Program-made: the position numbers and the translations under genes
DNA from: Williamsia serinedens
Lineage (GTDB): Bacteria; Actinomycetota; Actinomycetes; Mycobacteriales; Mycobacteriaceae
Assembly: GCF_024171725.1 (NCBI RefSeq)
Contig: NZ_JAMTCG010000011.1
Span: 1-64,000 of the forward strand
Direction: 5' to 3'
DNA length: 64,000 nt
The notes under the pieces: model-generated
Databases searched by the model: none
What the model was told of the DNA's origin: nothing
The model's input: only the letters and a program-made list of their open reading frames with translations
Shown: piece by piece, positions 1 to 64,000 of the stretch
Numbering within the stretch: position 1 is the stretch's first letter
Layout: each line of letters opens with the position of its first letter

Positions 1-1
1 C

Positions 2-232
2 GTCCACAAACGCACACGCCCTTACCGGCCCCAGACCAACGGCAAGATCGAACGGTTCCACCGCACCCTGACCGACGGCTGGGCCTACGCCCGCCGCTAC
101 GACAGCGAAACCGCCCGCCGCGACGCCCTACAGCCCTGGATGCACTTCTACAATCACCACCGAGCCCACAGCGCCACCGGAGGTCGGCCACCCATCACCC
201 GCCTGACCAACCTCCCTGGACATCACAGCTAG
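2..232 (+). CDS. IS481-type transposase, C-terminal end (partial at window edge)
   Basis: The frame is open at the left edge and runs 76 residues to TAG at 230-232. It carries RPYRPQTNGKIERFHRTL early on, then a block ending N-H-H-R-A-H-S-A-T-G-G-R-P-P. This is the C-terminal part of the RNase H-fold (DDE) domain of IS481/IS3-type transposases; the E of KIERFHRT is the expected third catalytic acid. The enzyme would cut and join DNA at the ends of its own insertion sequence. The start and left terminal repeat lie outside the window. The stop lies only about 50 bases before the next coding frame, so the right end of the element must be very close (see finding). Family confident; exact IS unknown. 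Confidence 0.85.
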   Translation, partial: VHKRTRPYRPQTNGKIERFHRTLTDGWAYARRYDSETARRDALQPWMHFYNHHRAHSATGGRPPITRLTNLPGHHS

Positions 233-279
233 CGCGCGCGCTGCACGGTGACCGCGCCCATGCTCCCGATCCCGACGAG

Positions 280-942
280 GTGCTCGCTGACACCACCGCC
301 TCGGCGGTGGCCATGCTTGAGCCCGTTCAGCACGCCGCGGTGACCCTGACCCACACCCAACGCACTGGGCGGCCCACCCTGACGTCGACTGCTGCCACCG
401 ACACTGTGGCCGAGCGGTTCGACAAACTGCAACACACCCACCGGCAGGGCCCGTGCTTCGAAGCGGCGTGGGAGTCGGGCGTGGTCGTCATCCGGGACAT
501 GACCACCGAACAACGATGGCCTGAGCTGGTCGATAGAGTCACCGCCGAACTACCCATCCGGTCAACGATGTCGATCCAGTTGTGGGTGACTGACAACGAG
601 ATGGGTGCGCTGAACCTGCACTCCGATCAGGTCGACGCGTTCGACTTCGACACCGGCCAGCTCGCGCTCAACCTGGCCACCCACGCCGCGATCGCTCTGT
701 CCGGGGCACGCCGCGATCAGCAATTCCGCTCCGCGCTGGCCTCCCGCGACATCATCGGCCAGGCCAAGGGCATGCTCATGGAGCGGTTCGACATCGATGC
801 GGTCTCGGCATTCGAGTTGCTCAAGAGGCTGTCCCAGGACACCAACGCCGCATTACGCGACGTCGCCACCCAACTGGTCGACGCCGACCACCCCACGCCT
901 CCAGCCCAGGAAGACCTCTCGCGTCCCGGCGAACGTCCCTGA
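280..942 (+). CDS. GAF-ANTAR domain RNA-binding antiterminator, probably 5'-clipped
   Basis: Soluble cytoplasmic regulator. A GAF-like sensory domain spans about residues 8-143, and an ANTAR RNA-binding domain about 148-203 (SRDIIGQAKGMLMERF, then a helical LLKRLSQDTN block). ANTAR proteins bind paired hairpins in nascent RNA and prevent termination; GAF domains sense small ligands or redox state. The start used is GTG 280, but the frame stays open upstream to about 229 with protein-like sequence (LARALHGDRAHAPDPDE) of the kind found near the N-terminus of this family. The true start was probably removed when the IS481-like element landed next to it. The gene may be inactive or driven from the IS end. 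Family sure, start unsure. Confidence 0.8.
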   Translation: MLADTTASAVAMLEPVQHAAVTLTHTQRTGRPTLTSTAATDTVAERFDKLQHTHRQGPCFEAAWESGVVVIRDMTTEQRWPELVDRVTAELPIRSTMSIQLWVTDNEMGALNLHSDQVDAFDFDTGQLALNLATHAAIALSGARRDQQFRSALASRDIIGQAKGMLMERFDIDAVSAFELLKRLSQDTNAALRDVATQLVDADHPTPPAQEDLSRPGERP

Positions 943-1064
943 CCCCGTTCGACCAGGACATCAACGGTCTGCGCATCTGTCACGCCGCCCACGGCGAGTT
1001 CACCCGGCTGTTCACCGGCACCGACCTCGACCCGCCTAGCTCGGCCGCAGGATTGTGCCCTCGA

Positions 1065-2441
1065 TTATTCCGCGGCGGTGCGTCGCAGTTTGGCGTTGAC
1101 GAATTCGCCCATGCCCCACCGTCCGAGCTCTCGACCGAATCCCGATCGTTTCACCCCGCCGAACGGCAACCCCGGCAGAGTCGTGCCGTGTTCGTTCACA
1201 TACGCCATGCCCACCTCCAGCCGGTCGGCGACGGCGCGAGCACGGTCGAGATCGGGACTCCACACCGACCCGCTGAGACCGAAGTCCACATCGTTGGCCA
1301 GCCGGACCGCGTCGTCGACCGATTCGGCCCGGTAGATCATCGCCACGGGGCCGAAGACCTCCTCGCCGTAGACGTCCATCTCGGCAGTGATACCGGTGAG
1401 CACAGCGGGACGCATGAACGCGCCGTCACCCTCGATCGCCGTCCCGCCGGTGTGCAGGGTCGCGCCCTGCTCGACAGCGCCACGGACCTGGTCGATCACG
1501 GTGTCCCGGGCCTCCACCGATGACAGTGGTCCGAGGTCGGTGTCGTCGGCGGCGGGGTCGCCGATCGTGACGGACTCGAACTCGGCGACGACCGCGTCAA
1601 CGAATTGGTCGTAGTGCTCGGACGCGACGATGAAGCGTTTCGGCGAGTTGCAGGCCTGGCCCGTGTTCGACAACCGCGCCGTGGCTGCGGTTCTCGCGAC
1701 CGATGCGACGTCGTCGGTGTCGAGGACGATGAACGGGTCCGAACCGCCGAGCTCGAGAACCGCCTTCTTGAGGTTGCGTGCCGCGACCTCCGCGACTGCG
1801 CTGCCCGCCTTCTCGCTACCGGTGAGCGACACGCCCCGGACGCGCGGGTCGGCGATCATGTCGGCGACCTGGTCCGAGCTTGCGTAGACGTTGATGTAGG
1901 CGTCCCCGGGTACTCCAGCGTCGTGTAGGGCGTCGGCCATCAGCGCCGAGGATGCGGCGCAGATGCTGGCGTGCTTGAGGATGATCGTGTTGCCCGCCAT
2001 GAGGTTCGGGGCGACGAACCGTGCGACCTGGTAGTAGGGGTAGTTCCACGGCATGACTCCGACGAGCGGTCCGATCGGTGCGGTCTGCACTATCGATTCC
2101 TCAGCCCCCTGGGGGTCGAGTGTCTCGTCGGCGAGCAGATCGGGTCCGTGGTCGGCGTACCAGCGGTAGATCGACGCCGCCAACTCGACCTCGGCGACGG
2201 ATTCCGCCCGCGGCTTGCCCATCTCGGTGGTGATCGCGACCGCGAGTTCGTCGGAACGTTCTGCATAGATGTCGGCTGTACGCCGTAACGCGGCGGCGCG
2301 CTCGTCCGGCGACACCGACCGCCAGGAGTCGAACGCTGCTGCGGATCGGCCGATCACCGTGTCGACCTGCGTGTCGGCGATGGAGGGGAACTCGCGCTCG
2401 GTGCGCCCGGTCGCGGGATTCGTCGTCGCGTAAGTGCTCAT
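1065..2441 (-). CDS. gabD: NAD(P)-dependent succinate-semialdehyde dehydrogenase
   Basis: Aldehyde dehydrogenase superfamily, 458 residues, the usual length for the short GabD/Sad group. It oxidises succinate semialdehyde to succinate with NAD(P), the last step of GABA degradation feeding the TCA cycle. Visible hallmarks are the N-terminal TNPATG, VMPWNYPYYQ (126-138), the general base in LELGGSDP (E230) and the catalytic cysteine in SNTGQACNSPKRF (C264). The ATG at 2441 has only a weak G-rich site upstream. It faces the ANTAR gene convergently; no GABA transaminase is nearby, so the local pathway role is inferred. A close relative using another aldehyde remains possible. Confidence 0.85.
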   Translation of the reverse strand: MSTYATTNPATGRTEREFPSIADTQVDTVIGRSAAAFDSWRSVSPDERAAALRRTADIYAERSDELAVAITTEMGKPRAESVAEVELAASIYRWYADHGPDLLADETLDPQGAEESIVQTAPIGPLVGVMPWNYPYYQVARFVAPNLMAGNTIILKHASICAASSALMADALHDAGVPGDAYINVYASSDQVADMIADPRVRGVSLTGSEKAGSAVAEVAARNLKKAVLELGGSDPFIVLDTDDVASVARTAATARLSNTGQACNSPKRFIVASEHYDQFVDAVVAEFESVTIGDPAADDTDLGPLSSVEARDTVIDQVRGAVEQGATLHTGGTAIEGDGAFMRPAVLTGITAEMDVYGEEVFGPVAMIYRAESVDDAVRLANDVDFGLSGSVWSPDLDRARAVADRLEVGMAYVNEHGTTLPGLPFGGVKRSGFGRELGRWGMGEFVNAKLRRTAAE

Positions 2442-2815
2442 CTTCCCACGCTACGCCGACGGCGATTCGCCGAGAACTGTGCCGCCGGATCTGGCGTGTG
2501 CGCTGACCGCCCCGCCAGTCACGAGGAATATGCAAGAACCCGAGCGAGTGGTTGCGAGTCGCGGTTGTGGGGCGGACGGTGGAGTGACGGGAGCCCGCGA
2601 GTCGCGATTCCGATTCGCCCCGTGTGGGTTCTCGTAGGGCATGCGGTGTGTCATCCGCTGTTGGCAACGCAGTTGTGTTGGGCCGCCTGTCCGTCCAGTA
2701 AGACTGTTCTTCCGCCGGGTGTGGGACGGGGCAGTTCCACTCCAGCCATGAGGTGGCCTCAGTCCGGTGCTCGCAGATGGTGGTCGGGAGAACAACGACA
2801 TCGAGGAGGAAGACA
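2442..2815. other. Intergenic region between divergent gabD and stress cluster
   Basis: 374 bases without a convincing gene. Open frames here have poor codon bias and no ribosome sites. It must hold the divergent promoters for gabD (minus) and the stress cluster (plus). I see no clear hexamer pair or known operator. Confidence 0.4.
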
Positions 2816-3058
2816 GTGACCGAACCCGTCTCGCAGGCCGGCGCGATAACTGGAACCCCGGACACCCACTACGACCTGTACTGGTTCATCGAGAAATGTC
2901 TGAACAACGCGTTGCGTCTGCAGACGTTCATCGTCGACGCCTACAGTGCCGGCGACACCGAGTTGGCGACGTTGTTCGAAAAGGCGAAGGCCGACAGTCA
3001 GAAGGGTGCTGAGCAAGCCCAGCGCCTGCTGTACGCCCGGCTATGGGCAGGTGAGTAA
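2816..3058 (+). CDS. Small helical protein, first gene of stress cluster
   Basis: 80 residues from GTG 2816, preceded by GAGGAGGA at the right distance; the longer frame from 2753 lacks a site. After THYDLYWFIEKCLNN it is almost wholly helical and rich in A, E, K and Q, with a spacing (H-x-D-L-Y, ending A-E-Q-A-Q-R-L-L-Y-A-R-L) that recalls half of a ferritin-like bundle. That resemblance is only impressionistic, and no complete metal site is visible. It stops two bases before the universal stress protein start, so the two are probably co-transcribed and translationally linked. Function unknown. Confidence 0.7.
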   Translation: MTEPVSQAGAITGTPDTHYDLYWFIEKCLNNALRLQTFIVDAYSAGDTELATLFEKAKADSQKGAEQAQRLLYARLWAGE

Positions 3059-3060
3059 CG

Positions 3061-3945
3061 ATGCCGGTCACCCTGGAGGCCGCAGATGCGATCTGTGTGG
3101 GTGTCGACGGATCCGAGGAGGCCATCACGGCCTCTCGGTGGGCCGCACACGCTGCGCTCCGAGAATCAACCGCGCTGATGATCGTGCACGCCTATTCGCC
3201 GGCAACGGTCGTCGACGCAGCGGTGCCCCTACCTCAGGAAGCCATCGACGCCGCTGTGGTCGACGCGCACCGCCTCGCCGACGACGCGGCAGCCGCCGCG
3301 AAATCGGCCGCACCGGGGGCGGCTGTAGAAGCGGTCGCGATGGCCGGACCGCCCGCGGACGTGCTGGAACACCTCTCGGGTGTGGCACGCAATGTCGTAG
3401 TCGGTACGCGTCATCTCAGCGGAATTCGCCGGTTCCTGGGCTCGGTCAGTTCCGAGGTCGCCGCCCATGCCCGCTGCCCGGTCACCGTGGTGGCCGGGCC
3501 GGGTGTCCCGGGCGGGCCGGTCGTAGTTGCCACCGACGCCACCCCCATCTCCGACGCCGCAGTCGCCGAGGGATTCCGGCAGGCGTCGATGCACCGGACG
3601 AGACTACGGATCGTCCACGCCCTCACCCCGCCCGCGGTCATCACCGGACCAGCCGTCATCGCCACCAGCGAACAACTCACCACCCCGGCCCGGGGCGCGT
3701 TGGATGAACAGATCGCACAGCACCAGCACCGCTATCCGGCGATGCATGTCGACGAAACCCTCATCGGCGGCGTAGATCCGGCCCGCGCGATCCTCGACGC
3801 AGCGACCGGGGCCAGCATGGTCGTACTCGGCACCCACGGTCGCGGCCGGATCCGATCACTGCTGCTGGGGTCGACCAGCGCCGCGGTCCTGCGCCGTGCC
3901 CGATGGCCCGTCACCTTCACCCACCCTGATCCTCATCGAGTCTGA
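3061..3945 (+). CDS. Tandem universal stress protein (UspA fold)
   Basis: 294 residues with two Usp domains, about 5-145 and 155-290. The first opens ICVGVDGSEEAITASRWA. The second carries the ATP-loop signature GTHGRGRIRSLLLGSTSAAV (G-2x-G-9x-G-S/T), so at least that half should bind ATP; the first half has a looser VGTRHLSGIRRFLGS version. Such double-domain proteins in mycobacteria are induced under hypoxia or nitrosative stress. Its neighbours (the small helical gene 2 bases upstream, two small genes downstream) form a likely stress operon. No regulatory box was recognised. Family confident; physiological trigger inferred. Confidence 0.9.
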   Translation: MPVTLEAADAICVGVDGSEEAITASRWAAHAALRESTALMIVHAYSPATVVDAAVPLPQEAIDAAVVDAHRLADDAAAAAKSAAPGAAVEAVAMAGPPADVLEHLSGVARNVVVGTRHLSGIRRFLGSVSSEVAAHARCPVTVVAGPGVPGGPVVVATDATPISDAAVAEGFRQASMHRTRLRIVHALTPPAVITGPAVIATSEQLTTPARGALDEQIAQHQHRYPAMHVDETLIGGVDPARAILDAATGASMVVLGTHGRGRIRSLLLGSTSAAVLRRARWPVTFTHPDPHRV

Positions 3946-3956
3946 GAGGAAGCGGC

Positions 3957-4184
3957 ATGCACGAAACCGCCCGCCGCGGCGATCTGCTCGATTACGCCGT
4001 CGAGCACTATCACGACCACACCCTGGACCCCGCCAGCATTATCGACGACCTGCACATCACCCCAGACCGGTTCTTCACCAAGCTGCTCGGAATCCTCAAC
4101 GAACACCCACCACACGTCGACGACACGACGCGACGCAACCTCGACACGACCGCCCGCCGCTACCTATGGCTACACCGCTGCTGA
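3957..4184 (+). CDS. Small conserved protein, DUF3263-like helical fold
   Basis: 75 residues. The pattern G-D-L-L-D-Y-A...I-I-D-D-L-H-I-T-P-D-R-F-F-T-K-L-L-G-I-L, followed by a basic helix R-R-Y-L-W-L, resembles the small actinobacterial DUF3263 group (a short helix-turn-helix type fold). The similarity is by eye and could be fortuitous. It starts 9 bases after the Usp stop with GAGAGGAAG as ribosome site, so it belongs to the same operon. No catalytic motif. A DNA-binding or regulatory role is only a guess. Confidence 0.65.
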   Translation: MHETARRGDLLDYAVEHYHDHTLDPASIIDDLHITPDRFFTKLLGILNEHPPHVDDTTRRNLDTTARRYLWLHRC

Positions 4185-4226
4185 ACCACACCCCGCCCAC
4201 TCCACACCTACGAAGGTGACAACGCG

Positions 4227-4457
4227 ATGACCACTGAACCGACTCCGCTGGCCCGCACGATCGCCCTAATCGCCGCCCAATACCCCAACCGACCCGCACT
4301 CGCCTTCAACCCACAAGGCCACCTCGTCGACTGGCAAGAGATAGACTCCGACGGATGGGTCCACAACGCCGACCCCGATGACCGCCACTACATCGTCGTC
4401 GGCGGAACCAACCCCGACGCCACCCAACAAGTCATCAACGCCACCGACAACCAGTAG
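4227..4457 (+). CDS. Hypothetical small protein, last gene of stress cluster
   Basis: 76 residues starting with ATG 4227 after a weak GAAGGTGA site. Composition is acidic with many D, N and P (DSDGWVHNADPDDRHYIVVGG), soluble, with no signal peptide, membrane segment or cysteine. I do not recognise a family. Codons are strongly GC3-biased like its neighbours, and it follows the preceding gene by 42 bases on the same strand, so it is probably the end of the Usp transcript. Confidence 0.6.
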   Translation: MTTEPTPLARTIALIAAQYPNRPALAFNPQGHLVDWQEIDSDGWVHNADPDDRHYIVVGGTNPDATQQVINATDNQ

Positions 4458-4751
4458 CCCGCCGCCCCCTTTGCCCCTGTGGCGTCTCGTTCCCGGTGTG
4501 AATCGCCCTGGGTATCTCAGAGGCTCGTGCAAACCCGCGTCGCTAGTTGCTGGTCCCCAGGGGTCGGGGAGCCCCGTCATCAGTAGCGCGGAGTGCTCGT
4601 CCCTACCGCGTTCGTCGGATATTCTTCGCTCGCCGCCGACGGGACATCGCTATCCCAGATCCCCCGGCGACCGCTGGGTTGAAGACCCGCCCAGGGGGTG
4701 CGAGTGGCTCGCGTTGCTGGGTGCAACGACGATCAGCGTCGGGCCACATCT

Positions 4752-4774
4752 CTGCGAGAACCTGGTTCTCGCAG
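4752..4774. repeat. Perfect 11-bp inverted repeat beside the dif-like site
   Basis: Arms CTGCGAGAACC (4752-4762) and GGTTCTCGCAG (4764-4774) around a single T, ending 9 bases before the left arm of the dif-like site. It could be an operator, an accessory protein site for recombination, or a terminator stem without a T-run. Confidence 0.6.
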
Positions 4775-4783
4775 CAAATTTCG

Positions 4784-4811
4784 CGCGCCGATAATTTACC
4801 TTATGTCAGGT
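4784..4811 (+). other. XerC/XerD dif-like recombination site, left copy
   Basis: 28-bp layout of a dif site: left arm CGCGCCGATAA, 6-bp centre TTTACC, right arm TTATGTCAGGT. The inner GATAA and TTATGT halves match the general bacterial dif pattern, in which XerC and XerD each bind an 11-bp arm. A directly repeated partner lies at 7818-7845 (9/11 left-arm and 10/11 right-arm identities; centres differ). Together they bound a 3 kb block. Confidence 0.7.
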
Positions 4812-4866
4812 CGTGGCCTTGTAGCATTCTCCCGCAACGGTTTTTCGAACATTGCGGGGCAGAAGA

Positions 4867-5445
4867 CTACCGCGCGGACTCGACCAACCTGACTGCTCGT
4901 TCGATCCGCCGCTCGTCCGGTTCGTGATCACCCCAATCGAGTCGCCCAGTCACGCGCGCGAGTACTTCGTCTACGTCGATCAGGTTGCTCCTGACGAGGG
5001 CGATCACGTACTCGACATCATTCGGGCGGCCGGCAAGCGCCTTGGACACGCAGATGTCCACCGGGCTAAGACACCAGCCGGCCTGTTCTCGCTCCCCTTC
5101 AGGGCCTGTGATCTCGTAGGATTCCAATCGGTTTTCCCAGCCCTTTGCCAGGATCAGCGTCCGCATCGAGATTCCCTCGACGTAGAACCCGTTTTCGTTG
5201 TGGAAGTCGCTGTCTTCGCCGACGGCCACATTTATTCGCGAGATTGCCTCTTCTACCTCGGACGGCGCTGCCCCAATGAACTGGAGTTCTGGGGTTGCGT
5301 CCATCTCACCGGAGAATGAGAGCGCCGCAGGTAGTGCCGCCGCTTCGTAGCTGCCCAAGATGGCTTGTGAGCCGACCACGATCACGCACGCACGTGCCGC
5401 CCTGTAAGCAGCTTCGATTCCGATTCGAAGCTCCTCGTTATTCAC
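4867..5445 (-). CDS. DUF6036-type nucleotidyltransferase-like protein
   Basis: 192 residues. The N-terminal half carries ARACVIVVGSQAILGSY, the G-S-Q-A-hydrophobic motif of the DUF6036/AbiEii-like nucleotidyltransferase fold, followed by an acidic strand region and the later block SPVDICVSKALAGRPNDVEYV, which also fits that group (D, K and R spacing). Such proteins occur as toxin-like or regulatory partners of small DNA-binding proteins. It overlaps the gene before it by 4 bases (ATGA), a translationally coupled pair. Codon use is less GC-biased than in the flanks, as expected for a separately acquired module. Enzymatic activity and toxicity are inference. Confidence 0.7.
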   Translation of the reverse strand: MNNEELRIGIEAAYRAARACVIVVGSQAILGSYEAAALPAALSFSGEMDATPELQFIGAAPSEVEEAISRINVAVGEDSDFHNENGFYVEGISMRTLILAKGWENRLESYEITGPEGEREQAGWCLSPVDICVSKALAGRPNDVEYVIALVRSNLIDVDEVLARVTGRLDWGDHEPDERRIERAVRLVESAR

Positions 5446-5768
5446 GCGGCGATCTGGTGTGCCCGCTCGATCACATGCAAACGCTGATCTTCGCTTAAGA
5501 GGCAGCCGAGCGGTGATACCGCGCGCATCATTTCCGCAAGCCCGTCGCTACCTGTTGCGTAGTGCTCGATGCCAGCAACGTCGGACGATGAAACGAGCGT
5601 CTCCCATATGTCTAGGCACTGTTCGTACAGCTCGCCACCAGCGTGCGCGCGCTTCTGCTCCAAGCGCTTGCGGACAAGCGGGCTCTCGAGAAGGCTGGGA
5701 TCGCTTCGTAGCAGGTCCAGCGCGATTTCATGCGTCATCGACTGACGTAACGACTTGGCTCCACGCAT
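5442..5768 (-). CDS. Partner of the DUF6036 gene, antitoxin-like position
   Basis: 108 residues from ATG 5768, with a near-perfect ribosome site AAAGGAGG. Mostly helical (RQSMTHEIALDLLRSDPSLL, VRKRLEQKRAHAGGELYEQCL), with no obvious catalytic or membrane motif and no family I can name. First gene of a two-gene operon with 4-base overlap to the nucleotidyltransferase-like gene, the usual arrangement of antitoxin before toxin. A TAGTTT -10-like hexamer sits on the minus strand near 5803-5808. Role as antitoxin or substrate-recognition partner is inferred from position only. Confidence 0.65.
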   Translation of the reverse strand: MRGAKSLRQSMTHEIALDLLRSDPSLLESPLVRKRLEQKRAHAGGELYEQCLDIWETLVSSSDVAGIEHYATGSDGLAEMMRAVSPLGCLLSEDQRLHVIERAHQIAA

Positions 5769-5919
5769 TTGCTGGACCTCCTTTCAAGCTTGACTGGTGT
5801 CCAAACTAGCACGCCTGTGCGGATAACGCCAGGTCAGAGCTGTTTATGCCAAGCCCGCGCGGTGTCCGACACCTCTGATAGACAGCGACAGTAGCCGCAC
5901 AGTTCGGACAGGGGGCGAG

Positions 5920-6807
5920 ATGGGGGAACGACCACTGCAAAACGGATCGCGTGGGACCGAAAAGCCCTGGTGGGAGCGTTGGCCGTGGGCGCTAGCGCTG
6001 TTTCCGATCGTCTACGCCGGATCCCGCGTTCTGGCTGTCTCACAGGGCGACCCCGAGATCGTCCGGACGCTGGTCCAGAACATCGACGTGACCGGGCTGC
6101 TGCTGTCGACGTTTCTGCCCGTCGGGAGCACTATCGCGCTGTGGGTATTCGTCGGGGTTGTAGCCGGCCGCGTCAACACCGACCGGAAAGAGGGCAAGAG
6201 GGCGTCCGAGACGTTCGGGTGGGTGTTTCTCCCGACCGTCCTCGTGGCTGCCCTGATCGTCTCCGAGACGCCTGCGTACCTAGTCCTCATCAACGGGGCG
6301 GGCCTTGTGACGATCGCGGTCGCCTACTTCGCCGCTAGACACCGCGGACGAGCGAGAGTCGCGGCCCGGTTGGTCCCGATCGGATTCGGGGTCGTCGGAG
6401 TCGTCGCCATGGTCTTTTTCACGGTGATGTTCGTGCTCGGGTTTGGTCAGTCGAACTGGCTGCCACGAGAACGGATTGACGTCCTCGAACAAGCACCGAC
6501 CAGCGGCTATGTCGTGTCGGCTGACCCCCGGTGGACAAAGTTGCTCACCGACGACCGACGGATCGAGGTCGTTCCGTCGACCTCGGTGCTGTCGAGACAC
6601 CCGATCCAACACGAGCCGAGCCGCTGGCAACGCCCACTGGTGAATGCGAACTCCGACCCTGTCGTTTCAGGATCTGTGGTGACGGCTGTTCTCGTAGTCC
6701 TCGCTCTTGCGATTCTCTTCGCGTCCGCCGCAGTACAAGCGCGGTCAGTCGTCCACGATATGGCGGACCAGCCGACCACTGCCGGCCCGTCGGGAGCTGC
6801 TCCGTAA
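5920..6807 (+). CDS. Polytopic membrane protein of unknown function
   Basis: 295 residues with a short charged N-terminus (KPWWERWPWALALFPIVYAG) and about five to six membrane segments: near residues 22-40, 50-80, 95-140 (two), 150-180, and one near 245-270. Between the last two lies a soluble stretch of about 65 residues with no recognised motif. Start ATG 5920 is preceded by GGGGGCGAG. It lies inside the dif-bounded block and is divergent from the DUF6036 pair. No transporter signature seen. It may be a cargo effector or immunity-type membrane protein, but nothing in the sequence proves it. Confidence 0.7.
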   Translation: MGERPLQNGSRGTEKPWWERWPWALALFPIVYAGSRVLAVSQGDPEIVRTLVQNIDVTGLLLSTFLPVGSTIALWVFVGVVAGRVNTDRKEGKRASETFGWVFLPTVLVAALIVSETPAYLVLINGAGLVTIAVAYFAARHRGRARVAARLVPIGFGVVGVVAMVFFTVMFVLGFGQSNWLPRERIDVLEQAPTSGYVVSADPRWTKLLTDDRRIEVVPSTSVLSRHPIQHEPSRWQRPLVNANSDPVVSGSVVTAVLVVLALAILFASAAVQARSVVHDMADQPTTAGPSGAAP

Positions 6808-7150
6808 CGGCTGTTCCCGATGGGCAGCAGCCGAAACGCACAGTGAGCAGGCCGGGCACTCTCACGCCGTGTGGTTACCTAATAGCAGCGAAGTATTCAC
6901 AGGCGTTCGATTTCTACTCACTGATGCCTGGCGCGGGGGTCGGGCGGCTCCCAGACAACGCGGATGTGGGTGCCGCCGCGGCGATCGATGCGCTTATTGC
7001 GCAACGCCATCGCGAATTCGAAGCTGCCGAGGAACCCTCCGGCTGTCCCGCCCAGCTCATCGACTAGATCGAACCGTTCGCACGGATTCCCGGGTAGCCG
7101 CGCCGCCACTGACTCGTCGCTGCTGGTAGGAAAGCGGCCATACTCGATGA
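6808..7150. other. Gene-poor stretch inside the dif-bounded block
   Basis: 343 bases. A 47-codon plus-strand frame (ATG 6924 to TAG 7067) and an opposing minus frame exist, but neither has a good ribosome site or decisive codon bias. I see no strong hairpin. It probably carries the promoter for the gene at 7151 and may contain remnants. Confidence 0.4.
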
Positions 7151-7744
7151 GTGCGTGATCCGGGAGACTTCGACGCCGTGGCCTACGTTGTGGGCCCATT
7201 CGCGGAGCTGCTCGACGCCATAGCGGCAGTGTCGCGAGAGATCACGTCAACAGCGCTGGCGGCCGCGGATCAAGGCGGAGGACGGCTAGTGGCGCACTCG
7301 CATTCCGTTGTCGATGTCGCCACCACCGAAGGGGTGCAACACCTGGTCTCGGTAGTCATGTGTTTCGACTCCGACCCTACGGACGCAGGTGGGGAACTCG
7401 TCGGCACTGTCCTGAGCCTCGGCCCATTCGCCTCGGTGAACGCCGCGTCTGATGCTGTGGCGGGTGAGGCATCGATCGGTTGTCACCTGATGTACGAACG
7501 CGAAGGGCTCGCTTTTGCGGGTATGTCGCACGACGTGACTCAGACAGCTGTGCGCGGAAGTGATCAGTTCTTCGCCAACGCCGCCGTGACCTATCGCAGA
7601 ATAGATTCCTCGCTGGAAGTCCCGATCGAACCCGCGGCCCAGCAGATTGCTCACCGCTGGCCACCGCCTCGACGAGGCTTACGGTTCCGTCTTGGTGGCA
7701 ACAAGAATCAGCGCATAGCCCACTATCGCCGAAACGGCGGGTGA
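7151..7744 (+). CDS. Hypothetical soluble protein
   Basis: 197 residues from GTG 7151 (no strong ribosome site; start uncertain by a few codons). The central part is balanced globular sequence (EGVQHLVSVVMCFDSDP, VGTVLSLGPFASVNAA, AVTYRRIDSSLEVPIEP), ending in a basic tail R-R-N-G-G. No signal peptide, membrane segment or known family. Last gene before the right dif-like site, so part of the 3 kb cassette. Codon bias favours this frame over the opposing ones, but function is unknown. Confidence 0.55.
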   Translation: MRDPGDFDAVAYVVGPFAELLDAIAAVSREITSTALAAADQGGGRLVAHSHSVVDVATTEGVQHLVSVVMCFDSDPTDAGGELVGTVLSLGPFASVNAASDAVAGEASIGCHLMYEREGLAFAGMSHDVTQTAVRGSDQFFANAAVTYRRIDSSLEVPIEPAAQQIAHRWPPPRRGLRFRLGGNKNQRIAHYRRNGG

Positions 7745-7817
7745 CCAGACCATCCTGTTTTCCCGTTGATGATGTTGCAACGCGGTTACTCTCACGCTCT
7801 GCAACTCGCCCCAACTC

Positions 7818-7845
7818 GGCGCCAATAATCTATATTATGTCAGGG
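7818..7845 (+). other. XerC/XerD dif-like recombination site, right copy
   Basis: Left arm GGCGCCAATAA, centre TCTATA, right arm TTATGTCAGGG. Same orientation as the copy at 4784-4811. The centre TCTATA is closer to a classical dif centre than that of the left copy. It lies in a gene-free gap of about 200 bases (7745-7948). Confidence 0.7.
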
Positions 7846-7948
7846 TGAAGTCGAAACATTCAGTCCTGCTGCCGTTTTCGGCCATGCTAGCGGAATGGCC
7901 GTCCGACCTCGCCGCAAAGCCTCCACCGATCCTGCCGAGGCCCGGCGC

Positions 7949-8461
7949 TCACGAGTAATACTGCGTCCCTGGCGTACCTAGCCCGGAGCCGTTCGAGCCC
8001 GGATCGAGCGGGCCCTCTTTGGTGTATTCGCTGAGGTAGATCCTTCGCCATCGCGGCCAGTCGAGGAACCGGTCGCCGGACTGGGCGCGGTAGATGCCGT
8101 AGGCCCGTCGTTTGGTCATCGTCCATGACCCTTTGGCCTCGAAGGCGGCGCGGCGGGCGGCACGATCGGCGAGCTTGATCTCGGCCGGGGTGAGGTCCGG
8201 TGACGGGTAGTCGGAGAAGATCGGCCCCCACGATCGGGTGCGCGGGACTCTCGCTGGTACGCGGCGGACAGTGCGGCGAGGCGACGCCTCAGCCCACGCC
8301 GTGAGCGTCACCACGACACCCCACGCCGCGACGAACACGGCCAGCTCGTGCGACCCGGCGACGAACACCCCGGTAGCGACGACCGCGAACCCGACACCGG
8401 CTGCCGCCGCGGCATACCGCTCGCCTCCTTCTCCGCTGGCCGGCCATCTACGGCTCCTCAA
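7949..8461 (-). CDS. Small two-TM membrane protein next to lsr2
   Basis: 170 residues if begun at TTG 8461 (TTGAGGAG context). No in-frame ATG exists near the beginning, so the start is uncertain. Two adjacent membrane segments (YAAAAAGVGFAVVATGVF and ELAVFVAAWGVVVTLTAW, about 16-60) are followed by a basic cytoplasmic tail of about 100 residues rich in R and W (ADRAARRAAFEAKGSWTMTK). No recognised family. It lies 18 bases downstream of the lsr2 stop on the same strand and is probably co-transcribed with it. Confidence 0.6.
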   Translation of the reverse strand: MRSRRWPASGEGGERYAAAAAGVGFAVVATGVFVAGSHELAVFVAAWGVVVTLTAWAEASPRRTVRRVPARVPRTRSWGPIFSDYPSPDLTPAEIKLADRAARRAAFEAKGSWTMTKRRAYGIYRAQSGDRFLDWPRWRRIYLSEYTKEGPLDPGSNGSGLGTPGTQYYS

Positions 8462-8479
8462 AGGGCGTTTGGGCGCCTC

Positions 8480-8848
8480 TCACCGGGAGCGGTTCCGCGC
8501 GGCAAGGTAGCTGGCACGGATGGGTGCGGGGATGCGGCCCCGGTCGGGGACCTGGATGCCGTTGTCGCGAGCCCAGGAGCGGATCTCGGCCGCATCAGCG
8601 TTGCCCGGCCTGGACCCGCCGACCGGGCGGACCGCTGCGCGTCGACCGCTGACCCGGCGGGAGGCCGCGAGCAGCTGCGCGACGGTGATTGCCCGGTCGC
8701 CGGACTCGAGCCCGGCGAGACGGTCAGCGCTGGTGTCGAATTCGTAGTCCACCCCGCGCCAGGACCACGCGACGGTGGTGGCCTGGTCGGCAGCGATCTC
8801 GGTGCCGTCGAGATCGTCGACGTAGATGGTGTTCACGGTCTGCGCCAT
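8480..8848 (-). CDS. lsr2: Lsr2-family nucleoid-associated protein
   Basis: 122 residues from ATG 8848 (GGGGGCGAT upstream; longer frames lack a site). The N-terminal oligomerisation domain begins TVNTIYVDDLDGTEIAAD, with the V-D-D-L/F-D-G signature. The C-terminal DNA-binding domain (about 85-120) reads AEIRSWARDNGIQVPDRGRI, containing the R-G-R minor-groove clamp followed by I-P-A. Lsr2 is the actinobacterial functional analogue of H-NS: it bridges AT-rich DNA and silences acquired genes. A plasmid copy may silence the element's own genes or reduce its cost to the host. The usual GR-rich linker is short here. Confidence 0.93.
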   Translation of the reverse strand: MAQTVNTIYVDDLDGTEIAADQATTVAWSWRGVDYEFDTSADRLAGLESGDRAITVAQLLAASRRVSGRRAAVRPVGGSRPGNADAAEIRSWARDNGIQVPDRGRIPAPIRASYLAARNRSR

Positions 8849-8964
8849 ATGTGATCGCCCCCAAAGCTGGTGTCTATCGGTTAGGCCCCCACCCAGCCCG
8901 ACACCGTACACAACAGACGCACAACGCGGTTGAACTCGCGGTCAAGGCGGCCCGGGCAACCGCT

Positions 8965-10278
8965 CTATTGGTGCGCGTCCTGATCATCGTCAGACGCCGC
9001 GTCGGGGGCGTCTGACTCTGTCGTCTTCTGCTGCGGCGATGGCGGGTTCGAGTCCATGTTCTCGAGCGGCGCCAGCCTTCTGGTTGTCGCTGCGTTCAGG
9101 AGAGCAATGTCCGGAAACATCTCGCTCGGCGGGCGAGCATGAATTTTCTGGCGGACAAAGTCTGAGAACATATCGCTGGGGGTTGGATAGGTGATGTTCT
9201 CGCGAAGGCTGTCCAAGATTGATTCGAAGACCGTCGAATTGCGCAACGGATCCAACGCTCCTGCCTGCCGCGCAAGGTCCGCAAACGCGTTACCCGAGCC
9301 CACCCCGCTTGTGGGCGTGGACGCTGCGGCTCGCGCCGCAGCCTGGAACTGCCGGCGGCGATCGGCCTCGCGTTCATCCGCCTCAACAACCTCAACCGTC
9401 TCAGCTGCGACCTCTACGTCCAAGTATTTGCGGGCGTTTTCCAACAACCCGCCCCATTTCATGCTGTGAAACGACTGCCCGGTGTCAACAGCAAACTCCT
9501 GCCGCAACGCCGGCAACGGCCCCGCGGCCTCGCCGGCCGTTCTATGAATCCAGTCGCGTTTCGCATCCCCGCTGACGAAAAGCACAGGCAGCGTTTCCGC
9601 CACCGCGAGACTCTTCATCTCCAACCAGATGAGAGGATCGCCAATCCCGCCGTCTTCCTTTTCTTTGTCCTCGGTGCCGGGAGGGAGACCCCTCCTCAAG
9701 CGATCTCGAACGTCTTTCTCACGCTCCTCGCGCTCCTCGCTGGACGGCCGATACCCTACCTGGCCCGGGTCGCTGAACAGTCGCTCGATCCGATCCCGAA
9801 TCTCATCGCGGACGCGAACATCGCTGGGCACTACAACGTTCGTTCTCGCAGCAGCTTTCAGCTCTCGACGCACCCGACGAACCAGCCGCTTAGTCGCCTT
9901 CCGAGCCACCCGGTTCAGCTCATCCTGAACGCCCGGATCGCGCATAGCCCCGATTCGGTCGAACAAAACCTTCAGCACCACCTGCGGTGACTCCTCAAGC
10001 TCCCTCAACGCGCGCAGCACATCGTCGTACTGGCGCTTATGCTCACCCACCGTTCTCAGCCGATTTCGATGGAACTCAAGCCCCGCCTGATACGTCAACC
10101 GCAGCCGAGGGCGTATGCGATCATGCTCCAACGTCGAGAACAGCGCCTCCCGCGTCTCCGCGCTATGCCGATACAGATCAAGAAGCACATTCGAATCAAG
10201 AACAATCAGGCCATTCGACACAATCTCGCGCAAATCGTCATCATCTGGCCAATACCACTCAGCAAAAGTATCTCGCAT
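8965..10278 (-). CDS. PIN-like domain nuclease, possible defence gene
   Basis: 437 residues from ATG 10278 with AAGGAGGTC upstream. The N-terminal PIN-like fold opens at about 25-36 with GLIVLDSNVLLDLYRHS, supplying the first catalytic Asp, and returns near 205-240 with GIGDPLIWLEMK and LPVLFVSGDAKRDW, the later acidic strands of the DUF4935/PIN_8 type. Between them is a charged, K/R/E-rich insert (about 120-200), and after them a disordered C-terminal tail ending in an acidic stretch. PIN-like enzymes cut RNA or structured DNA with divalent metal. This long form occurs in defence contexts, but a specific system is not demonstrated. No partner gene adjoins; Lsr2 lies downstream. Confidence 0.8.
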   Translation of the reverse strand: MRDTFAEWYWPDDDDLREIVSNGLIVLDSNVLLDLYRHSAETREALFSTLEHDRIRPRLRLTYQAGLEFHRNRLRTVGEHKRQYDDVLRALRELEESPQVVLKVLFDRIGAMRDPGVQDELNRVARKATKRLVRRVRRELKAAARTNVVVPSDVRVRDEIRDRIERLFSDPGQVGYRPSSEEREEREKDVRDRLRRGLPPGTEDKEKEDGGIGDPLIWLEMKSLAVAETLPVLFVSGDAKRDWIHRTAGEAAGPLPALRQEFAVDTGQSFHSMKWGGLLENARKYLDVEVAAETVEVVEADEREADRRRQFQAAARAAASTPTSGVGSGNAFADLARQAGALDPLRNSTVFESILDSLRENITYPTPSDMFSDFVRQKIHARPPSEMFPDIALLNAATTRRLAPLENMDSNPPSPQQKTTESDAPDAASDDDQDAHQ

Positions 10279-10525
10279 CCCGCTGACCTCCTTACGCCAT
10301 CAAACCCCAACCCATTGAGCTACCGCGACCCGACGACCTCCCGCACAAACGCGGCTCCCGCACAAACGGCTTGGTCTGGTGGTGCGGTCGAGCCACTCAC
10401 CCACTCCTCCCCCGCCCGGCCAGGATGCCGGCGAGCCCACCACAACCACTGCGGTGCTGCGCACCGAATCGGAGCGGCCCTGCGGGCCGCACGGTGACCC
10501 CGGCCTAGCGGCCGGGGCGCATTTA
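10279..10525. repeat. Upstream flank of leader repeat A, shared with flank of copy C
   Basis: 247 bases without a gene. From about 10317 to 10490 it aligns by eye with about 16633-16800 (shared GAGCTACCGCG, GCTCCCGCACA, TGGTCTGGTGG and GGAGCGGCC blocks). At 10498-10517 a hairpin CCCCGGCC/GGCCGGGG sits just before the type I element. This flank may contain the promoter, but I see no clear hexamers. Confidence 0.5.
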
Positions 10526-10707
10526 TTTGCCCTTCTGGCCGTCCGATTTTGACCGGCGTCGTCCGCCGCACAACCCCTGACGTGCCGCCCCTGCGGGGTC
10601 GAGAAACTTCTCTCCCCCACTCGCTGCGCTCGCAGAGAACTTTCCCGATCAGGGGTTGTGCTCTGTCCTCCTTTGCCGGTCTTTATCTCCCTTGCCAGAA
10701 GGGCAAA
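10526..10707 (+). repeat. Type I long-hairpin leader repeat, copy A
   Basis: Nested stems: outer TTTGCCCTTCTGGC (10526-10539) with GCCAGAAGGGCAAA (10694-10707); GACCGGC (10551) with GCCGGTC (10675); GCACAACCCCTGA (10568-10580) with TCAGGGGTTGTGC (10649-10661); and an inner stem at 10599-10613 with 10634-10648, 13 of 15 paired. The apical loop holds CTCGCTGCGCTCG. It ends 27 bases before the start of the next gene. Five more copies lie downstream in the same orientation. Confidence 0.9.
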
Positions 10708-10734
10708 AAGATTGGCGGACAACAGGAGGCAGCC

Positions 10735-10908
10735 ATGACCGGTATCGACCCCATCCTCGCCGCGCAGGTGGCGTGGCGCATGCTCGCAACCCCCACCGAC
10801 GGACCGTTCGACGCCCTGGGCGTGGACGAGAAGGCCGCTCTGATGGAGCTGGGCCTGGACGACCCCGCGATCCGCGAGGCCGCGACCGTCACCGTCGAGA
10901 TCGCCTGA
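10735..10908 (+). CDS. Small hypothetical protein behind leader repeat A
   Basis: 57 residues from ATG 10735 with AGGAGG at 10724-10729. Acidic and helical (DPILAAQVAWRMLATP, DEKAALMELGLDDPAIREAA), ending in a strand-like VTVEIA. No family recognised. Followed after 12 bases by the next gene, so a two-gene operon under the leader. It could be a small anti-defence protein given its place in the predicted leading region, but nothing specific supports this. Confidence 0.65.
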   Translation: MTGIDPILAAQVAWRMLATPTDGPFDALGVDEKAALMELGLDDPAIREAATVTVEIA

Positions 10909-10920
10909 GAGGGGCAGGAC

Positions 10921-11289
10921 ATGAGCACCAACCACATTCACCTCGACCCCGATGCCCTGACGGTGGAAGGCCCGAACCTGACCGCCGTCGCCGTGGTCGC
11001 CGCGATGAGGGGGATCAGCAAGAACCAGGCCCGCGAACAGCTCCTCGCCGAATGGGACGAGCGGCTGGTGTCGGGGATCCACTCCGAGGCGCAGATGGCC
11101 ACCGACTGGCTCGCCAAGGCCCGCGACAACACCATCGCCGGGGACCTCGCGACCGCCGCCCTCGACGTGATCGCCGCCCAGGAATGCCACGCCGCGATGC
11201 AGGTCTACCGCGAGCAGCGTGAGCACTGCGCCGCGATGCGCCGCATGAACGCCGAGCACCCCGACCTCCGGGACCAGAACTACCGCTGA
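10921..11289 (+). CDS. Hypothetical helical protein
   Basis: 122 residues from ATG 10921 with GAGGGGCAGGA upstream. Predicted mostly alpha-helical (VAVVAAMRGISKNQAREQLL, ATDWLAKARDNTI, ECHAAMQVYREQREHCAAM), with one H-x3-C-x7-C style cluster near the end that may or may not bind metal. No known domain. Second gene of the leader A operon; the transcript appears to end at the hairpin at 11349-11371. Confidence 0.65.
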   Translation: MSTNHIHLDPDALTVEGPNLTAVAVVAAMRGISKNQAREQLLAEWDERLVSGIHSEAQMATDWLAKARDNTIAGDLATAALDVIAAQECHAAMQVYREQREHCAAMRRMNAEHPDLRDQNYR

Positions 11290-11348
11290 CCCGACCAGGG
11301 TTCGCGGGACGCGGACAGCCCGACCGGGTTGCCGCACAACAAAAACAA

Positions 11349-11371
11349 CCAGCCGATCCCTAGTCGGCTGG
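11349..11371 (+). terminator. Rho-independent-type terminator
   Basis: Stem CCAGCCGA/TCGGCTGG around a 7-base loop, followed by CTGTTT. It lies between the leader A operon and the ParB-like gene. Confidence 0.75.
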
Positions 11372-11402
11372 CTGTTTCACTCACAGATTAGAGGAGACAC
11401 CA

Positions 11403-13043
11403 GTGGGAAACAACCAGAACACCACCCCCGCCGCCGCGACCACCGAGGCGATCATCGAGCACGTCGACCCGGCCACCCTCGTGGTCGACACGAACGTGCG
11501 GACCGAGGCCAGTGTCGACCGGGCGTTCGTCGCGTCGATCAAGGAGCGCGGGGTGATCCAGCCGGTCCTCGCCACCCGCGACAGCGAGGGCACCCTGCAC
11601 GTGCGCGACGGGCAGCGTCGCACCCTCGCCGCGCGGGAAGCCGAGCTGACCAGCATCCCGGTGTACGTAATCGCGACCGACGCCGCCGGGGACGAGGCTG
11701 AGGTCGAGCGGATCACCGATCAGCTCATCGCCAACGAGCACCGCGCCGACCTCACCAGCACCCAGCGGGTGCAGGCCGCGCAGCAGTTGATCGCGCTCAA
11801 CGTCTCGCGCACCAAGATCGGCAAGGTGACTCGGCTGGGGTCGACCAAGGCCGTCGACGCCGCCGTCGCCGTCGCGGGCAGTGAGGCCGGGATCAACGGT
11901 CTGGCGTGGGGCCTGACGATCGAGCAGGCCGCGATCCTCGCCGAGTACGAGGACGCCGGCGACACCGAGGCCGTGGAGGCGCTGACCGCCGCAGCCGGTG
12001 AGGGCCGGTTCGACCACAAGGCCGCGCAGCTCGCCGCGACCGCCGGTGACCGGGCCGCGATCCGCGCAGCCGCCGCCCCGCTCATCGAGGCCGGGTACAC
12101 GATCCTCGAGTCCCGCCCGTGGGGCTACGGCAGCGAGTACACGCCGCTGAGCCGCCTGGTGCACATCGAGACCGGCGAGGACGTCACCGACGATCAGGTG
12201 TCGTCGCTGACGCGGGAGTACCTCGCCGCCGACGTCGACGTCGAGGAGGTCTGGACCGACGCCGAGGGCCTCCCGGTCGATGAGTCCCGCATCGACTGGT
12301 CGCTCGATGAGGACTCCGACCCTGCCGACACCCCGCGTGAGGGATGCCTGGACCCGCGCACCCTGACCGAGGGCGTGGCAGCGGTCGTGACGTGGTTCCA
12401 CACCAACCCCGCCGAGGACGGACTGGAAACGGCGTCCGCACGCTGGAACCGGCAGCACAACCAGGACGCGACACTCGCCGCCGCGACCGAGGCCGGTGCG
12501 GTCACCGAGACCGGGGAGATCGACCACGAGGCCCTCGCGGCAGCGCAGAAGGAGAAGGAGGCCGCCGAGCGCCGCCAGGTGAAGGCCCTCAACAAGGCCG
12601 GTCTCGCCGCCCAAGAGGTGCGTCGCGAGCACGTGCGGACCCTGCTGGCCCGCAAGACCCTCCCGAAGGGCAGCGGAGCCGCCGTGGCCCGGTTCACCAC
12701 CGAACTGATGTGGCGGTTCTACGACCAGCTCGGCCTGACCCGTCAGGACGCCGACACCCGCAAGATCGCCGCCGACCTGCTCGGTGGGGACCCGCTCGCT
12801 CTCGGGGAGGGAGCGTCGACCGAACGGGCGCAGGTGATCGCGCTGGCCGTGGTGTGCGCCGCGCACGAGGCGAACCTGCCCAAGGACGCGTGGCGCGGTG
12901 GCCACGAGTACAACCGCAACGTCGCGGCGGCACGGGTCGCCTACCTGCGATTCCTGGCCGACGTCACCGGCTACACGCTGGCCGACGTCGAGAAGGTCGT
13001 CACCGGCGACCTGACCGCCGACCAGATCGACCTCACCGCCTGA
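11403..13043 (+). CDS. ParB/RepB/Spo0J-domain protein (accessory, leading-region type)
   Basis: 546 residues from GTG 11403 (GAGGAG at 11391). The N-terminal ParB/Srx-like domain (about 20-125) has the phosphate-binding core RDGQRRTLAAREAELTSIPV and, about 35 residues on, IANEHRADLT, with an HTH-like SRTKIGKVTRLGSTKAVDAA after it. The remaining about 400 residues are unfamiliar, acidic and helical. ParB-fold proteins bind DNA as CTP-dependent clamps or act as nucleases. Large accessory ParB homologues are common in plasmid leading regions. The true partition pair is probably the one at 60.4-61.5 kb, so this one likely has another job. It has no leader repeat directly upstream. Confidence 0.8.
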   Translation: MGNNQNTTPAAATTEAIIEHVDPATLVVDTNVRTEASVDRAFVASIKERGVIQPVLATRDSEGTLHVRDGQRRTLAAREAELTSIPVYVIATDAAGDEAEVERITDQLIANEHRADLTSTQRVQAAQQLIALNVSRTKIGKVTRLGSTKAVDAAVAVAGSEAGINGLAWGLTIEQAAILAEYEDAGDTEAVEALTAAAGEGRFDHKAAQLAATAGDRAAIRAAAAPLIEAGYTILESRPWGYGSEYTPLSRLVHIETGEDVTDDQVSSLTREYLAADVDVEEVWTDAEGLPVDESRIDWSLDEDSDPADTPREGCLDPRTLTEGVAAVVTWFHTNPAEDGLETASARWNRQHNQDATLAAATEAGAVTETGEIDHEALAAAQKEKEAAERRQVKALNKAGLAAQEVRREHVRTLLARKTLPKGSGAAVARFTTELMWRFYDQLGLTRQDADTRKIAADLLGGDPLALGEGASTERAQVIALAVVCAAHEANLPKDAWRGGHEYNRNVAAARVAYLRFLADVTGYTLADVEKVVTGDLTADQIDLTA

Positions 13044-13053
13044 CCCCGCCCGC

Positions 13054-13087
13054 GTGGCGGCGGGACCAATCCCGGTCCCGCCGCCAC
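13054..13087 (+). terminator. Terminator hairpin after the ParB-like gene
   Basis: Perfect 14-bp stem GTGGCGGCGGGACC/GGTCCCGCCGCCAC around six bases, 11 bases after the stop. No T-run, as is usual in high-GC actinobacteria. Confidence 0.75.
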
Positions 13088-13119
13088 CGGTGCCCTCGCT
13101 CTGCCCAGGAGGACCACCC

Positions 13120-13470
13120 ATGCTCGTCGAACCCGAACTGTTCGCCCACTGCCCGCTCCCGGGCTGCGACACCCTCACGGCCACGCAAGGCCAACCGTGC
13201 GACGGCTGCCGGGAGGCGTTCGGCGCCCTGCTCGCCCACACCCCCGGAGGTGCCCCTCTCACCGCCGCCGACCAGGCAGCCCGCGACGCCGAGACCCTCG
13301 CCGCCTACCGCAGCCACGCCGCACTCACCACCGCCGACGCCGGCGACGACACCGAGGCCGGCGAGGGTGAGACCCGGTCGAACCAGCGGTGCTGGCTGTG
13401 CGAGCAACGCCGCCGCTGCACCCGCATCGCCCGGCGATGGGAGTGCCGCGACTGCGCCACAATCGCATGA
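13120..13470 (+). CDS. Small zinc-finger protein
   Basis: 116 residues from ATG 13120 (AGGAGG at 13107). Two cysteine clusters: CPLPGCD...PCDGC near residues 9-29 and, at the C-terminus, CWLCEQRRRC...WECRDC. Together they make one or two zinc ribbons of the type seen in actinophage and plasmid accessory proteins. A long Ala/Asp/Thr linker joins them. Probably nucleic acid or protein binding. It follows the ParB-like gene beyond a terminator and precedes a second strong hairpin, so it may have its own promoter. Confidence 0.7.
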   Translation: MLVEPELFAHCPLPGCDTLTATQGQPCDGCREAFGALLAHTPGGAPLTAADQAARDAETLAAYRSHAALTTADAGDDTEAGEGETRSNQRCWLCEQRRRCTRIARRWECRDCATIA

Positions 13471-13500
13471 TGGACGGCGGCCTGGCGGCCGCGAGTGGTG

Positions 13501-13523
13501 TGGCCCCGGATCGACCGGGGCCA
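13501..13523 (+). terminator. Terminator hairpin
   Basis: Perfect 9-bp stem TGGCCCCGG/CCGGGGCCA with loop ATCGA, 30 bases after the zinc-finger gene and 50 bases before the type II leader element. The gap 13471-13789 holds only these two structures. Confidence 0.75.
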
Positions 13524-13573
13524 CACCACCCCCATCGACTCACCTGGGACTGGTCCGTGACGCCACCGAGTGT

Positions 13574-13747
13574 GGCTGGCCGGGGACCCCGACCGGTCAA
13601 CCCACACTCCGGGACTTTCGCGTGTTCTCCGCTGCGCTACGTCCACGCGCTGCACCGACCACGGCCACCCGGGCTCGCTACGCTCGCAGCCGAAGTCGGC
13701 TCCGGTCCCTGCGCTCTGGCGGGGTTGACCGGCCACCCCAGCCAGCC
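13574..13747 (+). repeat. Type II long-hairpin leader repeat, copy G
   Basis: Outer stem GGCTGGCCGGGG (13574-13585) with CCCCAGCCAGCC (13736-13747), one mismatch. Second stem CCGGTCAACCC (13593-13603) with GGGTTGACCGG (13722-13732), perfect. The interior shares CTCGCTACGCTCGCAG and TCCGCTGCGCTACG motifs with copy H at 23787-23958. It sits 42 bases before the 82-residue gene. Confidence 0.85.
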
Positions 13748-13789
13748 CTGACCACGGCGGTCACACACCGCCTACGAAAGGGAAACCCG

Positions 13790-14038
13790 ATGCGCCGCAA
13801 CACCTGGTCCTACGACAACATCACTGGCACCACCGCCGACGCCGACCTCATCATCCGCGCCCACACAGTCCTCGGCGGCGGATTCATCGCCCTGGCCGAC
13901 CTCGAGGCCATGGTCGACATCGCCCCCACCGACTGGGACCTCGCACTGCACAGCATCGAGATCCTCGGTTACGGCGCGATCATCGGCGGCGGGCTACTGC
14001 TCACCGTCACCCCCCGCTACGCCGACCCCGACGCCTAA
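13790..14038 (+). CDS. Small hypothetical protein behind type II leader G
   Basis: 82 residues from ATG 13790 with GAAAGGGAAA upstream. The middle reads ADADLIIRAHTVLGGGFIAL then DLEAMVDIAPTDWDLALHSI, an alternation of helices that may form a small winged-helix-like unit, and it ends in a hydrophobic GGGLLLTV strand. No family recognised, and no transmembrane segment is convincing. Single-gene unit between type II leader G and type I leader B. Confidence 0.65.
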   Translation: MRRNTWSYDNITGTTADADLIIRAHTVLGGGFIALADLEAMVDIAPTDWDLALHSIEILGYGAIIGGGLLLTVTPRYADPDA

Positions 14039-14168
14039 CCCGGACCCCGGGGCACCCCGCCGCCCGCGGCCGACGGGGTCGCAGCGGGGGTGCTGGGCGC
14101 CCCCGGAATCGGAGCGCCCCTGCGGGTCGCACTGTCGACCCCGGCCTAGCGGCCGGGGCGCTTGCTGA

Positions 14169-14355
14169 TTTGCCCTTCTGGCCGTCCGATTGTGACCGGC
14201 GTCGTCCGCCGCACAACAGCGCGTGCGCGGCCTCCGGCGGGAGACGACACCAGTTCTCAACCCGCCCTCGCTGCGCTCGGTGAGAACTGGCCCCGCTCCC
14301 CTGTTGCGCTCTGTCCTCCTATGCCGGTCTTTATCTCCCTTGCCAGAAGGGCAAA
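14169..14355 (+). repeat. Type I long-hairpin leader repeat, copy B
   Basis: Outer arms identical to copy A (14169-14182 with 14342-14355). The second stem is changed on both sides: CAACAG (14214-14219) with CTGTTG (14301-14306). The inner stem is also replaced on both sides: CCAGTTCTCA (14250-14259) with TGAGAACTGG (14281-14290). The loop keeps CTCGCTGCGCTCG. Downstream CGGAC/GTCCG makes a small extra hairpin near the ribosome site. The gap 14039-14404 contains no gene. Confidence 0.9.
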
Positions 14356-14404
14356 AAGATTGGCGGACAACGGGTCCGTCACCTCAGAGGCAAGGAGGAC
14401 CGCC

Positions 14405-15097
14405 ATGGTCAGCTCGAAGGATCACAAGGTTTCCCAGGTCGAGCGCCGCGCGCGCGACCGTCACCGCCCGCGCCACGAGACCACCCCGGTGCCCGCACGC
14501 ACCAACGGTGTCGTGACCCGCCTGCACATCACCGCCGCCGGTGAGCAGGCCGGGACCGTCCGCGTGATCGCCCCCGGCACCGACGTTCCCGCGCTCGTCG
14601 TCGAGCTGCCCGGATTCACCATGCAGTTCCTGTGCTGCGAGCAGGTGCAGCACGTCCTCGGACTGTTCGCCCTCGCCCGCCAGGCCCGAATGGGGATGCC
14701 CGAGCGTCTCGCGATCCCCGGACTGCGCAGCGCCGCCGAGCTGGCCGACATGCATTCCACGCTCACCTGGACCCGCGTCCCTATGGGCGCAGCCAGCCGG
14801 TCGACGTTCACCCACCCCGTCACCCGCAACGTCACCCCGTGCGTGACCCTGAGCATCGACCCCGTCGCGATCACCATGCTCGACACCACCGCGATCGAGA
14901 CCACCGTCGAGACCATGCAGCGCGCCCACAAGCTCGCCGTCGCCACCTTCGACGACGGATACATCTACCGACACAACAGCGCCGCGCCCAGCTGGACACC
15001 CCGCGCCGCACACCGGTTCGCAGTCCGCGGAACCGGCTGGCTCGTCGACCACCCCGACCGCAAAGACCCCCCGGTCACGATCCCGCCCCGGCCGTGA
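14405..15097 (+). CDS. Hypothetical protein behind leader repeat B
   Basis: 230 residues from ATG 14405 with AAGGAGG at 14392-14398. A very basic N-terminal tail (QVERRARDRHRPRHE) precedes a mixed alpha/beta body (LHITAAGEQAGTVRVIAPG, VVELPGFTMQFLCCEQ, VTLSIDPVAITMLD). I do not recognise the family. No membrane segment, signal peptide or catalytic motif. The basic tail would suit nucleic acid contact. A strong terminator stem begins 6 bases after the stop. Confidence 0.65.
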   Translation: MVSSKDHKVSQVERRARDRHRPRHETTPVPARTNGVVTRLHITAAGEQAGTVRVIAPGTDVPALVVELPGFTMQFLCCEQVQHVLGLFALARQARMGMPERLAIPGLRSAAELADMHSTLTWTRVPMGAASRSTFTHPVTRNVTPCVTLSIDPVAITMLDTTAIETTVETMQRAHKLAVATFDDGYIYRHNSAAPSWTPRAAHRFAVRGTGWLVDHPDRKDPPVTIPPRP

Positions 15098-15102
15098 TCC
15101 CC

Positions 15103-15132
15103 AGGCCCCGGCCCATCCACAGGCCGGGGCCT
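15103..15132 (+). terminator. Terminator hairpin
   Basis: AGGCCCCGGCC paired with GGCCGGGGCCT, 11 bp perfect around an 8-base loop, just after the leader B gene. Confidence 0.75.
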
Positions 15133-15155
15133 ACGGCGGTCCGCACAACCGCGAC

Positions 15156-15196
15156 CGGTGGGGTGGCAGGTCCATGCTGGACCCACCACCCCACCG
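15156..15196 (+). promoter_or_regulatory. Hairpin directly upstream of a ribosome site
   Basis: CGGTGGGGTGG (15156-15166) pairs with CCACCCCACCG (15186-15196), with an inner GGTCC/GGACC pairing. It ends 4 bases before the GGGAG site of the 99-residue gene, so it could insulate or regulate translation. It is a different, shorter structure than the type I and II leaders. Confidence 0.5.
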
Positions 15197-15210
15197 ACCC
15201 GGGAGCACCG

Positions 15211-15510
15211 ATGATCTGCTGGAGCGTCACCGCATTCACCGCCACCCACCCCGATGACGGCATCCTCACCGCCGACGCCGCCACCAGCCTCACCGACGCC
15301 CGACTGGCGGCCGGCGAGGTCGCCATCGCTGCGCTCGACGACCTCGCCGGCCGCTACCCCGACTCCCCGCCCTTCCTGTCGATCAGCATCGACGACGCAC
15401 CCGTCCTCGTCGCCGCCGCCGGCAAAACCCGCGCCGGCGGCGTCGACTTCCAAACCCTCATTGACCAGGTCGAGCAGATGCGGCGGACGGTCGGTGTTCT
15501 ACGAGACTGA
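15211..15510 (+). CDS. Hypothetical protein
   Basis: 99 residues from ATG 15211 with GGGAG 10 bases upstream. Reads MICWSVTAFTATHPDD, then LAAGEVAIAALDDLAGRY and SISIDDAPVLVAAAGKTR, ending VEQMRRTVGVLRD. Small alpha/beta protein without recognised domain. Converges with the HNH gene on the minus strand, whose stop is 18 bases away. Probably a separate unit between terminator 15103-15132 and the HNH gene. Confidence 0.6.
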   Translation: MICWSVTAFTATHPDDGILTADAATSLTDARLAAGEVAIAALDDLAGRYPDSPPFLSISIDDAPVLVAAAGKTRAGGVDFQTLIDQVEQMRRTVGVLRD

Positions 15511-15528
15511 CGGCCCCGCACTCAACTA

Positions 15529-16617
15529 CTAGGCGGGAAGACGGTTCGACTTGGTCCTGTTGCACCGCCAGCACAGGGTCTGCAAGTTCTCCCGGACTGA
15601 CAGTCCTCCACGCGAGACCGGAATGATGTGGTCCACTTCCAGCAACAGGTGAGGCTCCACCATTACCGACACTCCACATCCCTGACACGTGAAATTGTCG
15701 CGTTGCTTGATCTCGCTTCGCAGTCGCGCGGTCATCAACGCACGCTGACCGGCCGCGCTCCTCTTGAACCGAATCTTCTCGGCGAGGAAAAAAACGAGAT
15801 GGTCAATGGTCTCGGTGTCCAGGATGATCCTGGCAACCTGGCTACTGTTCCCGCCAGCGCTCACGTACTCGAAAATGTACTCCGGGTAGGGAATTTCTAC
15901 CGAGTTCAGGCGGACGCCTACTTTTGCCATGAAGCGGTCCCAGTAATGCTCGACAATGAAGCGCGGTGGGTCAAATGACGCCAAGAGTGACTCCTCGCGC
16001 TCCGAAAGATTCCTGACCGCGCCCTCCAAACGCGCGACTTCAGCGCCCAACGCTTCCACCTGCGTAAGTCGGCTCTCCTCTGGTTTGATGTTGAAGTACT
16101 TGCTTAAGTACTTCAAGGGGTCGTTCGATGCGTTCCGGACCGTTTGCAGCGAACAGGTGTGCACATTCGATGCTGACCCAGACGAAACGTTGCGGTCCCG
16201 CTGATAGTTGAACGCACTCCTGTTCTCAAATGACGCCAGGTGCGACTGACTCCCCGCCGCCGAGGTGCCTAGCGTCAACCGTTCACTACGGCGGAGCTCG
16301 TCGAGGTAACCCGCGATCTGGTTGTGCTCCTCCACGACCTGCTGAAGGGCGCTTCGCTGTCGTACGAACGGCTCGCTCGCGAAATATAGGCGGGCGCGAA
16401 TCGCGCGGAGAATTTCAGGACCAAAGTACGCTAACGCGACCAAGAAAATCGCGGGGATGGTGATGAACCAGATTGAGACAAAAAGATAACGGACTACATA
16501 AAAAATAATCACCAGTAGAATTATCGCAACAACTATCGGCAACGATCCACCCCGTCGACGTCGGCTCGGGCAATGCTCGAACAGCATGCTATGGCACAAA
16601 TCGGACGTACAGCGCAC
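15529..16617 (-). CDS. Membrane-anchored HNH endonuclease
   Basis: 362 residues (or 352 from ATG 16587). Two N-terminal membrane segments (about 26-43 LPIVVAIILLVIIFYVV and 47-66) are followed by a long helical/coiled-coil region (about 75-230) and a C-terminal HNH domain. The HNH has C-x2-C zinc half-sites (CQGCG near 311; CWRC near 351), EVDHIIPVSRGG with the catalytic His, and the closing N-x3-K-S-N-R. It should nick or cut DNA at the inner face of the membrane. Codons and base composition are clearly less GC-rich than the flanks, and it runs against them, so it was probably acquired separately. Role in defence against incoming phage or plasmid DNA is inference. Confidence 0.85.
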   Translation of the reverse strand: MRCTSDLCHSMLFEHCPSRRRRGGSLPIVVAIILLVIIFYVVRYLFVSIWFITIPAIFLVALAYFGPEILRAIRARLYFASEPFVRQRSALQQVVEEHNQIAGYLDELRRSERLTLGTSAAGSQSHLASFENRSAFNYQRDRNVSSGSASNVHTCSLQTVRNASNDPLKYLSKYFNIKPEESRLTQVEALGAEVARLEGAVRNLSEREESLLASFDPPRFIVEHYWDRFMAKVGVRLNSVEIPYPEYIFEYVSAGGNSSQVARIILDTETIDHLVFFLAEKIRFKRSAAGQRALMTARLRSEIKQRDNFTCQGCGVSVMVEPHLLLEVDHIIPVSRGGLSVRENLQTLCWRCNRTKSNRLPA

Positions 16618-16820
16618 CGTTCTGCGCCTGCATTCGAGCTACCGCGGCCCCGGTGACCTACCGGGCAAACGCTGCTCCCGCACAGCTGGCCTGGTCTGGT
16701 GGCGCGGTGGAGCCGCTCGCCCGGTCCTTGAGGCCGGCGGTGACGCCAGTGGCCGGGATGCGGGCGTGCTGCGCACGCTCGGAGCGGCCTGCGGCCGCGC
16801 GGTGAACCGATCTTGTTGGT

Positions 16821-16999
16821 TTTCCCTGCTGGCCGTCCGATTGTGACCGGCGGGCTCCGCCACGCAACCCCGCGACACCGGTGTGCCCTGGCGGGTCGGA
16901 AAACTTCGCAACCCGGCTGCGCCTGAGAACTTTTCCGTTCGCGGGGTGGCGCTCTGTCGCCCTGATGCCGGTCTTCATCTCCCTTGCCAGCAGGGCAAA
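16821..16999 (+). repeat. Type I long-hairpin leader repeat, copy C
   Basis: Most divergent copy. Outer stem CCCTGCTGGC (16824-16833) with GCCAGCAGGG (16986-16995): a T-A pair of copy A is replaced by G-C on both strands. GACCGGC/GCCGGTC kept. ACCCCGCGA (16867-16875) pairs with TCGCGGGGT (16939-16947); CGGAAAA (16897-16903) with TTTTCCG (16931-16937). It lacks the CTCGCTGCGCTCG loop match and the downstream GGCGGAC. The gap 16618-17032 has no gene. Confidence 0.85.
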
Positions 17000-17032
17000 C
17001 AAATTGCCGCGCACCGAAGGGGAGCAGTCGTC

Positions 17033-17983
17033 ATGGGTAGTCGTCGCACCGTCAGCACTCGATCGGCCGAGCAGAAGGCCGCCGATCGCCGCGCCAAGGC
17101 CGAGCAGATGCAGGCCCAGATCGCCGAGCAGGTGCAGGCGATGGCCGAGTCGACCGGCTGGCGCGAATGGTTGGACTACCTCGCGAACTTCCACAGCTAC
17201 AGCCTGCGGAACATCCTGCTTATCGCTGCTCAGCGCCCCGACGCGACCCAGGTCGCCGGCTTCCGCACCTGGCAGTCCCTCGGGCGGCAGGTCCGCAAGG
17301 GCGAGAGAGCGATCCGCATCTTCGGGTTCTCCTCGAAGAAAGTCACCGAGACCGACCCCGCCACCGGCGAGGAGTCGCAGACCCGCATTCCTCGGTTCCC
17401 CATCCTGAGCGTGTTCGACATCGCCCAGACCGACCCCATCGACGGGACCGAGGACCGCACCGTCACCGAGCCCGGCGACATCGTCACCCACGTGCAGGGT
17501 GAGGACGAGACCGGCATCTACGACCGGGTCGCCGCCTTCATCACCGCCCAGGGCTGGACCATCACCCGCGAGCAGATCGCCGGCACCACCAACGGATACA
17601 CCCGCGTTGACGGCACCAAGCAGATCGTTGTCGACGCCGACCTCGCGCCCGCGCAGGCAGCCAAGACGATGATCCACGAGACCGCCCACGCGCTGCTGCA
17701 CGCCGACCCCGACGGCAACCGCGTCGACACCGGCGACGTCGAGGCCCACCGCGGCATCCGCGAGGTCGAAGCCGAATCCGTCGCCTACGTCGTCGCCGCC
17801 CTCTGCGGCCTGGACACCAGCGCCTACAGCGTCGGCTACATCACCGGATGGGCCGACGGCGACCCCGAGCTGGTCACCGCCACCGCAACCCGAGTCCTCG
17901 CCTGCGTGCACCGCATCGCCGACGCCCTGCACCCCCACGACGACCAGGACGACACCGACAGCGCGGCGCCCGACGCGGCCTGA
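17033..17983 (+). CDS. ardC: ArdC-type anti-restriction protein with zinc metallopeptidase domain
   Basis: 316 residues from ATG 17033 (AAGGGGAG upstream). The N-terminal ssDNA-binding ArdC domain (about 10-135) includes NFHSYSLRNILLIAAQRPDA and FRTWQSLGRQVRKGERAI. The C-terminal zinc protease domain carries IHETAHALLH (H215, E216, H219), with third ligand E248 in the VEAESVAYVV helix. ArdC proteins coat or protect the incoming single strand and block host type I/II restriction early in conjugation. Position in the predicted leading region, behind a leader repeat, matches that role. Probably co-transcribed with the next gene 43 bases on. Confidence 0.9.
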   Translation: MGSRRTVSTRSAEQKAADRRAKAEQMQAQIAEQVQAMAESTGWREWLDYLANFHSYSLRNILLIAAQRPDATQVAGFRTWQSLGRQVRKGERAIRIFGFSSKKVTETDPATGEESQTRIPRFPILSVFDIAQTDPIDGTEDRTVTEPGDIVTHVQGEDETGIYDRVAAFITAQGWTITREQIAGTTNGYTRVDGTKQIVVDADLAPAQAAKTMIHETAHALLHADPDGNRVDTGDVEAHRGIREVEAESVAYVVAALCGLDTSAYSVGYITGWADGDPELVTATATRVLACVHRIADALHPHDDQDDTDSAAPDAA

Positions 17984-18026
17984 GCCGACCCCCGTTCGAC
18001 AACCACCAACAGAAAGAGAGATCGCC

Positions 18027-18488
18027 ATGAGCACCCGACAGGAATGGGCCACCACCAGCGACGCCCTCTACGGCGTCATCACCCGCGCCGAGTCCGTCGA
18101 GTACGTCGGACAGACCATCGACACCAGCCACGCCCTGCAACTGTGCGGCGGCAGCGGCGACGGCCTGGTCATCGAAGGCGACCCCGGCGAGCTGGTCGCG
18201 TTCATCGACCAGGTCCACGCCCACGTCCACGCATTCCTCGACACTCCCCCACGGGTCGAGCTGATCGTGGTCCGCGACCCCGACGGCGACACCACCACCC
18301 GGCTGTTCCTCAACGGCCGCGAGACCCCCACCGCGACGGTCACCGTCGACGCCGGCGCCGGCTGGACCCGCGGCGACTGGACCGCCCACCGCGACAGCGC
18401 GGTCGCCGACGCGAGCTGTCCCGCCGTGGCCGCGGCGATCGGTGAGGCGTTCACCGACCCGCCCGGGGCCGAGCACATCACCGGCTGA
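18027..18488 (+). CDS. Hypothetical protein downstream of ardC
   Basis: 153 residues from ATG 18027 with AAAGAGAGA upstream. Soluble and acidic. Reads YVGQTIDTSHALQLCGGSGD, GDPGELVAFIDQVHAHVHAF, then a strand-rich half with dates such as VELIVVRDPDGDTTTRLFLN. No family recognised. Ends just before a perfect 15-bp terminator stem. Co-transcription with ardC suggests a helper role in establishment, by context only. Confidence 0.65.
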   Translation: MSTRQEWATTSDALYGVITRAESVEYVGQTIDTSHALQLCGGSGDGLVIEGDPGELVAFIDQVHAHVHAFLDTPPRVELIVVRDPDGDTTTRLFLNGRETPTATVTVDAGAGWTRGDWTAHRDSAVADASCPAVAAAIGEAFTDPPGAEHITG

Positions 18489-18496
18489 CGCCGGCG

Positions 18497-18529
18497 CCCC
18501 CGCCCGCCGGCGATGCCGGCGGGCGGGGG
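18497..18529 (+). terminator. Terminator hairpin, 15-bp perfect stem
   Basis: CCCCCGCCCGCCGGC pairs with GCCGGCGGGCGGGGG around GAT. It closes the ardC operon; the next leader repeat starts about 100 bases later. Confidence 0.8.
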
Positions 18530-18625
18530 TCGCGTCACGACCAGCAGCGGACCGGGCCTGCGGGCCCGGGCGGTGTCCTCATCGGAGCGGCCTGCGGCCG
18601 CGCAGAACTCCTGCCCTGTCGGGGG

Positions 18626-18811
18626 TTTGCCCTTCTGGCCGTCCGATCGTGACCGGCGTCGTCCGCCACGCAACCCCGCGACGTTCCGCCCCCAGGGGGT
18701 CGGGAAACTTCCCGTCCCGTACTCGCTGCGCTCGCACGAGAACTTTCCCGCTCGCGGGGTGGCGCTCTGTCCTCCTGCGCCGGTCGTCATCTCCCTTGCC
18801 AAAAGGGCAAA
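18626..18811 (+). repeat. Type I long-hairpin leader repeat, copy D
   Basis: Outer arms TTTGCCCTTCTGGC (18626-18639) and GCCAAAAGGGCAAA (18798-18811), one mismatch. ACCCCGCGA (18673-18681) with TCGCGGGGT (18752-18760); CGGGAAA (18701-18707) with TTTCCCG (18744-18750). The loop has CTCGCTGCGCTCG. GTCCGCC (18661-18667) could pair with GGCGGAC (18818-18824), crossing the outer stem. Upstream GGACCGGGCCTGCGGGCCCGG hairpin block is shared with E and F in variant form. No gene in 18489-18838. Confidence 0.9.
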
Positions 18812-18838
18812 CACGCAGGCGGACAACAGGAGGCCACC

Positions 18839-19657
18839 ATGACTGACGACAAGACGCTCACCCGTATCGGGAACCTGCTGCGGCAGGCCGAGGGCACCGA
18901 CAACGAGCACGAGGCGGCGACGTTCCTCCAAGCCGCGCAACGCTTGGCAACCGCCGCGTCGATCGACCTCGCTGTGGCCCGCGCCCACGACCCGTCCGGA
19001 GCACCGGCGGGACCGACGGTGCGGCAGGTCATCATCGGCAGCGCAGGCAAGCGCGGGCTGAAAACCTATGTGGCGCTGTTCGTGGCGATCGGGCATGCCA
19101 ACGACCTCAAGGTCGACGTCGCCCACAACTCGACGTTCGTCATGGCCTACGGCTTCCCCGGCGACATCGACGCCACCGAGGCGCTGTACTCGTCGCTGGT
19201 GGTGCAGATGGTCGCCGCGAGCGACGCCTACCTGAAATCCGGGGCCTACAAGCAGGAGGTCGCGGCCAAGGTCGTCACCGACCGCTCGGGGTGGCAGCCC
19301 CGGCGGCGGGTGGAGTACACGCCGCTGTCACCGATCACCGCGCGGCTGAACTTCCAGTCCGCGTTCGCCGAACGGGTCGGGGCACGGCTGCGGGAGGCCC
19401 GCGATGAGGCCCGGGCCGAGGCGGCCGCCGCCGACACCACCCGGTCGACGTCGACCGAGGTCGCGCTGCGCGGCAAAGAGGTCGAGGTCGTCGACTACCA
19501 CCGCTCGCAGTCGACCGCGCGCGGCACCTGGCGCGGATCGAGCGCATCGGCGGGGTACTCCGAAGGCGCACGCCGCGCCGGGGACCAGGCCGGTCGACGA
19601 GCCCGCATCGGCGACCAGGCCACCCTCGGCGGGCCGAGAGCCGCGATCGGATCCTGA
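18839..19657 (+). CDS. DUF2786-domain protein
   Basis: 272 residues from ATG 18839 with AGGAGG 10 bases upstream. The N-terminal DUF2786 motif (about 6-48) is TRIGNLLRQAEGTDNEHEAA followed by LQAAQRLATAASIDLA. A central alpha/beta region (70-170) and a highly charged coiled helix (REARDEARAEAAAA) follow, then a Gly/Ser/Arg tail. DUF2786 proteins are frequent on phages and plasmids; the function is unknown, though some carry peptidase-like domains. Single gene behind leader repeat D; no terminator hairpin obvious before the next leader. Confidence 0.8.
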   Translation: MTDDKTLTRIGNLLRQAEGTDNEHEAATFLQAAQRLATAASIDLAVARAHDPSGAPAGPTVRQVIIGSAGKRGLKTYVALFVAIGHANDLKVDVAHNSTFVMAYGFPGDIDATEALYSSLVVQMVAASDAYLKSGAYKQEVAAKVVTDRSGWQPRRRVEYTPLSPITARLNFQSAFAERVGARLREARDEARAEAAAADTTRSTSTEVALRGKEVEVVDYHRSQSTARGTWRGSSASAGYSEGARRAGDQAGRRARIGDQATLGGPRAAIGS

Positions 19658-19803
19658 GGCGACGATCGGCCGCCGGTCCCCGCCGTCGGGCGGGGCCGGT
19701 GGTGGTCGCGTCGCGACCAGCAGCGGACCGGGCCTGCCGGCCCGGGCGGTGTCCTCATCAGAGCGGCCTACGGCCGCGCAGAACCGATTGCCCTGTCGGG
19801 GGA

Positions 19804-19990
19804 TTTGCCCTTCTGGCCGTCCGATTGTGACCGGCGTCGTCCGCCGCACAACAGCGCCTGCGCGGCCTCCGGCGGGAGACGACACCAGTTCTCAACCCGC
19901 CCTCGCTGCGCTCGGAGAGAACTGGCCCCGCTCCCCTGTTGCGCTCTGTCCTCCTAAGCCGGTCTTCATCTCCCTTGCCAGAAGGGCAAA
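19804..19990 (+). repeat. Type I long-hairpin leader repeat, copy E
   Basis: Very close to copy B. Outer arms 19804-19817 with 19977-19990; CAACAG (19849-19854) with CTGTTG (19936-19941); CCAGTTCTC (19885-19893) with GAGAACTGG (19917-19925). GTCCGCC before the second stem and GGCGGAC (19997-20003) could form a crossing pair. The gap 19658-20038 contains no gene. Confidence 0.9.
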
Positions 19991-20038
19991 AAGATTGGCG
20001 GACAACGGGTCCGTCACCAGTTCCGAGGGAGTCTCGCC

Positions 20039-20971
20039 ATGACCGGACGCATCAACATCACCACCGTCGCCGACCTCGTCGCCGCGATCCCTGCCCTGCT
20101 CGGATTCATCCCGACCGAGTCGATGGTCGCCGTGGCCATGCGAGACGGGCGGGGGTTGTTCAGCGCACGTCAGGACCTGGCCGAGATCACCGAGAAGGTC
20201 GCCGCACACCTCGCCGCGATCATCGCCCGCAACGGCGCCGACCAGGTGCTGCTCGTCGGGATCGGGGCCGAGCCGACTGCCGAGGCGCACGCAGAACTCG
20301 CCGGTCACCTCGCGGACTACGGCATCGACGTCACCCGCCGGGTGCACGTGCGGACCTGCGAGCATGCCACCGAATACATCGACTATGTGACCGGTGAGAC
20401 CGGCATGACCCGCGACTACCGCGACAGCGAGATGACCACCACCCGCGCCGTCGAGGAGGGTCAGGCCATCCGAGGGTCACGGGAGGAATTCGCGCGGATG
20501 TTCGCGACCACCGACGCAGCCGCACCCGTCGACCCGGCGACCATCGACCCGGCGACCATCGCCCGGGACATGGCCGACGCGGTCAGCCGTGGCGTGGACC
20601 CCGGCGCCGACCTGGCCGCCCGGTTCGGTGCGCTCATCACCGATGTGAAGGTGCGTGACGCGATGCTGCGCCTGGGCGGGGAGCAGCCCGACACCGCCGC
20701 GCGTGTCATGGCCCGCACCGCCGCGCACCTGCGGTCCGACGCCCGCGCCCGGGTGCTCACCCTGGCGATGTTCTTCTTCTACGTCGCAGGAGACGGAGGT
20801 GCGGCCGGGATCGCTGCCGACACCGTCACCGAGGAAGGAGCCGAGCAGACCAGCCTCATGCGGCTGCTCGATCAGGCACTGACCGGCGCGATGCCGCCCC
20901 GCATCATCACCGGCCTCATCCCCACCCGCAAAGACGCCAGCACCTACCTCGGCGCGCTGTTCCCGCTGTAA
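20039..20971 (+). CDS. DUF4192-domain protein
   Basis: 310 residues from ATG 20039 with GAGGGAG upstream. The family signature is at the very N-terminus: ADLVAAIPALLGFIPTESMV, followed by alternating strands and helices over the first 150 residues. The C-terminal half is helical, with the expected DARARVLTLAMFFFYVAGDG block. DUF4192 is an actinobacterial family of unknown biochemical function found on chromosomes and large plasmids. Single gene behind leader repeat E, with a 13-bp terminator stem 9 bases after its stop. Confidence 0.85.
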   Translation: MTGRINITTVADLVAAIPALLGFIPTESMVAVAMRDGRGLFSARQDLAEITEKVAAHLAAIIARNGADQVLLVGIGAEPTAEAHAELAGHLADYGIDVTRRVHVRTCEHATEYIDYVTGETGMTRDYRDSEMTTTRAVEEGQAIRGSREEFARMFATTDAAAPVDPATIDPATIARDMADAVSRGVDPGADLAARFGALITDVKVRDAMLRLGGEQPDTAARVMARTAAHLRSDARARVLTLAMFFFYVAGDGGAAGIAADTVTEEGAEQTSLMRLLDQALTGAMPPRIITGLIPTRKDASTYLGALFPL

Positions 20972-20979
20972 GCGCCCGG

Positions 20980-21022
20980 CGGTGGGTATCGGACCCCGGG
21001 AAGCGGGAGCCGATACCCACCG
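20980..21022. terminator. Bidirectional terminator hairpin
   Basis: CGGTGGGTATCGG (20980-20992) and CCGATACCCACCG (21010-21022), 13 bp perfect around 17 bases. It lies between the DUF4192 gene and the converging small minus-strand frame. Confidence 0.75.
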
Positions 21023-21035
21023 GGTGCGGGGGGAG

Positions 21036-21194
21036 CTAACCGAGGAGGCCCGCGGGAACGTCGACGAACGACACGTCGCACCGCGCCGCCGCCGGCGCGC
21101 CGTCGGTCACCCACGACTCGAGCTGGCGCGCCGAGGGAGTCGGTACCGCATCCGACACCGCGCGACGCAGCGCGCGCTCAACAAGACTGGACAT
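21036..21194 (-). CDS. Possible 52-residue protein opposite the leader array
   Basis: ATG 21194 to TAG 21036, 52 residues. It begins MSSLVERALRRAVSDAVPTP and continues with ARQLESWVTDGAPAA, ending in DVSFVDVPAGLLG. Codons are GC3-rich like real genes, and the frame ends 14 bases from a bidirectional terminator, which suggests a real convergent gene. Against it: the ribosome site is poor and the length is short. No family recognised. Confidence 0.4.
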   Translation of the reverse strand: MSSLVERALRRAVSDAVPTPSARQLESWVTDGAPAAARCDVSFVDVPAGLLG

Positions 21195-21380
21195 GAGGAC
21201 CACGCTAGCCGTCCCCGCCGGCGTCGCCGGCGAACTCTCGCCGCGTGGCGGGCCGCCAGCAGGCTGCGCCCGCCGGCGGTGGTCGCGCCGCGACCAAGCA
21301 GCGGACCGGGCCTGCCGGCCCGGGCAGTGTCCTCATCGGAGCGGCCTGCGGCCGCGCAGACCGATTGCCCTGTCGGGGGT

Positions 21381-21565
21381 TTTGCCCTTCTGGCCGTCCG
21401 ATCGTGACCGGCGTCGTCCGCCACGCAACCCCGCGACGTTCCGCCCCGAGGGGTCGGGAAACTTCCCGTCCCGTACTCGCTGCGCTCGCACGAGAACTTT
21501 CCCGATCGCGGGGTGGCGCTCTGTCCTCCTGCGCCGGTCTTTATCTCCCTTGCCAGAAGGGCAAA
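21381..21565 (+). repeat. Type I long-hairpin leader repeat, copy F
   Basis: Very close to copy D but with an unbroken outer stem: 21381-21394 with 21552-21565. ACCCCGCGA (21428-21436) pairs with TCGCGGGGT (21506-21514); CGGGAAA (21455-21461) with TTTCCCG (21498-21504). Loop CTCGCTGCGCTCG. GGCGGAC at 21572-21578 could cross-pair with the GTCCGCC upstream of the second stem. Besides this copy and the small minus-strand frame, 20972-21611 is empty. Confidence 0.9.
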
Positions 21566-21611
21566 AAAGTTGGCGGACAACGGGTCCGTCACCTGTCGAG
21601 AGGACCCCACC

Positions 21612-22124
21612 GTGAGTGTTGAGCTGGTCGACCCCGAACACCTGCACGTCCTGATCCACGCCGGACTGCCGCGCGGCGCGTTCGTCCTGCGCTGGACCAC
21701 CCCCGACACCACCGCGCCGAGTGTCAGCAACGGGATCGCCGAACCCAACGGCACCCGCTACCGCGAGCTGCGCCCGGCCACGGTCGACGCGGTCGGACAG
21801 ATGCTCCTCGACGCCAACGCCGCCAGCATCGCCGCGAGCTGGGGCGGAGAGAACACCTACGTCTACAGCTACCAGCAGCCCCGCGCCGAGTGGTCCCCGG
21901 TCGAGATCCTGCGAGCGATCAACGGCTACACCCACCAGGCGTGCGAGACCGAGACCTGGCCGACCAGTGAGGCCGCCCGGTTCTGCGACGCGCTGCGGGA
22001 TATGACGATCCGACGTCTGCCCGACTACGACCGCGGCCCGAGCTGGCTCATCACCGCCAGAGCTGTTCCCCTCGCGGTCACGCGCGCCGAGCTCGCCGCC
22101 CGCCACCGGATCAACCACCCGTGA
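21612..22124 (+). CDS. Hypothetical protein, first gene of leader F operon
   Basis: 170 residues from GTG 21612 (CGAGAGGA upstream). Alpha/beta, soluble: VELVDPEHLHVLIHAGLPRG, ATVDAVGQMLLDANAAS and a tryptophan/tyrosine-rich centre (GENTYVYSYQQPRAEWSPVE), then helices. No family recognised. First of five tightly packed genes (21612-23695) in which each stop overlaps or touches the next start, so one transcript from leader F is likely. Confidence 0.7.
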   Translation: MSVELVDPEHLHVLIHAGLPRGAFVLRWTTPDTTAPSVSNGIAEPNGTRYRELRPATVDAVGQMLLDANAASIAASWGGENTYVYSYQQPRAEWSPVEILRAINGYTHQACETETWPTSEAARFCDALRDMTIRRLPDYDRGPSWLITARAVPLAVTRAELAARHRINHP

Positions 22125-22300
22125 GCGGCCGCGCACCCATCCGCTACTCCCGTGGCCGCGGCGGATGGCACGACACCTACAGCGCCGCCCAGAACGACCC
22201 CGGCGTCCGGCCGCCGGCCGAACCCATCACCGACGAACAATTCGCCCGCCTGCGAGCCCTGCTCGCCGCGGAGACCACCCCCGAGGAGACAACACGATGA
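22121..22300 (+). CDS. 59-residue hypothetical protein, overlapped on both sides
   Basis: GTG 22121 (overlapping the previous stop as GTGA) to TGA 22298-22300, which overlaps the next start as ATGA. Sequence begins MSGRAPIRYSRGRGGWHDTY and continues with PITDEQFARLRALLAAE. The perfect head-to-tail overlaps and strong GC3 bias support it as a real gene despite its size. Function unknown; the basic, glycine-rich start could contact nucleic acid. Confidence 0.65.
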   Translation: MSGRAPIRYSRGRGGWHDTYSAAQNDPGVRPPAEPITDEQFARLRALLAAETTPEETTR

Positions 22301-22494
22301 GCGACCCCACCACCACCACCACCACCACCGCTCCCGGCCGGGACAGCTACGTCCCGCCGTGCGGCGACCCCGCCTGCCGCCAAGGCCACTGCCGCGACTG
22401 CGACACCCACACCGTGTGGACCCAAGAGGCGTGGGGCAACGCCTCCGACTGCCCCGGCTGCGGCCGCCACGACTTCGTCTCGATCGGAGATTGA
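22297..22494 (+). CDS. Small zinc-ribbon protein, first of a tandem pair
   Basis: 65 residues from ATG 22297. A poly-Thr N-terminus is followed by a zinc ribbon: CGDPACRQGHCRDCDTHTVW, then DCPGCGRHDF. The core DCD-T/S-HT-W is repeated in the next gene (DCDSHTEWTRHDWG...DCHACG), so the two arose by tandem duplication. Such ribbons usually stabilise protein-protein or protein-nucleic acid contacts. Middle of the leader F operon. Confidence 0.75.
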   Translation: MSDPTTTTTTTAPGRDSYVPPCGDPACRQGHCRDCDTHTVWTQEAWGNASDCPGCGRHDFVSIGD

Positions 22495-22496
22495 CC

Positions 22497-22730
22497 ATGT
22501 CCCCACCCCGCGAACGGATCTCACTGTCGGTGATCACCGCCGACGGCGGCCGGGCCACCGTGATCCCCGACAGCCACTGCCCCGACTGCGACTCCCACAC
22601 CGAGTGGACCCGTCACGACTGGGGCCTGTTCGTCGACTGCCACGCCTGCGGCCACCGAGCCACCCACATCACCGAGCCCCTCGACGACGTCGACGAGCCC
22701 AACCGACACGACCAGGAGACCCCCCGATGA
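22497..22730 (+). CDS. Small zinc-ribbon protein, second of a tandem pair
   Basis: 77 residues from ATG 22497, two bases after the previous stop. An added N-terminal strand pair (ISLSVITADGGRATVIPD) precedes the ribbon SHCPDCDSHTEWTRHDWGLF and VDCHACGHRATH. Acidic tail. Paralogue of the preceding gene. Its stop overlaps the DUF3560 start (ATGA). Confidence 0.75.
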   Translation: MSPPRERISLSVITADGGRATVIPDSHCPDCDSHTEWTRHDWGLFVDCHACGHRATHITEPLDDVDEPNRHDQETPR

Positions 22731-23695
22731 CCATCACGATCACCCACACCCCGACCGACGGAACCCTCGTCGAGGGCACCACCCGCGGCGACGGCACCAA
22801 CACCATCCTGAGAACGGCCGGCTTCCGGTGGTTCCGCACCCTCGGACAGTGGGGCATCGCCGGCAGCCGCGACCGCGACCCCCAACGGGTACGGATCGAG
22901 CAGGCCGCCGCCGCGCTGCGGGCAGCCGGCCACACCGTCGAGGTCATCATCGACGACACCCACCGCGACCCCGCGACCGTCGAGGCCGACCGCGCCACCC
23001 GGGCCCGCGACCGCGCCGACGCCCTGGCCGCCACAGCCGACCGCCGCCGGGACCAGGCCGACGCGGCATGGGAGGCCGACCGCCGCGCCACCGCCGCACT
23101 GCCTCCCGGTGGGGAGCCGATCAAGATCGGCCACCACTCCGAACACCGCCACCGGCGCGGGATCGAGAAAGCACAGCAGGCGATGGGACGTGCGGTCGCG
23201 GCCGAACGGGACGCCGGCGAAGCAGCTCGACGCGCCGACGTCGCTTCCCGGGCCACCGATCGCCGGTACAACCCCGAAACCGTGAAGAACCGCATCGACG
23301 GACTCGAGGCCGAGCAGCGCGCCGACCAACGCGAGCTCGACGGACACACCCGCACCCTCTTCACCACCGGCGACGGGACGAAAGTCGTCGACTCCCGCAC
23401 GCCCGCGACCGGGGAGCGCCGCGACCTGCTCACCGCCCGGATGGCCGCCCGCGCCGAGGACATCGCCTACTGGGCCGAGATCCGCCGACAGCAGATCGCC
23501 GCAGGCCAGACCGGCGACTACAGCCGCGACACCATCCACCCCGGCGACCAGGTCCTCTACCGCGGGCAGTGGTTCACCGTCCGCCGCGCCAACCCCAAGA
23601 CCGTCAGCATCCCCTCGATCGTCGGCGGCTCGTGGACCGACACCATCGGCTACCACAAGCTCACCGGGCACCGGCCGACGTCGACGCCGCGGTGA
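22727..23695 (+). CDS. DUF3560-domain protein
   Basis: 322 residues from ATG 22727. The DUF3560 core is at the N-terminus: ITITHTPTDGTLVEGT, GFRWFRTLGQWGIAGSRDRD and VRIEQAAAALRAAGHTVEV. A very charged helical middle follows (A/R/D/E repeats, about 80-230), then a C-terminal SH3-like part (YRGQWFTVRRANPKTVSIPS). DUF3560 proteins are plasmid- and phage-associated; the function is unknown. Last gene of the leader F operon; terminator stem 15 bases later. Confidence 0.8.
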   Translation: MTITITHTPTDGTLVEGTTRGDGTNTILRTAGFRWFRTLGQWGIAGSRDRDPQRVRIEQAAAALRAAGHTVEVIIDDTHRDPATVEADRATRARDRADALAATADRRRDQADAAWEADRRATAALPPGGEPIKIGHHSEHRHRRGIEKAQQAMGRAVAAERDAGEAARRADVASRATDRRYNPETVKNRIDGLEAEQRADQRELDGHTRTLFTTGDGTKVVDSRTPATGERRDLLTARMAARAEDIAYWAEIRRQQIAAGQTGDYSRDTIHPGDQVLYRGQWFTVRRANPKTVSIPSIVGGSWTDTIGYHKLTGHRPTSTPR

Positions 23696-23709
23696 GGACG
23701 GGCGGTGCA

Positions 23710-23736
23710 GGCGGGCAGGCATCGAGCCTGCCCGCC
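23710..23736 (+). terminator. Terminator hairpin
   Basis: GGCGGGCAGGC with GCCTGCCCGCC, 11 bp perfect around ATCGA, closing the leader F operon. A 15-bp palindrome CTGTGGTCACCACAG follows at 23751-23765 and may be an operator. Confidence 0.75.
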
Positions 23737-23786
23737 TACAGCTGTCGCTCCTGTGGTCACCACAGGGGCGCGCGCCTTCTCATCGT

Positions 23787-23958
23787 GGCTGGCCGGGGCC
23801 CCGACCGGTCAACCCACACTCCGGGACACTCGCGTGTTCTCCGCTGCGCTACGCCCACGCGCTCCACCGACCCCAGCCACCCGCACTCGCTACGCTCGCA
23901 GCCGAAGTCGGTTCCGGTCCCTGCGCTCTACGGGGTTGACCGGCCACCCCGGCCAGCC
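23787..23958 (+). repeat. Type II long-hairpin leader repeat, copy H
   Basis: Outer stem GGCTGGCCGGGG (23787-23798) with CCCCGGCCAGCC (23947-23958), 12 bp perfect. CCGGTCAACCC (23805-23815) with GGGTTGACCGG (23933-23943), 11 bp perfect. Interior closely matches copy G with scattered substitutions. It ends 43 bases before the next gene, as in copy G (42). Confidence 0.85.
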
Positions 23959-24001
23959 CCAATCGGCGGCGTCAACGCCCACCGAACAAGGAGCACCCAT
24001 C

Positions 24002-24190
24002 ATGGCCAGCAACCGATTCCACTCCGGCACCTACTCCACCTACCGCCACCACCCCGACGGCAGCATCACCCTCGAGACCGGAGTCTGGTCACCCGAAGGA
24101 CCCATCCCCCACGACGAGCCCCAGCTCGTCGACGCCGGGGCCTGGGCCGGGCCGAACGACTTCGACCCACTCAACCCCTACAGCCGGTGA
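24002..24190 (+). CDS. Small hypothetical protein behind type II leader H
   Basis: 62 residues from ATG 24002 with AAGGAG upstream. Rich in S, T, P and D (SGTYSTYRHHPDGSITLETG, then WAGPNDFDPLNPYSR), probably a small beta-rich or partly disordered protein. Not related by eye to the product of the other type II leader. Terminator stem 6 bases after the stop. Confidence 0.65.
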   Translation: MASNRFHSGTYSTYRHHPDGSITLETGVWSPEGPIPHDEPQLVDAGAWAGPNDFDPLNPYSR

Positions 24191-24195
24191 ACGCC

Positions 24196-24227
24196 AGCGG
24201 CCCCACCCGAACACGGGTGGGGCCGCT
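24196..24227. terminator. Bidirectional terminator hairpin
   Basis: AGCGGCCCCACCC with GGGTGGGGCCGCT, 13 bp perfect around 6 bases, between converging genes. Confidence 0.8.
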
Positions 24228-24240
24228 ACCGGCATGTACC

Positions 24241-24471
24241 TCACGCGCCAGGGCCATCGCGGCGCCACCGGCGCCAACCTGCCCGGGCCAGGCCGAACAC
24301 CGCTGCAATAACCACGATTACAGCGGTAAAGGCGGCTACGCGGCCGACAGTCCAGTCGCCGAGAAGGGCGCCCCAGAACCAGAGGGCGGCGAACACGAAC
24401 GCCGACAACGCGACCCACAGCCAAAACCCGAACACCAGGTCCCCGGCTGTCGCCCGATTCGGTTCATCCAT
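24241..24471 (-). CDS. Small two-TM membrane protein
   Basis: 76 residues from ATG 24471; GGAGG lies about 12 bases upstream, and longer frames are implausible. Two membrane helices (about 12-33 VFGFWLWVALSAFVFAALWFW and 43-62 GRVAAFTAVIVVIAAVFGLA) join a short acidic N-terminus to a very basic C-terminal tail (GWRRWRRDG). No family recognised. Isolated minus-strand gene between the leader array and the nrdH cluster. Confidence 0.7.
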   Translation of the reverse strand: MDEPNRATAGDLVFGFWLWVALSAFVFAALWFWGALLGDWTVGRVAAFTAVIVVIAAVFGLARAGWRRWRRDGPGA

Positions 24472-24734
24472 ACGGGCCAACCTACCTCCGGTGTCATCCC
24501 CTGATCGGCCGATGATGACCCACGGCCGGTGTCCGGCGTCAAGCAGACGCGGCACAACAAATGCCCACGCGGTCGCATCCGCTCCCTTATTTCGCGGCCA
24601 TTTCTCGCACCCCGCAACTGGACACCTCCCACCGCCCGCACGCCCTCGCCGAATATCAGGAAATGAGGCCAAGAATGCCTCCCAACAATGCTGCGGACAC
24701 CGTTCGTAACAATGGGATAAATGGGCTAGAAGTA

Positions 24735-24763
24735 TTGCAGCGCAACGCTTTACATGCGACAAT
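24735..24763 (+). promoter_or_regulatory. Candidate sigma70-type promoter for the nrdH cluster
   Basis: TTGCAG (24735-24740), a 17-base spacer, then GACAAT (24758-24763), about 50 bases before the nrdH start, in an unusually A+T-rich patch. The rest of 24472-24814 shows no gene or strong hairpin. Confidence 0.45.
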
Positions 24764-24814
24764 AGAAGGCAAGAGGAAATGCAGTCGAACCCAACGAACA
24801 AAGGACCCGACGCC

Positions 24815-25048
24815 ATGACTGTCACCGTTTACACCAAGCCCGCGTGCGTGCAGTGCAACGCCACCTACAAGGCCCTCGACAAGGCCGGCGTCGCCTACGA
24901 GGTTGTCGACATCACCGAAGACGACTCCGCACGGGATTACGTGTTGAGCCTGGGTTACCTGGCCGCCCCGGTCGTGGTGGCCGGCGACGACCACTGGTCC
25001 GGCTTCCGGCCCGACCGCATCAAGGCACTCGCGGCGGCCGCCGCATGA
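24815..25048 (+). CDS. nrdH: NrdH-like glutaredoxin
   Basis: 77 residues from ATG 24815 with AAAGGA upstream. Thioredoxin fold: VTVYTKPACVQCNATYKALD with redox motif C-V-Q-C (11-14), the cis-Pro in APVVVAG and the NrdH signature WSGFRPDRI. NrdH passes electrons from thioredoxin reductase to class Ib ribonucleotide reductase. A plasmid copy would raise dNTP supply or redox capacity during establishment. No nrdE/F/I nearby. Downstream genes (DnaB-N-like, WhiB) follow closely on the same strand. Confidence 0.9.
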   Translation: MTVTVYTKPACVQCNATYKALDKAGVAYEVVDITEDDSARDYVLSLGYLAAPVVVAGDDHWSGFRPDRIKALAAAAA

Positions 25049-25070
25049 CCAGCAGCACCCGGGAGGCCCG

Positions 25071-25733
25071 ATGCCCGACAACGACACTGACCAGTCAAAG
25101 CCCGAAGGAGGTGGCGACGACATGACCGCAGCCCTGCTTGAGGAACCCACCGGGCTCGACGACAGCCGCGTCACCGACCCCACCGTCTACGCCGGCGCCC
25201 TGGGCGATGACCCCGACACCGAGATCTCCGTTGCCGCTGACGTCGAAGCAACCCTGCTGACCGCACTCATGTGGACCGACCAGCACAGCGCCCGCCGCAT
25301 CCTGGCCGCCGTCGAGGCCCGTCACTTCTACCGTCCCGTGCACGCCACCATCGCCGCAGCGATCGCCGAAGTCGCCGCCGCCGGCAACGACCCCACCCCG
25401 ATCCTCGTGCGAGCGCGCCTGTCCGAGACCGGTGCACTCCGCGGAGGCAGTGGACAGCTCGTGATGTCCGCGCTGGTGACGCTGACCGCCCCACTCGACC
25501 GGCCCATCACTACGACCGCCGGAATGCTCCCGCTCGCCGTGCACCTCCTCGACGCCTGGTATCGCCGCGGCTACACCGGCCTCCTGCGCCGCATGGAGCA
25601 GCACCGCCTCGAGGCATCCGTCGAGGAGCTCGGCGACTGCTGGGCACAGCTCACCCGCTTCCAGCAACGCGCCGAGGCCGACTGGATGGCCCGCCGGCAA
25701 ACACTCACCCGCGACCGCGCCGAGGAGGACTGA
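25071..25733 (+). CDS. DnaB N-terminal-domain-like protein
   Basis: 220 residues from ATG 25071 (GGGAGGCC upstream). The central part (about 53-125) matches the helical N-terminal domain of replicative helicase DnaB: EATLLTALMWTDQHSARRIL, EARHFYRPVHATIAAAI and DPTPILVRARLSETGAL. There is no RecA-type ATPase domain, so it cannot be a helicase. It may bind the host helicase or primase and recruit or block it at the plasmid. Its C-terminal helices are charged. Similar stand-alone proteins occur on actinobacterial plasmids and phages; the role is inferred. Confidence 0.75.
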   Translation: MPDNDTDQSKPEGGGDDMTAALLEEPTGLDDSRVTDPTVYAGALGDDPDTEISVAADVEATLLTALMWTDQHSARRILAAVEARHFYRPVHATIAAAIAEVAAAGNDPTPILVRARLSETGALRGGSGQLVMSALVTLTAPLDRPITTTAGMLPLAVHLLDAWYRRGYTGLLRRMEQHRLEASVEELGDCWAQLTRFQQRAEADWMARRQTLTRDRAEED

Positions 25734-25736
25734 CCC

Positions 25737-25991
25737 ATGCCCACACCGATCGACGAACCCGCCGACTGGGAAGCAGACGCGATCTGCCGCGAGGTCGACC
25801 CCGAGCTGTGGTTCCCCGAGAAGGGCGAACACTCCAAGAACGCCGCCCGGCTCTGCAACCAGTGCCCCGTGCAAGGTGAGTGCCTCGACGCCGCCCTCGA
25901 ACGCGATGAGCGGTTCGGGATCTGGGGCGGACTAAACACCCGACAACGCGACCGCCAGTTCGGCCGCGGCGCCCAGCGGCAGACCGCATGA
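25737..25991 (+). CDS. WhiB-family iron-sulfur transcription factor
   Basis: 84 residues. Four cluster cysteines C17, C40, C43 and C49 (AICREVD and LCNQCPVQGEC), then the G-I-W-G-G turn (61-65) and a basic C-terminal tail for DNA contact. Wbl proteins hold a [4Fe-4S] cluster, respond to O2, NO or redox, and act with the main sigma factor. Three bases after the preceding stop and overlapping the next start, so clearly operonic. Plasmid and phage WhiB copies can rewire host transcription. Confidence 0.95.
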   Translation: MPTPIDEPADWEADAICREVDPELWFPEKGEHSKNAARLCNQCPVQGECLDAALERDERFGIWGGLNTRQRDRQFGRGAQRQTA

Positions 25992-26239
25992 GCACCGACA
26001 CCCACCCCGCCGACGTCGACGCCGACGATCTCGACCTCGGCCGGGCCGCCGAAGATCTCCGCGCGACCGGCCTGTCCTGGCCGGCGATCGCCGACCAGCT
26101 CGCCGAGCCCCAGGTCTACGTCCAACGCGCACACACCGCCTACCTCGCACACGTCGACGAGCTCGCCGCCCGCGACCAACTGTGCCTGTTCGACGACCCC
26201 GCCAGCCTGTCGCACCCCCATGCCACCCACGCCACCTGA
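25988..26239 (+). CDS. Small HTH-like protein downstream of whiB
   Basis: 83 residues from ATG 25988, overlapping the whiB stop by 4 bases. The core AAEDLRATGLSWPAIADQLA followed by VYVQRAHTAYLAHVDEL has the look of a small helix-turn-helix (S-W-x-x-I-A-x-x-L) without a matched family. Acidic ends. Probably regulatory, possibly acting with WhiB; this is inferred from the overlap and the motif only. Confidence 0.65.
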   Translation: MSTDTHPADVDADDLDLGRAAEDLRATGLSWPAIADQLAEPQVYVQRAHTAYLAHVDELAARDQLCLFDDPASLSHPHATHAT

Positions 26240-26254
26240 CCCGAGGAGCGCACC

Positions 26255-26518
26255 ATGATCCGATCAACCGTGCACACCACCGCCAGCGACGGCATCGAGA
26301 TCAACCCGAAAGAGCCCTCGGCTGTCGCCGATTTCCTCCACGGCGGGCTCTACGCCTGGGTGGCCATGATCGTTGTGGGAGTCCTCATCGTGCCCGCCCT
26401 GGTCGCTGTCCGCCGCGGTGGACTCGTACAGTCCGGCGACCCCCGTGTCGCCACCGGGTACATCGCGGCGGCAGTGCTAATTCTGGCCGGCGTGCTGCTG
26501 GTGATGCTGTCCGTCTAG
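26255..26518 (+). CDS. Small two-TM membrane protein
   Basis: 87 residues from ATG 26255 (GAGGAGCGC upstream). A soluble 30-residue N-terminus is followed by two membrane helices, about 33-53 (YAWVAMIVVGVLIVPALVAV) and 68-87 (YIAAAVLILAGVLLVMLSV), with a short basic loop between. No family recognised. Sixteen bases after the HTH-like gene, likely the same operon. Confidence 0.7.
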   Translation: MIRSTVHTTASDGIEINPKEPSAVADFLHGGLYAWVAMIVVGVLIVPALVAVRRGGLVQSGDPRVATGYIAAAVLILAGVLLVMLSV

Positions 26519-26632
26519 GACCGCCAGCGTCATCCGGTGGCGCGAGCACGTCAGCCGCGGTGTGGGCGCGGTTGCCTGCCAGACGCGAACCCGATCCGAC
26601 GACGGCACCAGTGCCGCACGAAAGGCGAACTG

Positions 26633-26857
26633 ATGGCCCTCTCCCCCGACGTCGCCGTCCTGGGGTGGCCGCGCGCCTACCCCGAGCTGTTCGCCCAACT
26701 CGACGACCGCCAAGCCCGCGCGCTGCACAACGCGATCTCCAACAACGTGTTGGAGGGTTGGAAACCGACGCGCGACGACATCGCCGACCAGATCGACGTA
26801 ATCCTCGGCCGCATCACCGACGAAGAGTTATTCGCCCGCGCAATCCGCCGCGCCTGA
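26633..26857 (+). CDS. Small protein with VbhA-antitoxin-like motif
   Basis: 74 residues from ATG 26633 with AAAGG upstream. The C-terminal half reads ALHNAISNNVLEGWKPTRDD and then IDVILGRITDEELFAR, echoing the small-helical VbhA antitoxin domain (A-N-x-x-L-E-G-x-x-P-T/S...G-x-I-T/S-x-x-E), which inhibits Fic AMP-transferases. No Fic toxin gene (HPFxxGNG) is present in the window, so if the match is right it is an orphan. The resemblance is by eye and moderate. Its 3' end overlaps the converging M48-like gene by 30 bases. Confidence 0.6.
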   Translation: MALSPDVAVLGWPRAYPELFAQLDDRQARALHNAISNNVLEGWKPTRDDIADQIDVILGRITDEELFARAIRRA

Positions 26858-27508
26858 GCCGTCCACCGCTCGGCGGCGTTCCGAGACACTCAGCTGCTCG
26901 ACGCGCGCGATCCTTGTCGACCACCGCGGGTGCGTGTACGACGGAAAGCGGGAGTTGGTCTCAGCTCGCATCGACCGAAGCGCCGCATCGCGGCCAACAA
27001 CCCTGGCCGCCGCGGCGTCCGCGTAGAACTCCGTCGGATGCTTGAAGTAGGCGAACGGAACCAAACACACCAGCGCAAGGGCGGCTACGCCCGCGATGGT
27101 GAATCCGAACCACGGCGGCGGGGCGCCTGGGTCGGGCAAGACAGACGCGATCAGGACGATGAGCGCAGCGGCGAACGCAACCACCGGCGGAAGCATGCAG
27201 AGGATCGCGCGGCGACTCTGACGTGTGAGGTCGGGATCGGACCAATGGCCCACCTCGTGCGCGACGACGAACCGAAGTGCGTCGGCGGGCACGGCGGGGT
27301 CGGCAACGAACCCTGTCTCGCAGATGTGAACGGTGTTGGACCGCTCGTCATAGCGTCCGCGCCACGAGCCGCGCTTCCCGCGCTCGATACGAAGGGCGGG
27401 TGGCTGACGGTTCGAGCCGAGGTGCGCCACCGCTTCATCGAAGGTGGCGCGAACCAGTTCCCGCCGTGCAGCGAGCAGAGGGTCACGCGCAGCCGCCTGC
27501 GCTGTCAT
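26828..27508 (-). CDS. Membrane M48-like zinc metallopeptidase
   Basis: 226 residues from ATG 27508, chosen because it overlaps the previous stop as ATGA. Zinc motif AHEVGHWSDP (H84, E85, H88), two membrane segments (about 103-124 and 133-154), then the third-ligand helix TEFYADAAAARVVG (E160, D164). This is the HtpX/Ste24-type arrangement, with the active site facing the cytoplasm. It would process or degrade membrane proteins. Paired by overlap with a small membrane protein upstream. Confidence 0.8.
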   Translation of the reverse strand: MTAQAAARDPLLAARRELVRATFDEAVAHLGSNRQPPALRIERGKRGSWRGRYDERSNTVHICETGFVADPAVPADALRFVVAHEVGHWSDPDLTRQSRRAILCMLPPVVAFAAALIVLIASVLPDPGAPPPWFGFTIAGVAALALVCLVPFAYFKHPTEFYADAAAARVVGRDAALRSMRAETNSRFPSYTHPRWSTRIARVEQLSVSERRRAVDGSGAADCAGE

Positions 27509-27807
27509 CGGACCGGCACCGGCGCGAGCACTGATAGCACCGGCAGCTTCCACGGTGCGCGGCCGGCGATCGAGCGCCACGCCCCGTACTTCGCGGCGTA
27601 GAGCCAGTGCCCGGCCATCCACATCGCCAGGCCGACAACGATCTCAAGGCCGTTCCAGTGGGTCACGATGCCAGCGCGGATGATGACGCCGCCGACGCCG
27701 TCGATGACGGCGAGGATCCCGACGACGCGCAAGATGACCGAGCCCATCCCCCAGGTGAGGATGCCGGCAAGAACGACGATGCCGGCGAGCATCAGTAGGC
27801 CGTTCAT
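27505..27807 (-). CDS. Small membrane protein paired with the M48-like peptidase
   Basis: 100 residues from ATG 27807 with AGGAAGGGG upstream. Three hydrophobic segments: LLMLAGIVVLAGILTWGMG, VILRVVGILAVIDGVGGVII and LEIVVGLAMWMAGHWLY, then a basic end. Its stop overlaps the peptidase start. It may be a substrate, inhibitor or scaffold for the peptidase. No family recognised. Confidence 0.7.
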   Translation of the reverse strand: MNGLLMLAGIVVLAGILTWGMGSVILRVVGILAVIDGVGGVIIRAGIVTHWNGLEIVVGLAMWMAGHWLYAAKYGAWRSIAGRAPWKLPVLSVLAPVPVR

Positions 27808-27889
27808 CGCCGACCCCTTCCTGTCGTAGGTCTGTTGCTGAGTTGAGCGTTGCACCGACGTACGACAGATGCAGAATGGCTCGCCGTAT

Positions 27890-28453
27890 TCACTGCGGGC
27901 ATGCCGACCACAACCCGCGGCCCGCGGCGCGGGCCGCGTCCTGGGCGGCGCGCAGCTGCGGCCGGTACCGGTAGGGCTGGTCGGCGTAGTCGTACTCACG
28001 GCCGTAGCCCTCGGCGATCAGTTCCTCGTCGAGCATGATGCCGTCGGGCAGCCACACATACGCCAGCGTCCGGCCGTAGCGGTCGTGCCGACCGGCGACC
28101 GGATCGGACTCGAGGGTGACCGCGGTGCCGCGGCCGGCGCGCGCGGCGGTGTGCGCGCTCGCCTGCTTGCCCCAGCACTGCACCGGCGTATCGGGTTTCA
28201 CCGTCTCGGGGGTGTCGACCCCGATCAGCCGCACCCGCTGGGTGCGGTCATCGACGCGCACGAGCAGCGTGTCGCCGTCGATCGCCCGCACCACTGTCGC
28301 GTCCTGCCGCATGCCCGCTGCGGAGCTGGCCGTCACCGCGGGGGCGGCGCCGGCGTCGGTCGGCGGAACCGGCGTGCCGCACGCGGCGACCATGCCGGTC
28401 GCCGCGCACAGCATCGCCGTCGCGGCCGCGTGCCGAAGCACGCGGACTGTCAT
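27890..28453 (-). CDS. Surface thermonuclease (SNase-like) lipoprotein
   Basis: 187 residues from ATG 28453, which overlaps the stop of the preceding gene. Lipoprotein signal with lipobox V-A-A-C (C25), then the staphylococcal-nuclease fold: VVRAIDGDTLLVRV, RVRLIGVDTPET (R76, E83) and DRYGRTLAYVWLPDG (R128). It would be secreted, lipid-anchored and cleave DNA or RNA outside the membrane. On a conjugative element such nucleases may clear surface DNA or help mating; this is inferred. The relaxase gene lies 950 bases away on the other strand. Confidence 0.85.
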   Translation of the reverse strand: MTVRVLRHAAATAMLCAATGMVAACGTPVPPTDAGAAPAVTASSAAGMRQDATVVRAIDGDTLLVRVDDRTQRVRLIGVDTPETVKPDTPVQCWGKQASAHTAARAGRGTAVTLESDPVAGRHDRYGRTLAYVWLPDGIMLDEELIAEGYGREYDYADQPYRYRPQLRAAQDAARAAGRGLWSACPQ

Positions 28454-29025
28454 GCCGTGGCTCCCGCCCACTCCCGCTGTCCGGCGTCGTCGCTGACGTC
28501 ACCGGTGTCGTCGCCGGGTGTCGGTGACGGCGCTGAGTCATCGGCCGCCGCGGACTCGGACTCCTGCGAGTCGCCGTCCGGGTCGATGGCGTTGCCGGGC
28601 GTGCCCGACGCCGGATCGTCGCTGCTGGTCGTGTCGTCTCCCGCGGCCGGGCGGCCGTCGGTGTGTTCACGGATGAGTGCGCTGACCTCGCGGGGCGAGA
28701 GGTCAGCCAGTTCGGCGATCGTGGCAATGGTTTCGCCAGCGTCCTTCATCGCGGCCGCGGCGGCGGCCTGTTCGGCACGCGCCGCGGCGGTCGCCGACTC
28801 GAACACCTTCCCCGCCGCCGCGACCGCGGCGTCGTAGGACGCCTGCGCGGCGTCGATCGCCCTCTGCTGGGTTCTGCGGGCCTTGGCAATCACGTCGTCC
28901 GCCGACAGCAGCGTCGCGAGGTTCTGCTCGGCGAGCGCCTCACGCTGTCGCTGGGCCTCGCGGGCCGCGGCGAGCTTCTCGCGGGCCTTGGAGCGTGCAG
29001 ACACTTTGGTACCGGTCGAGGGCAT
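28450..29025 (-). CDS. Coiled-coil protein with HTH-like core
   Basis: 191 residues from ATG 29025 (GGAGGATCC upstream). Residues 10-95 form a strongly predicted coiled coil (KAREKLAAAREAQRQREAL, then Ala-rich heptads). Residues 98-120 (ETIATIAELADLSPREVSAL) look like a helix-turn-helix, and the remaining 70 residues are acidic and disordered. It could bind oriT-proximal DNA as an accessory protein, given its place next to the relaxase gap; that is inference. Operonic with the nuclease lipoprotein. Confidence 0.7.
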   Translation of the reverse strand: MPSTGTKVSARSKAREKLAAAREAQRQREALAEQNLATLLSADDVIAKARRTQQRAIDAAQASYDAAVAAAGKVFESATAAARAEQAAAAAAMKDAGETIATIAELADLSPREVSALIREHTDGRPAAGDDTTSSDDPASGTPGNAIDPDGDSQESESAAADDSAPSPTPGDDTGDVSDDAGQREWAGATA

Positions 29026-29408
29026 GGCGGATCCTCCGGGATCTCACGCGCCATTCCTCCCGACCCTCCGGCCGATGGCAGCCACAGAATACCGGCCCCC
29101 CGCCGGCGCTGTCAGCGCCGCCACGCGGCCCCCGGGGTGCTCTGGCAGACCTCGTTGCCCCGGGACACGGGAACGGTCTGCACACACCCAGGAAGGTTCA
29201 CCCCGCTCGCTGCACTGCCATCTCTGCACCCCGCTTCCTCGTCCTCACCTTCGTTCATCCGCATCCGCACCCATCGACGTCGACCAGCTCGCAGCCACCC
29301 TCCCAGGGCCACTGACGTGCCCCACCCAGAAAGATCCGACATACCTCTGGCAGATGTTCTGACTTGGCGGTGCCTGCCCGGTCTGTGCGGGCTACGCTGG
29401 GCCGCGTG
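29026..29408. promoter_or_regulatory. Divergent gap upstream of relaxase: candidate oriT and promoters
   Basis: 383 bases without a gene between a minus-strand coiled-coil protein and the relaxase. Contains a perfect hairpin GGCGCTG/CAGCGCC (29105-29119) and an A/T-rich patch near 29330-29355. A TACGCT -10-like hexamer (29393-29398) would start transcription at about the GTG/ATG, giving a leaderless relaxase message. MobF relaxases usually nick close to their own gene, so oriT most likely lies here. The nic sequence itself was not identified. Confidence 0.5.
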
Positions 29409-32400
29409 ATGACCCTGCACGTGCTGCACGCCGGCGACGGCTACAGCTACCTCACCGAGCAGGTCGCCTCCGGCGACCGGCTCCTCGAGGAGGGCCAATC
29501 ACTGGCCGACTACTACACCGCGGCGGGCACCCCGCCGGGTGTGTGGTGGGGCGAGGGCTTGAAGGCGCTGGCCGACCCGGATGGGCTGATCGGCCACGAT
29601 CACCCCGCCCTGGCCGTGGGTGGCCGGGTCGAGGAGGCGCAGATGAAGGCGTTGTTCGGTGAGGGGTTGCACCCCAACGCCGACGCCCTGATCGCCCACC
29701 TCATCGAGGACGGCATGTCCGCCGAGGACGCGATCAAGACCGCCCGGCTGGGCCGCAAGTTCCCGGCGTTCGCCAACGAGATCCCGTTGCTGGTGCGCTC
29801 CGACGCAGCGATCAAGCGCTACACCAACACCCACGGCCACCGGCCCACGCTGGCCGAGCGGCACGCCATCGAACGCGACGTCGCCGACGAGCTGTTCACC
29901 GCCGAACGCGGCCGCCCGCTGCGCACCGACCGGGAACTCGCGTCGTGGATGGTCAACGAGAAGAACAAGGTCCGCCAGCCCGTGGCCGGGTTCGACCTCG
30001 TGTTCACCCCCGCCAAGTCGGTGTCGGTGCTGTGGGGCCTGGGCGAGGACCACGTGCGCGCCGCGGTCACCGACGCCCACCATGCCGCGGTCACCGACGC
30101 CCTGGAATGGCTGCAACACGAGGCGATCTACACCCGCACCGGCACGGCCGGTGAACGCCAGATCGACACCCGCGGCATCACCGTCGCGATGTTCGACCAC
30201 TTCGACAACCGCTCCGGTGACCCCAACTTCCACACCCACGCCACGGTGTCGGTGAAGGTGCAAGGCACCGACGGGGTGTGGCGATCGGTGGACTCCAAGG
30301 CCCTGCACCGCCACGCCGTCGCCGCCTCCCAGCGCTACAACGCGCGGATCATGGCCGAGCTGCGCGCCCGCCTCGGTGTCGCGGTCACCGCCCGGGCGAT
30401 GGGTGAGGGCAAGCAGCCCGTCCTCGAGGTCGCCGGCGTCGACGAGTCGCTGCGCGAGATGTTCTCCTCGCGGCGCACCGAGATCGAGGCCCGCCACGAC
30501 CAACTCGTCCGCGAGCACCGCGACCGGCACGGCAAGATGCCCTCGGACCGCACCAGCTACGCCCTGTTCCAACAGGCCACCCTCGACACCCGCGAAGGCA
30601 AAGCGCCGCACCGCAGCCTGGCTCAGATGCGCGCCGGGTGGCGGGAGAAGGCCATCGAGCACCTCGGGTCGCAGGCCGCGGTCGAGGCGATGATCGCCCG
30701 CGCCCTGTCCCCCACCGCCGAGCACACCCCGACGTTCACCCACCCCGATTTCGAAGCCGCCCGCGTCGTCTCACGGCTAGAAGATCGCCGCGCCACCTGG
30801 ACCGAGCCGACCCTGCGGGCAGCGGTCGAAGCGCACATCGCGCCGATGCGGTTCGCCACCGACGACGGTCGACGGGCGGCGATCGAGGACACCATCACCG
30901 CCGCCCGGGCCCGCACGATCGCCCTCGCGACACCGGAGTTCGCGGCCACCCCCGCGGCACTGCAACGCGCCAACGGTGAGTCGCAGCTGACCCGCCACGG
31001 CGAGCTGCTGCACACCTCCAACCGCATCCTCGCCGCCGAAGGCGACCTCATCGAGGCCACCCGCACCCCGACCGCGCACATCGTCACCCGCGACGTCATC
31101 GACGCCGAATGCGCCCGCCTCGCCGGTGAGTCCGGCCGCGAACTCAACGCCGGACAACGCGCACTGGTCGAACACTTCACCGCCTCCGGCCCGCTGCTGC
31201 GGGTCGGTGTCGGGCCCGCCGGTGCGGGCAAGACGACCGCCATGCGCGCCGCCGCGCGGGCGTGGGAAGCGACCGGACGCAACGTCGTCGCCCTCGCCCC
31301 CGCCAAGGCCGCAGCCGACCTGCTGGGGTCGGAGATCGGTGCCACCGGTGCCTCGGTCGCCGCGATCACCTACGCCTACCGCGGCCGCCTCGAGCACATG
31401 GGCATCCCCGCCGGCACCCTCACCGACCGATTCGACGCCGAGATCCGGCCCGGCACGATGCTGCTCGTCGACGAGGCATCGATGGCCGCGACCGCCGACC
31501 TGCACGCCCTGGTCCAGATCGCCCGCGAGCGCGGCGCGATCGTCTGCGGACTCGGCGACCCCTACCAGCTCGACGCCGTCGAGACCGGTGGCGCGTTCCG
31601 TCTACTGGCCGACGAAAGCCACGCCCCCGCCCTGACCGACGTCGTCCGCTTCGGCGACGACACCGCCCAGGCCGAGAACTCCTTGAAAGTCCGCGACGGC
31701 GACCACGAGGCCATCGCCCTGTTCACCGACCGCGGCTGGATCCACGACGGCACCACCGACGAACTCAAGACCCGCATCGTCGCCGACCACCTCGCCGACA
31801 CCGCCCGCGGCGCCACCGGCGTCCTCATGGCCGGCACCGTCGAGGACGTCCGCGACCTCAACTACGCCGTCCAACAAGCCCACCGCGCCACCGGCCACGC
31901 CGACACCGCCACCACCACCCCGTTGCGCGATCAGCACTCCGCCGGCGTCGGCGACCAGATCGTCACCCGCACCAACGACTCCTCCCTGCGCACCGTCGGC
32001 GGCACCCGCAAGGGCGCCACCGTCGCCAACGGCGACCTGTGGACCGTCCAGACAGTGCACGCCGACGGGTCACTGACCGTCCGCCACATCACCCACCGCG
32101 GCCGCATCACCCTGCCCGCGCCGTACGTGCGCAAGAGCGTCGAACTCGGCTACGCCGTCACCGTGCACCGCGCCCAGGGCGTCACCGTCGACATCGCCCG
32201 CGCCCTGCACTCGATCACCGCCAACAAGCGGATGCTCTACGTCGAAACCACCCGCGGCGCCACCGCCAACCACCTGTACGTCCCCACCGACCAGAACGTC
32301 GCCATCGACACCGAAGGCGTCCACGTCGACCCCACCGGCCGCGCCCCCGACGCCACCGAAGTCCTCCGCGCAGCCCTCGACAACGACGGTGGCCACCGCG

Positions 32401-33812
32401 CAGCGACCACCGAACTGCGCGACGCCCTGGCCGCTGCGGACGACCCCGAGCGTCTGGCCACCCACTATCGCGCCGCCCACACACTGCTGCGCGACGCCTA
32501 CATCACCCACGTCATCGACACCGCCCTGCCGGCGTCGATGGTCGCCACCATCCGCGAGGCGCACCCCGACTCCCACGCCCGTCTGCGGGCGGCGCTGGCC
32601 GACCTCCACGACCACGGCGTCAACATCGTCCCGTTGCTCCGGGACGCCGAGGACCTCCACGCCGCGCGCGACGCCGCCGCGGTCCTCGTCGCCCGCCTCG
32701 CCGGCGCGGAGCGGCCCGACCGCTCCCCCGACGCCCTCCCGCCGCTGCCCCCGCGGCACCCCGGCACCGACCACGAACTCGCCGACTACGCCGCCGCCGC
32801 GGCCGACGAACACGACCGCGCCACCCACACCCGCACCGGCCTGCGCGGCGCCCTGCACCGCTACGACCGGGCGCTGGCCGACCTCACCGCAGCACGCCTG
32901 GCCCACCTCACCGCCGAACTACCCGCCGAGCTGGGCGATCGTCTGCGCACCGATCCCGACGCCGCCCGACTGGGCGCGGCCGCCGCCCGCGCCGCCGTCC
33001 TCGGCGCCGATCCGCGCCGCACCATCACCAACGCCGTCGCCCAGAGCGACGACGCCGGCGACACCCTCGACGCCACCACTCTCGCCCGCCAGCTCGATCG
33101 GGCGACCGCTGCGCACGCGGAAAGCGGACGCAGCTCGTGGCTCGCTCAGCACCCCGAGCTCGCCGCGCAGTTCCCGGCCGCCGCTGCCGCCGACTCCCCC
33201 GCCTGGCGGCAGCTCGTCGACGACCTCGCCGCCCGCCACACCCACACCGGCATCGACCCCGCCCACCACGCCGGGCTCCTCGCCCGCCGCGTCAACGACC
33301 CGACCGGTGCAACCGCGACCGAGCTGCTCGCCGCGTGGCGCCCCGACCACACCACCGCCGCGGCCGCCCACTTCGCCGGCGCACCCACCTGGATCACCCC
33401 GCCACCCCTGGACGCCGCCCACGTCGACGAAACCCTCGCCGCCACCGCCACCGAGCACTACCGAGCGCTCCGCGACGCCACCCGCGACGCCGGACGCACC
33501 GCCGCGGTCGACCTGCCCGCGTGGACCGACCACCTCGGCCCAGTCCCCGACGACGGGCCCGAACGACGCACCTGGATCGACACCGCCGCCCAGGTCGCCG
33601 CCTACCGCGCCCACCACGACATCACCGCCACCGACAGCGCCATCGGCGCCGAACCCGACCACGCGGGCCTCGCCCAACGCCAGACCCACCGCCAACTCGC
33701 CGAACAGATCGACGAGCTGCACACCGACATGCATCCGCAGCAGGTGCGGGAGGGTCACCGCGCCGAGACCGTCGGTGTCGAGCGCGAGCACACCCATCGC
33801 ATGGGCCTCTGA
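29409..33812 (+). CDS. traA: MobF (TraA/TrwC-type) conjugative relaxase-helicase
   Basis: 1467 residues from ATG 29409 (MTLHVLHAGDGYSYLTEQV); GTG 29406 is an alternative. The relaxase domain (about 1-330) has the early catalytic Tyr region (Y12/Y14), FDLVFTPAKSVSVLW near 195-209 and the histidine triad (H264; H275 and H277 in NFHTHATV). The helicase follows with Walker A GVGPAGAGKTTAMRAA (about 600-615) and Walker B MLLVDEASM (about 680-690), plus a UvrD/RecD-like ending VTVHRAQG. A C-terminal region of about 450 residues is Ala/Arg/Asp-rich with no recognised domain. It nicks oriT, stays bound to the 5' end and unwinds the strand for export. Confidence 0.95.
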   Translation: MTLHVLHAGDGYSYLTEQVASGDRLLEEGQSLADYYTAAGTPPGVWWGEGLKALADPDGLIGHDHPALAVGGRVEEAQMKALFGEGLHPNADALIAHLIEDGMSAEDAIKTARLGRKFPAFANEIPLLVRSDAAIKRYTNTHGHRPTLAERHAIERDVADELFTAERGRPLRTDRELASWMVNEKNKVRQPVAGFDLVFTPAKSVSVLWGLGEDHVRAAVTDAHHAAVTDALEWLQHEAIYTRTGTAGERQIDTRGITVAMFDHFDNRSGDPNFHTHATVSVKVQGTDGVWRSVDSKALHRHAVAASQRYNARIMAELRARLGVAVTARAMGEGKQPVLEVAGVDESLREMFSSRRTEIEARHDQLVREHRDRHGKMPSDRTSYALFQQATLDTREGKAPHRSLAQMRAGWREKAIEHLGSQAAVEAMIARALSPTAEHTPTFTHPDFEAARVVSRLEDRRATWTEPTLRAAVEAHIAPMRFATDDGRRAAIEDTITAARARTIALATPEFAATPAALQRANGESQLTRHGELLHTSNRILAAEGDLIEATRTPTAHIVTRDVIDAECARLAGESGRELNAGQRALVEHFTASGPLLRVGVGPAGAGKTTAMRAAARAWEATGRNVVALAPAKAAADLLGSEIGATGASVAAITYAYRGRLEHMGIPAGTLTDRFDAEIRPGTMLLVDEASMAATADLHALVQIARERGAIVCGLGDPYQLDAVETGGAFRLLADESHAPALTDVVRFGDDTAQAENSLKVRDGDHEAIALFTDRGWIHDGTTDELKTRIVADHLADTARGATGVLMAGTVEDVRDLNYAVQQAHRATGHADTATTTPLRDQHSAGVGDQIVTRTNDSSLRTVGGTRKGATVANGDLWTVQTVHADGSLTVRHITHRGRITLPAPYVRKSVELGYAVTVHRAQGVTVDIARALHSITANKRMLYVETTRGATANHLYVPTDQNVAIDTEGVHVDPTGRAPDATEVLRAALDNDGGHRAATTELRDALAAADDPERLATHYRAAHTLLRDAYITHVIDTALPASMVATIREAHPDSHARLRAALADLHDHGVNIVPLLRDAEDLHAARDAAAVLVARLAGAERPDRSPDALPPLPPRHPGTDHELADYAAAAADEHDRATHTRTGLRGALHRYDRALADLTAARLAHLTAELPAELGDRLRTDPDAARLGAAAARAAVLGADPRRTITNAVAQSDDAGDTLDATTLARQLDRATAAHAESGRSSWLAQHPELAAQFPAAAAADSPAWRQLVDDLAARHTHTGIDPAHHAGLLARRVNDPTGATATELLAAWRPDHTTAAAAHFAGAPTWITPPPLDAAHVDETLAATATEHYRALRDATRDAGRTAAVDLPAWTDHLGPVPDDGPERRTWIDTAAQVAAYRAHHDITATDSAIGAEPDHAGLAQRQTHRQLAEQIDELHTDMHPQQVREGHRAETVGVEREHTHRMGL

Positions 33813-33841
33813 CCGGCAAAGGTCCCGTACCGTCTTCGCTC

Positions 33842-34339
33842 ATGCGCACAGTGCTCGCATGGGGGGACAACGTCGGGTTCTGGGACCAGTTCGGCCACGG
33901 ACTCGGCGCTTTCGTGACCTCACCAGGTGTCGCCGGTCTGGCGGCGGTCGCAGCAGCAGTGGTCGCGGCATGGCAGGTGGCGCTCACGCGGAACAAGGAC
34001 GAGCGCGCACGACAACAGCAACGGAAAGACGAGGAGAGCGCCCGGGCGGTCGATGCCGCCGCGCAACGTCAGAGCCAGCTCTGGGAACGATTCACCTGGG
34101 TAATCAATCAAGCGGCCACACAAAACATCGACACCGTCGTCGCGCTGCTAGAGGTCGTTGAGCAAGTAGCGAGGGCGGAGAATGATGCTGCCCTGATCCA
34201 GCTCATTGAGCAGCAGCGGGATGCGTTCACTGTCGAGCTTGCCAACAAGCTCGAGGAGGGTGGACTTGGCACGGCTTCGACTGCTTCCGGTGCCGGCGAC
34301 CGGGCTCGTGCTGGTGACGAGCCGGAAGCGGGGTCATGA
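33842..34339 (+). CDS. Membrane-anchored coiled-coil protein
   Basis: 165 residues from ATG 33842 (weak ribosome site; start inferred from the membrane segment). One N-terminal membrane helix (about 27-44, VAGLAAVAAAVVAAWQVA) is followed by a charged coiled-coil (LTRNKDERARQQQRKDEESA) and further helices to about 140, then a Gly/Ala/Asp tail. No family recognised. It lies between the relaxase and the S15-fusion gene, 40 bases before the latter, so it may belong to the same transcript. No decisive role visible. Confidence 0.7.
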   Translation: MRTVLAWGDNVGFWDQFGHGLGAFVTSPGVAGLAAVAAAVVAAWQVALTRNKDERARQQQRKDEESARAVDAAAQRQSQLWERFTWVINQAATQNIDTVVALLEVVEQVARAENDAALIQLIEQQRDAFTVELANKLEEGGLGTASTASGAGDRARAGDEPEAGS

Positions 34340-34378
34340 TGGATAGTGGGCACTTAACAATGCAGAGGGTGTGCAGGC

Positions 34379-35164
34379 ATGACCATTTTCGATCGCGCGT
34401 TCGCGAACGCCGACGAGGCGACGTCGCTCACGGCCGCCCGCAGGATCGCCCAAAAGGTCTACGACAACCCCAACACGGCTCCTGCAACTAGGGCCGCGGC
34501 CCGCAGGGTTCTGGACAGCGACAACGATGCAGTTTCGCGCGCGATAAGAACAGGTCCTGCGTCGGGGGAGACCGCCGATCAACACATCGGTATCCCGTCG
34601 CAATCCGTCACGGATGGCCTCGGCGCGGGCGACCATCTGTCGGAGGAAGCGAAGGCCGCCCGCGCAGCCGCAGCTGTACTGCCTCCGTTTGCCGAGGACA
34701 TCGCCATCGAGGAGTTGCTGGCCGTCGCGGATCTTGGCGACGCCGCTGCCCGCCTTGCCCTAGTAAACGGGCCCGCGGGGAATGCGGCTATACAGCAATA
34801 TCTCGAATCTGTAGAGCGGGTCCAAAGGGTTGCTGATGAATACCTTGCGGGCGGCCAGCAGGCTGCGTCAGCCGGTTCGGTTGAGCAAAAGGTCAAGTCG
34901 CGCAAGCAGAGGACGGCCATTCCGGCCGAGTACGGTCTGGCAGAGATTGAGGCCGACACGAGCTCGCCCGAGACCCAAGTCGCGATGCTCACCAGGCGAA
35001 TTAGCCAACTCTCTGAGCACCTCATAAAGAACAAGCACGACCACCACAGCCGCCGCAGCCTCCTTCTGCTCAGAGGCCGCCGCCGTCGCCTGCTCAAGTA
35101 CCTCGAGCAGGAGGACGTACATCGTTACCGTTCGCTGATTCAGCGTCTCGGCCTGCGCCGCTAA
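34379..35164 (+). CDS. Unknown domain fused to a complete ribosomal protein S15
   Basis: 261 residues from ATG 34379. Residues 1-170 are helical and unfamiliar ([40 protein letters not shown]). Residues about 177-261 are an entire S15: [20 protein letters not shown], then [40 protein letters not shown] and [16 protein letters not shown]15 binds the central domain of 16S rRNA. The rRNA-contact D-T, Q and HDHHSRR residues are kept; the glycine after D-T is Ser here. Chromosomal S15 is about 89 residues, so this is an extra, extended paralogue on a mobile element. Codon bias is weaker than in neighbours. It could dock an effector on ribosomes or replace host S15; both are inference. Confidence 0.85.
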
Positions 35165-35303
35165 TTTCCATTCGCCCGGCTGTGGCCAGCCGTCGGCGTA
35201 AGAAGCCCCGCCAACGTCCGAAGAGCCGTCACCCTGTGGTTCGCGGTCTCCTCGCGCCATCGGAAGACCAACCAGATCGAACCGCTGTCCCATCTCGAGA
35301 GAA

Positions 35304-35356
35304 GCTGCGGTCGGGGTGCCTGTCCGGGCGGGGATTCCAGGCGCCCCGACCGCAGC
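35304..35356. terminator. Bidirectional terminator between relaxase and T4SS operons
   Basis: GCTGCGGTCGGGG (35304-35316) pairs with CCCCGACCGCAGC (35344-35356), continuing inward with GCCTG/CAGGC. It separates the plus-strand relaxase block from the converging minus-strand secretion operon. Confidence 0.75.
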
Positions 35357-35410
35357 GGTGTGGCGACGTCAAGTGCTCTTCGACGTCGCCGGTCTGGGGT
35401 GGTCTGACGG

Positions 35411-36031
35411 TTAGTCGTCGGGCCGGTAGGTGTCGCTGTCGGGGTCGTAGGTCCAGTGTTGGTCTCGGTAGTGGACGCCGCTCTCGGGGTCGGCGGGGTC
35501 GTCGACGACGGCGTCGCCGCGCTTGACGAGGTCCTCCATGTCGATGGTCGTCAGCTCTGGACCGTCATCGGCGTCGTCGTCGACGTCGGTGGTCGGTCGG
35601 GTCGTGCTGGTCTCGGGGCGGTCTGCGACATCGGTGGCCACGAACTCGTTGAGCTCGGGGTCGACGTGGGCCGGTCGGGGCCGGTAGGCGCAGCTGCCGC
35701 CGGCGGCGCACTCCCCCAGGTCGCGAGCCAGTCGCTCAACGACTGGCCAGAGGTCGACGCGGTGCCAGTTGCTCATCAGGTCCCAGTCGCGGACGGGGAC
35801 GCCTTTGACGGTGTACTGCTGCTGGTAGGCGGCGGTGTGCGCGGACATGAGGGCGGTGAGTTGCTCGACGGCACTGGGGTGACGGAACCAGCACGCGGGG
35901 ATCCGGTCGCCGAGGTCGTAGCGTTCGCGGGCCCACTGCACCCAGTCGGCGAGTTCGTCCCACAGTTCGGCGGCCGCGGCTTGGTCGAGGTGGCGCCAGA
36001 CGAACCGGGACCACTGGACGTCGCTGCTCAC
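35411..36031 (-). CDS. DUF4913-domain protein, last gene of the T4SS operon
   Basis: 206 residues from GTG 36031, overlapping the coupling-protein stop (GTGA). DUF4913 signature FVWRHLDQAAAAELWDEL and WVQWARERYDLGDRIPACW followed by H-x(11)-L-x-x-L-M-x-x-H (about 10-70). The C-terminal half is acidic and disordered (TTDVDDDADDGPEL), ending VHYRDQHWTYDPDSDTYRP. The family is found next to actinobacterial conjugation genes; the function is unknown, possibly an adaptor for the coupling protein. Confidence 0.8.
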   Translation of the reverse strand: MSSDVQWSRFVWRHLDQAAAAELWDELADWVQWARERYDLGDRIPACWFRHPSAVEQLTALMSAHTAAYQQQYTVKGVPVRDWDLMSNWHRVDLWPVVERLARDLGECAAGGSCAYRPRPAHVDPELNEFVATDVADRPETSTTRPTTDVDDDADDGPELTTIDMEDLVKRGDAVVDDPADPESGVHYRDQHWTYDPDSDTYRPDD

Positions 36032-37842
36032 GCCCACCTCGGCGGAGGGCTGGCGATCCCGACCGCGGCGGCCTGGGTGATGCCAGCGGCCGCGGAGTAG
36101 GCGCGCTGCGAGGCTAGGACTTCCTTGCGGTGGTCCTTGATCTCCCACACCGAGCGCAGGTGCACGAGCATCGGCTGGGCGTTGCGGAAGATGACCAGCG
36201 CTACGTCCTCGGGGAGCTGGCGGATCTGGGCGGGGGTCAGCACCGGGCGGATGCGCTGCTGGGGGGCCTGGCCGGGCGCGGTGGGCATCCATTCGGTGCG
36301 GTCGCCGCACAGCCGGGACAGCTCGGCGAGTTCCTGGTCGCCGCGCAGGCCGGGCAGGACAATCCGGCATGGCGGGGAGTCGGTGAAGATCTCGCCGCCG
36401 TAGCGGCCCCACCGCGCCATGTTCTGACTCTTGTTGTGCGCGAACGCCCAGATGCAGATTCCGCGGCCGCCGGAGTCGTTCATCAGGGCGGGCAGCTCGG
36501 GGATGGGCGCGACGTTGTTGACTTCGTCGAGCACGAGGCGGGCCGGCGGGTCGAGGCGGCCTTGCGGGAGGATCTGAGAGTGCCGGTCAAGTAGGTGGTG
36601 GATCTCGGCGGCCAGCGTCGCGACGATCGGTGCGGTGGAGTTGCCGTCGCCCTTGGACACCAGGGCAATCGTGTTCGTCCCGGACAGGACGAGCTCCGTG
36701 AGGTCGACCGACTCGCCGGCGGGGACGTCGACGCTGGCGCGGATGGCCGGGTCGGCGAGTGGTGCAAGCAGCGAGGAACAGGCGCTCATCATGTCGTCGG
36801 CGGAGTCGGCTTCGCTGGTGAGGATCTGGGCGAGCTCAGCGGCCCACTCGGGGCGGTGCTCGCGCAGTATGTCGATGACCGAGCGGCTGGTGCGCGAGGT
36901 GGCCCACTGCTGAACCCGGGACAGCGGTTCGCCGGTGACGGCGGCTGCGTGCAGAAAGCAGCGCATCAGGACCGAGGCTTTGCCTTCCCAGAACGATGCG
37001 TTTTTGGTGTCGCCCATCGGTTTTGCCTTGACCAGGGCGTCCGCGCGTCGGATCGCGACCGCCGGGTCCTCACACCCGGACAACAGTGACCAGCGCATCG
37101 GGGTCGGCCAGCCGGTGATGTTCTCGGGGTCGAAGATCTCGACCCGTCCCATCGCTGCACGCCGGGAGTAGACGGCGCTGATCAGATCGACCTTCGTCGA
37201 CGTCATCAGGAGGAACCCGGGTGCCTCCCAGCACCGCTGCACCGCCAGGCGCCACGTCTTGCCGGCGCCGGTCGGGCCCTCGACCATGGTGCAGTCCCGC
37301 TGCTGGATGTGGATGGCGGTGTTGGTGGTCAGGTTGTTGCCGAGCCGGATCGCGGCGCGGGCGGCGTCGATCTTGCGGGCCTTGACCTGCCGGAGGCTGC
37401 CGAACTCGTTGCGGGCCTTGTCCTTGGCGGCCTTCTCGGTCAGCCCCAGCCGCACCATTTCGCCGCGGCCGCCGAGACCGGAGTGGTCGGTGCGGAACCG
37501 GTCGCTGATGCGGACCAGGACGCTGTTGACCATCCCGGCGGCGATCGCGGCGACGATGAGCACGACGACGATGCCGGTCCACACCGCCCACACCGGGCCG
37601 GGTGACACGGTGCCGGGCCACCTCGAGGCGGGGTCGCCGGGGGCGGCCCAGATCGCGAGGTAGGACTGCGCCATTGCCCGCAGCCCGCCGGGCCACGCCC
37701 AGCCTTCGCCAGCGATGACGCCGGATACCGCGCCGCCGCCGGGAACGGTGACGGCGGCGACGCCCACCGCCGGGACGACAGGCCGAACCCATAGCGGGAT
37801 GAGCGGCTCGGACGGTGGTGCGGGAGTTGATAGGTCATGCAT
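36028..37842 (-). CDS. traG: VirD4/TraG-type coupling ATPase
   Basis: 604 residues from ATG 37842. Membrane segments lie in the first 110 residues (about 20-45 and 86-107), then the cytoplasmic motor: Walker A MVEGPTGAGKTWRLA (GPTGAGKT 189-196), Walker B LVLDEVNNV (436-444) and a downstream WAFAHNKSQNMARWG sensor region. Type IV coupling proteins hold the relaxosome and pump the relaxase-DNA complex into the mating channel. Flanked by overlapping genes on both sides, so translation is coupled through the operon. Confidence 0.93.
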   Translation of the reverse strand: MHDLSTPAPPSEPLIPLWVRPVVPAVGVAAVTVPGGGAVSGVIAGEGWAWPGGLRAMAQSYLAIWAAPGDPASRWPGTVSPGPVWAVWTGIVVVLIVAAIAAGMVNSVLVRISDRFRTDHSGLGGRGEMVRLGLTEKAAKDKARNEFGSLRQVKARKIDAARAAIRLGNNLTTNTAIHIQQRDCTMVEGPTGAGKTWRLAVQRCWEAPGFLLMTSTKVDLISAVYSRRAAMGRVEIFDPENITGWPTPMRWSLLSGCEDPAVAIRRADALVKAKPMGDTKNASFWEGKASVLMRCFLHAAAVTGEPLSRVQQWATSRTSRSVIDILREHRPEWAAELAQILTSEADSADDMMSACSSLLAPLADPAIRASVDVPAGESVDLTELVLSGTNTIALVSKGDGNSTAPIVATLAAEIHHLLDRHSQILPQGRLDPPARLVLDEVNNVAPIPELPALMNDSGGRGICIWAFAHNKSQNMARWGRYGGEIFTDSPPCRIVLPGLRGDQELAELSRLCGDRTEWMPTAPGQAPQQRIRPVLTPAQIRQLPEDVALVIFRNAQPMLVHLRSVWEIKDHRKEVLASQRAYSAAAGITQAAAVGIASPPPRWA

Positions 37843-38137
37843 CCGCGTGGTCGCTTTCGCTATCCGAGGTGATTGGGCGGTGGCCGGTCGTGGTGGCGAC
37901 TACCGCTACTAGGGCCGCAGCAGCGAATAGGCCGGGGGCGATCCACCAGGCGGGCGGCAATTCAGTGACCAGCACGGAGCACTCACCCGTTGCGCTGCAT
38001 CGCAACGGGGGCGTGGGGACCATGAACTCGGAGAGGACGAACGCCACTCCCCCGGCGACGAACAGTGCTGCGGCGACGGCGAGCGGCAACCACGTGGCGA
38101 CGAGGCCGCGTTGCTCCCTGGTGCGGCGCCTACTCAT
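37835..38137 (-). CDS. Small two-TM membrane protein of the T4SS operon
   Basis: 100 residues from ATG 38137. Basic N-terminus (SRRRTREQRG), membrane helices about 14-37 and 67-88, and an exported loop with one cysteine pair (RCSATGEC) that could form a disulfide. Overlaps the coupling-protein gene by 8 bases and the previous gene by 8. Not recognised as a family; likely a small structural part of the mating apparatus. Confidence 0.7.
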   Translation of the reverse strand: MSRRRTREQRGLVATWLPLAVAAALFVAGGVAFVLSEFMVPTPPLRCSATGECSVLVTELPPAWWIAPGLFAAAALVAVVATTTGHRPITSDSESDHADA

Positions 38138-38435
38138 AGTGGGCTCGCTGGATCGGTGTGTCGGCGGCCGTGATCGCCATGTCGCCGGCCGCGGCGGCCA
38201 GGCCCAGGGTGACGACGGCCAGGGTGATCGTGAGCAGTGTCCACCCCAGCGGGAGGGCATGCCAGATCGCGATCAACCACCGCGTTGTGGTGAACGGCAC
38301 CACTGGACCCACCGGGGCGGCGGTTACGCCGACGATGATGGTCGCGACGATGGTGGCGACGAGGCCCGTGCAGGCGAGTACGTCGAGCGGCCGTGACCGG
38401 CCAGAGGTGTGGTCATCAGCCGCAGAGGGAGTCAC
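38130..38435 (-). CDS. Small two- to three-TM membrane protein of the T4SS operon
   Basis: 101 residues from ATG 38435. Hydrophobic segments about 18-40 (VLACTGLVATIVATIIVGVT), 51-63 and 65-85 (TLLTITLAVVTLGLAAAAG). Short charged ends. Overlaps neighbours on both sides. Possibly co-functional with the next small membrane protein. No known family. Confidence 0.65.
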   Translation of the reverse strand: MTPSAADDHTSGRSRPLDVLACTGLVATIVATIIVGVTAAPVGPVVPFTTTRWLIAIWHALPLGWTLLTITLAVVTLGLAAAAGDMAITAADTPIQRAHYE

Positions 38436-38742
38436 GGGTGGCGCCTTTCGTCGACGGGGTGGCGGTGCGGGCGTTGATCTCGTCGTTCGCGGCGCGGCCG
38501 ACGCTGACGATGTCGTGGGTGAGGCGGACGTGCGCGCTGCGCAGCAGCCAGGCCACCGGTTCGGGGTGTTCGTCGACGGCGGCGTCCACGGCGTGTGCGA
38601 GGGCGGTGGCGGTGCGCTCGGCGCGGAGGATGCCTGCGAGGATCTCTGCGGCTGTCGCGAAGTGCGGGCCGTAGTCGGGGGCGGCGTGGTGGTAGTCGCT
38701 GATGATGCGGCGCAGTCGGATCGCGGTCTCCGTCGTGCTCAT
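38416..38742 (-). CDS. Helical hypothetical protein of the T4SS operon
   Basis: 108 residues from ATG 38742, which overlaps the preceding stop (ATGA). All-helical: TETAIRLRRIISDYHHAAPD, AAEILAGILRAERTATALAH, LLRSAHVRLTHDIVSVGRAA. No membrane segment, cysteine cluster or recognised family; the single Cys is the next-to-last residue. Cytoplasmic, probably a partner of the preceding 223-residue protein. Confidence 0.65.
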   Translation of the reverse strand: MSTTETAIRLRRIISDYHHAAPDYGPHFATAAEILAGILRAERTATALAHAVDAAVDEHPEPVAWLLRSAHVRLTHDIVSVGRAANDEINARTATPSTKGATRDSLCG

Positions 38743-39413
38743 CACGCCGCTCCGCTGTCGGGTTCGCGGGGTGCGAACAGGCTGGTGAGCTTCACTTCTC
38801 GCCACTGCCGGTAGCCGGGTGCGCGGCACATGGCGACGGCGGGGTTCATGTCGGTGACCTCGACCTCGACGGCGACCCGGTGGCGGGCGGCGGTCGCCGC
38901 GAGAGCGGTGGTGTCGACGTCGGGGTGGCTGATGAACAGGTGCAGCTTGACCGCGTCGAGGCCCTGGGCGTCGCGGGCGCGGCCGGCGAGGTAGACGGCC
39001 TTGTCGGCTGCGGACAATTCGGCGGTGAGGTCGTCGCCGCGGTAGATGGTGTCCTTGGGATGGAAGTCGCCGTACCAGGATTCGCGTTCGTCGCCGACGG
39101 CGACGACGGCGAAGCTGTCGCACTCGGCGTCGCCGGCGGCGTACAGCTCGATCGTGGGGACGTCGAGCAGCGCCGCGGCCGCGGACACCTCGGCGGCCTC
39201 ACGGTCGGTGGTGGCGGTGCGCAGCGCGTCGTAGTCGATGTCGAGTTGCTTGCGTAGTTCGGTTTTCACCTTCGGCCACATCCGCTTACCGGTCACCTTG
39301 GCCTCGTCGGCCCACGTGCGAATCTCGCGATGGGTCTTCGCGGCGCGCAGCCGGTCGGCATGCTCGGCCACCGCGGCGGCCGCGGTGTCCCATTCGGTGC
39401 TGCTGTCGCTCAT
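38742..39413 (-). CDS. Hypothetical cytoplasmic protein of the T4SS operon
   Basis: 223 residues from ATG 39413. A helical N-terminal third (TAAAAVAEHADRLRAAKTHR) is followed by an alpha/beta part (PTIELYAAGDAECDSFAVVA, KLHLFISHPDVDTTALAATA, HRVAVEVEVTDMNPAVAM), ending EVKLTSLFAPREP. No nucleotide-binding or metal motif. Unknown family; its place between the coupling ATPase group and the VirB4-type ATPase suggests an adaptor. Confidence 0.65.
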   Translation of the reverse strand: MSDSSTEWDTAAAAVAEHADRLRAAKTHREIRTWADEAKVTGKRMWPKVKTELRKQLDIDYDALRTATTDREAAEVSAAAALLDVPTIELYAAGDAECDSFAVVAVGDERESWYGDFHPKDTIYRGDDLTAELSAADKAVYLAGRARDAQGLDAVKLHLFISHPDVDTTALAATAARHRVAVEVEVTDMNPAVAMCRAPGYRQWREVKLTSLFAPREPDSGAA

Positions 39414-39451
39414 CTGGGGTGCCTTTCAATCAGTCGAGGACGGGTGGGAGG

Positions 39452-41098
39452 TCAGGAGTCGGCGCCGACGACGGCGGCGTCGGTGTCGGTGAGGACGATT
39501 TCGCGGGGTGAGCGAATGTGTTCCATCAAGATCGGTTCGGCGGAACCGATTTTCACCAGGCAGCGGCCCTGCGGCAGGGACATGATGATGTCCTTGGTGC
39601 CCGGCGGCAGGTGGTACATGTCGCACACTTCTTGGGCGTCCTCGTCGATGTCCTGGCCGTAGAGCAGCACGATCCCGGCCTCTTTCATCAGCGCTCGGGC
39701 GGGGGAATCGGTGGGCAGGTCGGAAATGTGGTGGAACGCTGACACCGTCGACAGGCCGAGGCCGCGGGAGAGCTTCATGTTGCGCTGGAACACCGCGCCG
39801 GTGGAGCCGGTCGCGACGTGCCAGCCTTCCTCGACGATGAGGATGGTCTGTTTGCGTTCGGCGGCGCGGGCGGCGAGCCGGTTGGCCAGCCATGTGTTGA
39901 TGACGGTCATGACCACGCGCAGTGCGGGCCCGGATTCGGGGAGCTTGCACACGTCGAAGTGGACGAACGGGTGGTCCAGGGCGTCGATGACTTCTGGTGA
40001 GGTGGCGCCGTCGACGAGACCCCGCAGGTCACCGTCGACCAGCCGCAGGATGGCCAGGCCGGGCTCGAGGCCCCATTCCAGGGCGCGGGCGGCCCAGCGG
40101 GGACCGAAGTAGCCGCGGTCGCCCATGTTGAGCACCCGCTCGTTGTGGGTGTCGCGCAGGTCGCGGTAGTACTGCTCGGGGATCGGCTCACCGGCCCGGA
40201 CGGCGGCGGCGATCTTCTCGGCCTCGGCGCCGTCGGGGGTGAGGAGTTCCTGGGCGACCTCGATGAGGATGGGGTCCCGCTTTTCGGCGGCGGCGCGGGC
40301 GTTGACGTTCTTCAACGCCACCCGCACCGCGGCCTTCTCGGTCTCGTCCATCGGGCGGTCCATCGTGTCGGCGAGCACGGCGAGCAGCAGTTGTTCTTGG
40401 CCGGCGGGGACGACGTCGACGCTGGCGCCGGCGTGGTGGCCGTCGGTGGAGATCGCCGGGTCGAGCAGGTTCAGCCGCATCCCGCCGCCGCCGGTCTGAA
40501 ACACCAGCGACGTCACCCCGAGGGTGTCGGCGATCGGTGAGTACTCGCCGCGGTTGGCCTGCAACTTCTTGTCGATGACGACAACCTGGCGGCCGCGGAT
40601 GAGTTGGCGGTAGCAGTACGAGCACTTGATGCCCGAGGACTTGCCGCGGCCGATGTCGCCGATGGCGGCGACGTTGATGTTCGACAGGGACACCCGCCGG
40701 TCGGCGTAGAGCTCGAACGGGTCGGCCGACACCATCGACTGGCCCATGAGGTTGCGCCCGGACAGCAGCCCGCGAAACCGCCCGGAGCGGCGTGCGGTGG
40801 CCAGGTTCAGCGCCTCGGCTTGGCGGGTGGTCGACCACGCCCCTTCGGGGCGCGGCTCGTACCAGCCCCACTTGTCGAGGATGCGGTTGCGTTTGAGCAG
40901 CGGCCGGCGGGGCATCGCCCCGGGCGGCTGGTCGTCGGGGTGGGTGGGACGGCGGTGGCGGGCCTCGACGGCGACGCTGGGGTCGGCGGCGACCGGGGTG
41001 TCGCGGCGGCGCCACAGCCCGCGGCGGCGCCGGGTGGCGCGGGCGCGGTGTTCCTGGGTGGGACCGGCAAGGTCGATCAGGTTGTTGTTCAGGCTCAT
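39452..41098 (-). CDS. VirB4-type T4SS ATPase (motor half)
   Basis: 548 residues from ATG 41098. Walker A AAIGDIGRGKSSGIK (GDIGRGKSS 147-155), an arginine-rich N-terminus, and Walker B TILIVEEGWHVATG (419-430), then the VirB4-like FHHISDLP and IVLLYGQD blocks. It powers assembly of the mating channel and substrate transfer. It lacks the usual VirB4 N-terminal platform; the adjacent SCO6880 gene seems to supply that, so VirB4 is split in two here. 11 bases after the SCO6880 stop. Confidence 0.85.
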   Translation of the reverse strand: MSLNNNLIDLAGPTQEHRARATRRRRGLWRRRDTPVAADPSVAVEARHRRPTHPDDQPPGAMPRRPLLKRNRILDKWGWYEPRPEGAWSTTRQAEALNLATARRSGRFRGLLSGRNLMGQSMVSADPFELYADRRVSLSNINVAAIGDIGRGKSSGIKCSYCYRQLIRGRQVVVIDKKLQANRGEYSPIADTLGVTSLVFQTGGGGMRLNLLDPAISTDGHHAGASVDVVPAGQEQLLLAVLADTMDRPMDETEKAAVRVALKNVNARAAAEKRDPILIEVAQELLTPDGAEAEKIAAAVRAGEPIPEQYYRDLRDTHNERVLNMGDRGYFGPRWAARALEWGLEPGLAILRLVDGDLRGLVDGATSPEVIDALDHPFVHFDVCKLPESGPALRVVMTVINTWLANRLAARAAERKQTILIVEEGWHVATGSTGAVFQRNMKLSRGLGLSTVSAFHHISDLPTDSPARALMKEAGIVLLYGQDIDEDAQEVCDMYHLPPGTKDIIMSLPQGRCLVKIGSAEPILMEHIRSPREIVLTDTDAAVVGADS

Positions 41099-41109
41099 CG
41101 GCGGTGTCC

Positions 41110-42729
41110 TCAGACCTTCTTGCTGTGGCGGGTGATGGCCAGACCCCGACCGAGCGGCAGGGTCCAGAAGATCGCGATGTCGTGCAGGTCGTCCTTCCAC
41201 CGCAGGTCCTTGATCGGGGTGGACTCCGCGGCTTCGGACACGCGGTTGCAGGCCCGCTCGAGGTCGTCGAGGTCGCGGCCGGTGACCGCGACGGTCATGC
41301 CCCAGATGACGCCGTGATGCCCGGAACCGGGCATCAGGTCCGCACGCCGGCGTCCCGACGCCCCCGCTTTGACCTCGCTCATACCGTCGGTGACCATGCC
41401 TTTTTCTGCTTCACGCATCTGGGTGGCGATGTCCTCGGTGACGTGCCGCTTGGCCGCCGTGCGGGCGTGGACGTCGCGGACGAGGTCGATGCGCACGGTG
41501 ATGGTGCGGATGGTGGGGCTGGGTAGCAGACCGTCGGCCGGGTCGCCCGGGTCGGGGGCGACACCGGTGAGCAGGTTGCGCAGCCAGTGGGGGCCCAGCG
41601 GAACCGGTTCGATGTGGCCGGGCGGGACGGTGGCCACCCGGTGGTGCCACTGCTCGCCGCGGCGGTCGGGGTCGGTGGAGGCGCGCACGGTCACCGACTC
41701 ATGTCCACCGAACAGGGTGGGGATGCAGGTCTCCCAGCGGGCGCCGAGGTGGCGTTCGATCTGGTGGGAGGGGTTGAGCATGGCGCGGATGACCGCGCAC
41801 GCGCGTTGCTCTCCGAGGACCTCGACGTCGCCCATGCCGGCCATCGCGAGGAGCTGCTGGGCGCGTTCGGTGTCGTCGCGGATGACTTGGGCGACACCGC
41901 CCTCGATCGTCGCCTCTTTCTGTCGCGCGATGCGTGCGGCCTCTTTCATCATCGGACCCGACTGCGGGAAGCAGAGGACGAAGAAGCAGTGGTGATCCTC
42001 CGACAGCGGCCGCATGGTGTCGATGAGGTCGCCGTAGGAGGCGATCGGGTCGGCGAGCTGCTCACCGAGCTCGGGGCCGAGGTGGGCGAGTTCCTCGCGG
42101 ATCCAGTTCACGTGCGGGTTCAGATCTTTGGGCACCGAGCGATGCACGATCTGCACGGTGCGGATGAACGACGACCGCCGTGCGAGCGCGGCGAGCATGG
42201 AGGAGAACTGCTCGGAGGTGCGGCCCCACGCGCCGTCGCCGCGCAGGCCCTCGGCGAGCCCTTGCACGGCCAGCACGACCGAGAAGTAGGTAGGTTCACC
42301 GGGGTTCTGGTGGTGCAGGATGAACAGGTCATCCAGGCCGGTGCCGTCGAGGTCGAGCTTGCTCACCCTTCCCAGCTGCACCGGGGAGTCCCAGCCGGGG
42401 TCAACCTCGGGGTTGCCCCAGTCGGGATCGCTGCTGTTGATGAACACGTGTTCGCCGCGGCGGCGCCGGCGGGAGCCGCGTAGGCGGTGCACCCAGCCTC
42501 CGGCGATCGACTGCTCGCCGTTGAACTCGACGGTGACACCGATGACCGTGATGGCCAGGGCGATCACCAGGCCGAGGGTGACCAGGCTCGCGCCGAAGGT
42601 GACGATGACGAAGACCGCGAACAGCAGCGCCGCGGCCCAGGCCGCGAACACCGCTTCGTGCAGGCCCGCGGCCGACCGGCGGGCGACCTCGCCACCGAGG
42701 ATGGACGTGCGGATTTCTGTGTCGCTCAT
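41110..42729 (-). CDS. SCO6880-family protein (VirB3 + VirB4-N-like)
   Basis: 539 residues from ATG 42729. Two membrane helices near 26-68 (AWAAALLFAVFVIVTFGASL, LGLVIALAITVIGVTV) form a VirB3/PrgI-like head. A long soluble region like the N-terminal domain of VirB4 follows (FSVVLAVQGLAEGLRGDGAW, FIRTVQIVHRSVPKDLNPHV, HHCFFVLCFP). No Walker motifs. In actinobacterial mating systems this family couples the membrane complex to the ATPase encoded next to it. Confidence 0.85.
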   Translation of the reverse strand: MSDTEIRTSILGGEVARRSAAGLHEAVFAAWAAALLFAVFVIVTFGASLVTLGLVIALAITVIGVTVEFNGEQSIAGGWVHRLRGSRRRRRGEHVFINSSDPDWGNPEVDPGWDSPVQLGRVSKLDLDGTGLDDLFILHHQNPGEPTYFSVVLAVQGLAEGLRGDGAWGRTSEQFSSMLAALARRSSFIRTVQIVHRSVPKDLNPHVNWIREELAHLGPELGEQLADPIASYGDLIDTMRPLSEDHHCFFVLCFPQSGPMMKEAARIARQKEATIEGGVAQVIRDDTERAQQLLAMAGMGDVEVLGEQRACAVIRAMLNPSHQIERHLGARWETCIPTLFGGHESVTVRASTDPDRRGEQWHHRVATVPPGHIEPVPLGPHWLRNLLTGVAPDPGDPADGLLPSPTIRTITVRIDLVRDVHARTAAKRHVTEDIATQMREAEKGMVTDGMSEVKAGASGRRRADLMPGSGHHGVIWGMTVAVTGRDLDDLERACNRVSEAAESTPIKDLRWKDDLHDIAIFWTLPLGRGLAITRHSKKV

Positions 42730-42745
42730 CGTGTCTCCTGGTGGG

Positions 42746-45001
42746 TCACTGGTCGGTGGTGGGTGCGGAGTCCGCGGCGGTGCCGTGGATGCGGTTCATG
42801 GCCGAGATCGCCGCAGCCCGCGACCCGCCTTGGGCGGCCGAGCCGAGCAGCGCCGCGGTCGTGACCAGCCCGCCGGTCGCGAGGCCGCCGGCGGCGCCGA
42901 GCGCGGCCTTGCCGCCGGCACCGGTCATCGCCTTGCCGCCCGCTCCGGCCGCGGCCGATCCGCCGTGGTGTCCCCCACCGCCGCCGTGGCCGCCACCGCT
43001 GGGGGAGATCGGTGACGACGCCGCCGACGGGGCGTGCCCACCGGACCCGGTGTTGCCGGAGTGCGACGACGCCCCGGGCGAGCTGGCGGCCGCGGAGTTG
43101 GTCGCCGCACCGGACCCGACCGAGCGGTGCGGGCCGCGGGCGGCGGACAGGCCCGCTCCCATCCCGGCGCCGGCGATCGCACCGGACCCGGCACCGGAGT
43201 CGCCCATGCGGTCGGCGTCCTCAGCCGACGGCAGGATCGGCGCCCACTTGAGCAGCGAGAACGGGGCGAGGCCGAGGACGAAGAACGCCAGCCCCATCAA
43301 CGCGAGCTGTCCGAGTGATTTCAGGTCTCCGTCGCCGGTCATCGACGACTTCGCTGCGGAGTTGATGACGTCCTCGATGACCCCGATGCACAGGAACAGC
43401 AGCGGTGTCGACAGCATCAGGGAGAGGAACATCAGCGCCGGCCGCAGCGCCTTGGCCCGCCACTTCGGGTGAATCCACATGCCCCAGCAGATCGCCGAGA
43501 TGATCCCGGCCAGTGGAAGCCCGATCTGGTGCATGAGCAGACCGATGTAGAGCGCGAACGCACCGAGACCCAGGAGCAGGAACCCGATGATCCCGGCGAT
43601 GGTGCCGCCGACGAGGGTGTCCTTGGTCAGCCCACCCAGCGTCGCGGAGACGTTGTTGACCGTCTCGTCGGTTTTGGAGCCGATGGCTTGGGCGAAGAAC
43701 TCGGTCAGGCCATGGGTGAGTGGTTGCAGCACCGCGATCACCGCCGGGGCGAACATCATCGCCAGCAGTCCCGCGGGCAGGTAGCCGAATGCGACACCGA
43801 CGAGCTCGCTGGTCCCGCCGTGGCGGCCGCGGGGCCGGGCCGCCCGCGCAGCCAGGGTGATGAACATGATGGACATCACCGCCACACCGAGGCCGGCGGC
43901 GATCGCGTACTGCGAGAGGAACCAGTCGGTCCCGACGTTGAATTCACCGACCGACACCAGCCCCCGCAACACCGCCTGGGTGGTGGAGACCGCCCATTCC
44001 TTGATGTCGTTGGCCCAGTCGTCGATCACGTTGCCGGGGTCCTTGACGAACGCGACGACCTTCTTGGAGAACTGGTAGACCGCGGTGAACGCATCCGCGA
44101 GCGCTTTGGCCTCGCGGTACTCGGGGGTGGAGCGGATCGCGTCATCGACGCGGTCACCGAAGCTGGTGTTGCGGTCGATCCAGTCCTTCGTCCCGGCGAA
44201 CATGCGGCCGATCCCGAGGTTCCAGTCGCGGCAGCGGGCGAGGTCGTCGCCGCGGTCGGCCTTGTCGCAGTTGACGAACATCGCGTGCGCGCAGTACGCC
44301 CACCCGCCGCGCTTGGTGTCCATCCCGCACGGGTCGGTGACCGAGGCGTCCGGGGCGCCGGCGGCGATCATCGCCTGGCGGGAGGCGTCGTCGGGGGTGC
44401 CGACCCAGTTCATCCCCCAGGTCGTCGACGCTTTCGACGTCCACCGGGCCAGGTCGTCGGCGCACGTCGGGGCCGGCGGGTAGAACTCGGCGTTGTCATT
44501 GGGGAACGTCTTGCCGTACACGTCGTCGCTGGCCGGGGTCGCGCCGTCGGTGATCGCCTTGGCGATCTGATCCTTACCGGCAACGGTTTTGGGCTGGCCG
44601 TCGACGATGAGGTTCACCGGTGGGTTGTCGACGAATCCTCTGGCCACGGACTGCTGCGTCTGGGTGTAGCCGATGAGCAGGGCGGCTTTGCCGTCGGCGT
44701 CTAGAGCCCAGTACCGCAGCCGGTTCTCGACGGGGAACATCTTCGACAGGTACATCCCGAAGTCGCCGCCCCGGTTGGCGCACGCCCCCGAGAACCACGG
44801 CCCGCGTTTGAATTCCGGCGTCCCGCCGATGAACTGCTTGAGGTCATCGGGGAACCCCTTGGGCAGACTGCCCGCGGTGGTCGAGGTCTGGCCGGGCTGC
44901 GCGGCGGAGTCGGGTGCGGCCGCGGCGGTGCCGCCGCCGAGCGCCAGTGCCGCGCAGGCGGCGAGGAGGACGGCGAGCAGCCGAACGGTGGTGGTGCGCA
45001 T
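42746..45001 (-). CDS. VirB6/TrbL-like polytopic channel protein
   Basis: 751 residues from ATG 45001 (AAGGGACAT upstream). Signal peptide 1-29 (TTTVRLLAVLLAACAALALG), a cysteine-containing exported region of about 330 residues, then five to six membrane helices between about 360 and 620 (AAGLGVAVMSIMFITLAARA, GFLLLGLGAFALYIGLLM, LMLSTPLLFLCIGVIEDVI), and a Gly/Ser/Ala-rich tail of about 130. VirB6-type proteins form the inner-membrane part of the mating channel. The large exported N-terminal domain may reach into the thick actinobacterial wall. Confidence 0.8.
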   Translation of the reverse strand: MRTTTVRLLAVLLAACAALALGGGTAAAAPDSAAQPGQTSTTAGSLPKGFPDDLKQFIGGTPEFKRGPWFSGACANRGGDFGMYLSKMFPVENRLRYWALDADGKAALLIGYTQTQQSVARGFVDNPPVNLIVDGQPKTVAGKDQIAKAITDGATPASDDVYGKTFPNDNAEFYPPAPTCADDLARWTSKASTTWGMNWVGTPDDASRQAMIAAGAPDASVTDPCGMDTKRGGWAYCAHAMFVNCDKADRGDDLARCRDWNLGIGRMFAGTKDWIDRNTSFGDRVDDAIRSTPEYREAKALADAFTAVYQFSKKVVAFVKDPGNVIDDWANDIKEWAVSTTQAVLRGLVSVGEFNVGTDWFLSQYAIAAGLGVAVMSIMFITLAARAARPRGRHGGTSELVGVAFGYLPAGLLAMMFAPAVIAVLQPLTHGLTEFFAQAIGSKTDETVNNVSATLGGLTKDTLVGGTIAGIIGFLLLGLGAFALYIGLLMHQIGLPLAGIISAICWGMWIHPKWRAKALRPALMFLSLMLSTPLLFLCIGVIEDVINSAAKSSMTGDGDLKSLGQLALMGLAFFVLGLAPFSLLKWAPILPSAEDADRMGDSGAGSGAIAGAGMGAGLSAARGPHRSVGSGAATNSAAASSPGASSHSGNTGSGGHAPSAASSPISPSGGGHGGGGGHHGGSAAAGAGGKAMTGAGGKAALGAAGGLATGGLVTTAALLGSAAQGGSRAAAISAMNRIHGTAADSAPTTDQ

Positions 45002-45079
45002 CGGGATGTCCCTTGATCGAGAGGGGTCGGGGGTCGCGGGGTGGGCGCTCACAGGTGCGCCCACCCCGGCCGTGCCGGG

Positions 45080-45820
45080 TCAGTCGACGTAGACGGTGTA
45101 GAAGCCGCCGAGCCCGCGCTGGGCCAGCGGGGAGTTGTCGGCGGGGAACGTCGTCGACGACGGCTCGGGGCCGGCCGCGAACTGCCAGTCGGCGGCCTGC
45201 CAGTCCTGGCCGTTCCAGGCGACGGTGACCGTGGTCGTCGACCACAGGGTTTGCAGCGACACCTTGCCCGCGGCGTTCACCTTGGACTGCGACGCTCCCA
45301 GCGCCCACACACTGATCACGGCCTTGGCCGGGTCGTAGGAGCGCACCGTGGTCACCACCGGCATCGTGTTGAACACCCCGTCGGAGGTGTCCCGGTCGGC
45401 GGAGTCACCCACCACGGCGAGCAGCGCCGGGGTCGCCGACGGGGCGACGGCCTGCTTGCGCAGGATGTCGCCGGTGATGCGGCCCTGATCGGACTGCGAC
45501 ACCGCCTGGATGAAGTTGACCGCCGCTGTCGCGGCACCGGTCTTGTCGTGGGTGTAGCCCCGCGGGACACCGTTGACGAGCTCGGTGGGTCCATGCGCCC
45601 CGCGCAGCACCGGTGCCGAGCCCGACGCGCTGTTCGAGGTGCTGGTGGAGTCGCTGCCGCCGCATGAGGCGGCGATCGCCACGATCACCACGACGATCAC
45701 CACGAACGCCGCAGCGGCGATCAGCAAACGCTTGCGGCGCGACGACCCGCCGGTGGGTTCGCCGGTACCGGTTGCGGTTGCGCCGGTGTCGGTGCCCAGC
45801 GCGGAGTAGTTGCGTGCCAT
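45080..45820 (-). CDS. VirB8/TcpC-like bitopic assembly protein
   Basis: 246 residues from ATG 45820. A 30-residue cytoplasmic head, one membrane helix (31-51, RLLIAAAAFVVIVVVIVAIA), a Ser/Thr linker and an exported domain of about 170 residues that starts RGYTHDKTGAATAAVNFIQA and is alpha+beta like the NTF2-fold VirB8 domain. VirB8 proteins nucleate the channel. A single cysteine just after the helix could alternatively suggest lipidation, but it is not preceded by a lipobox. Confidence 0.7.
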   Translation of the reverse strand: MARNYSALGTDTGATATGTGEPTGGSSRRKRLLIAAAAFVVIVVVIVAIAASCGGSDSTSTSNSASGSAPVLRGAHGPTELVNGVPRGYTHDKTGAATAAVNFIQAVSQSDQGRITGDILRKQAVAPSATPALLAVVGDSADRDTSDGVFNTMPVVTTVRSYDPAKAVISVWALGASQSKVNAAGKVSLQTLWSTTTVTVAWNGQDWQAADWQFAAGPEPSSTTFPADNSPLAQRGLGGFYTVYVD

Positions 45821-45851
45821 CAGAAGTGTCTCCTTGGTGTGCGGGAACGGC

Positions 45852-46259
45852 TTAGGTGCCGACGACGAAGAGGACGGCGCCGATGAGGACCCCAGCCCCG
45901 ACGCAGAACCCGAGGGCGATGAAGGCGTCGATCATTCCTTGGCGGCCTTCGTTCATCTGGCCGGAGAAGCCGCGGCTCTTGGCCTGTCGGTACTGAACGG
46001 AGGCGAGGATGACCCACACCGCGCACGCCGCCATGGCGACGCCCCAGATGCCGGCCAGGACCCGCTTCCACGTCGAGTTGAGTGCGGGCCCGAACACCCC
46101 GAGGTCGGGGCTGACCCCGTCGAGGGGATTGCCGGCGGCGAGCACGATGTGGTGCGCGGTGTCGGCCGCGGCCGACCCCACACCGAGAGCGGCGGTGGCG
46201 GTCACCGCCACGATCGCGGTCGCGGTGAGGGTCAGGGTGCGGCGGATCGTCGGGGTCAT
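45852..46259 (-). CDS. VirB2-like small pilin or channel protein
   Basis: 135 residues from ATG 46259. N-terminal signal peptide (about 1-33, ending GVGSAAADT), then two membrane helices, about 68-90 (VLAGIWGVAMAACAVWVILA) and 111-134 (AFIALGFCVGAGVLIGAVLF), separated by a short basic/polar loop. This signal-plus-two-helix layout is that of VirB2-type subunits. It overlaps the glycine-zipper gene stop by 4 bases. Confidence 0.7.
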   Translation of the reverse strand: MTPTIRRTLTLTATAIVAVTATAALGVGSAAADTAHHIVLAAGNPLDGVSPDLGVFGPALNSTWKRVLAGIWGVAMAACAVWVILASVQYRQAKSRGFSGQMNEGRQGMIDAFIALGFCVGAGVLIGAVLFVVGT

Positions 46260-47551
46260 CGCTTACCTCCATTGGTCGGAATGAGCTGCGGGAACGTGAC
46301 TTTGAGGCCGGGGATGGCCTTCTCGGCCTGGGCCGACAGATCGGCGGCGCCGCGGGCGACGGTGTCGCGGGCGGTCTGGGCGAGCAGCCCGGCGGCCTTG
46401 AAGGGGGCGTCGGCCTGGGCGTGGGAGATGGCGATGGGCGCGTTGATCGGCCCCAGCTGCACCGAGCCGCTGACGTCGCCGGCCTTGTTGACGACGTAGT
46501 CGACCTTCCCGCCACCGGGCAGGCCGGTGCGGTCCAGGTGCGCCTCGTACTGGTTGCCCTGCGGGTTGGGCGGGTCGGCCCGGTAGGGCCGCTCGTCCTG
46601 GGTGCCGGGGGTGATGGTCTTGCCGTTGGGGTCCGCGCCGGGGTCGCCGGCACCGACCTGGTCCCCGACGACGGCGCCGATGATGCCGCCGCCGACCGCG
46701 CCGAGCACACCCACGCCCAGGCCGAGACCGACGCCGATCGCAGCGCCGCTGCCCGCACCGATGAGAGCGCCGGTGCCGACGTTGAACGGCTGCGGCGGGA
46801 CGAACGCGCCGATCGCCGCGCCGACACCGGCGCCGATCAAACCGCCCCCGACACCGCCGACGACGGCGGCCGGGGCCCCGAGAGCGACGAACCCGATCGC
46901 GGCGCCGGCGGCACCGCCGGTGACCGCGGCCGCACCACGGCGAGCGGCCTGGTCCTTGGGCAGGCCGACCGACTCCCAGAACTGGGCGATCTTGCCCTCG
47001 GCGACACCGGCGTTCTGGTTGATCGCCGCGGCGTCAGCGTTCGACAGCTGTGCGGGCTTCTTGGTGATGTAGTTGCCGATCCGGATGTAGCCGACCGGGG
47101 GAAGGATCGTGCGCGGCGGCGGGGTCGGGCGCGGAGCGTGCAACACCACCGCGGGCTCGGCGTTGTAGCTCTGCGAGTAGGTCTGCGGCGGGCTGTAGTA
47201 CACCGGGCCGGTCGGCCCGTAGAACGCCGGCGCCTGGCTGGCGTCGGGCGCGGCCTGCACGATCGGCGTCGTCTCCTCGGGCAGGGTCGGGATCGCCGAC
47301 CCGCGGGTTGAGGGAGCCGGTGCGGGTGCGGGGGTGACGCCGCCCTGGCCGCCACCGGTGCCGGGGGTGATGCCGCCCTGTCCGCCGCCGTCGGGGCTCT
47401 GGGTGATGCCGCCCTGGCCGCCGGGGTCGGCGAGCGCGGGTGCGGCGGTGGCCGCGAATCCGGCGATGGTCGCCGCGATCACCGATGCCGCGACAGCGGC
47501 GTGGTGGGCGCGGTGTGCGCCGGGGCGCCGGTGGGTGGGGGTGGTGCTCAT
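46256..47551 (-). CDS. Exported glycine-zipper protein of the T4SS operon
   Basis: 431 residues from ATG 47551 (AAAGGACA upstream). Signal peptide about 1-42 (AASVIAATIAGFAATAAPAL|AD), three imperfect GGQGGIT/V repeats, a Pro-rich linker, then a long run of glycine-zipper helices (about 210-310: GGAAGAAIGFVALGAPAAVV, GVGGGLIGAGVGAAIG) able to pack into membrane or wall oligomers. The C-terminal domain has mixed strands (KVDYVVNKAGDVSGSVQLGP). Possibly the outer pore or wall-spanning element of the channel. Family unknown to me. Confidence 0.7.
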   Translation of the reverse strand: MSTTPTHRRPGAHRAHHAAVAASVIAATIAGFAATAAPALADPGGQGGITQSPDGGGQGGITPGTGGGQGGVTPAPAPAPSTRGSAIPTLPEETTPIVQAAPDASQAPAFYGPTGPVYYSPPQTYSQSYNAEPAVVLHAPRPTPPPRTILPPVGYIRIGNYITKKPAQLSNADAAAINQNAGVAEGKIAQFWESVGLPKDQAARRGAAAVTGGAAGAAIGFVALGAPAAVVGGVGGGLIGAGVGAAIGAFVPPQPFNVGTGALIGAGSGAAIGVGLGLGVGVLGAVGGGIIGAVVGDQVGAGDPGADPNGKTITPGTQDERPYRADPPNPQGNQYEAHLDRTGLPGGGKVDYVVNKAGDVSGSVQLGPINAPIAISHAQADAPFKAAGLLAQTARDTVARGAADLSAQAEKAIPGLKVTFPQLIPTNGGKR

Positions 47552-47591
47552 TGCGAGGTGTCCTTTCACAGGGGGTGGTGGCCGCGGTGTG

Positions 47592-49628
47592 TCAGTTGCC
47601 GGGGCCGGAGATGGTGGTGTTCTTCGGGATGGCGGTGATGAGCGTCTTGCCGCCGGTGCTGGTGGTTTGCACGAGCTGGTCGATGACCGTGGGTTCACCT
47701 CCCCCCGGCGGGGTTTCGGTGAGACGCACCGCGTAGAGGCCGGATCCTTGGTCGCGGATTTCCAGGCAGTGGGTGGTTCCCGGTGGGGTGCGGCTGATCG
47801 CGGCGTCGAGCTGATCGGCGGAGCCGATCGCCGCATCCGGTGTGGCGAAACTGCGGGCCGCGGCACCGTTGCGTTCGACGTAGTAGGCGTAGTCGAACGC
47901 CTTGATGACCTGCGGGCCGCTGGTGGTGTCGCCTCGGTCGCGGCCGGTCGTGACCGGCCCGCTCGAGGTGCTCGGGCAGTCGCCGCTCGCGGTGGCGGCG
48001 CCTGCCTGCCCGTCACCACTGATCGGGTCACCCGAGGACGCCGGGCGCGGTGCCGGAGCGGAGTCGTCACCGCTGACCGCCCACCCGATCACCCCGACCA
48101 GAGCGGCCAGGACGACGAGACCGGCCATGGCCACCACGGCCCACCTGCGTCGCGACGGCCCGCCCGAGGGCGGCCGCCCGCCGGGCAACGGGGTGGCCGG
48201 CGGCTCGGCATAGGCCGGTTCGCTGTAGGACGGTTCGGGGTGCTCGGAGTAGCCCGTGAGCGGTGCCTGGACCGGTGGGAGTTGCTCGGTGACCGCGTCG
48301 GCACCGCCACGGGCCGCCTCGGCGTAGGACGTTGCGGGCGGCTCGACCGGACCGATCGCCCCGGGCCACTCCGCCGGTCCGGCAGGCTCGTAGGGGTCGA
48401 CCGGGCGCTGGATGGGGGTGGGGATCTCGCCGGCGTCGTAGTCGCTGTCGAGGGCGGCGATGGTGTCGGCGACCTCCGCGGCCAGGGCTGTGTAGGCCGA
48501 CGTCGTCGACTGCGACAGCTGCTCGGGCACGATCCGGTCCCCGGAGGCGAACGCCGGTTCATACGGCATCTCGAACACCCGCCGGATCCCGGCCGCTTGC
48601 AGGTCGGCGATGATCGCCGCCCGGTCGCCGGCCGACGATTCCGGGGTCGCAGCGATCGCGACGACCGCGGTGGACACGAGCTCGTCGAGGCCGCGGGCGG
48701 ACAGGCCGCGCAGCATCTGCGTCACCTTCGCCGCGGCGTCGCGGCGGATGGTCAGCGGGACCACGAGGACGTCGGCGTGGCTGGTGACCCACTGCCAGTT
48801 CTCGGCCAGGTCGTCGTTGCCGGTGTCGACGACGACCAGCGAACGGTGCCGGCGCAGCACCGACATCACCGTCGCGCATTCCGCGGCGCCGATCGCCCGC
48901 GGCCGGGTGGAGGAGTTGTCCGAGGCCAGCACTTCCTCGGTGGTGGGCTGCTTGCGCAGGAACGCCCCGAGCGCGCCGGCCGCCGTGTTGCCCGCGGCGA
49001 GGGTGTCGGCGTGCTCGAGCAGGTCCCACACGCAGGTGTCGCGGCCTGCGGGAGCGGCGGCCGCGGCGCGCTCGGCGAGGGTGCCCTTGGACTCGTTGGC
49101 GTCCCAGGCGACCACTCCCCCGCCCCGGTTGCGGCCGAAGATCGAGGCGAGCATCAGCGTCGTCGGCGTCTTGCCCTGCCCGCCTTTGACGTTGATGACC
49201 GCGACCGTCGCGGTCCCGGCGATCGTCTGCTGCACGCGGGTGGCGTTGACGCGGTAGGCGACCTCGTCACCGGACGCCGGTGGGCGCAGCTGCAACCCCA
49301 ATGCGGCGTTGACCCGGCCCCGCCATCCCCACTGCGCCTTGTGCGCCGACACCGCGGCGACGAGGTCGCTGGTCGCCGACGACGTCACGGGCGCGGCCGG
49401 GGCGGGGGTGCCGGGCCGGGCCGGGGGTGTCATGCCGGTGGTGACCGGCTGAATCCCCGCCGCGGGGTCGGACACTGCGCGCAGGGCACCGCCGCTGCGG
49501 GCGGCGGCGTCGGTGGGGCGGGTGCTGTGCAGGCGTTGGCGGCGCATGTTCACCGGCGCCTCGGCGGCGTACTCCGCGGGGTCGGCCGGGCCGGCGGGCC
49601 CGGTGTAGTCGGGGTTGTGTGCGTTCAT
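47592..49628 (-). CDS. ParA/MinD-type ATPase with membrane helix and exported domain
   Basis: 678 residues from ATG 49628. Pro/Ala-rich head (1-90), then a ParA/MinD-like ATPase (about 135-395): deviant Walker A VINVKGGQGKTPTTLML (148-154), VVVDTGNDDLAE and VLVVPLTIRRDAAAK. A Pro/Tyr linker follows, then one membrane helix (496-518, WAVVAMAGLVVLAALVGVIG) and an exported domain of about 150 residues with a cysteine pair. It resembles the ESX-associated EspI layout. It may position or energise the mating complex; it is unlikely to segregate DNA. Confidence 0.8.
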   Translation of the reverse strand: MNAHNPDYTGPAGPADPAEYAAEAPVNMRRQRLHSTRPTDAAARSGGALRAVSDPAAGIQPVTTGMTPPARPGTPAPAAPVTSSATSDLVAAVSAHKAQWGWRGRVNAALGLQLRPPASGDEVAYRVNATRVQQTIAGTATVAVINVKGGQGKTPTTLMLASIFGRNRGGGVVAWDANESKGTLAERAAAAAPAGRDTCVWDLLEHADTLAAGNTAAGALGAFLRKQPTTEEVLASDNSSTRPRAIGAAECATVMSVLRRHRSLVVVDTGNDDLAENWQWVTSHADVLVVPLTIRRDAAAKVTQMLRGLSARGLDELVSTAVVAIAATPESSAGDRAAIIADLQAAGIRRVFEMPYEPAFASGDRIVPEQLSQSTTSAYTALAAEVADTIAALDSDYDAGEIPTPIQRPVDPYEPAGPAEWPGAIGPVEPPATSYAEAARGGADAVTEQLPPVQAPLTGYSEHPEPSYSEPAYAEPPATPLPGGRPPSGGPSRRRWAVVAMAGLVVLAALVGVIGWAVSGDDSAPAPRPASSGDPISGDGQAGAATASGDCPSTSSGPVTTGRDRGDTTSGPQVIKAFDYAYYVERNGAAARSFATPDAAIGSADQLDAAISRTPPGTTHCLEIRDQGSGLYAVRLTETPPGGGEPTVIDQLVQTTSTGGKTLITAIPKNTTISGPGN

Positions 49629-49676
49629 CGGCTCTCGCCTCCGTTGGTGACGAACAGGCTTGTGCGGTGGGTCGGG

Positions 49677-50315
49677 TCAGCGCTCACTCAGCGACGACAC
49701 CTCCCACATGTCGGGGGTGGCCTCGGTCGCGACGACGGCGACCAGGCGCGGCGGCGCGGGGTCGAGGACGGCGCCGGAGCTGGTGTAGGGCAGCTGCGTG
49801 ACCCGGAAGATGAAGTACTTCCTCGACGGATCGGTGGTCGGCGCGCCGTCGGTGGGCATCACGTCGACCGACACCTTGAGCTTCGCGCCGGCCGAGGACC
49901 ACGACAGCCATTGCGCGCCGGGCCCGTTGACCGATCCGGTCGAGGTGGTCTGCGCGGCGAACGCGGAGGTCAGCAGCGGGGCGGTGCGGGCGGCGGCGTC
50001 ATCGGGGCCGGTGTCGGTGGTGGGGTCCCACGAGTACCAGACCTGCACAGCGGTTTTCGCGACCTGGAACGGGTCGCTGCGGTCGACGTCGGCCGCCCAC
50101 GCGGGCAGCTCGGTCGCCGGAGTGGGTGCGGTGGCGGTGGGGCTGTCGCCGTTGGGTAGGTCGGTGGGGTCCCACTGCTGGGCACGCGGGATCGACGTTT
50201 GCGTGGCCGTCGGTGTGGTGGTGGCGGTGTCGTCGCTCCCGCAGGCGGTCACGGTGACCGCGGCGATGACGGCGAGGGCGGCCGCGGCTGCTGTCGTGCG
50301 CAGGGTGTGGATCAT
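49677..50315 (-). CDS. Exported lipoprotein, VirB8-like C-terminal fold possible
   Basis: 212 residues from ATG 50315 (GGAGG upstream). Lipoprotein signal with lipobox V-T-A-C (C25), a Thr/Pro-rich spacer, then an alpha+beta domain (DPFQVAKTAVQVWYSWDPTT, KLKVSVDVMPTDGAPT, KYFIFRVTQLPYTSSG) similar in length and order to the exported NTF2-like domain of TcpC/VirB8 proteins. Lipid-anchored at the outer face. Start overlaps the stop of the wall hydrolase by 4 bases. Confidence 0.7.
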   Translation of the reverse strand: MIHTLRTTAAAAALAVIAAVTVTACGSDDTATTTPTATQTSIPRAQQWDPTDLPNGDSPTATAPTPATELPAWAADVDRSDPFQVAKTAVQVWYSWDPTTDTGPDDAAARTAPLLTSAFAAQTTSTGSVNGPGAQWLSWSSAGAKLKVSVDVMPTDGAPTTDPSRKYFIFRVTQLPYTSSGAVLDPAPPRLVAVVATEATPDMWEVSSLSER

Positions 50316-52411
50316 CCGAACCTCCGTGCTTGGAAACCGGCGCCGAGGTTGGCGACCGGGGAGACTTTCACGACCTGCCCGAAGTCGGGGGCCTCGACCA
50401 TCTGGCCGTTGCCGGCGTAGATCGCGACGTGGCCGGGGTTGTCGCCGGCGGGGAACACCAGGTCGCCCGGGGCCAGAGCAGCGGTCGGGACCGACCGTCC
50501 GCGGGGATCGTGGAGCTGGTCGGACGCGAGGTGGTTGAGCACGATCTGCCCGCCGGAGGCGGTGGCGATCGCGTTGAGCGCCAGACCGGAGCAGTCGAAG
50601 CCGGACTGTCCACCGCCCTGCCCGCCGGTGGGGCCGTGGATGTCTCCGCCGCCCCACACATACGGCTGTCCGCGCCAGCGGGCCGCGGCGGCGACGACCC
50701 GGGCGCCGAAGGTGCCGCCGGAGATCCCGAGGTTCGCTGCACCGGCGAATTTCGCCTGCGCGGCCGCGGGGATGTTGCGGACGTAGTTGAGGGTCTGGCT
50801 GTTCTGGCAGACCCCGCCCTGGGCCTCGGTGGCGCCGGGCCCGCAGTTGTACATCGACAGGTAGAGCTCGGTGAGGTCGCCTTTGAGCTTGCCCTTGGCC
50901 AGGTCGTCTTTTGCGATCTTGGCCAGCTCGCAGTCGTAGGCGGCCTGGGTCATCACCGCATCGGGAATCGAGCGGGGGTCTTTGGTGCCGTTGCCGTCAC
51001 CGTCGACGCCCTTCGCCGCCCACGTCGCGGGGAGGAACTGTGCCGGGCCGGTCGCCTGAGACCCCGCGTTGTACGCCTCGACATTGAAGCCGCTCTCGTT
51101 CTCGAGCTGCGCGGCGATGATCGGTGCGGGCACCTCGGCACACGTGGTGCCGGCCTTGATGATCCACGGCTCGAACGCCGCCGGGACCGACCCGGGGCGC
51201 AGGCCCGCTCCCCCGGCGCCGGGGGCGGCGGGGCCGCACCCGGCGCCCGCGCCGGCGGCGGGTCCCTGCGTGACGCCGCCGGGGGCCAGACCGTAACGCT
51301 GCCCGGGGGTGGGCATGCCGTGTCCGACGGTGGTGACGTGGACGTGATCGAAGTGGTTCTGGGTCGGAGAACCGCGGTCCTCCATGGTGTTCGAGGCGCC
51401 CTGGGCGGGCCGGTAGACCTGCCGCCAGATGATGTACTGGACTTGGAAGACGTCCTTGTTGGCCATCACGTAGTCGGCGATCTGATCGCCGAGGGCCTTG
51501 CCGGCGGGGGTGTCCCAGCCGGGGATCATGATGTCGGCGGCACGACCCGACGGGTGATCGGGGTAGGCGTCCTGGGGCCGCCACCCGCCGATCGTCTGCA
51601 GCTGCGGGAACTTCTGCGCGACAGCGCGCGCGACGCGCACGGTGTCGACCTGCCAATGCGCCTCGCTGCCCATCCGCGCCGGTAGCGGCGGAAGGTCCCC
51701 GCCGGCCGCGGCGGCCGGGGTGTCGCTCGCATCACCGGCAGGAGGTGCCCGCGGCGATGCGGGGGTCGATGCGTCGGGTGAGGCGGGTCCGACGACCGCG
51801 GCGAGCTGCGCCGGATCGCTGGATTGCCCGGAACTGCCGGGGTCGCCAGCGCCCTTGAGCCACGGCATCGGGTCGACGGCTTTGCCGCCGTCGAGCCGCC
51901 CGCCGGGCCACACCTCGAAGTGCAGGTGCGGGCCCGACGACTCGCCCTCAGACCCCACGGTGGCCAACTGTGTTCCCGCGCTGACCTTGTCCCCCTCGTG
52001 CACCTTGAGTGACGAGGCGGGCTCGTGGCCGTAGACCGTGGACAGCTTCTTGCCGTCGACGGTGGAGTCGATCACGACCCAGGTGCCGAACCCGCTCGCC
52101 GGTCCGGCCTCGCGCACGGTGCCGTCGAGGGCGGCGTAGATCGGGGTGCCCAGCGGGGCCTCGAAGTCCTGGCCGTAGTGGAACGCACCGTCACGCGGGC
52201 CGAACGGGGAACCCACCTTGTAGGTGCCTGCCTTGAGTGGCATCAGCTTTGCACCGGCGGTGACCGTGGACCCCGACGTCGCCGCACCGGGAAGGCAGTC
52301 GTCGACCTTGGGGTTGTCGCTGCCGAGCCCGATGAGCGCGACGAGACCAAGGATCACGGCGCCGACAAGGATCGGCACCGCTACCTTCGTTTTCGTCGAT
52401 TGAGCGCTCAT
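50312..52411 (-). CDS. Four-domain cell-wall hydrolase of the mating channel
   Basis: 699 residues from ATG 52411. Membrane anchor 10-30; LytM/M23 zinc endopeptidase (about 60-170: H78, D82, H162, H164 in SGPHLHFEVW); a MepA/D,D-peptidase-like domain (about 250-362: HPSGRAADIMIP and HFDHVHVTT); a lysozyme-like transglycosylase (about 425-525: ENESGFNVEAYNAGSQATGP, catalytic E439); and NlpC/P60 (about 565-699: C607 in GFDCSGL, H661 in HVAIYAGNG). It would cut glycan and peptide bonds to open peptidoglycan for the channel. Four catalytic modules in one chain is unusual. Confidence 0.9.
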   Translation of the reverse strand: MSAQSTKTKVAVPILVGAVILGLVALIGLGSDNPKVDDCLPGAATSGSTVTAGAKLMPLKAGTYKVGSPFGPRDGAFHYGQDFEAPLGTPIYAALDGTVREAGPASGFGTWVVIDSTVDGKKLSTVYGHEPASSLKVHEGDKVSAGTQLATVGSEGESSGPHLHFEVWPGGRLDGGKAVDPMPWLKGAGDPGSSGQSSDPAQLAAVVGPASPDASTPASPRAPPAGDASDTPAAAAGGDLPPLPARMGSEAHWQVDTVRVARAVAQKFPQLQTIGGWRPQDAYPDHPSGRAADIMIPGWDTPAGKALGDQIADYVMANKDVFQVQYIIWRQVYRPAQGASNTMEDRGSPTQNHFDHVHVTTVGHGMPTPGQRYGLAPGGVTQGPAAGAGAGCGPAAPGAGGAGLRPGSVPAAFEPWIIKAGTTCAEVPAPIIAAQLENESGFNVEAYNAGSQATGPAQFLPATWAAKGVDGDGNGTKDPRSIPDAVMTQAAYDCELAKIAKDDLAKGKLKGDLTELYLSMYNCGPGATEAQGGVCQNSQTLNYVRNIPAAAQAKFAGAANLGISGGTFGARVVAAAARWRGQPYVWGGGDIHGPTGGQGGGQSGFDCSGLALNAIATASGGQIVLNHLASDQLHDPRGRSVPTAALAPGDLVFPAGDNPGHVAIYAGNGQMVEAPDFGQVVKVSPVANLGAGFQARRFG

Positions 52412-52547
52412 AGCGCAGCCTCACAATGCAATTCACACGCCGTACATGTGCCCCGCCCGGGCAATGAAGTGGCTGGATGGATGGTCGAGCGATCGGTCGT
52501 CTAGGTGGAGTCCTCCGGATGCGTGGGTCGGTGATGGGTCATGGCGA

Positions 52548-54680
52548 TCAGCCCGAGATCTGCTGACGGAAGAAGTTGACGAGCCACTGCAGGGCCGTCT
52601 TGCCGCCCTCGACGAGCATCGAGGCGTACTTGGTGTGGGTGCCCGAGGCGTAGAACGACGCAGCGTCGAGGCCCTGACCGATCAGGCTGGTGAGGTCCTG
52701 CGCGCCTTGGCTTCCCGCCAGCGACACCAGGTTCGAGGCGATGCCGGGAAGGTCATTGCCGGTCGCGGCCGCAGCCATCGACTGCTGTGAGGGATCGGCG
52801 GCGGCGTCGAGCTGCTCGGGTGAGAGCTTCGCGCCTGGCGACAGCACGCCCAGTCCGACCGAGGCCAGGTCCAGGCCGATCGGCACCAGACGGGCCAGTT
52901 GCAGCAGGTTGCCGGTCTCGAGGACCGACCACGCCACTTCCTGGATCTGGCCGACGTCGCGGGCCAGGCGCACGATGTCGACGTTGGCGAGCAGGCCCAG
53001 GACCAGCGACACGATCTGGGTGGTGCCGGTGGTGTCGGGGATGAACGTGACCAGCTGCGCGGCGGTGTGGAAGTCGATCTGCGCGGCCATCTTCACCCAC
53101 GGCTCGAACTGCTTGTTCAGCATGCGAGCGGTGTTGTGGGCGCCCTTCACATCGCCGCGGAACACCTGCTGCGGCAGCGTGGCGAGGGAGTTGATGATGC
53201 CCTGGTAGTCGGTGTCGACGACCGCGGAGACCACGTTGAGGGCCTGGTTGATGACCGTGGCGGGCTTGAGGGTGCCCAGGATGTTGCCCGCCGTCGCCAG
53301 TGCGTCCGCGGGCATCGACCCCACGGGTGCGACCTGGCCGGCGAGCTGTGTCGCCGTTCCGGCCAGGGCGTTGTAGTTCGGGGTCGAGGTAGGTGCCGTC
53401 GGCGAGGCCGACCCGCTCGGGAGGATCGAGGTGGTCGAGCCGGCACTCGCCGACGGAGTCTGTGAGGTGGTGCCCTGCGCGGTCGTGGCGCCCGACACCG
53501 AGGCCAACGTCGATGCGATCGACGACGCGTTGTTGACGATGCCGCCGACGTCGACCTTGCCCAGCTGAGACAGCAGCGAGTTCGCCTGCCCCATCGGTGT
53601 GTTCGGCGCGGCGGTGGTGAGTTCCTGGCGCACGCCGGGCGTGGAGGAGATGAACTGCTGGGTCTGCTGGACCGGGGCGAACGTCGCCACCAGCTGCTGT
53701 GCCAGTGCGCCGATGCTCGCGACGTCACCGGCCGCGGCCGCCGAGGACGGGGCGGGGGCGTTCTGCAACGTCGCGAGCTTGTCGCGCAGCATTCCCGCGG
53801 TCGAGGTTGCGCCCGAGAGGTCTGCGCTGCTGTAGTCCGACACCAGGCTCGACGACGACAGCGACCCTGCGGCCGGAGCGGACGACGCGACGCCCGACTG
53901 ACCCGTCGCCGACGCAGCGGGAACAGCCGGGGCCGCTGACGTGGACGAGGTGGATGCGAGCGCGGTGGTGGCCGTCGCACCGCCCGCAGGTGCGCCGAGC
54001 ACCTTCCCAAGCGAGCTCAGCAGGCCGTCCTTGCCCTGCGAGACGCTGCAATACAGGTCGCCGGGGGCGCAGATCTGCTTTGTGACCGCCGAGAGGGCAC
54101 CGAACCCTTCGGGCCGAATACCCGAGATTCCCTGCCCCACCGGCTTCGGGCCGATCGTCTGGGCGCCGGCAGTCCCCTGCTTCGGGTCAGCCACCAACCC
54201 CACGCCGAGGACCTGGGCCGCGGGAACGACGCCCCGGCCGTTACCGATGTCGGCCGCGACGTCGCCGGCGATATCGGCGCCCTGCGAGTAGCCAGCGATC
54301 ACGAACCGAGATCCCGCGCACTGCTGCAAGATCCGGTTGACCGCCTCCTTGCCCGACTGCTGCGACTGCGCATACGTCAGTCCCTTGTCGAACGCCGACG
54401 CCGAATAGGGCACGTACTTCGTGTCCAGCGACGACCCGTAGTCGGACTTCAACTGCTTGCCGACCGGGGCCAACATCCCGACCGGTGTCTCGGGGTTCGC
54501 GGTCGGATTGGTCTCCCACGTACCCGGCACCAGAACGGCTACGTAGGGCGCGCACGAGCCTGTCGAGGCTCCGGGCGCATCTGCTGCTGCGTGTCCGATG
54601 CCGAGTGCCATCGCGATTGCGGCGACAACCGTTGTGGCGATTACGCGGAAGCACGCACGAGACTGCGACTTACCGTGCAA
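52548..54680 (-). CDS. Cutinase-type alpha/beta hydrolase with a large internal insertion
   Basis: 710 residues from TTG 54680; a TTG at 54812 would give 754. No ATG is available, so the start is uncertain. Signal peptide (RVIATTVVAAIAMALG...HAAAD). Cutinase core: YVAVLVPGTWETNP, nucleophile Ser in FVIAGYSQGADIAG (S132) and acid in ICAPGDLYCS (D208). In normal cutinases the His follows within about 20 residues; here the matching FYASGTHTKYASMLVEGG (H682) and helix LQWLVNFF come at the very C-terminus, after about 450 Ala/Ser/Thr-rich residues. Such enzymes hydrolyse lipid or polymer esters. Here it may loosen mycolate layers during mating. Confidence 0.75.
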   Translation of the reverse strand: MHGKSQSRACFRVIATTVVAAIAMALGIGHAAADAPGASTGSCAPYVAVLVPGTWETNPTANPETPVGMLAPVGKQLKSDYGSSLDTKYVPYSASAFDKGLTYAQSQQSGKEAVNRILQQCAGSRFVIAGYSQGADIAGDVAADIGNGRGVVPAAQVLGVGLVADPKQGTAGAQTIGPKPVGQGISGIRPEGFGALSAVTKQICAPGDLYCSVSQGKDGLLSSLGKVLGAPAGGATATTALASTSSTSAAPAVPAASATGQSGVASSAPAAGSLSSSSLVSDYSSADLSGATSTAGMLRDKLATLQNAPAPSSAAAAGDVASIGALAQQLVATFAPVQQTQQFISSTPGVRQELTTAAPNTPMGQANSLLSQLGKVDVGGIVNNASSIASTLASVSGATTAQGTTSQTPSASAGSTTSILPSGSASPTAPTSTPNYNALAGTATQLAGQVAPVGSMPADALATAGNILGTLKPATVINQALNVVSAVVDTDYQGIINSLATLPQQVFRGDVKGAHNTARMLNKQFEPWVKMAAQIDFHTAAQLVTFIPDTTGTTQIVSLVLGLLANVDIVRLARDVGQIQEVAWSVLETGNLLQLARLVPIGLDLASVGLGVLSPGAKLSPEQLDAAADPSQQSMAAAATGNDLPGIASNLVSLAGSQGAQDLTSLIGQGLDAASFYASGTHTKYASMLVEGGKTALQWLVNFFRQQISG

Positions 54681-54947
54681 ATCGGTGCTGGGTGTCCCCA
54701 AGGGTCGACTCCGATCGGATCGTGAGATCCGATCGGCGCACCTACGATGGGTGCGTCGGTCGGCTCTCGCCGGCTGGCATCCCCCGGCTCGGACGTCGTT
54801 CGAGTTCGCCAAAACCGCAACGTCCGGGTCGGGGCCTTCTTTTGGTCTTCCTGGTCCCTGGTCGAGCCGCTATCCGGCTCGCGATGTCTGGACCATACCA
54901 CGGTCTATGCTGACAGCTTGTGATGATCGCGAGACGGGTGCGGCACA

Positions 54948-55436
54948 GTGATTAGCCATGGTGGGAGGCGCCGCGCCCGGAGCGTGTCGGTGAGTCGGCG
55001 AGTGATGCGTGGCTTCTCGGCCAACACCCTCACGGAGGTTCGCGAAGCGCGGAACTTCTCGATCTCCGACCTTGCTCGCCTTGCGCAGATCGGGCGCAGC
55101 ACTCTGCATCATTGGGAAACCGGTCACGCGTCGCCGCAGGTGGATCTCCTCGCAAGAGTCGCCCAGGCGCTCGACGTTCCCATGAGCGAGCTGGTCGACG
55201 TCGCGCCCGACGAGCGGTTTCCGGGTGACTACCGGGTCCTCCGTGGCCTTACCCAGCCTCAGCTTGGACAGGCTGCCGCGGTCCCGACAGCGACCGTCGG
55301 CGCCGTCGAGCGCGGCGAAGTTGCCCTCAACGACGAGCTCGCCGAGCGGCTCGCTCACGCTGTGGGCACGTCGGTTGCCGAGTACCGGGCCGCGCACGAT
55401 CGCGCGCGTCGCCGACCGCCCGGCATGCCTGCCTAG
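54948..55436 (+). CDS. Tandem-HTH XRE-type transcriptional regulator
   Basis: 162 residues from GTG 54948; GTG 54990 is possible. Two XRE helix-turn-helix units: LTEVREARNFSISDLARLAQ followed by IGRSTLHHWETGHASPQVDL (about 28-80), and a second, VLRGLTQPQLGQAAAVPTAT then VGAVERGEVALNDELAERLA (about 95-145). No sensor domain. Divergent from the T4SS operon across 130-270 bases, the classic place for its repressor. A TATGCT -10-like hexamer is at 54904-54909. Confidence 0.85.
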   Translation: MISHGGRRRARSVSVSRRVMRGFSANTLTEVREARNFSISDLARLAQIGRSTLHHWETGHASPQVDLLARVAQALDVPMSELVDVAPDERFPGDYRVLRGLTQPQLGQAAAVPTATVGAVERGEVALNDELAERLAHAVGTSVAEYRAAHDRARRRPPGMPA

Positions 55437-55444
55437 GCCCACGA

Positions 55445-56113
55445 TCATCGGATCGGCTCCGACGCGGCGAAGAGCAGCACCGTCCGGCGGCGCTCAATCT
55501 CGACCTGCCGGAAGCTGCTACTGAGGTGGCCAAGAAGCGCACGTTCGGTATCGCCGAGGTTGCCGAACGTCCCCATGTGATTGAGCCGCCGCAGAAGCGC
55601 GCGGCCGAGCCGATTGTGCTCCGCCTCTGCCCCCAGCACCGTCGCGCCGAACATCACTCCCTCGTCGGCGGTGAGGTTCGCAAGGTTGCGGACGGCGGTA
55701 CGGCGGACATCGGAGCCCGGGGCGAGGCAATGCAGAACGTAGTTTGCTGCAACTGACTTGAAGCGGCGGGTGGGAAGCGTTGCCCGGTCGAGGATGTCGC
55801 CGACGTGTTCCCGGACCGCCGGATGCGAGACCCTCCGTGAGACGAAGCGCAGCGCATCCGGGTTGGGATCGATGAGGCTCAGAGCGGCCCAGTCGATGTG
55901 GCGGGTCTGCTCAGTGACGAAGTGACCCGACCCGACCCCGATCTCGGCGTGGTCATCTGTGCCGTGCCGGCGGTACATCTCGGTCAGGTCAGACAGTGAG
56001 CATCCCCAGGCACGCGGGGAGGTGAAGTGCAGGACGAAGGCGTCGTACAAGCGCAGGTTCACACCGCTGTATGCGGTCGCGCTACGGGGGATCGTCGTCA
56101 GATCTGTCGGCAT
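55445..56113 (-). CDS. Class I SAM-dependent methyltransferase
   Basis: 222 residues from ATG 56113. Motif I HAEIGVGSGHFV (about 55-66) binds the cofactor, followed by the acidic end of the next strand (LSLIDPNPDAL, D82) and SVAANYVLHCLAP as motif IV. The N-terminus YSGVNLRLYDAFVLHFTSPR is typical of small-molecule methyltransferases with that head. No DNA-MTase (NPPY/DPPY) motif, so probably not part of restriction. Isolated from clear pathway genes; substrate unknown. Confidence 0.85.
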   Translation of the reverse strand: MPTDLTTIPRSATAYSGVNLRLYDAFVLHFTSPRAWGCSLSDLTEMYRRHGTDDHAEIGVGSGHFVTEQTRHIDWAALSLIDPNPDALRFVSRRVSHPAVREHVGDILDRATLPTRRFKSVAANYVLHCLAPGSDVRRTAVRNLANLTADEGVMFGATVLGAEAEHNRLGRALLRRLNHMGTFGNLGDTERALLGHLSSSFRQVEIERRRTVLLFAASEPIR

Positions 56114-56273
56114 CGACGTTCGGCTCTCCGGTGGGATGACGTCATCGCCCCAGCGCACGCCGGAGCAACAAATTCGCACCCACCGAGTGAGTCGTCAACC
56201 CGGCAGTTCCGCCAAACCGAACAGTTCGAGCGGAGCGTTGCTGAAGGTACCGATCTGGCAGCAGGCCGTCAAC

Positions 56274-57338
56274 TCACTCCGCGGCTCGGCGCAGCGACAC
56301 CGCAGCGGCGGAGACCGTGGAATCACGAAGACGCACCGCGGCAACGTCATACGCGGCGTATCCGCCCTCGTTGACCCCCAGCCAGACCCGGGCGGTCGCG
56401 GACTCGGCGTGGTCCAATTCCTCGATCATCCGTCGGACTGCTGCACGACTGTCCGCGCGCAGGTCGGCCTTGTGAGTTTCGGGGTCGAGGTGCAGTTCTG
56501 CGGGTCGTTGTCGCGACCCGGTCATGCTCACCAGCTGGATGGGCCACCAGTACGCCGTCGCCGTCCACACATCGGGGCCGGCGAGCATCTGCGCGATCAC
56601 CCGCTGGGGCGTGTTTGAGGGAGGGTCGACGTGCGTGACGTCCCACGTCACTCCGCGCCATTCCCACCGGTCTAGGTCAGGGTCGTAGACCACCTCTGTA
56701 ATCGCCCGCATCGCAGCCAGCGACGACGTCCCGTCCTGACCGCGGTCGGGTTCCGGCGCCAACGCGAATGTGGTGCCGTCCACCGGGTCCAGGAGTCGCG
56801 GGGCGATCGCTGACACGTCGACGGTTGAGGCGTTGATCGCGGCAATCTCGTTGATGTCGTACTGCTTTCCGGGTTTCAGATCATCGCGCCGATAGAGGGG
56901 GCCGACGCCGGGCCCGTAGGTGGCCAGCGCCGGGCGTGCCTTGATATCCCAGGCCCATGCCCCTGTCAGCGGCGGGTCTGCTGGGATGGTGCCGTCGAGG
57001 CCGATCCACAGCCACACCGCGAACACGGTGTCCGCTCCGGAAAGGACGGGGATGGCGATGGGCCGGAAGAAGTGATCGCGGAAGGCTACTGGCTCCTCGC
57101 CGACGGTCGGGCGGCGGCGCGCGATCGCCGCCCGGATGACGCGCTCCGCGTCCTTGGTGAGTAGGCCCATGTCCGTCACCGCGCCGAGGGCACGCGACTT
57201 TTTCAGCGCGCGCAGCAGGTCTTGACCGTCCTCGAGGACGGTCTCCGGAGCCCGCGACTTCGCGACCACTTTCCCCACCACGCCGCGAAACGTCGTTACA
57301 AGAAGCCACTCCCCCGACTGGCCGTCGGGATCGGTCAT
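56274..57338 (-). CDS. Hypothetical protein, GAF/Rv3651-like architecture possible
   Basis: 354 residues from ATG 57338, overlapping the preceding stop (ATGA). The N-terminus GEWLLVTTFRGVVGKVVAKS and a PAS/GAF-like centre (PIAIPVLSGADTVFAVWLWI, TYGPGVGPLYRRDDL) loosely recall the Rv3651/DUF5593 group of actinobacterial proteins. The match is by eye and weak. A later WEWRGVTWDVTHVDPP block is strand-rich. No membrane segment. Paired by overlap with a 143-residue gene. Confidence 0.65.
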   Translation of the reverse strand: MTDPDGQSGEWLLVTTFRGVVGKVVAKSRAPETVLEDGQDLLRALKKSRALGAVTDMGLLTKDAERVIRAAIARRRPTVGEEPVAFRDHFFRPIAIPVLSGADTVFAVWLWIGLDGTIPADPPLTGAWAWDIKARPALATYGPGVGPLYRRDDLKPGKQYDINEIAAINASTVDVSAIAPRLLDPVDGTTFALAPEPDRGQDGTSSLAAMRAITEVVYDPDLDRWEWRGVTWDVTHVDPPSNTPQRVIAQMLAGPDVWTATAYWWPIQLVSMTGSRQRPAELHLDPETHKADLRADSRAAVRRMIEELDHAESATARVWLGVNEGGYAAYDVAAVRLRDSTVSAAAVSLRRAAE

Positions 57339-57766
57339 GGCGTGCGGTTCGCGTTCAGGCTGGCCACAGCGAGCGCGTGATCTGTGTCGAAGGGCCCACC
57401 CAACGCCCGACGAGCCTTCTCGGCGGCGTCGTCGAGCGGCGGGACCCGCTCCAACACCTCTCGTACCGCGAACTCCGACATCACCGGGTTCACCGAGTGG
57501 GCCTGCATGAACTCGTCGAACACGAGCTGTCGGGAGTCGCCGTCACAGGCCCACACCCGAATCTGGATGTTGGCGTCGGGAATTGGCGTGTGCTCGGCGA
57601 GCAGCAACGCGACCATCACCGAACAGTGACCGGGGGTCTGCGCTCCCTCGACGAGCACCTCGGTCTCGGGCTTATCGAGGGCATACGGAAGATCGAGCCG
57701 CACGACGAAAGGCGACCGTACAGACGCGATCTGTCGGCGCGCCTCATCCGATACAACGTCAGCCAC
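57335..57766 (-). CDS. Hypothetical protein paired with the preceding gene
   Basis: 143 residues from GTG 57766, chosen for its GGAGGACAG site 9 bases upstream (a TTG at 57805 would be longer but lacks one). Alpha/beta and acidic: ASVRSPFVVRLDLPYALDKP, CSVMVALLLAEHTPIPDAN, IRVWACDGDSRQLVFDEFMQ. No recognised family. First gene of a two-gene overlapping unit; function unknown. Confidence 0.65.
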   Translation of the reverse strand: MADVVSDEARRQIASVRSPFVVRLDLPYALDKPETEVLVEGAQTPGHCSVMVALLLAEHTPIPDANIQIRVWACDGDSRQLVFDEFMQAHSVNPVMSEFAVREVLERVPPLDDAAEKARRALGGPFDTDHALAVASLNANRTP

Positions 57767-57935
57767 GTGCGCTGTCCTCCACCGCTCATCCTCGAACTCG
57801 GTCAATCGGACAGGCTAGTCCCTCGGCGTGTCGCCGCCGAAATACTCGAATCAGAATCACTTGTGGTGGACACTTCGCTCGGCGAACTTGAACGACTTCA
57901 TCTGGAAGAACGGACACGGAAGGGGTGACCTGCAT

Positions 57936-58148
57936 ATGCCTCGACCTAGCAAGGGCGAGCGCAAGGCTTGGCACTTCCGGGCACACACCGAAGTCGACCT
58001 TGATGCCGCTGCCCGAGCTGCTGGCTACAGCATCACGGGCCAGTTCATCGCCGATGCTCTCTACGCACGCCTAGGCCGGTCCGACCTCGTCGAGGGCCCG
58101 AACCGTCCGGACAAGGAGATTCAAACGGCGCTACCGCTTACTGCGTAG
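57936..58148 (+). CDS. Small RHH-like protein before the replication gene
   Basis: 70 residues from ATG 57936 (AAGGGG upstream). The core KGERKAWHFRAHTEVDLDAA followed by AAGYSITGQFIADALYARLG fits a ribbon-helix-helix layout (strand, then two helices). Such proteins commonly repress or set copy number of the adjacent rep gene. A terminator-like stem lies 11 bases after the stop and the Rep start follows about 105 bases later. RHH assignment is by pattern only. Confidence 0.65.
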   Translation: MPRPSKGERKAWHFRAHTEVDLDAAARAAGYSITGQFIADALYARLGRSDLVEGPNRPDKEIQTALPLTA

Positions 58149-58158
58149 CGCAGAGAAA

Positions 58159-58193
58159 AGCGGCCCCCCCGGTGGGATACCAGGGGGACCGCT
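58159..58193 (+). terminator. Terminator or attenuator hairpin before rep
   Basis: AGCGG...CCCCC pairs with GGGGG...CCGCT with single mismatches, around GG/CC and a 7-base loop. It lies in the leader between the RHH-like gene and rep, so it may limit rep expression. Confidence 0.65.
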
Positions 58194-58253
58194 CGAAGTC
58201 TGAGCCAGCAGGTCTGCCAACCCGCTGAGCTCGAGATCCCCGGAGGGACTGTC

Positions 58254-60185
58254 TTGGACGACAGGTCTCAGGATAGCGCGCACCCTTTGCAGTCGCTAGT
58301 TCCTGATGAACGTGTGTTGCGTGACGAATTGGTCACGCGCTGGGCGGGGTTCTACGACCTGCTGCTGGCCGATTCCGCCGCGACGGTCACGGCCGTGCAG
58401 CTGGACGGTGACGCAACAGCCCCGGTTATGTCGGGCACCGCGGCCGAGCTGATGGCGGCCGGCGAGGCTGCCGGCGCGGGAACCTCGCCGTGGGCGGTCA
58501 TCGCCCCGATTCGCCCTGAGATCCAGGTCGTCGACGTCGACCGGTGCGCCGACCGCGTCCTGCAACCCCTCCTTGACGCCGCGGACACTGTGGGCGCGTC
58601 GCTTGCACATCTGACGGAGTCAGGTACTCCGAACAGCGTCCACCTCGGCGTGACCCTCCCAAGTCGGGCTGCACGGCGGGAATTCACCCGCCGCGTATCT
58701 GAGATCCGCGCGTGGGCCGGCGAGACGCAGACCACCGTCGACCTCCGGAGCAGGCTCGATGGCCTACGGCTTCCGGGGTCCGCTCCGCTCAAGCCGGGCG
58801 GCGGGGTGTGCTGGCCCACCGATACCGATGGGCGGCGCATGACCGCCATCGCCGCATACCGGCGCCTCGCCGATGCCCTGAACCAGCCCCACGTCGACGC
58901 GGGCGAGCCCCTCCCCTCCCCCGCTCCCATGGTCTGGGACGACGTCGACGAAACCGATGCCGGCGAGCTGGCGGTCGTCGCGCCGCGCGCCTACCGCGCG
59001 CCAACGCGAATGACGCGCGAGCAGTTCAAGACTTTGACGGTGTCCCCGCGACGGGGACGACGGTCCCACGCCGCCCTGGCCGGGGCCTGGGTCTTGTGGC
59101 GCCTAGGCGTGCGGTCGTGGCGGGCCGCAGCGCGCTATTACGCGATCTACCCCTGCTTTGAGAAGTGGCGTGAGCGCGACGCCCACGCCCGCGCCCGGGG
59201 CCGAAACCTTGAACCGGGGTGGGTGTCATGGTGTCAGCGACACTGGCAGGACATCGCACGCCGCGCTCGCGCCTACCGCCCCGAAACCGCCTCGCTTCAT
59301 GAGCCGAGAATTTCCGAGGCCCTTGCAGAGGTCAACCAGTGGGACGACCCGGACCTCGTCGCGGCAGCGGTCGCAGTCATCCGACACCGCTTCTCCGACG
59401 GCTACGGTCTCACCCGCCCCGTCGGTGTCCGCGATCTCGCTTCCTGGCTGGGCTTCTCGGAAGAGACTGCCCGGCGCCGGCTACAAGGGCTTGCAGAGCG
59501 GGGGTTGCTCGCAGTGGTTAAACCGCACAACCGTGAGACTGCACCCCACGAAGCAACAGTGTGGACACTGAGCACTCCTGCTGCCGTTTACCGATCATCC
59601 GTGAGTCATGACGTCACCAGCCCCCAGGGGATGGCTCTCACTCTCCACCCCTGCTGGGTTGCTCTAGGCCAGACTGCACGCCTCGTCTACACCCAGCTCT
59701 CCCCCACTCCCGTCCCCGCGGCCGCGCTGTCAGCTCAGACGGGGCTCCCCACCGGAACCCGTCACCACGGTCTGCTGCGCCTGCTCCACACCCTCTGCGA
59801 CCAGGGCCTTGCTACCCGCAGCGGCCAGGGCCGCGCGACACGGTGGTTAATCGGGCCTGCCGGGCTTGACGACGCGCCGGCGGCCGGTGCAGGTCGAGCG
59901 GCGAGAGAACGGGTCCAAAGCAGGGTCATCCTCGACAGGGACGTCTGGCACGCCCGCGGTCGCGACGTCGTCTCGCGAGCGCTTCACCGGCGTGCTGGAG
60001 CGCGGGCGATGCAGCGTCGCCGTCCGCGCCGGGCATCGACCGCTCAGGGCGGCAGTCAACTGGCGCTCGTGCACCCGGTGAATGGACCCGCTGCCCACGG
60101 TCGTTCGCCTCAGCGACGGACAGCCAGGCTCGCACGTTCCCGGGGCCTGCCCACTCGCGAGCCACCCACGTTGGCAGGTGGATAA
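58254..60185 (+). CDS. Plasmid replication initiator, primase-like N-terminus
   Basis: 643 residues from TTG 58254 (GGAGGG 7-12 bases upstream). The N-terminal part has PEIQVVDVDRCADRVLQPLL (D94, D96) and then SGTPNSVHLGVTLP (H130), the D-x-D and S-x-H motifs of archaeo-eukaryotic-type primases found in plasmid Rep proteins. The middle is helical and basic, with a winged helix near 400-430 (GVRDLASWLGFSEETARRRL, GLAERGLLAVV). The C-terminal 90 residues are Arg-rich and disordered. It should bind origin DNA and start synthesis; no helicase motif. Followed by a short repeat-rich gap and parA. Confidence 0.8.
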   Translation: MDDRSQDSAHPLQSLVPDERVLRDELVTRWAGFYDLLLADSAATVTAVQLDGDATAPVMSGTAAELMAAGEAAGAGTSPWAVIAPIRPEIQVVDVDRCADRVLQPLLDAADTVGASLAHLTESGTPNSVHLGVTLPSRAARREFTRRVSEIRAWAGETQTTVDLRSRLDGLRLPGSAPLKPGGGVCWPTDTDGRRMTAIAAYRRLADALNQPHVDAGEPLPSPAPMVWDDVDETDAGELAVVAPRAYRAPTRMTREQFKTLTVSPRRGRRSHAALAGAWVLWRLGVRSWRAAARYYAIYPCFEKWRERDAHARARGRNLEPGWVSWCQRHWQDIARRARAYRPETASLHEPRISEALAEVNQWDDPDLVAAAVAVIRHRFSDGYGLTRPVGVRDLASWLGFSEETARRRLQGLAERGLLAVVKPHNRETAPHEATVWTLSTPAAVYRSSVSHDVTSPQGMALTLHPCWVALGQTARLVYTQLSPTPVPAAALSAQTGLPTGTRHHGLLRLLHTLCDQGLATRSGQGRATRWLIGPAGLDDAPAAGAGRAARERVQSRVILDRDVWHARGRDVVSRALHRRAGARAMQRRRPRRASTAQGGSQLALVHPVNGPAAHGRSPQRRTARLARSRGLPTREPPTLAGG

Positions 60186-60263
60186 CACCGTTGCGTGCGA
60201 GCGGCCGGGTTAACGGCCTGCCTGCTGATGCTGGCTAATTGATTAGCCATGACGTATTTACAT

Positions 60264-60351
60264 GCAATACAATACTGGCAAGCAATACGGTGTTGTACAG
60301 CGTGTCGGTCTTGTACTGCGTGCGTGTACTGCACATACTGGCCGTACATAC
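60264..60351 (+). repeat. Par-site-like repeat cluster before parA
   Basis: A/T-rich, with short repeats: GCAATAC (60264-60270), AAGCAATAC (60280-60288), TTGTAC (60293, 60311), TGTACTGC (60325-60332) and GTACATAC (60344-60351). AAGCAATAC and GTACATAC recur just after parB (61522-61538). Likely centromere or operator for the partition proteins. Confidence 0.65.
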
Positions 60352-60368
60352 GATTTCGAGGAGGCTTC

Positions 60369-61127
60369 GTGACGACTCTGGCGTTCTGTAATCAGAAGGG
60401 CGGCTCGACGAAGACCGCGACAACTGTCGGTCTCACCTCGGCGTTGTCCGAGGCGGGCAAGCGGGTGCTGGTTGTTGACCTTGACCCTCAGGCCAACTCG
60501 ACCACCGGCATGGGCCTCGACCCCGACGCCGTCGAGTATGGCGCGAACGATGTTCTAGCGGAGACGGTGACGCTCGATGCCGCAGTGACACCGGCATCGG
60601 CCGACTGGCCGGGCGTGTCTCTCCTGGCTGGCCACCGGCTACTAGCCAACCGCGAATCGGACGCGGCAATGGACATTCACTACCGCCTGAGAAACGCTCT
60701 GGCCGAGGCGCAGGGGGAGTGGGAGCACATTCTTGTCGACACCAGTCCGTTCGTTGGGCGCCTCATGGCGAACGGACTCGCGGCTGCTCAGCGTGTCGTC
60801 ATCCCGACCGACGCAACCGCGGACGGTGCACGCGGGGTCGAGTCGATCATCGAATCGGTCTCGATGGCTCGGCGCAGCTTCAACGAGGGCCTCGAGATCG
60901 CGGCGATCGTCATTGGGCGGCGGGAACGAGCTGGCGAGCAGGACTTCCGGGAGAACGAGCTCCGCGGGCGGTACGAGGCGCTCGTAGCTAAAACCGTCAT
61001 CCCTAAGCGCGCCGCCGTCGCGGACGCTCACGGGCTTGCGGTGCCAATTCACCAGTTGAAGGGGAAGGGGCCGCTGGCTATCAGTAGCGCCTACCGCGAC
61101 CTGGCGCTCGAGCTCGAACTGCTCTGA
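60369..61127 (+). CDS. parA: ParA-type partition ATPase
   Basis: 252 residues from GTG 60369 (AGGAGG at 60358). Deviant Walker A at the N-terminus: AFCNQKGGSTKTATTVGLTS (KGGSTKT), then LVVDLDPQANSTTGMGL (motif A'/B) and ILVDTSPFVGRLMANGLAAA. No N-terminal HTH, so it is a short ParA (type Ib) that segregates plasmids by a gradient on the nucleoid. Followed 18 bases later by an RHH ParB-like gene and surrounded by matching repeats. Confidence 0.92.
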   Translation: MTTLAFCNQKGGSTKTATTVGLTSALSEAGKRVLVVDLDPQANSTTGMGLDPDAVEYGANDVLAETVTLDAAVTPASADWPGVSLLAGHRLLANRESDAAMDIHYRLRNALAEAQGEWEHILVDTSPFVGRLMANGLAAAQRVVIPTDATADGARGVESIIESVSMARRSFNEGLEIAAIVIGRRERAGEQDFRENELRGRYEALVAKTVIPKRAAVADAHGLAVPIHQLKGKGPLAISSAYRDLALELELL

Positions 61128-61145
61128 CCAGAAGGAAGGTTGACG

Positions 61146-61514
61146 ATGGCCATCGACCGCAAGACTGTCACCAAGCCCGCCGAGCAACACCCGTTCGCGG
61201 CTATGACGGGGGATGGGGGAGTGTCACCCGCTCCGACGCCGCCGGCTGGTGCGGGTGACCAGGTGGAGGCGACCCGTGAGTCACAGCCAGGAAAACGCGC
61301 GCGGCGGGCACCATCCCTCCCAGCACGCAGATCGAAAGCGAACGAACACGATCCGCTCATCTCCCGCACTTACCGGTATCCCGATTCGATGGACGAACGG
61401 ATGCTCCGGGGCGCGCTCAAGCTCTCCATGCTGCGGGGCACGCAGGTAACCAAGACTGATGTCCTCCGAGAGGCTGTTGACGAATACCTCAAGAACCACG
61501 ATCTAGACGACTAG
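61146..61514 (+). CDS. parB: RHH ParB-like centromere-binding protein
   Basis: 122 residues from ATG 61146 (AAGGAAGG upstream). The first 65 residues are flexible and basic (QPGKRARRAPSLPARRSKA), like the ParA-activating arm of type Ib ParB proteins. The C-terminal 45 (YRYPDSMDERMLRGALKLSM, LRGTQVTKTDVLREAVDEYL) form a ribbon-helix-helix. Partner of the short ParA; probably binds the repeats at 60264-60351 and 61522-61547 and represses the operon. Confidence 0.8.
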   Translation: MAIDRKTVTKPAEQHPFAAMTGDGGVSPAPTPPAGAGDQVEATRESQPGKRARRAPSLPARRSKANEHDPLISRTYRYPDSMDERMLRGALKLSMLRGTQVTKTDVLREAVDEYLKNHDLDD

Positions 61515-61521
61515 ACCGCAC

Positions 61522-61547
61522 GTACATACAAGCAATACTTGAAATAC
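61522..61547 (+). repeat. Par-site-like repeats after parB
   Basis: GTACATAC (61522-61529) and AAGCAATAC (61530-61538), then GAAATAC, matching sequences upstream of parA. Candidate second binding cluster for the RHH protein. Confidence 0.6.
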
Positions 61548-61579
61548 GCCGCGACTAGCGTCGCGGCTTGCCATTAACG

Positions 61580-61609
61580 GCCCTGGCGGGGGTGGAGCCC
61601 CGCCAGGGC
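61580..61609 (+). terminator. Terminator hairpin after parAB
   Basis: GCCCTGGCGGGG with CCCCGCCAGGGC, 12 bp perfect around 6 bases. Confidence 0.75.
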
Positions 61610-61633
61610 CCGACACAGATAGGACCTGTGCCA

Positions 61634-62383
61634 ATGGACGACGTTACAAGCCCTGCTATGCGGCGGGTGTCCATCATCCTGGGAGCAGTAACGGCCGGTG
61701 GCATCGCTGTTGCGGCCTTCGTCCTGAGCTTCGCCGCACTGTGGGACGTCGCGACGCGAGTATGGCCGTCGAGGCACTTGTCGTGGCTCGGACCAGTTGT
61801 GGTCGACGCGACGATCTTGCAGGCGACGGTGAGCCTGGTGGCCGTGTCGTCGTCGACACGGGTGGGGGAGCGGCGGTACTTCTGGGCTCTGCTCATCGGC
61901 GCCGCCACCACGTCCGTCGCCGGGAACGCTCTACACGCTGTCATTCCTTCGAACCAGCCGCTTTCGCCCTGGATCGCGGCAGTCATTGCGACCATTCCGC
62001 CGGTGTTTCTGCTGCTCAGTACGCATTCGCTGACCCTGTTGCTCCGCCGACGCCCCAGGCCCAACGCGACGATCGCCACGCACGCCAACGCCGGCGTCGA
62101 CCTCTCTGCCACGCAGGAGATTGATCTCGACGCCGACGTCGAGGACTTCCCGCGACCCGGTAGCCCCCGCGACTACCTTGAGGCGGCAAGGGATCTACGC
62201 GAACGCCACGGTTTCGGAACCCCACCGGCGCAGATCGCGGCGGTACTTCATCACCGCGATGCCAACCCCGAAGCATCAATGCGTGAGCACGCCGCCGCGG
62301 GCAACATCCACCACAACACGGCGAAGAAGATCCTCGACGCCGCTGTAGGCGAGCTCGCGCACCTCGGCAACCGCACGGTGTAG
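61634..62383 (+). CDS. DUF2637 (SpdB-like) membrane protein
   Basis: 249 residues from ATG 61634. Four membrane helices in the first 145 residues (SIILGAVTAGGIAVAAFVLS, LGPVVVDATILQATVSLVAV, FWALLIGAATTSVAGNAL, WIAAVIATIPPVFLLLSTHS), the DUF2637 arrangement, then a cytoplasmic HTH-like tail (DYLEAARDLRERHGFGTPPA, HHNTAKKILDAAVGELA). The family is common on actinobacterial plasmids and linked to plasmid spread and transfer in Streptomyces. Placed right after parAB, so probably a maintenance or transfer helper. Confidence 0.8.
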   Translation: MDDVTSPAMRRVSIILGAVTAGGIAVAAFVLSFAALWDVATRVWPSRHLSWLGPVVVDATILQATVSLVAVSSSTRVGERRYFWALLIGAATTSVAGNALHAVIPSNQPLSPWIAAVIATIPPVFLLLSTHSLTLLLRRRPRPNATIATHANAGVDLSATQEIDLDADVEDFPRPGSPRDYLEAARDLRERHGFGTPPAQIAAVLHHRDANPEASMREHAAAGNIHHNTAKKILDAAVGELAHLGNRTV

Positions 62384-62502
62384 ACGATCGAACATATGAT
62401 CGACTACGGTGGTGGTGCGCGGCCGGCCAGGTGTGGGAAGCACTGACGTCGGCCGCGCGCCGTTCCTCATCGCCCTGTCGCGGAAGTCAGGAGACACCTC
62501 CG

Positions 62503-62775
62503 GTGTCGACTCCCGATGGTCCGCTGCACACGTTCCAGGCGCGGATAGAGCGGCGCGGCGAAGGGGAGTGGCTTGAGTCCGCTCCTAGTCGTTGCCCGAA
62601 CGGCTGCGATCTCACCCGGCCGCGGTCGCTGCTGGTCGGCTGGAACAGCACGATCGAACCGCCGCATCGAACGTGGACGTGCCGGTGCTGCGAGACCGTC
62701 ATCCACAACCTCGACCCCGCCTACGGGTACTTGCCGATGCGACCAGTCCGACTCGATCACCGCGGCGCTCCTTAG
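62503..62775 (+). CDS. Small cysteine-rich protein
   Basis: 90 residues from GTG 62503 (AGGAGA upstream). Zinc-ribbon-like: RCPNGCDLTRPRSLLVGWN, then WTCRCCETVIHN. It resembles small actinobacteriophage and plasmid proteins with the same CPNGH/C...C-x-x-C layout. No enzymatic motif. Between DUF2637 and TetR, same strand. Confidence 0.65.
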   Translation: MSTPDGPLHTFQARIERRGEGEWLESAPSRCPNGCDLTRPRSLLVGWNSTIEPPHRTWTCRCCETVIHNLDPAYGYLPMRPVRLDHRGAP

Positions 62776-62805
62776 GCAGGCCAAGGGCGGCGAAGATTCA
62801 CGTCG

Positions 62806-63405
62806 ATGAACCGGCCTACGGTGAGCATCGTGGTGGCCGATCAATCACTGAGGCGCGGTCGGGCGCGAGAGGACATATTGGCCCGAGTGTGGGAGCTCAT
62901 CGCCGATGGGGGAGTGGGGGCGTTTTCGATACGCGATGCCGCGGCCGTCGCCGGCGTCAGCTCGGGGACCATCACCTACCACTTCGCTAGCCGCGAGCGG
63001 CTCGTCGACGAGGCGTTCGCCGCCCTGGCGGAACGGTACGAAACCATCGGCCGGGTCGCGATCACCAGCTCGCGCAGCGGGACTCGCGACGAGGCGAGCG
63101 CCACCCTCGTCTACGCCCTGCATCACCTATGGGGTGAACGCACCATCACCCTGGCGGCCGCCGAGCTCCGCGTCCACGCCACCCGCAGCCGAGCGGCACG
63201 CGGATCCGCAGAATCCATTTCGGGTATCTGCCGCAGCGTCGTAGGCGAGCTACACCGGGTCACCGACCGGGTCGGGACCACGCCGAGGCAGGCTGTCGAT
63301 CTCCTCGACGTCGCAGCGATCCGCCTCGCGGTCCGTCACCAGTCGGCGGACAACTTCCGGGTCGCGATCCGCCGGCACGTCAACAGCCTCTACGTCCACA
63401 GCTGA
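62806..63405 (+). CDS. TetR-family transcriptional regulator
   Basis: 199 residues from ATG 62806. N-terminal HTH (about 20-67): EDILARVWELIADGGVGAFS, IRDAAAVAGVSSGTITYHFA, SRERLVDEAF, a standard TetR reader head. Helical ligand domain after it without a recognisable pocket signature. It ends 9 bases before the converging ligase gene. Target unknown; the gene 30 bases upstream is one candidate. Confidence 0.92.
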   Translation: MNRPTVSIVVADQSLRRGRAREDILARVWELIADGGVGAFSIRDAAAVAGVSSGTITYHFASRERLVDEAFAALAERYETIGRVAITSSRSGTRDEASATLVYALHHLWGERTITLAAAELRVHATRSRAARGSAESISGICRSVVGELHRVTDRVGTTPRQAVDLLDVAAIRLAVRHQSADNFRVAIRRHVNSLYVHS

Positions 63406-63414
63406 CACTGCTTG

Positions 63415-64000
63415 TCAGCCCGGCCAGTCCGCGTCGGGCAGCGTCGCGTCCGGGCGCAGGCCGCGCCAGCTCGCATGGCGCAGACGGGTGGTGAACTCAC
63501 GAAAGTGCACCTCGCCGAGTAAGACCGGGTGCACCCACCGGACGTGGTCACCGGATGCCCAGCGTGGGGGAGGACTCGCGAACGGGTGCGTGGGACGTTC
63601 GATCGCGCCGAGCTGGTCCAGGAGTTCCGCGCGGCCGACCCGGGTGAATCCGGTCCCGACGTGACCGATGTAGCGCAGACCGCCGGTGGGGTGCACCGCG
63701 GCGAGCAACAGCGACTCGAGCTTCCCCGGCGTCCCGATCCAGCCGGCCACCACCACCGTCGCGCTCACCCGCAGCGGTTGCTTGATCCAGTCGGGGGAGC
63801 GTTCACCGGGCCGGTAGCGCGACGACAGGCGCTTTGCCACCACGCCCTCGAGGCCGTGCGCGGTGGCGAGCTCGAGCATCACCTGTCCGTCGACGCCGTC
63901 GGCCGCCGTCCACGACGGCGGTACCTGCACCACCGGATCGTCGTCCGCGACAACGTCGGCGAGCAGGGCGCGGCGACCGGTGTAGGGCAGGCCCGTCACG
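63415..64000 (-). CDS. ATP-dependent DNA ligase, C-terminal part (5' end beyond window)
   Basis: The frame is open at the right edge, giving about 195 residues of the C-terminal part. LELATAHGLEGVVAKRLSS (motif IV) and RSPDWIKQPLRV (motif V) of the nucleotidyltransferase core are followed by the OB-fold (GWIGTPGKLESLLLAAVHPT, YIGHVGTGF, VHFREFTTRLRHASWRGLRP). This matches LigC/LigD-type ligases of actinobacterial end joining. It seals DNA nicks with ATP; the lysine of motif I lies outside the window. Confidence 0.9.
   Translation of the reverse strand, partial: VTGLPYTGRRALLADVVADDDPVVQVPPSWTAADGVDGQVMLELATAHGLEGVVAKRLSSRYRPGERSPDWIKQPLRVSATVVVAGWIGTPGKLESLLLAAVHPTGGLRYIGHVGTGFTRVGRAELLDQLGAIERPTHPFASPPPRWASGDHVRWVHPVLLGEVHFREFTTRLRHASWRGLRPDATLPDADWPG

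What the first reader, a model, noticed from the sequence alone, without database searches (positions are those of the whole stretch)
10526..21565. Six copies of a long nested-hairpin leader repeat (type I) with compensated stem changes
Seen: six elements of about 165-190 nt (A 10526-10707, B 14169-14355, C 16821-16999, D 18626-18811, E 19804-19990, F 21381-21565), all in the same orientation, each 27-49 bases before a start codon. Three or four nested stems are kept while sequences change on both sides. Outer T-A becomes G-C in C; the second stem is ACCCCTGA/TCAGGGGT in A, ACAG/CTGT in B and E, and ACCCCGCGA/TCGCGGGGT in C, D and F; the inner stem is CCAGTTCTCA/TGAGAACTGG in B but CGGGAAA/TTTCCCG in D and F and CGGAAAA/TTTTCCG in C. 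Such covariation is the mark of selected pairing in RNA or single-stranded DNA. I cannot match it to a named RNA family.
Basis: seen in the sequence. Interest (0 to 1): 0.92.

Follow-up and report, generated by a model that had tools for sequence, protein, structure and literature searches.

The report
Single-strand DNA promoters for plasmid transfer
Six repeated hairpins on a conjugative element of a bacterium, probably a Williamsia, look like promoters that exist only while the DNA enters a new cell as a single strand, so that its protective genes can be switched on at once; such promoters are known from E. coli plasmids, and this looks like a distinct version in high-GC Gram-positive bacteria.

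Summary
In detail: six hairpin elements, same orientation, each 27-49 nt before a start codon, with real compensatory changes. The RNA-leader reading is not favoured. The window is a conjugative element with a TrwC (MOBF) relaxase; the elements precede leading-region-type genes (ParB operon, ArdC, DUF2786, DUF4192) and point at the relaxase. Relatives occur in Rhodococcus, Williamsia, Nocardia and Mycobacterium/Mycolicibacterium. On 39 aligned elements the strand complementary to the mRNA folds better in 39 of 39, and 13 of 30 stem pairs change on both sides. The 3' arm of that strand carries TTGYGY, a 16-nt spacer (77 of 77 elements with the motif, of 83) and A(-11)-N-R-A-T(-7)-CGGA. Stretch -11 to -1 is an 11-nt internal loop, the size of an open transcription bubble. 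In duplex DNA this promoter points away from the gene; only in the folded single strand does it point into it. In 10 of 10 examined plasmids with a TrwC relaxase, all 20 elements share its strand. Best explanation: Frpo-type single-strand promoters, with bubble pre-opened, for expression in the recipient at entry. The papers searched show none in Actinobacteria. Transcription and the transferred strand are untested.

The parts
10526..10707 (-). Element A: minus-strand hairpin, putative single-strand promoter before a 57-aa ORF (10735), a 122-aa ORF and ParB_N gene 11403-13043. -10 CAAAAT at 10546-10551, -35 TTGTGC at 10568-10573 (both read on the minus strand); predicted +1 at 10694
14169..14355 (-). 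Element B before ORF 14405-15097 (no Pfam match). -10 CACAAT 14189-14194, -35 TTGTGC 14211-14216; predicted +1 14342
16820..17000 (-). Element C before ArdC-like gene 17033-17983. -10 CACAAT 16840-16845, -35 TTGCGT 16862-16867; predicted +1 16986
18626..18811 (-). Element D before DUF2786/DUF7168 gene 18839-19657. -10 CACGAT 18646-18651, -35 TTGCGT 18668-18673; predicted +1 18798
19804..19990 (-). Element E before DUF4192 gene 20039-20971. -10 CACAAT 19824-19829, -35 TTGTGC 19846-19851; predicted +1 19977
21381..21565 (-). Element F before gene 21612-22124 (DUF5888 match below its cut-off). -10 CACGAT 21401-21406, -35 TTGCGT 21423-21428; predicted +1 21552
13583..13717 (-). Second kind of hairpin (type II), copy 1, before ORF 13790-14038 (no Pfam match); TTGACC in upper stem, CACACT 20 nt further on
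23795..23929 (-). Type II, copy 2, before ORF starting 24002; relatives in Gordonia and Prescottella plasmids
29338..29351 (-). Weak candidate for the relaxase nick region (GACATACCTCTGGC on + strand, then a small inverted repeat), placed and oriented like the F nick motif
   Evidence: inference only
29409..33812 (+). MOBF relaxase-helicase (TrwC domain + AAA_30)
36028..37842 (-). TraG/VirD4-type coupling protein
11403..13043 (+). ParB_N-domain protein
17033..17983 (+). ArdC-like anti-restriction protein (ArdcN + Peptidase_M78/IrrE-like)
18839..19657 (+). DUF2786 + DUF7168 protein
20039..20971 (+). DUF4192 protein

Best explanation
Each element is a single-stranded-DNA promoter of the Frpo type. 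During conjugation the minus strand of this region enters the recipient, its 5' end (nick side, right of the genes) first. Each element on that strand folds into a nested hairpin. Its 3' arm acts as non-template strand: a -35 box (TTGYGY) sits inside stem 3; a spacer of 16 nt includes stem 2; the -10 element (A-11 N R A T-7) and discriminator (CGGA) lie in an 11-nt internal loop covering -11 to -1; stem 1 begins at +1. The loop thus presents a ready-opened transcription bubble to host RNA polymerase. The 5' arm of the same strand is the template, so transcription runs out of the hairpin base into the ParB, ArdC, DUF2786, DUF4192 and other genes, giving an mRNA starting near GCCAGAAGGGC with a 41-63 nt leader. 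Once the complementary strand is made the hairpin is lost and the boxes point away from the gene, so expression is confined to entry. Shown here: the structure, the strand it fits, the fixed promoter-like geometry, gene neighbourhood and orientation to the relaxase. Inferred: which strand is transferred, RNA polymerase use, timing.
For: Strand: minus fold more stable in 39 of 39 elements, mean -9.2 kcal/mol, DNA parameters, and with RNA parameters in 6 of 6; other hairpins in the 16 sources examined (n=497) average -1.6, sd 5.2, 63% negative, while 29 family hairpins there average -9.3, all negative. Non-Watson-Crick cells in stems 1-3: 56 cells in 11 columns G.T on minus, 10 cells in 3 columns A.C, 46 other. 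Promoter: T-34 39, T-33 38, G-32 39, A-11 39, A-8 39, T-7 39 of 39, position -10 random; 0 gap cells in the 51-nt non-template arm, template arm 53-56 nt. Of 83 distinct elements 77 have TTG-N3-spacer-NANN(A/C)T-CGGA; spacer 16 in 77 of 77, 15-18 allowed. Sigma contacts non-template bases of the -10 element (PMC3753650, abstract start in listing). Specificity: in the 64-kb window, hairpin (perfect stem of 9 or more) plus motif occurs only at 5 of the 6 elements (D has a stem mismatch), minus strand only; in 783 kb of other loci, overlaps not merged, 51 hits, 48 of them family. Separate case: Hoyosella L079 8417-8611, other stem sequence, TTGACT-16-GAGAAT, 38 nt before an annotated gene facing mobF. 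Orientation: I searched 15 plasmid records chosen from the hits; 10 have TrwC, and in these 20 of 20 element hits (5'-arm pattern) share its strand, nearest 3.0-3.6 kb upstream in 8 of 10. Genes: ArdC, DUF4192 and ParB-operon starts recur downstream.
Against: No transcript, no in vitro test. TTGYGY and C/G at -12 are weak matches to TTGACA/TATAAT. 6 of 83 elements lack the full motif: five have no TTG at that place, one differs only at -4. 5 of 15 plasmid records have no TrwC match; W12's element is 18 kb and W13's about 40 kb or more from the relaxase; W09, without TrwC, carries two sets of three on opposite strands. Only 62 of 77 testable elements had an RBS and start within 110 nt by a crude script. 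The template-side loop GGAGA is also conserved, unexplained. The nick candidate is weak: the motif CACCTCNTGC with one mismatch is no commoner than chance in the window (27 against 24.3) and the window's own candidate site is not among those hits, as it differs at two positions; the 10 upstream regions were matched with a loose pattern. The F control is weak: two hairpin regions fold better as the transferred strand, but a third folded region (before ORF 3785) favours the other strand (-43.1 vs -50.8), all five listed long-stem hairpins there lean the same way whatever their role, and the motif could not be placed in F. In the union of both strands' predicted pairs the wobble excess shrinks to 58 against 33 cells. 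Regions of Gordonia, Tomitella, Mycolicibacterium chubuense and Nocardia terpenica showed no motif-bearing hairpin: 1 of 5 outside regions did, the Hoyosella one.
Confidence: 0.83

Rival explanations
1. Structured mRNA leader (riboswitch, attenuator or protein-binding leader) acting on the plus-strand transcript.
For: Position just before start codons with covarying stems.
Against: The plus strand folds worse in 39 of 39; wobble changes favour the minus strand; invariant loop bases match a promoter read on the minus strand with fixed spacing, and only one arm is length-fixed; no Rfam match; strand tied to the relaxase in 10 of 10 plasmids with TrwC, which an mRNA leader does not need.
Confidence: 0.07
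2. Single-strand origin: the hairpin primes complementary-strand synthesis in the recipient (primer RNA) and gene expression is secondary. Frpo itself is titled as serving both uses.
For: The same structure would serve; Masai and Arai's title names both transcription and primer RNA synthesis (title seen in reference lists).
Against: Six copies in the window and up to three elsewhere per set, each before a gene and repeatedly before the same genes, fit gene expression better; not exclusive.
Confidence: 0.06
3. Binding or recombination site acting as duplex or cruciform (partition, iteron, integrase site or MITE).
For: Repeated, palindromic, near a ParB gene.
Against: No target-site duplication in 6 of 6; stems covary, so sequence alone is not what is kept; one arm length-fixed and the other not; fixed orientation to the downstream gene.
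Confidence: 0.04

Closest known systems
Frpo1/Frpo2 of plasmid F and the single-strand promoters of ColIb-P9 (enterobacterial leading regions)
   Same: Hairpin on the transferred strand that rebuilds -35/-10 boxes upstream of leading-region genes (passages of PMC9849209, and PMC11541004); F also has a MOBF relaxase and antirestriction, ssb and ParB-like genes read toward the nick.
   Different: No sequence similarity found to the F leading region (best blastn E 0.12); other phylum; an 11-nt loop matching a whole bubble; six copies in the window. The Frpo boxes of F were not located here, nor which F hairpin is Frpo1 or Frpo2.
Frpo-like candidates in other conjugative elements (Samuel et al. 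2024, PMC11541004)
   Same: Same proposed function in anti-defence islands (passages).
   Different: Found by BLAST with known Frpo or by E. coli consensus boxes; mycobacter, rhodococcus and actinomyc do not occur in the main text (supplements not seen).
EGeRS establishment sequences of pLS20 (Bacillus, PMC8708921)
   Same: Repeated regulatory sequences before establishment genes of a Gram-positive conjugative plasmid (passages).
   Different: The authors judge ssDNA promoters highly unlikely there, since the nicked strand is the non-template strand; here the inferred transferred strand is the template.

Membership tests
Frpo-type single-stranded DNA promoters (by mechanism) | Forms a stable stem-loop as single strand, on the strand that templates the mRNA | tested here: met
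   Minus strand better in 39 of 39, covariation 0 of 500 shuffles; computed folds only
Frpo-type single-stranded DNA promoters (by mechanism) | Hairpin rebuilds -35 and -10 boxes at promoter spacing | tested here: met
   TTG-16-NANN(A/C)T in 77 of 83 elements; weak matches to the E. coli consensus
Frpo-type single-stranded DNA promoters (by mechanism) | Lies in the leading region and that strand is the one transferred | tested here: inconclusive
   Orientation to the relaxase agrees in 20 of 20; nick motif weak; nick not mapped
Frpo-type single-stranded DNA promoters (by mechanism) | RNA polymerase initiates on the ssDNA form; early, transient expression in the recipient | not testable with these tools
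   needs bench work
Frpo sequence family of enterobacteria (by homology) | Sequence similarity to Frpo/ssi | tested here: not met
   Best blastn E 0.12 for the six elements against the F leading region L082; ColIb-P9 not compared
Rfam RNA families | Gathering-score match | tested here: not met
   0 matches in the window
MITE | Target-site duplication | tested here: not met
   0 of 6

The most novel reading that the evidence does not exclude
A separate class of single-strand promoters in Mycobacteriales conjugative plasmids, in which the hairpin's internal loop is a pre-opened transcription bubble (-11 to -1) so that the polymerase need not melt DNA; with the type I family, the Hoyosella form and perhaps the unrelated type II family, meaning that expression from the entering strand is general in these Gram-positive plasmids and was reached independently of enterobacterial Frpo.
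Probability: 0.48. Interest if true: 0.87.

Novelty: new variant of a known kind. Interest (0 to 1): 0.77.

Why it matters
In the papers seen here, experimentally supported single-strand promoters come from E. coli plasmids F and ColIb-P9, and the one Gram-positive case examined (pLS20) was argued to lack them. If right, expression from the entering strand also serves plasmids of Rhodococcus, Williamsia, Nocardia, mycobacteria and perhaps Gordonia, marks their leading regions, tells the transferred strand, and gives a list of first-expressed, mostly unnamed genes (DUF4192, DUF2786, DUF6573 and others) as anti-defence candidates. The bubble-shaped loop is a compact, testable design for a promoter that works only as single strand.

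Tried and rejected
Rejected: RNA leader on the plus strand; MITE; a 7-bp extra pairing (GTCCGCC with GGCGGAC just outside the hairpin) seen by eye in five window copies, dropped because it fails in window copy C and in rows such as L026a (alignment). Hairpin-plus-motif search in one region each of Gordonia, Tomitella, Mycolicibacterium chubuense and Nocardia terpenica gave nothing. Of three non-family hits in 783 kb, two were set aside as probable chance and not followed up (L045 5772, whose other strand folds better; L066 7424, whose own strand folds better). The F boxes could not be assigned with the same motif. Ends of the 67,590-bp contig: no terminal overlap of 16-400 nt. Literature searches (listings; passages read in five papers) for ssDNA promoters with Rhodococcus, Actinobacteria or Mycobacterium gave nothing relevant (0 papers; 4 papers, judged by title, one of them by its Frpo passage); the library lacks most subscription papers. 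On re-checking, the nick motif and the F control proved weaker than first written; the odds were lowered slightly (0.85 to 0.83, novel case 0.50 to 0.48) for that reason.
Full report
What was checked. The six elements are present at the given places (C is 16820-17000), align over their full length and are the only matches to element B in the 4.6-Mb own genome. Each ends 27-49 nt before a start codon. Rfam gave no match at gathering score.

Surroundings. The window is most of a 67,590-bp contig. Same-genus relatives have contigs of the same lengths as named Williamsia records (52,996, 101,696 and 76,336 bp), so the host is most likely Williamsia (inference). The window encodes a TrwC relaxase with helicase domain at 29409-33812, the only TrwC match in the genome, a TraG/VirD4-type coupling protein at 36028-37842, an M23-NlpC/P60 protein at 50312-52411 and a ParA at 60249-61127. 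Left of the relaxase, on the plus strand, lie genes of leading-region type: ParB_N, ArdC-like, DUF2786, DUF4192, DUF3560, then glutaredoxin, a DnaB N-terminal domain protein and WhiB. The six elements stand before some of these.

Relatives. Blastn with elements B and D found 46 and 50 plasmid records, only Rhodococcus (43 and 49) and Nocardia (3 and 1). A pattern scan of the species-genome collection gave 44 stretches, from Rhodococcus, Williamsia, Nocardia, Mycolicibacterium novocastrense, Mycobacterium sp. OAS707, two Mycobacteriaceae MAGs, one contig named Kitasatospora arboriphila, and one Sterolibacteriaceae MAG that the element profile did not confirm. In the own family 7 of 201 sampled genomes, own included, matched a 3'-arm pattern exactly; in the genus 5 of 8, own included, matched a 5'-arm pattern with one mismatch allowed. 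In annotated plasmids the elements stand before DUF4192, ArdC, small ORFs leading a ParB operon, DUF6573 next to ssb, and hypothetical genes.

Structure and strand. 39 distinct elements were aligned as minus strands. Stems 1 (14 bp), 2 (7 bp) and 3 (9 bp) pair in 95.2% of cells; 13 of 30 pairs change on both sides; 0 of 500 shuffles reach the covariation score. Stem 2 reads GACCGGC/GCCGGTC, CGTCGGC/GCCGACG or GATCGGC/GCCGATC, among others. The minus strand folds better in 39 of 39, by 2.8 to 19.1 kcal/mol. As a control, 497 other hairpins in 16 sources average -1.6 (sd 5.2, 63% negative) against -9.3 for 29 family hairpins, all negative: there is a background bias, and the family is well beyond it. 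Non-Watson-Crick cells in stems 1-3 are G.T on the minus strand 56 times (11 columns), A.C 10 times (3 columns), other 46; in pairs predicted on both strands 29 to 5; in the union 58 to 33. Related sequences make these counts non-independent.

Promoter geometry. Along the 3' arm of the minus strand: TTGYGY, 16 nt, then C/G A N R A T CGGA N G, then stem 1. A-11, A-8 and T-7 are 39 of 39, -10 is random, TTG is 39/38/39 of 39. Non-template loop length is 11 in 39 of 39 and the stem-3-to-stem-2 stretch 10 nt in 39 of 39, while the matching stretches of the other arm vary (11-12 and 11-15 nt). This one-sided length constraint is what a promoter in one arm predicts. A wider collection gave 93 elements, 83 unique; 77 carry the full motif with spacer 16 in all 77, and six exceptions are listed. 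The loop spans -11 to -1, where sigma is known to hold non-template -10 bases (abstract start of PMC3753650; that CGGA resembles a GGGA discriminator is recalled, not looked up). The template-side loop is also conserved (GGAGA), which the model does not explain.

Direction logic. In duplex DNA the boxes would fire leftward, away from the gene. Only when the minus strand folds on itself does its 5' arm become template, and transcription then leaves the hairpin base toward the gene. That is the published Frpo idea (passages of PMC9849209; PMC11541004). Predicted starts are 41, 63, 47, 41, 62 and 60 nt before the start codons of A-F.

Transferred strand. In 15 complete plasmid records, chosen from the blastn hits and searched whole with a 5'-arm pattern (2 mismatches), 35 hits were found and none of the reversed control; hits outside my loci were not checked as full elements. 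10 of 15 have a TrwC relaxase; in these 20 of 20 hits are on its strand, as are 6 of 6 in the window. The nearest lies 3.0-3.6 kb upstream of the TrwC match in 8 of 10; W12 is at 18 kb, W13 about 40 kb or more away; in the window it is 8 kb. W09, without TrwC, has two sets of three facing opposite ways. In the 420 nt before mobF, 10 of 10 sources matched a loose ACACCT/TACCTC-type pattern, by eye followed in about six by a small inverted repeat, in the order and orientation of the F motif ACACCCCACGC with its repeat. By that comparison the minus strand enters first. This is weak: the short motif is not rarer than chance, the window's own site differs from it at two positions, and two of the ten regions hold a second match.

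Other cases. A search for long hairpins with the motif in place found 5 of the 6 window elements and nothing else in 64 kb, none on the other strand. In 783 kb of other loci it found 51 (overlapping loci not merged), 48 of them family; of the other three, Hoyosella L079 8417-8611 has a 14-bp stem of other sequence, TTGACT-16-GAGAAT, a 9 kcal/mol strand difference, and lies just before a gene facing mobF. Regions of four other genera showed none. In F, the hairpin before the antirestriction gene and the region before ssb fold better as the transferred strand (-79.6 vs -72.6; -86.3 vs -78.8), but the region before ORF 3785 does not (-43.1 vs -50.8), and all five listed long-stem hairpins there lean one way, so F is only a weak control.

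A second kind. The window's type II repeats (13583-13717, 23795-23929) have relatives in 36 plasmid records: 26 Prescottella, 9 Gordonia, 1 Rhodococcus. Seven Gordonia regions were fetched. With the two window copies, the minus strand, flanks included, folds better in 9 of 9, by 7.9 to 14.8 kcal/mol, and carries TTGAC in 8 of 9 (TGGAC in L089) and CANNNT in 9 of 9, at 19-20 nt, so their promoter reading is weaker. 1 of 7 of these plasmids has TrwC, where element and relaxase share the strand.

Judgement. Mechanism class: Frpo-type single-strand promoter, 0.83. Not a member of the F Frpo sequence family. No paper in the listings, judged by titles and abstract starts, nor the passages read, reports such elements in Actinobacteria; library limits apply. 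What is missing is any transcript and a mapped nick.

Noticed in passing
window 13583-13717 and 23795-23929; L084-L090: A second repeated hairpin family (type II) before small ORFs, also on Gordonia and Prescottella plasmids, in the fetched Gordonia cases mostly just after ArdC, ParB, DUF4192 or other leading-type genes.
   Followed up: partly
window 18503-18608, 19679-19784, 21257-21362 (and GC-rich stretches near 10395-10520, 14099-14160): Conserved GC-rich inverted repeats between the end of one gene and the next element; the three repeats fold no better on the minus strand; perhaps terminators.
   Followed up: partly
alignment A2 columns 46-50: The template side of the bubble loop is conserved as GGAGA in nearly all of 39 elements; it may pair weakly with T-7C-6 or matter for initiation. 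Unexplained.
   Followed up: no
upstream of mobF in 10 sources; window 29338-29351: A nick-like motif, often with an inverted repeat that differs between plasmids: weak candidate oriT of actinobacterial MOBF plasmids.
   Followed up: partly
NZ_CP017300.1 (W09): A 423-kb plasmid with two oppositely facing sets of three elements, as if two leading regions had been joined.
   Followed up: no
L066 4765, L076 7268, L037 1878: Variant elements in which the -35 place reads TTCGAA or similar instead of TTG; maybe a subfamily.
   Followed up: no
L066 7424-7563: A non-family hairpin with TTGAAC-17-GATGAT on the better-folding strand; may lie inside a gene; set aside as probable chance.
   Followed up: no
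L078 10398-10607: Hairpin just before mobF in Mycolicibacterium chubuense with a large strand difference (-42.2 vs -29.9), without the promoter motif.
   Followed up: no
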